27,166 bases of DNA from a virus, in the IMG/VR virus record IMGVR_UViG_3300048590_000038, positions 1-27,166 of that record; one strand, 5' to 3'. Positions 1 through 27,166 of this stretch are shown piece after piece. The translations under genes were made by a program, and so were the position numbers. A model generated the notes under the pieces. It did not search any database. It was not told where the DNA came from and was given only the letters and a program-made list of their open reading frames with translations. The stretch's first letter is position 1, and each line of letters starts with the position of its first letter.

Positions 1-221
1 TGACAGACGCAAAGCCCATCGTCCTATACCGGGACGACCTGCCTCATCGCATCCAGATCGGACTGCCTGCTATCGTGGTCGTGGTCGACGACCCGCGCAT
101 TCCGCCCGGACACCCTCACGACGCCCATCCGACCGCGTACACGTCGCCCGTGGGAGCCGTGGACGTGCTGAGTGGCGAGTTCTGGACCCGCAACACCCAC
201 TACAAGCCGCATAGGGGCTAA
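1..221 (+). CDS. hypothetical protein, 5' end cut by window edge
   Basis: An open frame runs from the window edge to a TAA at 219-221. The window opens with TG followed by ACA, so the missing first base would most simply complete an ATG start (M-T-D-A-K-P...), giving about 73 residues. The protein has a run of hydrophobic and acidic residues (IVVVVDD) and a proline/histidine-rich middle. No domain is recognised. It is followed two bases later by the next gene, so it belongs to the same rightward operon of small early genes. The start is inferred, not seen. Confidence 0.6.
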   Translation, partial: TDAKPIVLYRDDLPHRIQIGLPAIVVVVDDPRIPPGHPHDAHPTAYTSPVGAVDVLSGEFWTRNTHYKPHRG

Positions 222-222
222 C

Positions 223-426
223 GTGAACCGCTTGCTTGTGTGCCTGACTGCGCTCGCGGTATGGGCGCACGAGATGGCGGAACTGTGGGCCATGCCGTGG
301 GATTGGACATACCCCGGCACGTGGATTCTGCTGGTATGTCCCGTATTGCTACCTGCGAGCGGCAGGTGTCATACGTATGACGATATAGCCGCTCGGTTCA
401 AACACTTTTGGAGGGTAGAGAAATGA
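223..426 (+). CDS. small hypothetical membrane-associated protein
   Basis: A GTG start just after the preceding TAA gives 67 residues. There are two hydrophobic stretches, near residues 3-14 and 31-43 (WILLVCPVLLP), and a basic, aromatic C-terminus (RFKHFWRVEK), which suggests a small inner-membrane protein. No family is recognised. A frame extending upstream to 172 would overlap the previous gene by about 50 nt and is less likely. One copy of the 14-bp palindrome lies inside this gene, read as C-H-T-Y-D. The stop overlaps the next ATG. Confidence 0.55.
   Translation: MNRLLVCLTALAVWAHEMAELWAMPWDWTYPGTWILLVCPVLLPASGRCHTYDDIAARFKHFWRVEK
368..381. repeat. palindrome copy 1 (GTCATACGTATGAC), inside a small CDS
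   Basis: Perfect 14-bp palindrome, flanked by T on the left and G on the right. It lies in the coding sequence of the 67-residue protein, 41 nt upstream of the next start codon at 423. It belongs to a family of nine intact copies. Confidence 0.95.
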
Positions 427-599
427 TTGCCGAAATGTTGGGAGCCATGCTGCTGCTCATCGTGGTGTCATGGATAGTTGCCTGCCTTGCGTTGCCGTTG
501 CTGGCACTCATCGTGGCGATTGTCCTGTGCTTCACCATGCCGCTGCTTGGTTTCCCGTTGCTAGCGGTGTACATTGTTACGCGAGTGCTGCGGGGATGA
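423..599 (+). CDS. small hydrophobic membrane protein
   Basis: An ATG at 423 overlaps the previous stop (ATGA) and has a good Shine-Dalgarno (GGAGG about 10 nt upstream). The 58-residue product is almost entirely hydrophobic, with two or more transmembrane stretches covering residues about 4-50 and a short basic end (RVLRG). The function is unknown. Small membrane peptides of this kind are common in phage early regions, but no lysis or exclusion role can be assigned from sequence. Confidence 0.65.
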   Translation: MIAEMLGAMLLLIVVSWIVACLALPLLALIVAIVLCFTMPLLGFPLLAVYIVTRVLRG

Positions 600-781
600 A
601 CAAGCAAGAGATCATTGAGCATTGGGTCGCTACCGGGGAGATCCTTGCCCCGGCGAAGGGTGACGACACGTACCTCGGCTTCCCGTCCATCGGTGATAGG
701 GAAGGGCTAGAGCTTGCTGCCGCCACCGGAACAGCCTTTATCATGGGGGAGTTCTACCCTCCGAGGAGAGCGCAGGCATGA
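596..781 (+). CDS. hypothetical protein
   Basis: An ATG at 596 overlaps the previous TGA (ATGA), giving 61 residues. The sequence is mixed and soluble-looking (MNKQEIIEHWVATGE..., then a glycine/aspartate region), without transmembrane segments. No domain is recognised. The stop overlaps the ATG of the next gene, which supports translational coupling and hence this start over an upstream in-frame ATG at 470 that would lie inside the previous gene. Confidence 0.6.
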   Translation: MNKQEIIEHWVATGEILAPAKGDDTYLGFPSIGDREGLELAAATGTAFIMGEFYPPRRAQA

Positions 782-954
782 GCCGCAAATCTCGCAACCC
801 CTACGTCCGCAGGCACAGGCAGGCGAAGCGTAGGGCCAAGCACGATTACCCGAACCTGTCCAAGCACGGGCGCTTCGCAGATATGAGAGCGCGCCTCACG
901 GCTGAACTGCGTCGGGAAGTCGAGTCCACAACGTCGGAAATGTCATACGTATGA
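778..954 (+). CDS. small basic protein whose stop codon is supplied by the palindrome
   Basis: ATG overlapping the previous stop; 58 residues, strongly basic at the N-terminus (RKSRNPYVRRHRQAKRRAK), which suggests nucleic-acid or ribosome binding, but no family is recognised. The last codons ATG TCA TAC GTA TGA (M-S-Y-V-stop) are formed by palindrome copy 2, so the repeat both ends this gene and sits just before the Shine-Dalgarno of the next one. Confidence 0.6.
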   Translation: MSRKSRNPYVRRHRQAKRRAKHDYPNLSKHGRFADMRARLTAELRREVESTTSEMSYV

Positions 955-955
955 C
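942..955. repeat. palindrome copy 2, next to the Shine-Dalgarno of the 968 gene
   Basis: Perfect GTCATACGTATGAC. It is followed by T-GGAG and the ATG at 968, so the palindrome ends 12 nt before the start codon. It overlaps the end of the preceding small gene and provides its TGA stop. Confidence 0.95.
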
Positions 956-967
956 TGGAGAATCGAA

Positions 968-1957
968 ATGACTGTGACTTTCACCAATCAGCCGCTCGCT
1001 ACTGCGGTGGTGCCCTTGTTCGTGGGGAGCTTCCCGCGTAACCAGCTGGTGGGCTACAGCACGTGGCGTCCGTTCAATCCGGCAGAGGGTCCGGACCAGC
1101 GGGCCGCGTGGTGGTGGGTGTGGGGGCTGTACCGCTTCCGCAACTCCGAGGACTCGGACCGCTGGTGTATGGCCGAGACTCGGATGCTGCTCGGGCAGCA
1201 CATCCACGACTTCTGCGGCGGAGTGCTGGCGTCGTCGGGTGGGACCATCTTCACCCACGAGCAGGAAAACCAGTGGTCTGCGCCACGCCTCGGGACGCTC
1301 GGGGCGAGTCACCTCAGGGTGTCACACGCAGAACGGGCGAACGTGCCGTCCATCCACGACGCGCTGCGTGCTGAGCGGTCGCTGAGTCGGCGCGAAGTGG
1401 CGGAGATCATGGACCGGAGCCTTATGTACTGGGCGCTGGCCCGTATGATTGAGGTCGGGAAGCGGGGCATCTTCGCGTTCGACAGGGCGGCTAACAATCG
1501 GTCAAAGATGCGCAACGTGATGCGCACGGCAGCCAAGCTGCAAGCCGTGCCGAACTTCACGTGTGGCCCGGTCTACGACGCTGAGTACGCCAATCGGGAG
1601 ACTCGCATCGACAAGTCTCAGGACCAGACCGTGACCGAGGAACTGTTGGGCGCGACGGTCCTCGGCGACGACCACTACCGCTACACTCGGGCCGTGGCCG
1701 TGAACGTACACGAGGCACCGGAGTACCTGAACTCCAACTCGGGCAGCATGGTCGGGGCAATCAACCTGTCCTTCTCGTTGGACGGGGACCACGACGACGA
1801 GGCCATGGACGAGATATGGGACGAGGAACTGGAGGAGTATGTCACGCGCCCTATCGAGAAGGCGTCTGACTTGACGATTCCCGACTATTGGCGGCTGGCG
1901 GCGCGTACCCCTGCGTATCTGGCGCAGCAGCCCGTCGGTCTGTGGAACAACGGTTAA
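968..1957 (+). CDS. hypothetical protein at head of amidoligase cassette
   Basis: 329 residues from an ATG with GGAG eight bases upstream. No family is recognised. Visible features: a tryptophan-rich stretch near residues 44-56 (RAAWWWVWGLYRF), a mainly alpha-helical middle, and a very acidic segment near residues 275-300 (DGDHDDEAMDEIWDEELEE). There is no signal peptide or clear transmembrane helix. It is bracketed by palindrome copies 2 and 3 and precedes the first amidoligase directly, so it is probably co-regulated with the cassette and may be a substrate, carrier or partner; that role is inference from position only. Confidence 0.75.
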   Translation: MTVTFTNQPLATAVVPLFVGSFPRNQLVGYSTWRPFNPAEGPDQRAAWWWVWGLYRFRNSEDSDRWCMAETRMLLGQHIHDFCGGVLASSGGTIFTHEQENQWSAPRLGTLGASHLRVSHAERANVPSIHDALRAERSLSRREVAEIMDRSLMYWALARMIEVGKRGIFAFDRAANNRSKMRNVMRTAAKLQAVPNFTCGPVYDAEYANRETRIDKSQDQTVTEELLGATVLGDDHYRYTRAVAVNVHEAPEYLNSNSGSMVGAINLSFSLDGDHDDEAMDEIWDEELEEYVTRPIEKASDLTIPDYWRLAARTPAYLAQQPVGLWNNG

Positions 1958-1959
1958 AT

Positions 1960-1973
1960 GTCATACGTATGAC
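1960..1973. repeat. palindrome copy 3, next to the Shine-Dalgarno of the COOH.NH2 ligase gene
   Basis: Perfect 16-bp form TGTCATACGTATGACA at 1959-1974, in the 30-nt gap between two genes. It is followed by AAGGAG and the ATG at 1988, ending 14 nt before the start. Confidence 0.95.
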
Positions 1974-1987
1974 AAAGGAGAAGGCAG

Positions 1988-2830
1988 ATGTTCACGATAG
2001 GCGCTGATCCTGAGTTCTTCATCACTCGTGATGGGAACAGCGTGCTGCCCATTGTTGGGCTGCTCGGTGGGACGAAGGACAAACCGATCCCCGTTGGCGG
2101 GGCCGGAAGTGGGTTCGCGGTGCAAGAGGACAACGTGATGGCGGAGTACAACGTGCCGCCCGTGTCCGACCCGCACTCTTTCGCGGACGTGGTGGTGCGA
2201 GGCAGGCAGTTGGCGCTTGCCAAGCTGCGGCAGACGGTGCCGGGGGTGCAGGCGTGGCCGGACTGCTCGGTGTTCTTCAACGAGGCGGCCCTCGCCAACC
2301 CTCAGGCGCAGATGTTCGGGTGCAGCCCGGACTTCAACGCCTACGAGCAGGGCGCTCCGCTGCCCCGCATCCAGCCGTCCGAGTTGACGGAACCGGGCGG
2401 AGCGTGGCGCTTCGCAGGTGGGCACGTCCACTTGGGCTACCGCGAATACCTCGGGTGGGAGTGCCCCGACTTCGTGGCTGCCACAATCTGCGACCTGATG
2501 ATCGGGCTGCCTGCTCTGGTCCACAACATGGACAATCAGGGCAAGCGTCGGCAGTTCTACGGCAGCCCCGGACGCTACCGACCTACCCGCTACGGGATCG
2601 AGTACCGCACACTCGGCAACTCGTGGACCATGACGACGCGCTCGGCGCTGCACGTGGGGAGCATGGCGTTCGGTGCGATGGGCGTGCTGGCACGTGGAGA
2701 GCAGGAAGTGCGGCGCATCTACAACGAGATGCCGTGGGCTGACGTGCGACGTGCGATTGGGACCGCAGACGGTACGCTTGCGTACCAGTTGCGGGAGTAT
2801 GTGTCTGACTTTGGACTGGAGATTCTCTAA
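1988..2830 (+). CDS. COOH.NH2 ligase-type amidoligase (phage type 2 family)
   Basis: 280 residues, start set by AAGGAG upstream. The sequence matches the glutamine-synthetase-fold COOH.NH2-ligase type 2 family: G-A-D-P-E-F at residues 5-10 (metal/ATP-binding acidic motif), QEDNVMAEYN at 46-55, GCSPDFN at 111-117, GGHVHLG at 144-150 and an arginine-rich R-x-G-I-E-Y-R-T-L-G-N-S-W block around 201-213. Members are predicted to join a carboxylate to an amine using ATP; the substrate is unknown. Its TAA overlaps the ATG of the gamma-glutamylcyclotransferase, so the two are translationally coupled. It is the first recognised enzyme of a cassette with a second amidoligase, a GATase and an ATP-grasp ligase. 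Assignment rests on motif recognition, not a search. Confidence 0.85.
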   Translation: MFTIGADPEFFITRDGNSVLPIVGLLGGTKDKPIPVGGAGSGFAVQEDNVMAEYNVPPVSDPHSFADVVVRGRQLALAKLRQTVPGVQAWPDCSVFFNEAALANPQAQMFGCSPDFNAYEQGAPLPRIQPSELTEPGGAWRFAGGHVHLGYREYLGWECPDFVAATICDLMIGLPALVHNMDNQGKRRQFYGSPGRYRPTRYGIEYRTLGNSWTMTTRSALHVGSMAFGAMGVLARGEQEVRRIYNEMPWADVRRAIGTADGTLAYQLREYVSDFGLEIL

Positions 2831-3264
2831 TGGCTGATGAAACGAAGGTTGATTCGCAGGGCATCCGTGTGTTCGTGTACGGATCGCTCAAGCAGGGGCG
2901 CGGCAATCACTCCGCGCTGTCAGGTGCAGACCTGCTCGGGCGGTGCGTGCTGCGCGGGCAGTACAGGATGCTGGACCTGCACTACTACCCCGGACTGGTG
3001 CACACTCCGACCGACAAGACCGAGACGCTGATCCTCGGTGAGGTCTATCGGATCAGCAAGGGCCAGCTGGATATGCTGGACATGATCGAAGGCCACCCGG
3101 ACTACTACTGTCGGCACAAGGTGCAGACCCCGTGGAAGGGAGCGTGGGCGTACTTCCTGCCGCACTCGTACCTCGCGGTCAAGCCGTCCGTCGACTACGT
3201 GCATGGCACGCAGGTGTGGCTGCCGACCGATGACGAGCGGGAGTTCGTCCGTGCAAACGCCTAA
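2830..3264 (+). CDS. gamma-glutamylcyclotransferase-like protein (GGCT/AIG2 family)
   Basis: 144 residues. It has the GGCT-fold substrate-loop motif VYGSLKQG at residues 16-23 and the catalytic glutamate in the L-D-M-I-E-G-H-P-x-Y-Y-C-R segment (E87). GGCT enzymes cleave gamma-glutamyl amides by cyclisation to 5-oxoproline, so here it may trim or reverse a gamma-glutamyl or similar amide made by the neighbouring ligases (inference). The N-terminal ten residues (MADETKVDSQ) precede the fold. The start is coupled to the amidoligase stop (TAATG). Its 3' end overlaps the next gene by 14 nt. Confidence 0.9.
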   Translation: MADETKVDSQGIRVFVYGSLKQGRGNHSALSGADLLGRCVLRGQYRMLDLHYYPGLVHTPTDKTETLILGEVYRISKGQLDMLDMIEGHPDYYCRHKVQTPWKGAWAYFLPHSYLAVKPSVDYVHGTQVWLPTDDEREFVRANA

Positions 3265-3598
3265 CCAACTCGGCCTGAAGTGGTACACCGTGAAGGTGAC
3301 TACCTCAGGCGAGAACGCCAGCACGTACATGTGCGAGTTCCTGTGCCTGAGTGCAGAGGAAGCGGAGCGGCGTGCGTTGCAGATGGTGGCGCTGGAAGGT
3401 GATCCGGTCGAGTCCACTCACGTGCAGATGAAGTACCCGGATAGTGGCACGGCGACCCCGAAAGCCCCACCCGCTCCATCTGAGCCGCCCAAGCGCACGG
3501 TGACGCCAGCAGAGGCACGTGCCCTTGCTGCGTTCGTACTGGTGCCCGTCAACGTCGCGTCCGTGTCATACGTACAACAAATGGAGGGTGCAAAATGA
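3251..3598 (+). CDS. hypothetical protein of amidoligase cassette
   Basis: 115 residues from a GTG that overlaps the GGCT gene by 14 nt; an ATG further up at 3203 would overlap it by 62 nt. The first half resembles a small beta/alpha fold (KWYTVKVTTSGENAS..., then an E/A-rich helix EEAERRALQMV). A proline-rich linker (residues about 66-82) and a short hydrophobic helical tail follow. No family is recognised. The degenerate palindrome copy lies in its last codons, before the Shine-Dalgarno of the next gene. Confidence 0.65.
   Translation: MQTPNQLGLKWYTVKVTTSGENASTYMCEFLCLSAEEAERRALQMVALEGDPVESTHVQMKYPDSGTATPKAPPAPSEPPKRTVTPAEARALAAFVLVPVNVASVSYVQQMEGAK
3565..3578. repeat. degenerate palindrome copy (GTCATACGTACAAC)
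   Basis: The left ten bases match the family exactly; the right arm is changed (ACAAC instead of ATGAC). Placement is the same as in the intact copies: GGAGG follows within a few bases and the ATG at 3595 is 16 nt downstream, which argues it is a family member and not chance. Confidence 0.75.
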
Positions 3599-4260
3599 TT
3601 GAGTTGCCGGAAGGCATATCGGCTGACGACCTCGCCCAATGGTTAGGCGGGGGCTATTGCATCGTGGATACGGGCGAGGGATACGAGCCTGCCATCTACG
3701 ACCGCCTCGTGGACGACGACGGGAGCGAGCGATACGCTCGTATCCGCAAGGCGAGCAGTCGCTTTGAGGAACGGACGACTTGCCCTGTCTCCCGGATCGC
3801 AGGGTGGTGGCCCATCTGCGGGAGCATCAACATCCCGACTCACAGGGTAGCGATCAGCGTCGAGCGCATCCCGGCTCGGCAGTACCGGCGCACGCTGAAC
3901 GGGCGTCAGGTGAAGGTGGTCGTGCCTCGTGGGTGGGAGGTGCGGAAGGTGCGGGGCTCTCTGGCGTACGCTCAGGTCAAGAACCTGTCGGCGCATACCG
4001 TGCCCCATCTGTGGGCTCCGTGGTACCCGCCGAACGTGGACGAGGCGCTTGCTCTGCTCGCTGAGGGATGGCTCAGTATCGCCATCAATCGGCGCATCAT
4101 CGTGGCGCAGGACCAAGTGGGTAAGCGCATGATCTACTACCGAGGGCAGGTCGCTGCCACTCAAAGCGGCGGGCTGCTGGAGCCTATCGCTGACACGACG
4201 ACGTGTCGCCTCATCAACCGGGCGCTGAATGGGAGAGTGCAATGGACGGTGGAACTATGA
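3595..4260 (+). CDS. hypothetical protein between the two amidoligases
   Basis: 221 residues, ATG overlapping the previous stop region, with GGAGGG upstream. No family is recognised. The N-terminal part looks like a small domain (ISADDLAQWLGGGYCIVDTGEGYEPAIYD split by short turns), the middle is basic (RQYRRTLNGRQVKVVVPRG), and the C-terminal part is beta-rich. There is no signal peptide. It is located between a small unknown protein and the second amidoligase and shares their regulation; a role as carrier, substrate or accessory subunit is possible but not shown by sequence. Confidence 0.7.
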   Translation: MIELPEGISADDLAQWLGGGYCIVDTGEGYEPAIYDRLVDDDGSERYARIRKASSRFEERTTCPVSRIAGWWPICGSINIPTHRVAISVERIPARQYRRTLNGRQVKVVVPRGWEVRKVRGSLAYAQVKNLSAHTVPHLWAPWYPPNVDEALALLAEGWLSIAINRRIIVAQDQVGKRMIYYRGQVAATQSGGLLEPIADTTTCRLINRALNGRVQWTVEL

Positions 4261-5264
4261 CCCCTATCGTCGCTGACTACTCGGCCAACGAGTTCAACTC
4301 GCCCACGACCGAGGGCTACGGCATCGAGGTCGAGGTCGAGAGGTTCGACTTGGGTACCAGACTGGAACTGGCGAACAAGATGACCAAGTACTGGCACATC
4401 AAGGACGACGGCTCGTTGCGGAACTCTGGCGCTGAGTTCGTGTCTAAGTTCCTGCCACCCGACGACGTGGCGACTGCCGTTCACTACCTGTACGGCAAGA
4501 CGCGCAAGCATTGGGAGCCGTCGGAACGGACGGGCATCCACGTCCACGCCAATATGCTCGGGCGTACCTTCGATGAAGTGGCGCGGATCTGTACGTACTA
4601 CGCTATGGTCGAGCCGCTGGTGTTCCTGTGGGCTGGCACGGAGCGCGAGGAAAACATCTTCTGCGTGCCGTGGTACAGGGCACCCGACGAGGCGGCGCTG
4701 GTGAGCAGGGCGCTACGTTCTGGGGACATGTTCTCGTTGCGCCAGTCGTGCAAGTACAGCGGACTGTTCGCTGGTCCGCTGCGCACGTTCGGTACGCTGG
4801 AGTTCCGGCACGCTCGGACGTTCGACACCCCGGAGCAGTTGGAAGCGTGGGTCCGTGTCATACGTATGACAGCTAACGCCTACACGCTGCCCGACCCCAT
4901 CGAACTGTACGCACAGGAAGGGGTTGCGGCAGTAGTCAAGCTGCTGTTCGGGGAACTGTACGAGCAGATCAATATGCCTGACTCTGCACTTGAGGCGCTG
5001 CTCCACGATCTAGGTGCGGTCGAGACAGCCCTGCTGTTCCAGCCCGTGACCTACGCTCAGACAGGGTGGGGGGTGCCGTGTGCGTTCGATGTGGGCGAGG
5101 GGGTCGAGCCCGGCCCTGACCTTGGATCGTGGCTGCCCACTCAGAGGTTCGCCACTCTGGACAACGAGGATGGGGACGAGGACGAACTGCCGGAATACGA
5201 CGAAGACGACGAGATTTACGACGAACCAGAACCCGAAGCCTCTGACGAGGAAGGAGAAGTCTGA
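4257..5264 (+). CDS. amidoligase (Amidoligase_2-type, glutamine-synthetase fold)
   Basis: 335 residues from the ATG at 4257, which overlaps the previous stop as ATGA; an in-frame ATG at 4242 with GGGAGAG upstream is an alternative that adds five residues. Motifs of the GS-like amidoligase family are present in order: GIEVEVE at 22-28, DGSL...GAEFVS at 51-63, RTGIHVHANM at 91-100, and LEFRHAR at 181-187. These supply the metal-binding acids, histidines and arginine of the ATP-dependent amide-forming site. The substrate is unknown. The C-terminal 30 residues are almost all Asp/Glu, unusual for the family. Palindrome copy 4 encodes V-I-R-M-T at residues 201-205, just after the catalytic core. 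The stop overlaps the GATase start. Confidence 0.82.
   Translation: MTPIVADYSANEFNSPTTEGYGIEVEVERFDLGTRLELANKMTKYWHIKDDGSLRNSGAEFVSKFLPPDDVATAVHYLYGKTRKHWEPSERTGIHVHANMLGRTFDEVARICTYYAMVEPLVFLWAGTEREENIFCVPWYRAPDEAALVSRALRSGDMFSLRQSCKYSGLFAGPLRTFGTLEFRHARTFDTPEQLEAWVRVIRMTANAYTLPDPIELYAQEGVAAVVKLLFGELYEQINMPDSALEALLHDLGAVETALLFQPVTYAQTGWGVPCAFDVGEGVEPGPDLGSWLPTQRFATLDNEDGDEDELPEYDEDDEIYDEPEPEASDEEGEV
4857..4870. repeat. palindrome copy 4, inside the second amidoligase gene
   Basis: Perfect TGTCATACGTATGACA (4856-4871) in the coding frame GTC ATA CGT ATG ACA, read V-I-R-M-T. It is far from any start codon, so its role here cannot be start-site occlusion of a neighbouring gene. Confidence 0.95.
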
Positions 5265-6676
5265 TGTGTGGAATAGTAGGATTCATCACCAACGAGAAGG
5301 CGCGCGGCGCAGGTGATCGCCGCAAGTTCATGGAGAACGCGCTCATTGCTGGCACCGTGCGCGGTGACGACAGCACGGGCATCTTCACCGTGGGGCACAA
5401 GATGGAGGACGGTCAGGCTGCCGACTGGTTCAAGGTCGCAGCCGACGGCTACGAGCTAGTCGCCAGCAAGGAGTATCAGGACCGCATGACATACTCCAAC
5501 ACGTGCGACCTGCGGGCTGTCATCGGGCACAACCGCTCGGCCACGGTGGGCACAGTCAGCGTGGACAACGCGCACCCGTTCCAAGAGGGGCCGATCACGC
5601 TGGTCCACAACGGCACGCTCAACAGCACCTACGACTTGGGCAAGTCCCTGTGGGAGTTGAAGGGCGAGGGGGTGGAAGTGGACAGCCACGCCATCGCGCA
5701 CAATCTGGCCGAGGCTACCGACCCTGCCGAGGTCATCAAGCTGCTGGACGGGGCGTTCACCCTGATCTGGCATGACGCTCGGGACAACGCTGTGCGTGTG
5801 ATCCGCAATGACAAGCGCCCCCTGCATATGTACTTCGCCGAGTGCGAGGACACGGTGCTACTGGCGAGCGAGGCGGAGATGCTGCATTGGCTGGCTAAGC
5901 GCAACAACTTCCACGGCGGGACCATTGCGTACCCCAAGCCGGGGGAGTTGCTGACCTTCCGCCCCGGTAGTACCGTCCCCGAGGTACAGTCGGTCCCTTT
6001 GTACGTGCCGTCCTACAGCAGCCGTCGCTCGGCGGGATGGTACGGCGGTGGCTCTCAGGGGAGCGCACCCCGGAGAAGCAACCCGCTGCCGCCGTGGTCG
6101 GGCAGCGCCGCCCCTACAAAGGTCCCCGAAGAAAGTGAGTTGATGCTGCTGGAGCATGACCTTGACGCCGAGACGGACTGCCTGTTCGTACCGTCCCTCG
6201 TCACCCCGGTGGCTGGCCTGCCGACAGCCCTCGTGTCGGGCAACATCATCCACCCGGACGGCGGTATGCTGCTCCCTGCTGTGGTGATGCACTGCCTGTA
6301 CTCGGCGGTCGAGAACTGCAAGGACAACGCGGAGCGGTGGACGGTGCGGCCCGTGGCCGTGCGTGGGCTGGACAAGGGGGCGGACCCGATGATCGTGGCT
6401 CGTCTGGTGAACCGGACGTATTACTCTGGTACTGCGAACGTGTCGTCCCTTGACCGCAGGGGCGGGTTGAAGGGCGGAGAGTACGTGCCTGCCGCACACG
6501 GGGAGTGGGTGCCGGTCGACGAGTGGATCAAGGCCACGGCTGACGGGTGCTACCAATGCGGCGACCGCCTGATGGCGGACGAGGCAGAGATCTGCGGGTG
6601 GGTGAACAACGGCAGCCGGTGCATCTGCCCCGGATGCTTTGACGACAACCAGAAGTTGGCCGTTGGCCTGCACTAA
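5264..6676 (+). CDS. class II glutamine amidotransferase with C-terminal zinc ribbon
   Basis: 470 residues. It begins MCGIVGF, with Cys2 as the N-terminal nucleophile after removal of Met1. Class II GATase motifs follow: RGDDSTGIF, GHNRSATVG, HPF and LVHNGTLNS, then a D-S-H-A-I-A-H stretch as in GlmS/PurF-type glutaminase domains. This domain releases ammonia from glutamine; here no SIS, PRTase or synthetase domain follows. A middle region of unknown fold (residues about 245-420, proline/serine-rich near 255-285) leads to a CxxC...CxC-P-x-C zinc ribbon near 429-457. It probably feeds ammonia to, or itself acts as amide transferase for, the neighbouring ligases (inference). The start overlaps the preceding stop (TGATG). 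Confidence 0.9.
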   Translation: MCGIVGFITNEKARGAGDRRKFMENALIAGTVRGDDSTGIFTVGHKMEDGQAADWFKVAADGYELVASKEYQDRMTYSNTCDLRAVIGHNRSATVGTVSVDNAHPFQEGPITLVHNGTLNSTYDLGKSLWELKGEGVEVDSHAIAHNLAEATDPAEVIKLLDGAFTLIWHDARDNAVRVIRNDKRPLHMYFAECEDTVLLASEAEMLHWLAKRNNFHGGTIAYPKPGELLTFRPGSTVPEVQSVPLYVPSYSSRRSAGWYGGGSQGSAPRRSNPLPPWSGSAAPTKVPEESELMLLEHDLDAETDCLFVPSLVTPVAGLPTALVSGNIIHPDGGMLLPAVVMHCLYSAVENCKDNAERWTVRPVAVRGLDKGADPMIVARLVNRTYYSGTANVSSLDRRGGLKGGEYVPAAHGEWVPVDEWIKATADGCYQCGDRLMADEAEICGWVNNGSRCICPGCFDDNQKLAVGLH

Positions 6677-6679
6677 CCT

Positions 6680-6693
6680 GTCATACGTATGAC
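6680..6693. repeat. palindrome copy 5, next to the Shine-Dalgarno of the ATP-grasp gene
   Basis: Perfect TGTCATACGTATGACA (6679-6694) in the 30-nt gap between GATase and ATP-grasp genes. It is followed by ACAGGAG and the ATG at 6707; the palindrome ends 13 nt before the start. The palindrome itself contains an in-frame ATG (6689), but the Shine-Dalgarno lies downstream of it, which fixes the start at 6707. Confidence 0.95.
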
Positions 6694-6706
6694 ACAGGAG
6701 AGGACT

Positions 6707-7489
6707 ATGCGTAGACGTATCAGAATCATTCCTTACGGCCCGAGCAACTCGGCCAAGCTGCTGTCCCGTGCCCTGCGCGTCAAGCGCATCAAGCTGGATG
6801 GGACCAGCCGCTTCCTGTCACGGGACGGGGACGTGCTCATCAACTGGGGCAGGCACAACGGGATGGGCAGGCCCCTGCGTGGGTTCGTGAACGTGCTCAA
6901 CGGTTTCGACCGGGTGGCTGTGGCCCGTGACAAGCTGGCCTGCTTCAAGGCGCTGACCGAGGCACGGGTGCCGACGGTGGAGTGGACGACCGACAGGGCG
7001 CTCGCCTTTGCGTGGGCGCAGGGCGGACACACGGTGTTCGCTCGCCACTCTACCACGGGGCAGGGAGGCAGCGGAATCGAGATCGTAGATCCCGAGTCTG
7101 CCGTGCCCATCGGGGAGGACGATATGCCTGACGCCCCGCTGTACACCAAGCGGTTCCGTGCCGAGCATGAGTACCGGGTCCACGTGTTCGGCCCGTACCA
7201 TCTGGCGCAGAAGAAGCGGCGGCGCAACGGAGCGGAGCCTAACGCTGTGCGTAACCACCGCAACGGCTACGTGTACTGCACACGGGAGATTGAGGCTCCC
7301 AATTCTGTGACTTCAACGGCTTGCTCTGCGGTAGCTGCGCTCGGATTGGACTTCGCTGCGGTGGATCTCATGTGCAACAACGCAGGGGAGGCTCGGGTTC
7401 TGGAGGTCAACACGGCACCGGGCATCGAGGGGTCTACGCTGGACTTCTACGTGGAACGCTTCCGTGAGAAGCTGGGGGTGGCGGTATGA
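6707..7489 (+). CDS. ATP-grasp ligase
   Basis: 260 residues. The ATP-grasp elements are present: DKLACFKAL at 75-83, the glycine-rich ATP loop GQGGSGIEIV at 118-127, an E-Y-R-V-H-V-F strand at 155-161, and the C-terminal metal site with D220, then LEVNTAPGIEGST (E233, N235) at 232-244. ATP-grasp ligases make acyl-phosphate intermediates and join carboxylates to amines or thiols. It completes the cassette of two GS-like amidoligases, GGCT and GATase, an association predicted in comparative genomics (Iyer, Aravind and colleagues) to make peptide-like modifications; the product is unknown. The start is at 6707 because GGAGAGG lies 4-9 nt upstream. Its stop overlaps the next ATG. Confidence 0.9.
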   Translation: MRRRIRIIPYGPSNSAKLLSRALRVKRIKLDGTSRFLSRDGDVLINWGRHNGMGRPLRGFVNVLNGFDRVAVARDKLACFKALTEARVPTVEWTTDRALAFAWAQGGHTVFARHSTTGQGGSGIEIVDPESAVPIGEDDMPDAPLYTKRFRAEHEYRVHVFGPYHLAQKKRRRNGAEPNAVRNHRNGYVYCTREIEAPNSVTSTACSAVAALGLDFAAVDLMCNNAGEARVLEVNTAPGIEGSTLDFYVERFREKLGVAV

Positions 7490-7809
7490 GCAAGCACGAA
7501 CTGTTCAAGGAACTGGGGCTGGACGCCCACCAGTGGGACGTGTGCTCGCTGGTCTACGAGGCACGCGAGGCTGAGATCGAGAGTCTGCGCTCGCGGCTGG
7601 CCGAGGCCGATGTGTGCCTGCACAGCACAAGGGTGACGCTCATCGAAGTCGCTGAGCATAGTGACTTTGAAGAAGGCGCGGAGTTCGGAGTTAGATCGTG
7701 CTGTCACGTAAGAGACTACAGGCCACACGCAGAGTCGTGTGCAGTAATGCGTGCGATTTCCAACATCGACGCCTTCCTTGCGCGGGAGCAGAGCCATGAG
7801 TGCCGGTGA
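7486..7809 (+). CDS. hypothetical coiled-coil protein, partial paralogue of its neighbour
   Basis: 107 residues, ATG coupled to the preceding stop. The centre (AREAEIESLRSRLAEADVCL, about residues 26-45) is a short coiled coil. A Cys/His-containing C-terminal half (SCCHVRDYRPHAESC) could bind metal. No family is recognised. Twenty nucleotides at 7585-7604 recur exactly in the next gene (8012-8031), so the two share part of their coding sequence by duplication or recombination. Confidence 0.65.
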   Translation: MSKHELFKELGLDAHQWDVCSLVYEAREAEIESLRSRLAEADVCLHSTRVTLIEVAEHSDFEEGAEFGVRSCCHVRDYRPHAESCAVMRAISNIDAFLAREQSHECR

Positions 7810-8134
7810 CGTTCCGCGCTGCCCGTCGTGCGGGCTGTATCTCTATCCGTCAGACACGGCGACCGTTCACTTATGCGGAGTTCCATACCCCAACAATGCA
7901 CCAGCGTCGTATCCGCTCAAGGACTGGCGTGACGCCGAGATCGAGTCCCTGCGCACGGACTATGTGCTGTTGTCAGACGACTATAAGCAGCTACTCGGAG
8001 ACAACGAGCGCCTGCGCTCGCGGCTGGCCGAAGCAGAGTCCACGTTGGAGCACATACGGGACAGCACGTACCGCAGCGCGGTTGTCCTGCGCGGAGTCGC
8101 ATCCGACTACTTCGACAGAAGGAGAACGTCATGA
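7796..8134 (+). CDS. hypothetical zinc-ribbon / coiled-coil protein
   Basis: 112 residues from an ATG that overlaps the previous gene by 14 nt. The N-terminus has a C-P-S-C-G knuckle (residues 9-13) and a lone later Cys/His, and a coiled coil follows (DAEIESLR..., then LRSRLAEAESTLEHI). The DAEIESLR and LRSRLAEA segments match the preceding gene. No family is recognised; the layout suggests a small metal-binding adaptor. Confidence 0.6.
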   Translation: MSAGDVPRCPSCGLYLYPSDTATVHLCGVPYPNNAPASYPLKDWRDAEIESLRTDYVLLSDDYKQLLGDNERLRSRLAEAESTLEHIRDSTYRSAVVLRGVASDYFDRRRTS

Positions 8135-8343
8135 GCAGGGAGGACTGGGAACGTGGTGATGCGGTTGAGTTCGTCTATGTCAACGGGATCAAGTGCTTGG
8201 CGCAATGTCAGTGCCGGTCTACTTGGTTCTATGCCTCCAACGACAACTATCTTTGTGGAGATTGCGGGGCGCTGTATGATCGCCAATGGAAGCTAATACA
8301 TGAGGACGATGGGCATGATAATGGATTGGAAGATCCGTGCTAA
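8131..8343 (+). CDS. small zinc-ribbon protein
   Basis: 70 residues, ATG overlapping the previous stop. Two knuckle-like pairs (CQC near residues 26-28 and CGDCG near 42-46) resemble a minimal zinc ribbon, and the tail is acidic and His-rich (IHEDDGHDNGLED). No named family. It is one of several tiny Cys-rich proteins in this part of the phage. Confidence 0.6.
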   Translation: MSREDWERGDAVEFVYVNGIKCLAQCQCRSTWFYASNDNYLCGDCGALYDRQWKLIHEDDGHDNGLEDPC

Positions 8344-8470
8344 TAACACTTCACCACATGAAGTGTTGCAAGTGTCAGCACGATTGACGAGGTACTCAGT
8401 AGCCAGCTACTCGTACTGGAACGTGGCACTCAACGCCATGTATTTGTACTCAAGAATGACAGGACGCTAA
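8315..8470 (+). CDS. possible small protein filling the gap before 8484
   Basis: An open frame of 51 residues (MIMDWKIRANNTSP..., ending ...YLYSRMTGR) spans the otherwise non-coding stretch and ends 13 nt before the next gene. GAGGA at 8302-8306 favours the ATG at 8315; ATGs at 8309 and 8321 are in the same frame. The product is basic, aromatic and soluble. It overlaps the preceding gene by 29 nt, consistent with the packing here. No family is recognised. A 9-bp inverted repeat (8345-8367) lies within it. Confidence 0.5.
   Translation: MIMDWKIRANNTSPHEVLQVSARLTRYSVASYSYWNVALNAMYLYSRMTGR
8345..8367. repeat. inverted repeat, 9-bp arms and 5-nt loop
   Basis: Arms AACACTTCA and TGAAGTGTT are exact complements around CCACA. 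No T-tract follows, so it is not an intrinsic terminator. It may be an operator or RNA hairpin, or chance within a coding sequence. Confidence 0.45.
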
Positions 8471-8483
8471 AGAGGTACGCAGA

Positions 8484-8747
8484 ATGAACGAGTGGCAGAA
8501 GGTGAACGAGGCGCTGGATACCGTGCTTGGCAGCAGGCTCCGGGCCATCTGGTTGTGTGTGAAGGTGGACGAGAAGCCCCTGCACGTGGTGGCTAAGGAA
8601 TTCGACCGAACGGTGGCGGAGATCAAGGCAGCCGTGGACTTGGCGGACTGGGTGTTGGAGCGGGCGGACTTGGCCCCGAAGATCCCGCCTAAGCCCCCGC
8701 TCAAGCCGTGCTACGAGGGGTTCCACCAGATGGGGGACGGGGAATGA
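8484..8747 (+). CDS. small helix-turn-helix-like protein
   Basis: 87 residues, ATG eleven bases after an AGAGG. Residues about 18-60 (LRAIWLCVKVDEKPLHVVAK, then EFDRTVAEIKAAVDLADWVL) have the pattern of a sigma-region-4-like helix-turn-helix, followed by a proline-rich tail (PKIPPKPPLKP). It could be a small DNA-binding regulator. The similarity is by pattern only. It precedes a second unknown gene and the sigma-factor-like gene in one overlapping string. Confidence 0.6.
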   Translation: MNEWQKVNEALDTVLGSRLRAIWLCVKVDEKPLHVVAKEFDRTVAEIKAAVDLADWVLERADLAPKIPPKPPLKPCYEGFHQMGDGE

Positions 8748-9094
8748 GCATCTTCGACAACTTGATTGAGGGAGCTACCGGGGTGCGTGTGCGCAACGGC
8801 TTCGAGCGTCAGCCCCTTACGGTTGAGCGGCTTGACGACGTACGGTCGGTGCCTAGTTCGTACATGGACGAGCACACGATGCAGCTGCGAGTCACGGTAA
8901 CTTACCGCGTGACGCACGGGGCCACGGTGGAGGGGCAGGCTCAGGTTAGAGAGTCGGCGCTCCGGCACTTGCGGGCCACACTGTACGGGGATCTGCTTCT
9001 TCTGAACTCGGAGATCCTGCACGCTATCTCGGACGGTGACGCCACGAGGGCGCGGGACTTGTGCCTTAAGCTGAGACAGGAGATCACAGGATGA
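8744..9094 (+). CDS. hypothetical protein
   Basis: 116 residues, ATG overlapping the previous stop. The N-terminal and middle parts look beta-rich (MQLRVTVTYRVTHGATVEGQ), followed by two amphipathic helices. There are no Cys motifs or membrane segments, and no family is recognised. It is translationally coupled on both sides and sits directly before the sigma-like gene. Confidence 0.65.
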   Translation: MSIFDNLIEGATGVRVRNGFERQPLTVERLDDVRSVPSSYMDEHTMQLRVTVTYRVTHGATVEGQAQVRESALRHLRATLYGDLLLLNSEILHAISDGDATRARDLCLKLRQEITG

Positions 9095-9873
9095 GTGAGC
9101 GAACGTACGAGAACTACTACAAGGCCAAGAGTGCCGAGATCCACAAGACGTGGGTGGCGGGCATGATGGAGCTACGAGCCACGGGGGTGCAGCACACGGA
9201 CGACGAGGGCGTGTCCGCTCTGGAGAAGAAAGTACGGGCCTATCAGGACAGGTTCGTAGCCGGGGATGATGCGGCTCGGCACATCGTCTGGGCGCTGGTC
9301 TGGAAGGTCATGGTTGCCCGCGCATCACGGGGTGGCATGGACTACGAGGAAGCAGCGAACGTGGCAACGGACGCCCTGATGTACGTGCAGGACTACGTGA
9401 CGCGGGTGCCTGAGCAGGTGGCCTCGCTCATGGCCATGTTCAACCGGAGTCTGTGGATGCACGTGCAGCGGGTGAAGGACGGGCGGGGACACCTGCCCGA
9501 GATCATGGAGGCGAACTTGGACCTGCCGGGGGAGGACCCGTACTCAGGTGACGAGGAGGAAATCGAGGAGCCGTTGGTGCAGCTTGAGGCTGCGATGATG
9601 GGGAACGGGTACGTGCCTCACGCGTACCTGACGTCGGTAACATTGGCAACACCGGAGAGTGATGTAGTGTCAGAGAATCTGCGAGAGTTCTTGGAGAGAG
9701 TAGCAGTCGAGGCCTGCGGACAGGAAGCGTGGGGCATCTACCACGCTGTTGTGGTACAGGAGAAAACGCAGGCAGAGATTGCCGAGACGCACGATATGGA
9801 CCAGTCCACGGTGTCCCGCAAGGTGCGTGACGTGGGACTGGCCCTACGCGAGGCCCTTGTAAAGGGCGCGTAG
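9091..9873 (+). CDS. sigma-factor-like DNA-binding protein
   Basis: 260 residues. Residues about 60-130 (AARHIVWALVWKVMVARASR, DYEEAANVATDALMYVQDYV, FNRSLWMHVQRVK) follow the sigma-70 region 2 pattern. A Glu/Asp-rich linker comes next. Residues about 208-255 (EAWGIYHAVVVQEKTQAEIA, DQSTVSRKVRDVGLALREAL) form a region-4-like helix-turn-helix. This suggests an ECF-like sigma factor or an anti-termination/regulatory relative that redirects host RNA polymerase. It is the last gene before the long regulatory gap and could act on it. Family placement is by pattern; a search against sigma-70 regions 2 and 4 would decide. Confidence 0.6.
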   Translation: MSERTYENYYKAKSAEIHKTWVAGMMELRATGVQHTDDEGVSALEKKVRAYQDRFVAGDDAARHIVWALVWKVMVARASRGGMDYEEAANVATDALMYVQDYVTRVPEQVASLMAMFNRSLWMHVQRVKDGRGHLPEIMEANLDLPGEDPYSGDEEEIEEPLVQLEAAMMGNGYVPHAYLTSVTLATPESDVVSENLREFLERVAVEACGQEAWGIYHAVVVQEKTQAEIAETHDMDQSTVSRKVRDVGLALREALVKGA

Positions 9874-9886
9874 TAACTTTCTTTTT
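9845..9886 (+). terminator. terminator-like hairpin at end of the sigma-like gene
   Basis: Outer arms TACGC/GCGTA and inner arms GCCCTT/AAGGGC (loop GTA, 3-nt bulge on the left) form an 11-bp stem overlapping the TAG stop. TTTCTTTTT follows at 9878-9886, five bases after the stem. The spacing makes it a moderate intrinsic terminator. Confidence 0.45.
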
Positions 9887-9917
9887 AACACCGTGCATAA
9901 AATCCGGGAAAAATGGT

Positions 9918-9932
9918 CTATACTAAGTATAG
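9918..9932. promoter_or_regulatory. 15-bp palindrome overlapping -10-like elements
   Basis: CTATACT and AGTATAG are exact inverted arms around one A. Either arm can be read as a -10 element (TATACT at 9919, TATAGT at 9928), so a repressor bound here would block the promoter. Confidence 0.45.
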
Positions 9933-10043
9933 TACGGGGGACGAGGGTGAACGTACCCGAGTCCCTCAACCCGGTAGCCCCGGACCTGTTGGGCAGGCCG
10001 GGGCGGACGGCGGGTCATGGCACGGTGGCGTGCCGGACCATAC

Positions 10044-10057
10044 GTCATACGTATGAC
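10044..10057. repeat. palindrome copy 6, next to the Shine-Dalgarno of the first replication-module gene
   Basis: Perfect GTCATACGTATGAC, followed by ATAGGAG and the ATG at 10071; it ends 13 nt before the start, the same register as at 942, 1960 and 6680. Confidence 0.95.
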
Positions 10058-10070
10058 ATAGGAGAACTGG

Positions 10071-10298
10071 ATGACTTATGAAGAATTCTGTAAGGGGCTA
10101 CGTCCGATGGACTACGCGGAAGGCGAAGGACTTTCGGAAGCTGGAAGAAAGGTTGAAGGTCTACTCGCGTACGCCGACTACTGCGCGTCAGACTCGGACA
10201 GCCCAGACACGGACGACGGATGGGGATACCTGACCCCCGAAGCTCAGGCCAACGACGAAGCAGAGTGGAGCCAGATGCTCCGGGAAGGTAAGCTATGA
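10071..10298 (+). CDS. small acidic protein, first gene of the replication module
   Basis: 75 residues, ATG with GGAG seven bases upstream. Strongly acidic (YCASDSDSPDTDDGWGYLTP and EANDEAEW-like runs), with no basic patches or Cys. Acidic early phage proteins sometimes mimic DNA or inhibit host enzymes, but nothing specific is recognisable here. It is coupled to the next gene by a 4-nt overlap. Confidence 0.7.
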   Translation: MTYEEFCKGLRPMDYAEGEGLSEAGRKVEGLLAYADYCASDSDSPDTDDGWGYLTPEAQANDEAEWSQMLREGKL

Positions 10299-10516
10299 GC
10301 GATGACTACAGCAACATCAAGTTGACGCAGCGTAAGCCGAACGCCAACATCCAGTCGGACAAGTGGGGCAGCATTGCGGAAATGTACCGTGACCTGAACC
10401 CGCAGATCACGTACCATGCGTTCCTCGGTCGCATCAAGAAGGGGCTGGACCCGATGACGGCGGCGACCAAGCCGCGTGACCCACGCGGTCGCAAGTCTCG
10501 GCATACGTTCTCGTGA
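10295..10516 (+). CDS. small basic protein with helix-turn-helix-like motif
   Basis: 73 residues, ATG overlapping the previous stop. A segment from about residue 24 (KWGSIAEMYRDLNPQITYHA, FLGRIKKGLDPMTAATKP) resembles the short DNA-binding motif seen in small phage proteins and near homing-endonuclease C-termini (Y-x-T-F-x-x-R-V-x-x-G-W-x-x-x-x-A-x-T-x-P). The tail is basic (RDPRGRKSRH). A DNA-binding role is likely but unproven. Confidence 0.65.
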   Translation: MSDDYSNIKLTQRKPNANIQSDKWGSIAEMYRDLNPQITYHAFLGRIKKGLDPMTAATKPRDPRGRKSRHTFS

Positions 10517-10665
10517 TGCGCCTACCGTGGCCCTTAACAGCGTCGTTCATAGGGGTGGCCATGTACCTCACCAGTCAGATCTTTGACTCTACTGATCTGG
10601 CGCTGGCAAGCATCGTGGTCAGTATGTTCGCCATTGGAGCCATGATGCGGGACATTCTGCGGTGA
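10516..10665 (+). CDS. small membrane protein
   Basis: 49 residues, ATG overlapping the preceding TGA (TGATG). Hydrophobic stretches at residues about 7-18 (LTASFIGVAMYL) and 28-43 (ALASIVVSMFAIGAMM), joined by an acidic loop, suggest two membrane helices. No family is recognised. The stop overlaps the GTG of the next gene, as expected for real coupled genes. Confidence 0.6.
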   Translation: MRLPWPLTASFIGVAMYLTSQIFDSTDLALASIVVSMFAIGAMMRDILR

Positions 10666-10859
10666 GCGCAGGTGACTGGCTGGACGACCATCTGTGCAGT
10701 CCGATCGAGCCGTGGCCGGTGGAGTGTGACTGCTGCCACCGCACGTTCGGGTCGGACAAGATGGTTGTCGAAGAAGGAGACCGGTGGGAATGCTTCGACT
10801 GCTGGGAAAAGCTGGAAGCGAAGGAGAGAGCGCGTGAGCAGAGCCGCAATAGCAGCTGA
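10662..10859 (+). CDS. small zinc-finger protein
   Basis: 65 residues from GTG. Two CxxC pairs (CDCC near residue 22-25 and CFDC near 44-47), separated by about 18 residues, form a treble-clef-like finger, followed by a charged helix (EKLEAKERAREQ). It is next to the primase gene, which overlaps its end by 26 nt. No named family. Confidence 0.65.
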   Translation: MSAGDWLDDHLCSPIEPWPVECDCCHRTFGSDKMVVEEGDRWECFDCWEKLEAKERAREQSRNSS

Positions 10860-11646
10860 GGGCATGACGCTGGAGCCGGGGCAGAGCATACGGATGGTCT
10901 GTCCCTTCTGCGGCGGCGGGGCGAGCGGCGAGCGGAGCATGAGCATCAAGCTGTCCGAGGAGAACGGGCTGCTGCTGTACCATTGCTTCCGTGCCAACTG
11001 TCCCGCTGCCGGGGTGATCGGCAACACGGGCAATGTCATACGTATGACACGCCCCGCCCCGTCGACGTGGCAGCCATGGGATTGCAGCGGGTTCAACGCG
11101 TACATCCCCGAATACGGGATGGACAAGGTGAACGAGTGGCGTCTGTCTGTTGCGACGTCTGGTATCTTGTGGGACGACGATACGCACCGGTTGGCGCTTC
11201 CCGTATACGGGCCTATGGAGGACCTCAGAGGCTACGTGCTACGGGCGGTGGACAACCGTAGGCCCAAGACCCTATCGGCCCGCCTGCGCAACGACGTGCC
11301 GTTCCAGTCGTGGACCCGGAGGGGGTCCCATCTATACCAACCCGGGCGGATCTACGTGGTGGAGGATATCCCCTCGGCAGAGAGACTGCGGTACCTCGGG
11401 CGTCAGGCTGTGGCCCTGCTCGGGTGTACCCCAAGCGACGAGGCTCTGAGCGAGATAGCCACGGAGGCCCGACGTAGGGGTGGGTGCGAGCTAGCGATTG
11501 CCCTTGATGCGGATGCCACGCAGCAGGCGCTTAGGCTCCAGAGGCAGTACGGCATGAGGGGTAGCTCCCGTGTGCTGGTGTTGCCGAAGGATATCAAAGA
11601 CATGACCGACGTTGAGGTAAGTGAATGGGTGAACGCCAACTCATAG
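10834..11646 (+). CDS. DNA primase, T7 gp4 N-terminal type (zinc finger plus TOPRIM)
   Basis: 270 residues from GTG at 10834, chosen for AAGGAGAG just upstream; an ATG at 10864 has a poor ribosome site. Cysteines C23, C26, C51 and C56 (CPFC...CFRANC) form the primase zinc finger that reads template. The TOPRIM domain has the acidic metal residues E177 (YVVED) and D225/D227 (ALDADAT). It would prime lagging-strand synthesis with the adjacent helicase. In T7 the primase and helicase are one protein; here they are two overlapping genes. Palindrome copy 7 encodes V-I-R-M-T at residues 68-72, in the linker between finger and TOPRIM parts. Confidence 0.88.
   Translation: MSRAAIAAEGMTLEPGQSIRMVCPFCGGGASGERSMSIKLSEENGLLLYHCFRANCPAAGVIGNTGNVIRMTRPAPSTWQPWDCSGFNAYIPEYGMDKVNEWRLSVATSGILWDDDTHRLALPVYGPMEDLRGYVLRAVDNRRPKTLSARLRNDVPFQSWTRRGSHLYQPGRIYVVEDIPSAERLRYLGRQAVALLGCTPSDEALSEIATEARRRGGCELAIALDADATQQALRLQRQYGMRGSSRVLVLPKDIKDMTDVEVSEWVNANS
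11035..11048. repeat. palindrome copy 7, inside the primase gene
   Basis: Perfect TGTCATACGTATGACA (11034-11049), coding frame GTC ATA CGT ATG ACA, read V-I-R-M-T, between the zinc finger and the catalytic domain. Confidence 0.95.
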
Positions 11647-12836
11647 GGAGCCTTATCAAAAGCAGAGAGGCGTTCGACCGGGTAGCAAACCACTTGACCG
11701 ATGCGGACCTGACTGAGCAGGCGAAGGTCATAGTGCAGCACGTGCGGGAGTACTACGACAGAGACGCTGGCGCGTCCCACGTAGACCCCGAGTTGTTGAA
11801 GGGTGCGATCTGTCGGACGCTATCGAACCCGAAGCATCAGGCAATGTTCACGGAGCTAGTGTCTGACCTGTCCGCTGCGGACGTCAGCCCTGCTAACGTG
11901 GTGACGGACTTCATTGCCGTGCGCCGGTCAGCGACCGGCAGCAAGCTGGCCTCCCTGCTCGCAGCAGGCAAGCCGGTGGAGGAAGTCAGACCAGTACTGG
12001 AGGAGTACGACACATGGGCAAGAGCAGAGACAGTCGAGGAGAAGGAGCGGGACGTACGCAAGGGGCAGTCGGTAGCGGATTTAGTAGCAGCCCGTACGAG
12101 GGCCGGTGGCCTAGTCAAGGTGCTACCACGAGCGTTGAACGAGCGGTTGGACGGGGGCTTGTTGCCGGGGCATCACATGATCGTGTTCGCCCGACCCGAG
12201 GTGGGGAAGTCCCTGTTCGTAATCAACGCAGTCGCGGGCTTCTGCCAGCAGGGGCTCACTACCCTGTACGTGGGGAATGAGGACCCGATTGGCGACGTTG
12301 TGATGCGCACGGTGAGTAGGCTGGCGGACATGACACGCCACGAGGTTATGGACAACCCGGCCCAAGCGGCGGAGGCCGCACGGCAGAGGGCCTACGACAA
12401 CGTGATCTTCGCTGGCATGGCACCGGGTAGCGCCCGAGAGATCGAGGCTCTGATGATCGAGTACAAGCCACACGTCGTGATCGTCGATCAGCTGCGCAAC
12501 CTAGGGGTGGGCAAGGAGGACAACTTCACCCGCAAGCTGGAGATCGCAGCGCAACAGGTGCGTGCCCTCGGGCAGCGGCACAAGGCTGTGATGATCAGCG
12601 TGACGCAGGCAGGAGACAGCGCGAGTGGTAAAGCGGTGCTTGATATGGGCGACGTTGACAGTAGCAATACTGGCATTCCTGCTCAGGCGGACGTACTGGT
12701 GGGCATTGGGATGAGCCACGAGGATGAGGCGTTCGGGCGCAGGATGATCAGCCTGCCGAAGAACAAGCCGGGTGGCAATCACTCTGCGTTCCCCGTGCTG
12801 GTGGATCCAACCAAGTCGAAAATGAGGAGCGAGTAA
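11625..12836 (+). CDS. replicative DNA helicase, DnaB/T7 gp4 C-terminal type
   Basis: 403 residues. An N-terminal helical domain (1-130) is like that of DnaB, followed by a RecA-type ATPase. Walker A is ARPEVGKS at 189-196 (the usual first glycine is replaced by Ala), Walker B VVIVDQ at 284-289, and a sensor-like S-V-T-Q segment at 325-328. It is a hexameric 5'-3' helicase that unwinds the fork ahead of the phage polymerase. The start overlaps the primase gene by 22 nt in a different frame, with GAGG upstream. The full RecA core is present, so it is not a fragment. Confidence 0.9.
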   Translation: MGERQLIGSLIKSREAFDRVANHLTDADLTEQAKVIVQHVREYYDRDAGASHVDPELLKGAICRTLSNPKHQAMFTELVSDLSAADVSPANVVTDFIAVRRSATGSKLASLLAAGKPVEEVRPVLEEYDTWARAETVEEKERDVRKGQSVADLVAARTRAGGLVKVLPRALNERLDGGLLPGHHMIVFARPEVGKSLFVINAVAGFCQQGLTTLYVGNEDPIGDVVMRTVSRLADMTRHEVMDNPAQAAEAARQRAYDNVIFAGMAPGSAREIEALMIEYKPHVVIVDQLRNLGVGKEDNFTRKLEIAAQQVRALGQRHKAVMISVTQAGDSASGKAVLDMGDVDSSNTGIPAQADVLVGIGMSHEDEAFGRRMISLPKNKPGGNHSAFPVLVDPTKSKMRSE

Positions 12837-12838
12837 CA

Positions 12839-13069
12839 ATGTCGATTGAACTGAACAGGATCATCTGCAAGCATTGCGGGGCAGAGGTAGTGTCGGCGTT
12901 CCGCCACGACTTCCGTGCCCACACGTGCGACAAGATGAAGGCTGCGTACAACGGGTCGAACGAGGTATTCATTGCAGCGGACGGTGGCCCTGCGTACCTG
13001 AGACGGTGTGGCAATCACTCGGATTGGGAGGAGGCGTCCATCTGGAAGAACGACGTAGAGGTGGGGTGA
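12839..13069 (+). CDS. small zinc-finger protein
   Basis: 76 residues, ATG two bases after the helicase stop. CKHC at residues 10-13 with H-D-F-R-A-H-T-C downstream gives a Cys2-His-Cys finger, followed by an acidic, aromatic C-terminal half. No named family. It is tucked between helicase and polymerase and its stop overlaps the polymerase GTG, so it is probably made together with the replisome; a DNA-binding accessory role is inference. Confidence 0.7.
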   Translation: MSIELNRIICKHCGAEVVSAFRHDFRAHTCDKMKAAYNGSNEVFIAADGGPAYLRRCGNHSDWEEASIWKNDVEVG

Positions 13070-14901
13070 GCCTACCTGACTTCGTAGCCCACCCAGATCC
13101 CTCTGTGTACCGGCTGGGCATCCCTCTGTTCCTTGACTTCGAGACTACCACCCATGAGAAGGGGCTAGCGATCTACAAGGAGAACAGCATCGTGCTGGCC
13201 TGCTGGCAGTTCGGGTGGGACGGCCAGATGGAGACGGAGTGGGGCAGCGAGTTCGATCTGGTCGATCTGGTTCGTGACGTAGAGATGTGCGACTTCATCG
13301 TGGCACACAACTCCAAGTTTGAACTACAATGGCTGGCCCGGTGCGGGGTGGACCTGTCGGAGGTCCTCGTGTACGACACCATGCTAGCCGAGTACGTGAT
13401 AGGAGGTAACAGATGGCAGACCGGACAGTTGTCATTGGAGTCCTGTCTCCAGCGCCGGAAGCTGGGCGGGAAGGTATCGCTGGTCAGCAAGATGATCAAG
13501 GCCGGGGTAGACACGAGGGACATACCGTCGAGCTGGCTGGAGAAGTACTGCCAGCGGGACGTATCCGCCCTCACGGAATTGATGAGGGCTCAGCTTACGG
13601 ACATGGAGGGTACACGTCTTTTGCCAGTCGTCTACTCACGTTGTTTGCTGACTCCCGTACTCGCAGACTTGGAAAGCGAGGGCCTTAAGCTAGATCCAGA
13701 TGTCATACGTATGACACTAGACGAGCTATCGACGAAGGCTGACGAGCTAGTGATCGAACTTAACCGAATGACAGGAGGTATCAACCTTGCGTCCCCGATA
13801 CAACTAGCAGAGTTCCTGTACGACAAGCTGGGGTTTGAGGAACACCGGGTCAAGAAGGGCGGGAAGTGGGGGCCGAAGCGCACCGCAACCAACCGGAGGA
13901 TGACAGGAGCGGACGAGATATCGTCCCTCAAGGTAACGACAAAGGATCAGCAGCGGTTCATGGACCTGTACCTTGAGCACAGGGACGTACACAACCAGCT
14001 GACCAAGTACATGAGGAAGTTCAAGGACTGCTGTGACGAGGCCGATGGTGTACTGCTGGCGCAGTTCAACCAGATGCAGAGCCGAACGCACCGCCTGTCG
14101 TCGAGCGGCCTTAGGTACAAGACGCAGTTCCAGAACCTACCCCGCTCCTACAAGCGGATGTTCAAGGCCAAGCGTGATGGCTGGCTGATGGGCGAGGTAG
14201 ACGGAGCGCAGCTGGAGTTCAGGGTTGCAGCCCACTTGGGCAGGGATGACCAAGCTATCGAGGACATACGGGCTAAGGTTGACGTCCACGCCTTTACGTC
14301 CAAGACGCTGACGGATGCGGGCCAGCCGACTGACCGGCAGGGCGCGAAGGAACACACCTTCAAGCCGCTGTACGGTGGGTCCTCAGGCACGGATGCGGAG
14401 CAGACCTACTACCGGGCCTTCAAGGACAGGTACAAGGGAGTGGCGGCGGTGCAGGGCACGTGGATCAACACGGTGCTGATGGAGAAGAAGTTGGAGACGG
14501 AGTGGGGTCTGGTCTACTACTGGCCGGACACGAAGATGGACCGGAGCGGATACATCACGAACACCACGTCGATCTGCAACTACCCGGTGCAGGCATTCGC
14601 CACGGCAGAGATCATACCTCTGGCTCTGGTGTGTATGTGGCACCGCTTGAAGATGGTCGAGCGACCCGGCATTGCGCTGGTGAACACGATCCACGATTCG
14701 ATCATTGCCGAAGTGCACCCCGAAAAGGTGGAGGAATTCCACACGCTAGCACGGCAGGCGTTGATCGACGATGCTCGGATGATGATTGATAGGCTGTACG
14801 GGATTGACCTTGTGTGCCCGCTTGGGTGCGGCGTGAAGGTCGGGGACCGATGGGGCCAAGGCGAAGAACACAAGTACGAAAGAATGGAGGAAGCAGCATG
14901 A
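13066..14901 (+). CDS. DNA polymerase, family A, with 3'-5' exonuclease domain
   Basis: 611 residues from GTG overlapping the previous stop. Proofreading domain: D24 and E26 (LFLDFETTT), the H-N-S-K-F-E segment at 81-86, D104, and Y161/D165 (YCQRDV), all present and apparently active. Polymerase domain: motif A EVDGAQLEFRV (D379), motif B R424...K428...Y436-G437, with Phe at 432 where E. coli Pol I has F762, and motif C IHDSIIAEV (H543, D544, with Ser where Glu is usual). It is shorter than T7 gp5 (704) but complete. Palindrome copy 8 encodes V-I-R-M-T at 213-217, between exonuclease and polymerase domains. A PolA of DpoZ type, as in Z-DNA phages, cannot be excluded. Confidence 0.92.
   Translation: MSLPDFVAHPDPSVYRLGIPLFLDFETTTHEKGLAIYKENSIVLACWQFGWDGQMETEWGSEFDLVDLVRDVEMCDFIVAHNSKFELQWLARCGVDLSEVLVYDTMLAEYVIGGNRWQTGQLSLESCLQRRKLGGKVSLVSKMIKAGVDTRDIPSSWLEKYCQRDVSALTELMRAQLTDMEGTRLLPVVYSRCLLTPVLADLESEGLKLDPDVIRMTLDELSTKADELVIELNRMTGGINLASPIQLAEFLYDKLGFEEHRVKKGGKWGPKRTATNRRMTGADEISSLKVTTKDQQRFMDLYLEHRDVHNQLTKYMRKFKDCCDEADGVLLAQFNQMQSRTHRLSSSGLRYKTQFQNLPRSYKRMFKAKRDGWLMGEVDGAQLEFRVAAHLGRDDQAIEDIRAKVDVHAFTSKTLTDAGQPTDRQGAKEHTFKPLYGGSSGTDAEQTYYRAFKDRYKGVAAVQGTWINTVLMEKKLETEWGLVYYWPDTKMDRSGYITNTTSICNYPVQAFATAEIIPLALVCMWHRLKMVERPGIALVNTIHDSIIAEVHPEKVEEFHTLARQALIDDARMMIDRLYGIDLVCPLGCGVKVGDRWGQGEEHKYERMEEAA
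13702..13715. repeat. palindrome copy 8, inside the DNA polymerase gene
   Basis: Perfect TGTCATACGTATGACA (13701-13716), again in the frame V-I-R-M-T, in the region joining the exonuclease and polymerase domains. Confidence 0.95.
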
Positions 14902-15485
14902 GTCAGCAGACTAAGGGTGTTGTCAGCAACACGAGCGCGAAGGACTGGAAGGGTCGTAACGGCAACGTCACGCTCTACTCGTTCCAGATTGAGGGCGACA
15001 AGGGCTGGTACCGTTGCGGTACCGACAAGCCGCCGTTCTCCATGGGTGACTCGATTCAGTTCGAGTACGAGGAGCAGAACGGCAACCGCACTCTGGTCGC
15101 AGGGTCGGTGACAAAGGTGGCAGCCGCCCCGGCTGCGCGTGCCCCGGCAGTCAAGACGTCGGGCAAGGTGCAGGAGAACTGGGATGCGAGAGCGAAGTAC
15201 TGGGATGACAAAGAGAAGCGCGAGATCGAAGTTGTCGAACCTCGTATCACGCTTTCTGCGTCACGTACAGCAGCGATTCAAGTCATTGGTCTTGCGCTGG
15301 CTAACGAGGCCATCGTCTTTGGCAATGCTAGCAAGGGCGCTAGGTTGGGGATCATCCTCGACGCCATTGATGAAGTCACTGCTCGTTACTATGAGCAGAG
15401 CATGAAGGGTGTCGGCAAGGTTGAGGCTGAGCCGGTGGCGGAGTCCGAGGACTTCAATGACGAGATTCCCTTTGGAGACGAATGA
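14898..15485 (+). CDS. single-stranded DNA-binding protein
   Basis: 195 residues, ATG overlapping the polymerase stop. The N-terminal half is a beta-rich OB-fold-like domain (GNVTLYSFQIEGDKGWYRCG, IQFEYEEQNGNRTLV), then an Ala/Pro linker near 74-90, a helical region, and an acidic tail ending D-F-N-D-E-I-P-F-G-D-E. That tail is the classic SSB partner-binding peptide. It should coat single strands at the fork and recruit polymerase and nucleases. Position directly after polymerase fits. Confidence 0.82.
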   Translation: MSQQTKGVVSNTSAKDWKGRNGNVTLYSFQIEGDKGWYRCGTDKPPFSMGDSIQFEYEEQNGNRTLVAGSVTKVAAAPAARAPAVKTSGKVQENWDARAKYWDDKEKREIEVVEPRITLSASRTAAIQVIGLALANEAIVFGNASKGARLGIILDAIDEVTARYYEQSMKGVGKVEAEPVAESEDFNDEIPFGDE

Positions 15486-15583
15486 TGCGTGAGATCCTGA
15501 GCCCCCTGTTCGTGGCGGTCCTGACCGTCATCATCCTCGTGGCGCTCTTGAGCGTCCTGTTCCTGAACGTGTTTGGAGTGTAA
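15485..15583 (+). CDS. very small membrane peptide
   Basis: 32 residues from the ATG at 15485 (GGAG seven bases upstream); an ATG at 15482 in the same frame is possible. After M-R-E-I-L-S-P-L-F the remainder is one continuous hydrophobic helix (VAVLTVIILVALLSVLFLNV). It fills the gap between SSB and the next gene exactly. It is too small to assign; single-helix phage peptides can be regulators of membrane enzymes or of lysis. Confidence 0.6.
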   Translation: MREILSPLFVAVLTVIILVALLSVLFLNVFGV

Positions 15584-15588
15584 GAAGA

Positions 15589-15906
15589 ATGACCGATACT
15601 GTGACAGAAGTGGTTGACACCGACGGCGAGTCCCTCGGTATGCCGTGCGTGTTCCAGAAGGACAACTACGTGGTCGCCATCAGCGACGAGATCGAGTTGA
15701 CCTATCAGGGCAATACGTACCTCGGTGGCTATGAGGTCATCAACATCGAGACGGGCATCACGGAGTACATGACTACGGCTCTGCCGGAGGCCATCTTCTC
15801 TGCGGTGAACCTTGCTCACGCCATGAAGACGAAGCCGTGGGAGTGGCGTGACGACGAGGGCAAGACGCCAGCGCCGAAGGCAGCAGCGGACAGCGTGCTG
15901 AACTGA
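15589..15906 (+). CDS. hypothetical protein
   Basis: 105 residues, ATG five bases after the previous stop. Acidic and beta-rich (DNYVVAISDEIELTYQGNTY), with a helical segment (PEAIFSAVNLAHAMKTKPWE) and a flexible Ala/Pro tail. No family is recognised. It stands between SSB and the exonuclease, a place where T7-like phages often carry small accessory genes. Confidence 0.7.
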   Translation: MTDTVTEVVDTDGESLGMPCVFQKDNYVVAISDEIELTYQGNTYLGGYEVINIETGITEYMTTALPEAIFSAVNLAHAMKTKPWEWRDDEGKTPAPKAAADSVLN

Positions 15907-15907
15907 T

Positions 15908-16768
15908 ATGCGCGCACACCTAGACGCAGACGTGATCGTTTACAGGGCGGGATTCGCCGCTGAGCATACGTACTGGGATCTGGTGTGGACTGTCGATGGC
16001 ACGGAGTTGATGCGGGAGTTTGAATCTCGCAAGGACTTGGACGCGTTCATGGAGCAGGAAGGGTTGAGTCACCTGAATGTCCTGATCTCGTCCCGTCGTG
16101 TGGCGGAGCCGGTCGAGCACGCGCTGTTCAATGCGCGGTCGATCATTCGGACGGTCGGGGAGAAGATGGAGGCGGATGATCTCGTCCTCTATCTCTCCGG
16201 CCCTACGAACTTCCGGCTAGGCCGGGCCACCCTGATGCCGTACAAGGGCAACAGGGACGAGGCCCACAAGCCTGTCCACGCTGCGGCAATCAAGGCCATG
16301 ATGCGTAGAGAGTACAACGTGGTGACGTCCGACGGCCAAGAGGCTGACGACGATATCGCTACGGCCCACTACGCCATGTGGCTGCGCGACCCGATGAGCA
16401 GCGTGATCTGCACCATCGACAAGGACCTAGACATGGTACCGGGCCTTCACTACAACTTCGTGAAGGACGAGCGGTACTACATGGAACCAGAGGAATGCAC
16501 CCGCAAGTTCTACGAGCAGCTGATCAAGGGCGACCCGACTGACAACATCCCCGGCATCAAGGGGATGGGGCCAGCCAAGGCTGCCAAGGCGCTAGCTGAC
16601 GTCAAGGACGAGTGGGGAATGTACACAACCGTGCGCGACCTGTACCGTCGAGCCTTCGGGGATGCCGAGGCTGACGAGGTACTGCTAGAGAACGCACACC
16701 TGCTCTGGATGCGGCGCGAGCCGAACGAATGGTGGAGTCCACCGAGGGATCCGAATGCAAGCACCTGA
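15908..16768 (+). CDS. 5'-3' exonuclease, T7 gp6-like (FEN family)
   Basis: 286 residues. PIN/FEN metal-binding acids are visible: D6/D8 (LDADVIVYRAGF), E89-D91, E145 with D147-D149 (EADDDIA), D171/D173 (IDKDLDM) and D209/D212. The helix-3-turn-helix DNA-binding motif is GIKGMGPAKA at 216-225. In T7 the homologue degrades host DNA and removes primers. It overlaps the following HD-protein gene by 14 nt. The order polymerase, SSB, exonuclease matches the class III-type replication block of T7-like phages. Confidence 0.9.
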   Translation: MRAHLDADVIVYRAGFAAEHTYWDLVWTVDGTELMREFESRKDLDAFMEQEGLSHLNVLISSRRVAEPVEHALFNARSIIRTVGEKMEADDLVLYLSGPTNFRLGRATLMPYKGNRDEAHKPVHAAAIKAMMRREYNVVTSDGQEADDDIATAHYAMWLRDPMSSVICTIDKDLDMVPGLHYNFVKDERYYMEPEECTRKFYEQLIKGDPTDNIPGIKGMGPAKAAKALADVKDEWGMYTTVRDLYRRAFGDAEADEVLLENAHLLWMRREPNEWWSPPRDPNAST

Positions 16769-17390
16769 ATCACAAGAGTTCTACAAGAAGATGGGAGTTG
16801 GTTTCGTCGAGACGTCGAGCGGAGCGCACTTCAATCTGGATGAGCCGGACTTCCGGCCCGAGGATATCGCCCATGCGCTAAGCATGAACTGCCGCTTCAA
16901 CGGCCACGTCCGACAGTTCTACTCGGTGGCGGAACACAGCCTGCTTGTCAGCGCGCTGGTCTACCACATGGGCGGGAACCAGCAGCAGTGCTTGGAGGCG
17001 CTCCTGCACGACGCGACCGAGGCGTACCTGAGTGACGTCCCTGCCCCGTTCAAGCAGTTCCTTCCTGACTGGCGGGCCATTGACGCCAAGCTGGACGCCA
17101 AGCTGCGCGAGTGGGCGGGCCTGCCGTCTGACAAGACGGGGCTGGTGAAGGACGCGGACTGGCTGGCCCTGTTCATCGAGGCGTACCACCTGCTGCCCGA
17201 CGGCGGCGAGTGCTTCCTTGATCCGGGTGACTTCCGTCCCCGAGCCATGAGGCTCATCGAGGAGGGACGTGGCAACCTGTACTACATGACGCCTAGCACA
17301 GCGCGGTCTGCCTTCCTCGGTAGCTGGCTGGAACTGGCAGAGGAGGGAGGCTATGACAACAGCGGTGTTGCTCGTCAAGGCGTTGCTTGA
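16755..17390 (+). CDS. HD-domain phosphohydrolase (YfbR/DatZ-like nucleotidase)
   Basis: 211 residues, start inside the exonuclease gene. The HD core is clear: DIAHALSMNCRFNGH near 37-51, FYSVAEHS (H61), LLHD at 83-86 (H85, D86) and KDADWLALF (D133/D135). YfbR-like enzymes dephosphorylate dNMPs, and the DatZ branch removes triphosphate from dATP in phages with 2-aminoadenine DNA. Which activity this has cannot be told by eye. A MazZ-type enzyme lies 1 kb downstream. The C-terminal 13 residues overlap the next small gene. Confidence 0.82.
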   Translation: MQAPESQEFYKKMGVGFVETSSGAHFNLDEPDFRPEDIAHALSMNCRFNGHVRQFYSVAEHSLLVSALVYHMGGNQQQCLEALLHDATEAYLSDVPAPFKQFLPDWRAIDAKLDAKLREWAGLPSDKTGLVKDADWLALFIEAYHLLPDGGECFLDPGDFRPRAMRLIEEGRGNLYYMTPSTARSAFLGSWLELAEEGGYDNSGVARQGVA

Positions 17391-17496
17391 CGCTGCCGTT
17401 GCCGGGTCGTCGTTCGTCAAAGGGGACGTGCCCGGTGGCTTCCTGTTCGTAACCTTCGTCCTTGTGGACATTGCATCAATCGGAGTACTCAAGTAA
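17353..17496 (+). CDS. small hydrophobic protein
   Basis: 47 residues, ATG preceded by AGGAGGGAGG, overlapping the HD gene by 38 nt. Two hydrophobic stretches (TAVLLVKALLDAAVAG and GGFLFVTFVLVDIASIGVL) suggest a membrane peptide. No family is recognised. The TAA overlaps the next ATG, which supports it being translated. Confidence 0.6.
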   Translation: MTTAVLLVKALLDAAVAGSSFVKGDVPGGFLFVTFVLVDIASIGVLK

Positions 17497-17834
17497 TGCA
17501 GATCGCTATCACGCTGGATGACGTCACCAGCACCCGCTACACGCTGGGTAAGTATGACTTCTACACGCGGCAGGCTGAGTTGTCTGACCATCTGGCAGCC
17601 AAGCTTGCAAAGCTGTCCGAACTAGATGCCGTGGTCCAGCGAGTGCTGGCAGCCATCTACGTGAGTCAGGGCAAGTTCATCCTCCCCGCTGATCTGGAGA
17701 CCATCGAGTGCATAAACATCGTTCCCGCCGTGGCAGCAACGCCCGAACCGCAGTCCGACGAGCAGCCCAAGCAGAAGGGTTCCGCTCCGCGTTCGAGCAG
17801 CGAGTCGCGGCGGCTCTCGATGCAGAAGGCGTAG
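17496..17834 (+). CDS. hypothetical protein
   Basis: 112 residues, ATG overlapping the previous stop. A folded-looking N-terminal 70 residues (beta strands then helix AAKLAKLSELDAVVQRVLAA) and a disordered Ser/Pro/Gln/Arg C-terminal tail. The last 127 nt also encode the start of the endonuclease in another frame, so the tail composition is constrained by that overlap. No family is recognised. Confidence 0.6.
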   Translation: MQIAITLDDVTSTRYTLGKYDFYTRQAELSDHLAAKLAKLSELDAVVQRVLAAIYVSQGKFILPADLETIECINIVPAVAATPEPQSDEQPKQKGSAPRSSSESRRLSMQKA

Positions 17835-18130
17835 CCTACGAGTACGAGTCTGAGGTGTTCAAGTACGAGGTCCACGACACGCGCAAGTACACCCCGGACT
17901 TCAAGGTGGGCGACATACGCATCGAGTGCAAGGGCAGGCTGACAGCCGACGACAGGAAGAAGCTGCTTCTGGTGAAGGAGCAGCATCCTGAGATCGACCT
18001 GAGGCTGGTGTTCATGTACCCGAACAACAAGCTAACGGCCCGGTCCAAGACCCGGTACTGGGAGTGGGCCGAGAAGAATGGGTTCAAGTGGGCCGACAAA
18101 GGGGTGCCGAAAGAATGGCTAGACGAGTAG
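17708..18130 (+). CDS. endonuclease I, T7 gp3-like Holliday-junction resolvase
   Basis: 140 residues from GTG. It matches T7 endonuclease I along its length: GFRSAFEQRV (E30), YEYES (E45), YTPDF (D64), IECKG (E73, K75), DDRKKLLLVKEQHPEIDLRL, and a C-terminal FKWADKGVPKEWL. All catalytic positions (T7 E20, E35, D55, E65, K67) are kept. It resolves branched DNA before packaging and helps break down host DNA. In T7 the gene lies before the primase; here it is after the exonuclease. It overlaps the upstream gene by 127 nt, which is long for this genome, because no later start precedes the catalytic core. Confidence 0.92.
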   Translation: MHKHRSRRGSNARTAVRRAAQAEGFRSAFEQRVAAALDAEGVAYEYESEVFKYEVHDTRKYTPDFKVGDIRIECKGRLTADDRKKLLLVKEQHPEIDLRLVFMYPNNKLTARSKTRYWEWAEKNGFKWADKGVPKEWLDE

Positions 18131-18351
18131 GATCAGCGGTGCTGGTGAACTGGCTGGACTCGGCCGTGTTCCGGGGCTGGAGGAGCGACGGCGAGAGCTT
18201 CGTCTCCGAGCCGTGCGAGAGTCTAGGGTACGTGGTTGCTGACACCGAGGGGGAGCTGACGCTCGCCGGGTCTCGGGCCACAAGCCAGTGGTGCCAGATC
18301 ATTACCATCCCCAAGGTAGCTATCACGAGGATCAAGAGGGTGAAGCTATGA
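18115..18351 (+). CDS. hypothetical protein
   Basis: 78 residues, ATG overlapping the endonuclease end by 16 nt. Beta-rich, small, mixed charge (VGSAVLVNWLDSAVFRGWRS, ...ITIPKVAITRIKRVKL). No domain is recognised. It is coupled to the next gene by a 4-nt overlap, in a run of nucleotide- and DNA-processing genes. Confidence 0.65.
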   Translation: MARRVGSAVLVNWLDSAVFRGWRSDGESFVSEPCESLGYVVADTEGELTLAGSRATSQWCQIITIPKVAITRIKRVKL

Positions 18352-18701
18352 GCATAGGCGATGTGGCCAGTCAGGAGCGCGGCAGCGGTGCCCGCTTCAA
18401 CAGCAACAAGACGAAGTGGAGTCTCATGCCACTGTACCTTCTTAAGGAGGTCGTGGACGTGTGGGAATACGGGGCGGTGAAGTACGCTGCGTGGAATTGG
18501 GCCAAGGGTATGCCGTGGTCTGTTCCGTACGAGTGCATACTCCGCCACCTGTTCCGGTGGTACTGGATGGGGGAGCGCAACGACCCAGAGAGTGGTAAGT
18601 CGCACCTAGCCCACATCATCTGCAACGTCATGATGCTGGTGCACTTTGAGACCAAGTATCAAGAGGGCGATGACCGCCCCAAGGAGTTCCGCGATGAATG
18701 A
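18348..18701 (+). CDS. dATP/dGTP pyrophosphohydrolase family protein (MazZ-like, DUF5664)
   Basis: 117 residues. It shows the family signature: GARFNSNKTKWSLMPLYLL near 14-32, EYGAVKYAAWNWAKGMPW near 41-58, RHLFRWYWMGERNDPESGKS near 66-85 and HLAHIICNVMMLVHFE near 86-101. MazG-fold enzymes of this type convert dNTP to dNMP plus pyrophosphate. MazZ members supply dGMP for 2-aminoadenine synthesis in Z-DNA phages, but the family also occurs widely in phages without that pathway. PurZ is not in this window. Confidence 0.85.
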   Translation: MSIGDVASQERGSGARFNSNKTKWSLMPLYLLKEVVDVWEYGAVKYAAWNWAKGMPWSVPYECILRHLFRWYWMGERNDPESGKSHLAHIICNVMMLVHFETKYQEGDDRPKEFRDE

Positions 18702-18858
18702 GTCTCAGTTGTTGAAGGCTGTACTGTCCCTGCTGGCCGGTGCCCGGTTCGACGCTAAGGGTGCAGACCTGATGCAGATTGCCGAGGTGATCCACCAGTT
18801 CAACAAGTACGTCGAGAACCGGGAGGCCGAGCAGGCGTCGAAGGTGCCGAATGAGTAA
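18694..18858 (+). CDS. small hypothetical protein
   Basis: 54 residues, ATG at 18694 overlapping the previous gene by 8 nt, with GGAG upstream. All-helical by appearance (SQLLKAVLSLLAGARFDAKG, DLMQIAEVIHQFNKYVEN). No family is recognised. Its stop overlaps the start of the phosphoesterase gene. Confidence 0.65.
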   Translation: MNESQLLKAVLSLLAGARFDAKGADLMQIAEVIHQFNKYVENREAEQASKVPNE

Positions 18859-19606
18859 GCGGCACCACCGCCATCTGATCATCCCCGATACGCAGATCCG
18901 TCCGGGCGAGCCGGTTCATCATCTGGACTGGGCGCGTGCTGCCATCTTGCAGTACAAGCCGGACGTCATCGTGCATCTGGGGGACCACTGGGACATGGCC
19001 AGCCTGTCGTCCTACGACCGGGCCGGGTCAAAGAGCATGGAGGGCAAGCGTTACCTCAAGGACGTTGAGGTTGGCAACGAAGCGTTTGAACGACTCAACC
19101 ACCGTATCACTACGGCACGGTACCGCCCCCGTAAGGTCATCCTGAGAGGGAACCACGAGAATCGGATTGAGCGTGCTATCGAGTCGGACGCCAAGCTGGA
19201 TGGGGCCTTGAGCATGGACCATCTGGACACGTTGGATTGGGAGTGTTATCCGTTCTTAGAGAGGGTGTGGATCCACGGCATCGTGTACTCACACTACTTC
19301 CAGCAGCAGAACTCCTCGTACGCAATCGGAGGTTCCATTGACAACCGACTCAACCGTATTGGTGACTCCTTCGTTCAGGGCCACCAACAGGGATTCCTGT
19401 ACGGAAATCGTGTTTACCCAACGGGTAGAACCCGGCACGGTCTTGTGGCTGGGTCCTTCTATCTCCACGATGAAGCGTACAAGGGGCGTCAGGGAAACGA
19501 TCACTGGCGAGGCATTGTCGTTCTCAATGGGGTTTGTGCTGGGGATTATGCTGTCATGCCTCTTGATGTTGGCTACTTGAGGCGCGAGTATGGTCGACGT
19601 AAGTGA
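18851..19606 (+). CDS. calcineurin-like metallophosphoesterase
   Basis: 251 residues. Metal-site motifs in order: IIPDTQ (D13, with Gln15 where His is usual), HLGDHWDM (D45), LRGNHENR (N101, H102), YSHYF (H148) and GHQQ (H178). Such enzymes hydrolyse phosphodiesters or phosphomonoesters with two metals; phage members may act on DNA ends or nucleotides. The Gln15 replacement may change the metal site. It overlaps genes on both sides. The substrate is unknown. Confidence 0.85.
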   Translation: MSKRHHRHLIIPDTQIRPGEPVHHLDWARAAILQYKPDVIVHLGDHWDMASLSSYDRAGSKSMEGKRYLKDVEVGNEAFERLNHRITTARYRPRKVILRGNHENRIERAIESDAKLDGALSMDHLDTLDWECYPFLERVWIHGIVYSHYFQQQNSSYAIGGSIDNRLNRIGDSFVQGHQQGFLYGNRVYPTGRTRHGLVAGSFYLHDEAYKGRQGNDHWRGIVVLNGVCAGDYAVMPLDVGYLRREYGRRK

Positions 19607-20189
19607 CATCGTTGACAGCGACCAGCGGATAATGGGGCACACCACCGTACGCGGTGGCGTCCTCACCTTCGACTTCGGGGACGGAAGTCCCCTTCGGGGG
19701 AAGATCGACGGCAAGCTGGATCGTGGCCAGATCATCACATGGTGTAATGCAGTAAGGAGTTCCTATCGTGAGAGGGAAGACCGCAAAGAGAATCCGCCGC
19801 CTCGCCCGACGCCAGTTGTTCGTAGCGAACCTGACGGGGCAGGTACCAGTAGCCAACAGTCCGGGGGAAGCGGAGTACCAGTTACGGAGGGTGTCGAAGG
19901 CGTTAAAGCGGCTATGGAAGCAGGGATCGAATCCTCGCTCGTTGCAGTGGGTAGACAGCTGGAAGCAATCGAGGAACAACTCGCTGATCATCGCAGACGA
20001 GTCGAGCAACTTCACGTGGAACGACAGAAGCTCCGAGACACCGCCGAGTACCTCACTAACCTCCGAGGGGCAGTAGGTGCGTCCGGTAGTACTGGCGCTC
20101 CCACGAAGCGGAAGCGCGTGGCTAGCGTCGTATCTCGGGTACCTGCACGATCCGATCCTGCACCGGGATCCGTTCCTGTGGGGGCCTAA
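19590..20189 (+). CDS. hypothetical protein with C-terminal coiled coil
   Basis: 199 residues, ATG overlapping the phosphoesterase by 17 nt. A beta-rich N-terminal domain (about 1-60: TTVRGGVLTFDFGDGSPLRG) is followed by a Pro/Ser/Gly linker and a clear coiled coil near residues 115-162 (LVAVGRQLEAIEEQLADHRR, VEQLHVERQKLRDTAEYLTN). No family is recognised. It overlaps two genes in another frame: 19768-20076 lies wholly inside it and 20077-20574 begins within it. The heptad pattern is good evidence that this frame is translated. Confidence 0.65.
   Translation: MVDVSDIVDSDQRIMGHTTVRGGVLTFDFGDGSPLRGKIDGKLDRGQIITWCNAVRSSYREREDRKENPPPRPTPVVRSEPDGAGTSSQQSGGSGVPVTEGVEGVKAAMEAGIESSLVAVGRQLEAIEEQLADHRRRVEQLHVERQKLRDTAEYLTNLRGAVGASGSTGAPTKRKRVASVVSRVPARSDPAPGSVPVGA
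19768..20076 (+). CDS. small basic protein nested inside the coiled-coil gene
   Basis: 102 residues from GTG, with AAGGAG about 9 bases upstream, in the +1 frame relative to the 199-residue gene. The N-terminus is strongly basic (RGKTAKRIRRLARRQ), a pattern seen in small phage proteins, followed by QVPVANSPGEAEYQLRRVSK and a Ser/Thr-rich end. Its stop directly abuts the GTG of the sulfotransferase-like gene. No family is recognised. The ribosome site and the join with the downstream gene support it; full overlap with another plausible gene lowers certainty. Confidence 0.5.
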   Translation: MRGKTAKRIRRLARRQLFVANLTGQVPVANSPGEAEYQLRRVSKALKRLWKQGSNPRSLQWVDSWKQSRNNSLIIADESSNFTWNDRSSETPPSTSLTSEGQ

Positions 20190-20574
20190 CGCCGGGGTGG
20201 TAGACACCGGGGCTGCGTACAATCCTGAGAAGGCGTGGCGCAAGTATGGGGAGGGACCAGCTTGCGTGCTGCTACGGGACCCGACCTCGGCGTGGCGCTC
20301 TCTGGTCAAGCTGAACCACTCAGTCACTATGGAGGACGTGGGGGAGTGGGACAGGAAGCTGTACGACTTCGCCACGGGTAACAACCTGCCCGTGTTCTGG
20401 TACGAGGATATCTTCCATCCGTTGCGATCCAGCCTAGAGAGTCTGTGCCACCACATGAACTGTGAGTACGATTACATCTGGGCCGAGAACGCGAGGCAGC
20501 TGCACATCGAGCACCCGTACGGGCTCTATACACGGGAGGCGTGGGACCGATACACGACGTGGATAGATGCATGA
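20077..20574 (+). CDS. sulfotransferase-like P-loop protein
   Basis: 165 residues from GTG with GAGGGG upstream. The start PVVLALPRSGSAWLASYLGY carries the PAPS-binding P-loop (PRSGSAWL, 9-16), and VLLRDPTSAWRSL (about 65-76) matches the second phosphate-binding motif of sulfotransferases. It is short for the family (usually 250 or more residues), so the fold may be trimmed or it may bind a different nucleotide. If active it could sulfate a small molecule or surface glycan. It overlaps the 199-residue gene for 113 nt. Confidence 0.6.
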   Translation: MRPVVLALPRSGSAWLASYLGYLHDPILHRDPFLWGPNAGVVDTGAAYNPEKAWRKYGEGPACVLLRDPTSAWRSLVKLNHSVTMEDVGEWDRKLYDFATGNNLPVFWYEDIFHPLRSSLESLCHHMNCEYDYIWAENARQLHIEHPYGLYTREAWDRYTTWIDA

Positions 20575-20746
20575 GAGGTTCGCGCAGAAGATTGCAACGC
20601 ACCTGCACATCATGAAGTGGCGCAGAGGGGTGAAACCCGACGGCCTAGCTCAGTGGTTGGCAACCCGGTTCCCGAACCTGAGTCAGGAGGATGCGGCTCA
20701 GATCCGAGCCGCCCTGCCTGTCGGGTTCAACGGCACTAAGAAATAG
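20567..20746 (+). CDS. small basic protein, last gene of the rightward operon
   Basis: 59 residues from the ATG at 20567 (8-nt overlap with the previous gene; a nearby ATG at 20571 is in a frame that closes after 14 codons). Helical and basic (MHERFAQKIATHLHIMKWRR, PNLSQEDAAQIRAALP). No family is recognised. It ends 13 nt before the terminator hairpin, so it closes the transcript. The DNA at about 20642 resembles part of a tRNA D-arm but does not fold as a tRNA. Confidence 0.6.
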   Translation: MHERFAQKIATHLHIMKWRRGVKPDGLAQWLATRFPNLSQEDAAQIRAALPVGFNGTKK

Positions 20747-20759
20747 CGGCAAAGAAAAA

Positions 20760-20793
20760 GCCCCGCCATGTCATACGTATGACGTGGCGGGGC
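20760..20793. terminator. bidirectional terminator built around palindrome copy 9
   Basis: A 34-bp inverted repeat with 17-bp arms (GCCCCGCCATGTCATAC and its partner) and a single T/G mismatch. The inner 14 bp are the phage palindrome. On the - strand the stem is followed by CTTTTTCTTT, a strong T-tract; on the + strand by ATATCTTTAT, which is weaker. It lies exactly between the convergent replication and structural operons. Confidence 0.88.
20770..20783. repeat. palindrome copy 9, core of the convergent terminator
   Basis: Perfect GTCATACGTATGAC flanked by GC-rich arms. It is the only copy outside the protein-coding and start-site contexts and the last one seen; none occurs in the - strand structural region. 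Confidence 0.95.
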
Positions 20794-20799
20794 ATATCT

Positions 20800-21126
20800 T
20801 TATCTGACGGTCGCGCCTGTCTGGCGCTCAAGGTACTTGGCGTAGCAGCGGAAGGCTCCGTCGTGGTCAGGGTCCTCGTTCAAGACGAACACTTGGTACT
20901 GGTGGATCATCTCGTGGAGCATGACACCTAGCACGTCCTTGACGTGGGCAGATATCATGATCTTGTTGCGGATGATCTCGTCGTTCTCCGAGACGGTGAC
21001 GAGCAGGGTACCGTCGTACTTCTTGGCGCGGGTGATCCGGATGGCGGTCGGGGGCCGTAGCTTACCCCCGAACCACCTATCGTTGCACTCGTGCCAGATC
21101 TCCCACAGGGCGGAGACCCGCCGCAT
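20800..21126 (-). CDS. SprT-like zinc metalloprotein
   Basis: 108 residues, ATG at 21126 overlapping the stop of the tail-fibre gene (TAATG). The zinc motif HEMIHQ is at 71-76 (H71, E72, H75), with a third ligand likely at H88 in DPDHDGAF. The upstream part (ALWEIWHECNDRWFGGKLRP, IRITRAKKYDGTL) fits the SprT fold. SprT/Spartan domains are proteases or DNA-repair metalloproteins; a phage copy could cleave DNA-bound protein. It is the last gene of the leftward operon, directly before the terminator. A longer upstream frame exists but would lie inside the tail-fibre gene. Confidence 0.82.
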   Translation of the reverse strand: MRRVSALWEIWHECNDRWFGGKLRPPTAIRITRAKKYDGTLLVTVSENDEIIRNKIMISAHVKDVLGVMLHEMIHQYQVFVLNEDPDHDGAFRCYAKYLERQTGATVR

Positions 21127-22139
21127 TACACGTCCGAGACCGGGATCCAGCCGTCGTCGTCCGTGCGCCACTGCTTGCCAGCCGTGGCCGTGACCACGTA
21201 CACCGGGGTGTAGTCTACCCACGCCCGCAGCCCAGACACGCTGCTCAGGCCGGTAGTATGTAAGCATCCAGAGTCGTTGTAGGACCCCACGTCCGATGCT
21301 GCAACTTCCCCTTCTGGTACAGCTACAGGAATATAGTCCACCCACTTGCGCAGGCCGGACACAGACGAGAGAGCGTACACCTGCTTGGCAACGCGAAACG
21401 TACTCGCTACATCCGGGATCGTGATGGCCGGAGTGACATAGTCCTCCGTAAGGGCCGCCACCGTGGCGGCAAAGTCCGTGTCGTTCAGTGCGACGTTGTA
21501 CACAGCAAGCGCGGCCATCTGGCCGTTGAACTTGGCGTAGTTAGAGCGCATTATGGGAGCGGGAGTAGACGTGTCCCACCACATGGACCCGATAGCGGGG
21601 CTCGCCGTACCCTCGACACCATCTACTCCGACCTTAACAGTGCCTCCGTCGCCCGAGCATCGCATCGACAAGACGTGAGGCGTGGCCGCGGTGACGGCCT
21701 TAGCTCCGGATGTCTTCGGAGATCCGTCGTACACAAACGCGGTCATATTACCGTTCTGAGCTATTCTCCAGTCGAATAACCCGGACGGGTGGATCATCAA
21801 TTCGTAGCCTTCCGCCGTAGGAAGGGCAGCTAGCTGTACCACTAAGAACATAGTGAAGGCTTTACTAGCCGACGTTAAGTCACTATAGTTGGCGCTTAAA
21901 TCGAAGCCGTCGCTGTTCGCAGGAGTAAACTCGACTACTGGCCGTCCACCGAATCCGTCGACAAGCTGGGGCCGCTGCGCGTCAGCGGGGGCCTGAACAT
22001 AACGAGCATCAAGCTCGTTTACCCAGCGCCGAACTTCACTGCCCACAGACACCGCACCGGACCCGAGGCCCGTGAACATCTTAGTGGCGTAACTCGCCGC
22101 AGACAGATGGTAGACTAAGTTGGTTGTTGGAAGTGCCAC
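21126..22139 (-). CDS. tail fibre or receptor-binding protein with LamG-like domain
   Basis: 337 residues from GTG, with CGGAG overlapping the previous stop. The central part (about 90-240: AFTMFLVVQLA..., HVLSMRCSGDGGTVKVGVDG, GQMAALAVYNVALNDTDF) has the strand pattern of a concanavalin/LamG jelly roll, which binds glycans. Residues 257-274 and 298-315 are a repeat (LSSVSGLRKWVDYIPV / LSSVSGLRAWVDYTPV). No T7 gp17 N-terminal anchor domain is visible. Its place after the internal virion and lysis genes fits an adsorption protein, but head-fibre use is possible. Confidence 0.65.
   Translation of the reverse strand: MALPTTNLVYHLSAASYATKMFTGLGSGAVSVGSEVRRWVNELDARYVQAPADAQRPQLVDGFGGRPVVEFTPANSDGFDLSANYSDLTSASKAFTMFLVVQLAALPTAEGYELMIHPSGLFDWRIAQNGNMTAFVYDGSPKTSGAKAVTAATPHVLSMRCSGDGGTVKVGVDGVEGTASPAIGSMWWDTSTPAPIMRSNYAKFNGQMAALAVYNVALNDTDFAATVAALTEDYVTPAITIPDVASTFRVAKQVYALSSVSGLRKWVDYIPVAVPEGEVAASDVGSYNDSGCLHTTGLSSVSGLRAWVDYTPVYVVTATAGKQWRTDDDGWIPVSDV
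21195..21248 (-). repeat. second copy of the 18-residue repeat in the tail-fibre gene
   Basis: Encodes LSSVSGLRAWVDYTPVYV, 123 bp from the first copy. Confidence 0.8.
21318..21371 (-). repeat. first copy of the 18-residue repeat in the tail-fibre gene
   Basis: Encodes LSSVSGLRKWVDYIPVAV. The pair suggests tandem small modules near the C-terminus. Confidence 0.8.
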
Positions 22140-22142
22140 AGG

Positions 22143-22565
22143 TTACTCCGTGTCGAACTGTTGACGTCGCCACACGCGGATGCCGTACGTTGCTGTAAAG
22201 ACCAGCAGGATCAACCACTGGTACCACTGGGGCGTGGCCGTCAACGACGCAAAGCCGTTGGCCACTATCTCCGCACCGTCGAACCACTTTGTACGTACAA
22301 AGCTGAGGATGGACGGGATGCTCAGGATGATAAGTACGTACTCGTCTTTCCATCCGCTATTCTTGATCTGCTCGATCTCCCACGTGGCGTCCGCCGCAAG
22401 GCCGGCCTTGATCAAGTCCGCCTGCCTCTCCCCCTTAGCCGTCTCGAACTTCAGCTTGGCCTCGTGCTTAGCCGCGCTAAGCTCCGCCTTGCGGGTGAAG
22501 TACGTGGCCACCGGCTCCGCAATCCCCTTGCCCAACAGGGCCTTCATCACGTCTAGGACGTTCAT
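22143..22565 (-). CDS. holin (gene-transfer-agent / 3TM-type)
   Basis: 140 residues, ATG at 22565 overlapping the endolysin TGA. An N-terminal amphipathic, charged helical region (1-70) is followed by two strong transmembrane stretches near 76-90 (YVLIILSIPSILSFV) and 115-130 (WYQWLILLVFTATYGI), with a basic C-terminus (RVWRRQQ). The W-K-D-E-Y...I-P-S...P-Q-W-Y arrangement resembles the GTA-type 3TM holin family. It would form membrane pores to release the endolysin encoded just upstream, which has no signal peptide. Confidence 0.75.
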   Translation of the reverse strand: MNVLDVMKALLGKGIAEPVATYFTRKAELSAAKHEAKLKFETAKGERQADLIKAGLAADATWEIEQIKNSGWKDEYVLIILSIPSILSFVRTKWFDGAEIVANGFASLTATPQWYQWLILLVFTATYGIRVWRRQQFDTE

Positions 22566-22906
22566 CACTTCACCCCGTTGTGTTCAAAGCTGTAGTGGTT
22601 GCCGTCGTTGAAGCGACCGCCCCACCGTGCCAGTTCGTGCTGCTTCTCCCACCACTCCCCGAGGGGCTGGTGGTCCGACGTCTGCTCCAAGAACTCCCCG
22701 TCCTTGAACAGGTTGAGGTCTATGGCCAGACGGACCTTGTGCGCCGAGTTGGGGTGGGAGTACGATTTGCGTACCCCCAACGCCCCGTGTGCCCGAGGAT
22801 CCCGGTAGGCGTCGCCCAACGTGATCTCGTACCCCAGTTCGTGCGCCTTGTCGATCAGGCGCGCGACCAGCTTGGCGAACTCACTCTGCTTCTTTCTGAG
22901 ACTCAT
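22565..22906 (-). CDS. endolysin, M15-family L-Ala-D-Glu / D-Ala peptidase
   Basis: 113 residues from the ATG at 22906, two bases after the upstream stop. Peptidase M15/VanY motifs: GDAYRDPRAH near 31-40, SYSHPNSAHKVRLAID (H56, D63) near 48-63, and GGRFNDGNHYSFEHNG (H104) near 96-111, which give the zinc site. It cleaves peptidoglycan cross-link peptides. No signal peptide, so release depends on the adjacent holin. T7 itself uses an amidase, so this lysis module is of a different type. Confidence 0.88.
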   Translation of the reverse strand: MSLRKKQSEFAKLVARLIDKAHELGYEITLGDAYRDPRAHGALGVRKSYSHPNSAHKVRLAIDLNLFKDGEFLEQTSDHQPLGEWWEKQHELARWGGRFNDGNHYSFEHNGVK

Positions 22907-22908
22907 GA

Positions 22909-25440
22909 TTAGTAGTCGTCGCCCCATTCGGCTAAGTTCTGGTACTGGTTAGCAAGCTCGCCCCGGATCATCGCTTCCGCTAGAGCTTGCTTAGAGATAG
23001 CCGACGTGATGGGCTCCTCGGTGATGCCCGCGAACTCCCGGAGCATTTCCCTGTGAGACGTAGCGTCCCTCTTGAGGACCTTGTTCAGGACCTTCTCAGC
23101 CAGCTTGACCCGGAAGCCTGCCTGTGCGATCTCGTGGCCGACCAGATGCCGGTTGATGCCAGCAAGCGCCGTGTCGATGAGGCCGATAGGATCGCCCAGC
23201 TTGGTGTGCTCGGCCGCCCGAGCCGCGTGCTGGATGGACACGAGGTCCTTGTCCTTGATCCCCATGGCCTTGATCAACTCCGGGTTCTCCTTGCGGAAGC
23301 GCCGGATGTTGTTCGCCACAGCCCGATAGTTGCCCCGCGTTGGGTTCGGGTTGTCAAGCAACGGCTTCATCAGGTCGTACATTACCGAGCCCTGCACCGC
23401 GATCTTCATGTTCGGGGTGTTGCCGGTAAGCTGCATCAGATGGTCGTACAACCGACTAGCCTGCTTGCCTCCAAGCAACGAGCTAGTGCCAAGGATCGTA
23501 TCGGCCAACTTCTGCGGAGTCATGTCAGGGTCAGCGATGATATCGCGGACAGCCTTAAACTCGTTCCAGTTGTTCTTGTACGAGGAGTACGCGTCCTGCG
23601 CTTCCTTCCATGCCTGCCACGGGGCATCCAACCCCTGAGCCGCGTCAGCCTTGAACTGCTGGTCCAGCATCTCGTCCAGCTTCGTGCCGATACGGGAGAT
23701 AGCCGCGCCATCCGGATTATCCCGGTTGGCCTTGGCTGCCTTGATCAGCCGCTCCCGGATCGCCTGCAACTCGTTAAGCTGCTGGCGCTTGATCGGGATG
23801 TTCTTCGGAGCCGTGCGATAGCCCGTGCCCTTCTTGTTCAGCTGGGTGGTAATGCGGGTGTTCAGACCACGCAGATCCTCCAGCGCCGCCATGATGGGCT
23901 GGGACTCGAAGACCCGGAAGCCGTCAGCAGACAGTTCCTTGGCCAACAGGTCCGCAGTTCCGCCTGCCCACGACACGTCGGTGTAGTGCGGCTGGGCACG
24001 GAACTTGTCCCACAGGCGATTGACCAGAGACTTCTCACGTAGGCGGGCCGCGTTGGCTTCCTTCGAGATCATCTCAAAGCCAGCACCGCGCACAGGCGAG
24101 GACTGGCCCTCCGCCAAGCGGCGGACGGACTCGTGGATCTTGTCCCGGCGAAGCTCGATTCCTAGGGCCTTGGCGTTCTCCTGCAACTCTGCGGCGATCT
24201 TGTTGATCTTGGCCTGCTGCGCTGCACGTTCCGCCTGATTCGCGTGGATCTTGCCTAGCGTAGATTCGGCAGCTGTGGTCTTAGCGCCCTGCACGAGGCC
24301 CGCCGCTGCGCCCTTCACACCGCCACCCTTGGCGGCAGACGTAGCTAGGCCCGCCTTGATGCCTGCCTTGACGGAACCCGGACCCACCAGCATCAGGACC
24401 GCGTTAGCGCCGGTCTCGATGGCAGTAGCAGCGACCGGGTTGCCCCGCCCGAGGTACATGGAGGTGTCCTTAACCTTCTCGTCGACGGTCTCAGCCACCG
24501 GAGAGAGGAAGTTGAAGAACGCCTTTCCGTAGTCCGACTTCGGGCTCCACGTCATCGCGTCCTGCACGGTCTTGACGACCTTATCCGCGCCCTCCATCCC
24601 GACGAACGGTATGGCAGCTAGGCCGAGTAGGCCGCCGACAGCCATGCCGCCTACGCCCGTGATGGCCGTGGCCGCAACGTCGGCAGCGCCGACCGCAACC
24701 TTGCCCTTGCGGCTGATGGGGTCGAACTTGATCGGGCCTTCCGGCACGTTCTCGTAGTCGACCTGACCCGGCTCCGGCATAGTCTGCGTGGTGTAGGCAC
24801 GACGACTCGTGTCCTCGATGAAACGAGGACCGTAGTGGTTGGCTAGTTCAAGGTACTCGGCAGTCTCGTCGACCGGGCGCTGGCCAGCCAGCACCTTCTT
24901 AGCCTGCTCAGGACCGCCGTTGTAGTCCGCCAGCATGGCGTCCCAGTTGCCCTTGTACTGCTTCTCAAGGTAGTCGTAGTACTTGCTGGCAGCCTCCGCT
25001 GACTCACCGAAGTCAAAGCGGTTCTTCAACCCGAACAGCTTAGCTGTACTCGGGATGAATTGGTAGGCCCCCGCCGCGTTCTTAGGAGACAGCTGGTTAG
25101 AGCGCATACGCTCTGCGTTGCCGCGCCACTCAATCGTGGGGATCAAGCGCAGGAAGTGTTCCTTCTGCTTGTTACCACCAGCCTTCTCACGGATGATCGC
25201 GTCTTCGGTTTCGTTGAACTGGATCAGCCCCGCCCCAGTAACGGGGCGATTCTCTGCGGCAGTCTTAGGGCCGCCAGCACGCCGGGGCTGTGCCCGGATG
25301 CCCGCGTCCTCAGGATTGGCTGCCTTAGCCTTGGCCCACAGGGCCTTGGCCTTCGCCATGATGGTAGCTTGGTCGGCACCCTCCGGCCCTTGGAGCCGGA
25401 GTTCAGTACCGTCGGGAGCCTTGACTACGTACGTTTGCAT
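22909..25440 (-). CDS. large internal virion (ejection) protein with N-terminal lytic transglycosylase domain
   Basis: 843 residues from the ATG at 25440 (AGGTGG upstream). A lytic transglycosylase domain spans about 95-180: T-I-E-W-R (probable catalytic E104), SPKNAAGAYQFIPSTAKLFG, and LADYNGGPEQAKK. The rest is Ala/Lys-rich and helical; a hydrophobic glycine-rich stretch near 245-285 could cross a membrane. By analogy with T7 gp16 it is ejected into the host, opens the peptidoglycan and helps form the DNA conduit. It is shorter than T7 gp16 (about 1,300) but the arrangement is the same. Confidence 0.88.
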   Translation of the reverse strand: MQTYVVKAPDGTELRLQGPEGADQATIMAKAKALWAKAKAANPEDAGIRAQPRRAGGPKTAAENRPVTGAGLIQFNETEDAIIREKAGGNKQKEHFLRLIPTIEWRGNAERMRSNQLSPKNAAGAYQFIPSTAKLFGLKNRFDFGESAEAASKYYDYLEKQYKGNWDAMLADYNGGPEQAKKVLAGQRPVDETAEYLELANHYGPRFIEDTSRRAYTTQTMPEPGQVDYENVPEGPIKFDPISRKGKVAVGAADVAATAITGVGGMAVGGLLGLAAIPFVGMEGADKVVKTVQDAMTWSPKSDYGKAFFNFLSPVAETVDEKVKDTSMYLGRGNPVAATAIETGANAVLMLVGPGSVKAGIKAGLATSAAKGGGVKGAAAGLVQGAKTTAAESTLGKIHANQAERAAQQAKINKIAAELQENAKALGIELRRDKIHESVRRLAEGQSSPVRGAGFEMISKEANAARLREKSLVNRLWDKFRAQPHYTDVSWAGGTADLLAKELSADGFRVFESQPIMAALEDLRGLNTRITTQLNKKGTGYRTAPKNIPIKRQQLNELQAIRERLIKAAKANRDNPDGAAISRIGTKLDEMLDQQFKADAAQGLDAPWQAWKEAQDAYSSYKNNWNEFKAVRDIIADPDMTPQKLADTILGTSSLLGGKQASRLYDHLMQLTGNTPNMKIAVQGSVMYDLMKPLLDNPNPTRGNYRAVANNIRRFRKENPELIKAMGIKDKDLVSIQHAARAAEHTKLGDPIGLIDTALAGINRHLVGHEIAQAGFRVKLAEKVLNKVLKRDATSHREMLREFAGITEEPITSAISKQALAEAMIRGELANQYQNLAEWGDDY

Positions 25441-25452
25441 CAATCCACCTTG

Positions 25453-26949
25453 TTATGGGGCGATGGACAACTGCCACTCACCCTCGTCGTCAGTCACCGT
25501 GACCGGACGACCGCTATTGACCGGGGCTACCCCACGTGCAGTGGGAATCGCATACCCGCCAAACCGCTTGTCGAACTCGGCCCGCTTCCGAGCCGTGAGT
25601 TCTCTGCTCTCTGCCGACCAGATCCGGTCGTGCATACCAGCCGTCTGAGCCAGTGCCAGATCGTAGGATCGAGCCGCCCGGTTCACGTTGTCGTACAACG
25701 TAGCCTTGAGCTTCTCGGGATCCGCCAATCCCTGACCGGCAAGTTCCAGAGCGTTCTTGAAGTCCGCGTCCGAGTACCGGTTGTTGCCCGGCTCCTTCGA
25801 CCGCATGATCGCGTAGGCCACGTTCATGAGGTTCTGTCGAATGCGGATGGCGTCCTGACCTGTGAGCCGCAGGGCGTCAGGGATGTAGGCGTGAAGCACG
25901 CCGTCCACCTGTCTGCCGTACTTCTCAAGCAGGATCTTCTGCCCGCTACCACGCAGGTCTGCGTACTTCTTCTGGCCCTTCTTGCCGACCTCACCGGGAA
26001 TCTCGATCTCGACTGCGCCCGGAGCGATGCCGAACATCTTGCCGATGTTGTTCATCGTCGAGGTCATGTTGTCTGCGATCTCGACAGACTTAGCGGCGAC
26101 CGCTCCGCCGAAGCCTAGGACGTCAGTGCTCCCATCCCGCGCAGTCGCGTTGTCGATGATGTTCGCAACGTCCGTAACACCGTCGATCATCTCCACGAAG
26201 GCCGTCTGGATCTCTCGCTTCTTGCCAGCCTCGGAGTCGGTCATCATTAGCTCGACGCCTTCCCCGTTGGTCGACGTGAGCTCCTGCGGACGGATTGAGG
26301 TGTACTCCCCAGCCTGATAGATGACGTTCCCTTGGTTGTCCGTCATGTTGCCTTCGGAGTCGATCTTGAGGCGCTTGCCGGTGTTCGGGTTGTTGGCCCC
26401 GACCGGGAACACATCCTGCCACTCCTCTTGGCCCCACAGCCACTTCTGATGCTCGGCCTCCTCTGGTGCCATGTCGGCCTGCACTTCCTTGATACGCGAG
26501 TCGAAGCCGAGGTTCTTGAGTTCAAGCTGCTGCGCCTCGCGCTGCATCCGCTTGGTCTCGTACTGTTCCATGACCGAAGCACCGACGTCGGCCAGCCCGT
26601 TACGGAAGGCAGAGTCGGCAAGGAACTTCTGGTACTGGAGGGAGGCGTCGGTAGCCTTGGCGTCCGGGTTCTTGGCCCTCCACGCGTCCATCAACTGCGT
26701 CGCCTGCTTGGCCGTGTCGATCTTCCGCTGGTCTTGATCCGGGGTCTTGTACCCCCGATTCGCAAGGGCAGCCGCGAACAGGGCACCGCCCTGAGCGGCA
26801 CCCGCTGCCGAGCCACGGTAGCCCAGCCCACCAGCCAACTCAAGGTTGCGCTGCTGGTTCAGGAGAAGGTCTTGCTCCTTCATCTTGGCCGGGTCGAGAT
26901 CCAAGCCGAACTGCGAGAGCAGACCCGGATACATCTGAGGAGTCGCCAT
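25453..26949 (-). CDS. internal virion protein, gp15-like by position
   Basis: 498 residues, ATG overlapping the previous stop (TAATG). Mainly helical, Ala/Gln/Lys-rich, without a recognised domain; a glycine-rich stretch near 40-60 and a middle beta-containing region. It stands between a small Gly-rich protein and the transglycosylase protein, the same order as T7 genes 14, 15 and 16, so it is probably the gp15-type core or ejection protein. The function is assigned by context only. Confidence 0.65.
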   Translation of the reverse strand: MATPQMYPGLLSQFGLDLDPAKMKEQDLLLNQQRNLELAGGLGYRGSAAGAAQGGALFAAALANRGYKTPDQDQRKIDTAKQATQLMDAWRAKNPDAKATDASLQYQKFLADSAFRNGLADVGASVMEQYETKRMQREAQQLELKNLGFDSRIKEVQADMAPEEAEHQKWLWGQEEWQDVFPVGANNPNTGKRLKIDSEGNMTDNQGNVIYQAGEYTSIRPQELTSTNGEGVELMMTDSEAGKKREIQTAFVEMIDGVTDVANIIDNATARDGSTDVLGFGGAVAAKSVEIADNMTSTMNNIGKMFGIAPGAVEIEIPGEVGKKGQKKYADLRGSGQKILLEKYGRQVDGVLHAYIPDALRLTGQDAIRIRQNLMNVAYAIMRSKEPGNNRYSDADFKNALELAGQGLADPEKLKATLYDNVNRAARSYDLALAQTAGMHDRIWSAESRELTARKRAEFDKRFGGYAIPTARGVAPVNSGRPVTVTDDEGEWQLSIAP

Positions 26950-27166
26950 TAGTAGCTCCCTCCACCGGGGAGGACATTGAAGTTAGGCATCTGGATGTTC
27001 TGGACTCCGCTCTGGATGTTGAACGGCCGCATGGCGTAACTGCCCACGGTCGGAGCCGGGGCACCACCTCCGCCGAACAGGCCCTTGATCTGGCTGCCGA
27101 AGGCTGCCGGATTGGCGAGCATACCGTTGCTGAACGCCTGAATGCCTGCGCCGAGCGCGTTGGGCT
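26949..27166 (-). CDS. virion protein, C-terminal part only (gp14-like by position)
   Basis: The frame is open from the right edge to TAA at 26949-26951, giving the last 71 residues or so. It is Ala/Gly/Asn-rich (LGAGIQAFSNGMLANPAAFG, ...GLFGGGGAPAPTV...) and ends NFNVLPGGGSY. Glycine-rich small internal virion proteins precede the large ones in T7-like phages. The 5' part lies outside the window, so identity rests on position and composition. Confidence 0.6.
   Translation of the reverse strand, partial: PNALGAGIQAFSNGMLANPAAFGSQIKGLFGGGGAPAPTVGSYAMRPFNIQSGVQNIQMPNFNVLPGGGSY

Follow-up and report, generated by a model that had tools for sequence, protein, structure and literature searches.

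A divergent sigma-70 family protein and a pair of promoter-like sites in an uncultured phage

The locus and its genomic setting

The DNA analysed here (the window) is a virus contig of 27,166 bp, IMG/VR record IMGVR_UViG_3300048590_000038. Its + strand carries a 260-aa open reading frame at 9091-9873, which is assigned to a divergent ECF-like sigma-70 factor on the basis of a TIGR02937 match, homologues and AF2 modelling, and which is followed by a non-coding gap of 197 bp (9874-10070). This arrangement was described in an initial annotation and is confirmed by gene calls. Behind the gap begins a rightward replication operon (10071-19606, + strand), delimited by PHROG and Pfam matches and gene calls, which includes + strand genes for a primase (10672-11646), a DnaB-like helicase (11625-12836), a DNA polymerase (about 13105-14901), an exonuclease-like protein (15908-16768) and endonuclease I (17708-18130). 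Ahead of the sigma-like gene, the segment 1988-7489 holds a cassette of phiEco32-type COOH-NH2 ligase, gamma-glutamyl cyclotransferase, amidoligase, class-II glutamine amidotransferase and ATP-grasp-like genes. The COOH-NH2 ligase/amidoligase cassette is also present in the relatives L053, L054 and L056, and it may encode a peptide-modifying pathway. An Rfam scan of the window gave no matches, and an ARAGORN call of a tRNA-Leu (cag) at 26729-26826 on the - strand, inside a structural gene, is probably false.

Two contigs from metagenome 3300048835, G001 (32,295 bp) and L026 (12,772 bp), represent a sister strain that is 98.7-99.4% identical to the window over the shared parts. Since the reversed G001 overlaps the window at either end, the two together describe about 45 kb of one phage. 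Its structural genes run leftward and its early and replication genes rightward, the terminase, portal, capsid and tail genes being named by position and sequence look alone. A divergent region of 1,445 bp, located on the sister contig and outside the window, separates the structural from the early genes. The 197-bp gap, initially presented as the only long control region, therefore holds that status inside the window but not across the phage. DNA-level searches matched no stretch to any phage record, and an integrase search with positive controls found none. The nearest cultured DNA polymerases are those of Stenotrophomonas phage StenR_269 (44% identity) and of Zobellviridae such as VpV262 (38%); with Vibrio phage 1.015.O included, the identities to these phages lie at 38-44%.

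The product of the sigma-like gene

The 260-aa product matches the NCBIfam sigma70-ECF model TIGR02937 with E=2.9e-5 and 23.7 bits, below the curated cut-off of 42.9 bits, and the alignment extends to position 157 of 165, i.e., into region 4. It also matches, weakly, a PHROG sigma factor family (E=0.0046) and Pfam Sigma70_r4 (E=0.022). The protein can be divided into a weak region 2-like part (about aa 60-135), an acidic linker and a region 4 HTH (about aa 195-257). Region 2 is not recognised by Pfam in this protein, and hhalign comparison with other phage ECF sigmas aligns region 4 alone. AlphaFold models, built from a single sequence or from 11 sequences, are of low confidence outside the C-terminus, region 2 included, and the C-terminal HTH is predicted by AF2 with a pLDDT of about 93.

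Used by itself, the protein found no match among 50,697 phage records and none in IMG/VR outside the sister strain, and a scan of genome contigs with the sigma alignment returned nothing. Its placement comes from 80 relatives gathered through a DNA polymerase alignment. Among the closest of these, G012 and G013 (polymerase identity 62%) encode homologues located, as in the window phage, between an ATP-grasp gene and the primase. These are linked to the window protein by phmmer (3e-13 for G012, 2e-9 for G013) and, for the G012 homologue (L063:6146-6727), by BLASTP (5e-17, 32% identity over 143 aa). The G012 homologue scores 47.8 bits against TIGR02937, above the 42.9-bit cut-off, over positions 3-164 of 165, and the G013 homologue (L064) scores 42.4 bits, against the same cut-off, over positions 10-162 of 165; both matches span regions 2 and 4. 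Because these homologues fit the sigma70-ECF model, the window protein is, by a chain of homology and not by its own score, a divergent, ECF-like member of the sigma-70 family. The sigma-like protein envisaged initially is in this way upheld in its family and in region 4, and its region 2, which Pfam does not recognise in the window protein, is covered in the homologues.

Sigma70-ECF matches (E<=0.1) were obtained in 16 of the 30 relatives scanned. ECF-like sigma genes of a second type occur in other relatives (L051:846-1274, L072, L073, L075, L076, L077 and L080); in L051 the gene lies between those for helicase and DNA polymerase, so that the position of sigma genes varies within this lineage. 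In the window itself, an 87-aa protein encoded two genes before the sigma gene (8484-8747) shows by eye a possible sigma-4-like HTH, its one match being a weak one to an unknown PHROG.

Foldseek searches with the C-terminal HTH retrieved KorA and ArdK with a probability of about 1.0, KorA being a repressor. This result, like the weakness of region 2 in the window protein, would suit a rival explanation in which the protein is a KorA-like HTH regulator, either activator or repressor, and not a sigma factor, with the palindromic CTATACTARGTATAG acting as a dimer operator at two promoters served by host sigma. Yet sigma region 4 domains (e.g., SigE region 4, 2h27) were also retrieved, at 0.98-0.99, and in the G012 and G013 homologues the match to the sigma70-ECF model covers both region 2 and region 4. 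The regulator explanation is unlikely in our view, and the DNA sites described below bear on it further.

The gap element and its counterpart ahead of the structural genes

The gap contains a bipartite, promoter-like element, TGCATAA-N14-GGTCTATACTAAGTATAG, at 9894-9932 on the + strand. The upstream box TGCATAA (9894-9900) is a putative -35 of the phage sigma, and the downstream box GGTCTATACTAAGTATAG (9915-9932) a putative -10 region, which holds the 15-bp palindrome CTATACTAAGTATAG (9918-9932). The initial annotation had noticed this -10-like palindrome and the lack of a good -35; a sigma70 -35 is indeed missing, but a non-sigma70 upstream box is present in TGCATAA. A weak sigma70-like match, TTAACA-18-AAAAAT, also occurs in the gap, and an AT-rich stretch within it has a GC content of 32% against 61%. 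The two strains do not differ in the gap, and the flanking DNA shows 10 changes in 1,063 bases.

The element is bordered by RNA structures of unequal strength. The hairpin formed by the last codons and the stop of the sigma gene (9844-9873, + strand, -16.3 kcal/mol) is followed by a T-rich tract (9877-9886), and it had initially been described as terminator-like; it is not accepted by a terminator consensus scan, though, and its fold is ordinary relative to shuffled sequences (z -0.84). Hairpin and tract may form a weak terminator or attenuator. On the other side of the element, a predicted structured mRNA leader (9936-10039, + strand) contains three hairpins, at 9936-9967, 9977-10004 and about 10013-10039. 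The RNA of 9928-10070 folds at -75.4 kcal/mol (z -4.5), a value equalled by none of 200 shuffles, which bears out the hairpins reported earlier. A further reported feature, the sixth copy of the dispersed palindrome GTCATACGTATGAC, is likewise found, at 10044-10057 on the + strand, just upstream of AGGAG and of the ATG at 10071.

Over the approximately 45 kb of the phage, the 18-mer of the downstream box has a single other copy, GGTCTATACTAGGTATAG, at L047:11308-11325, read from the sister-strain contig and outside the window; the next best unrelated match has 6 mismatches. This late copy points toward the leftward structural genes, about 160 bp ahead of the first one, and a TGCATAA box lies before it, 14 bp away as in the gap. 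The two sites share the form TGCATAA-N14-GGTCTATACTARGTATAG, with a downstream box also written GGTCTATACT. The late leader, on the sister contig, folds as strongly as the gap leader (z -4.9).

The same pair exists in G012, in the gap after the sigma gene and in the leftward leader, where both sites consist of TGCATAA, then 16-17 bp, then GTTTACTCTRTATA, the downstream box having diverged. A search for TGCATAA-N12..18-SGTYTA over the window phage and six relatives gave four matches, two in the window phage and two in G012, all on the correct strand in the gap after sigma or in the late leader and all sharing the 7-mer TGCATAA; the five other relatives gave none. The expectation from shuffling is 0.005-0.065 per genome for this pattern, which was derived from the sites that it describes. 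The independent facts are therefore that the element recurs once, at the late leader, with identical spacing and on the correct strand, and that G012 repeats the arrangement. Direct comparison of the gap with the divergent region gave a similarity of 15.8 in the window phage, above all 30 shuffles (maximum 12.0), and of 12.8 in G012 alone, below the shuffle maximum of 13.6. Across all of IMG/VR, the G012 form of the pattern occurs at its two sites only. In G013 a similar element, CTAATAATTTTGGCGTTAACTTCTTCTATAACTATAG, follows the sigma gene, on a contig that does not include the late leader, and relatives with other sigma genes (G016, G018, G024 and G026) do not show the pattern. The pair is seen in two phages, the window phage and G012, both of them uncultured. 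An IMG/VR motif scan with GTCTATACTARGTATAG returned two further contigs, rejected as chance hits, since they are unrelated and both matches apparently lie inside genes.

These sites return us to the regulator explanation. The gap box is a perfect inverted repeat, and palindromic elements can serve as operators. In G012, in contrast, the box CGTTTACTCTRTATA is non-palindromic and the upstream TGCATAA is kept, a combination that fits a promoter better than an operator. A second alternative is that the two sites are ordinary host promoters, used by sigma70 through TATACT or by a host ECF sigma, and that the phage protein has another purpose. TATACT is a fair sigma70 -10, and the weak TTAACA-18-AAAAAT match could be cited in the same sense. 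This alternative appears improbable, given that a sigma70 -35 is absent at the right distance, that the G012 sites do without TATACT in an unchanged layout, that one site of each pair lies directly behind the phage sigma gene, and that the downstream box has diverged between the phages along with the sigma.

The initial suggestion that the gap hairpins mark a replication origin is highly improbable: the AT-rich stretch and strong hairpins do lie just upstream of the primase, helicase and polymerase genes, but DnaA boxes are absent from the whole window and the late leader, which is not beside replication genes, folds equally strongly. The sister contig instead has two perfect DnaA boxes (TTATCCACA) in its divergent region (G001r 21,689-21,709, equivalent to L047 about 10,587-10,607), and they occur nowhere else in the window phage. 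The cumulative GC-skew minimum falls in the same region, at 21,260 of G001r, with the qualification that skew also tracks gene direction, and the divergent region of G012 contains four DnaA boxes (7,458-7,580). On these sequence features, the divergent region is probably the replication origin and a better candidate than the gap.

A candidate transcription programme and the dispersed palindromes

A sigma70-type promoter sequence precedes the early genes, TTGACT-17-CATAAT (L047 9189-9161), with 10 of 12 consensus positions matched; it is a consensus match only, the region having 3 matches of this kind where 1.9 are expected. A search that detected a T7-like control found no T7-type RNA polymerase on either contig or in G012, G013 and G016, so that the earlier remark that no phage RNA polymerase is visible holds for this type. 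Altogether, we consider it likely that a two-region phage sigma directs host core RNA polymerase to one replication and one structural promoter, while early genes depend on host sigma70. In this model, the host sigma70 holoenzyme would transcribe the rightward early operon, whose last gene is that of the sigma. The phage sigma would then bind host core and bring it to the promoter in the gap right behind its own gene, from which the replication operon would start, and to the second promoter, which lies about 160 bp before the leftward structural operon. A long folded leader would open each of the two transcripts. Core recruitment and promoter recognition are here inferred from the pair of sites and their neighbourhood; timing and start sites are predicted. 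The initial annotation had left open whether a sigma-like protein redirecting host polymerase would serve the replication operon or the structural genes; since the element recurs once, ahead of the structural genes, and the pair is repeated in G012, both alternatives look right. The phage thus probably takes over host transcription with one protein.

Comparable systems are known from experiment. In Salmonella phage 7-11, early genes use host sigma70, and the sigma factor SaPh711_gp47 acts with host core at eight promoters, which are bipartite (GTAAtg-16-aCTA) and located upstream of late genes (PMC8948821). In phiEco32, gp36 is the sigma for middle and late genes; it has no region 4 homology and its promoters consist of a single element, tAATGTAtA (PMC8948821). 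With both phages, the window phage would share a common promoter element of a non-sigma70 type ahead of its middle and late operons (two sites, and two in G012), as well as early genes with a sigma70-type promoter, here a consensus match only. It resembles 7-11 in its bipartite sites and differs from it in having two promoters instead of eight and other box sequences. The likeness to phiEco32 includes a member of the COOH-NH2 ligase type 2 Pfam family, which bears the name of phiEco32, whereas region 4 is here the clearest part of the sigma and the promoters are bipartite. Bacterial ECF (group IV) sigmas, described by TIGR02937, likewise have regions 2 and 4 only and bipartite promoters, but the window protein scores below the curated value, its N-terminal part is longer and its acidic linker is long. 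By analogy, the best reading is that the window sigma redirects host core as in the 7-11 and phiEco32 experiments and works like gp47 and gp36. The likeness proposed is one of function and not of orthology, tblastn having found no match to gp36 or gp47 at E<=1 in a phage collection that may or may not include both phages.

A phage sigma for middle or late promoters is of an already known kind, and what is new is a member in this lineage. An RNA polymerase is lacking in related phages such as SIO1 (PMC6775973), and StenR_269 is presumed to encode a virion polymerase of the N4-like type (PMC10747016). A sigma70-ECF gene was undetectable in the four cultured relatives scanned (1.015.O, 1.070.O, VpV262 and CRP-3), and StenR_269 gave a weak partial match only. 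Our search for literature on gene timing in these phages without a T7-type polymerase found no paper. One divergent sigma factor and two promoters would provide a minimal model for one branch of them and possibly a compact sigma-promoter set for laboratory strains. It would also follow that a pair of promoters can reveal a sigma factor whose profile score stays below the cut-off.

The dispersed palindromes are a more unusual feature than the sigma factor. The perfect palindrome GTCATACGTATGAC has 9 exact copies in the window, and with up to 3 mismatches allowed there are 10 matches, where 0.86 would be expected, at 368, 942, 1960, 3565 (2 mismatches), 4857, 6680, 10044, 11035, 13702 and 20770. 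Copies often lie 13-15 bp ahead of a start codon and otherwise in frame inside genes (VIRMT), and they are confined to the rightward half of the phage. Relatives have palindromes of their own, ACGTTAACSGTTAACGT in G012, CCTTAACATGTTAAGG in G013, CGTTGTACGTACAACG in G016 and GCTTGTACGTACAAGC in G018, several at matching positions such as the DNA polymerase and amidotransferase genes. This distribution resembles that in Cluster O mycobacteriophages (PMC4351075). It is conceivable, if doubtful, that the sigma switch is half of an undescribed two-part circuit of Zobellviridae-like phages, in which the palindromes would be stoperator-like sites where a phage protein shuts down the rightward half as sigma activates the structural half. 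In this reading, palindromes of differing sequence in several phages, often at matching gene positions, are confined to the rightward half, comprising early and replication genes, and end at its terminator. In the window, the last GTCATACGTATGAC copy forms the core of a long terminator-like hairpin, GCCCCGCCATGTCATACGTATGACGTGGCGGGGC (20760-20793, -31 kcal/mol), situated where the two gene sets converge, and in G013, G016 and G018 the last palindrome copy likewise lies at the end of the rightward genes.
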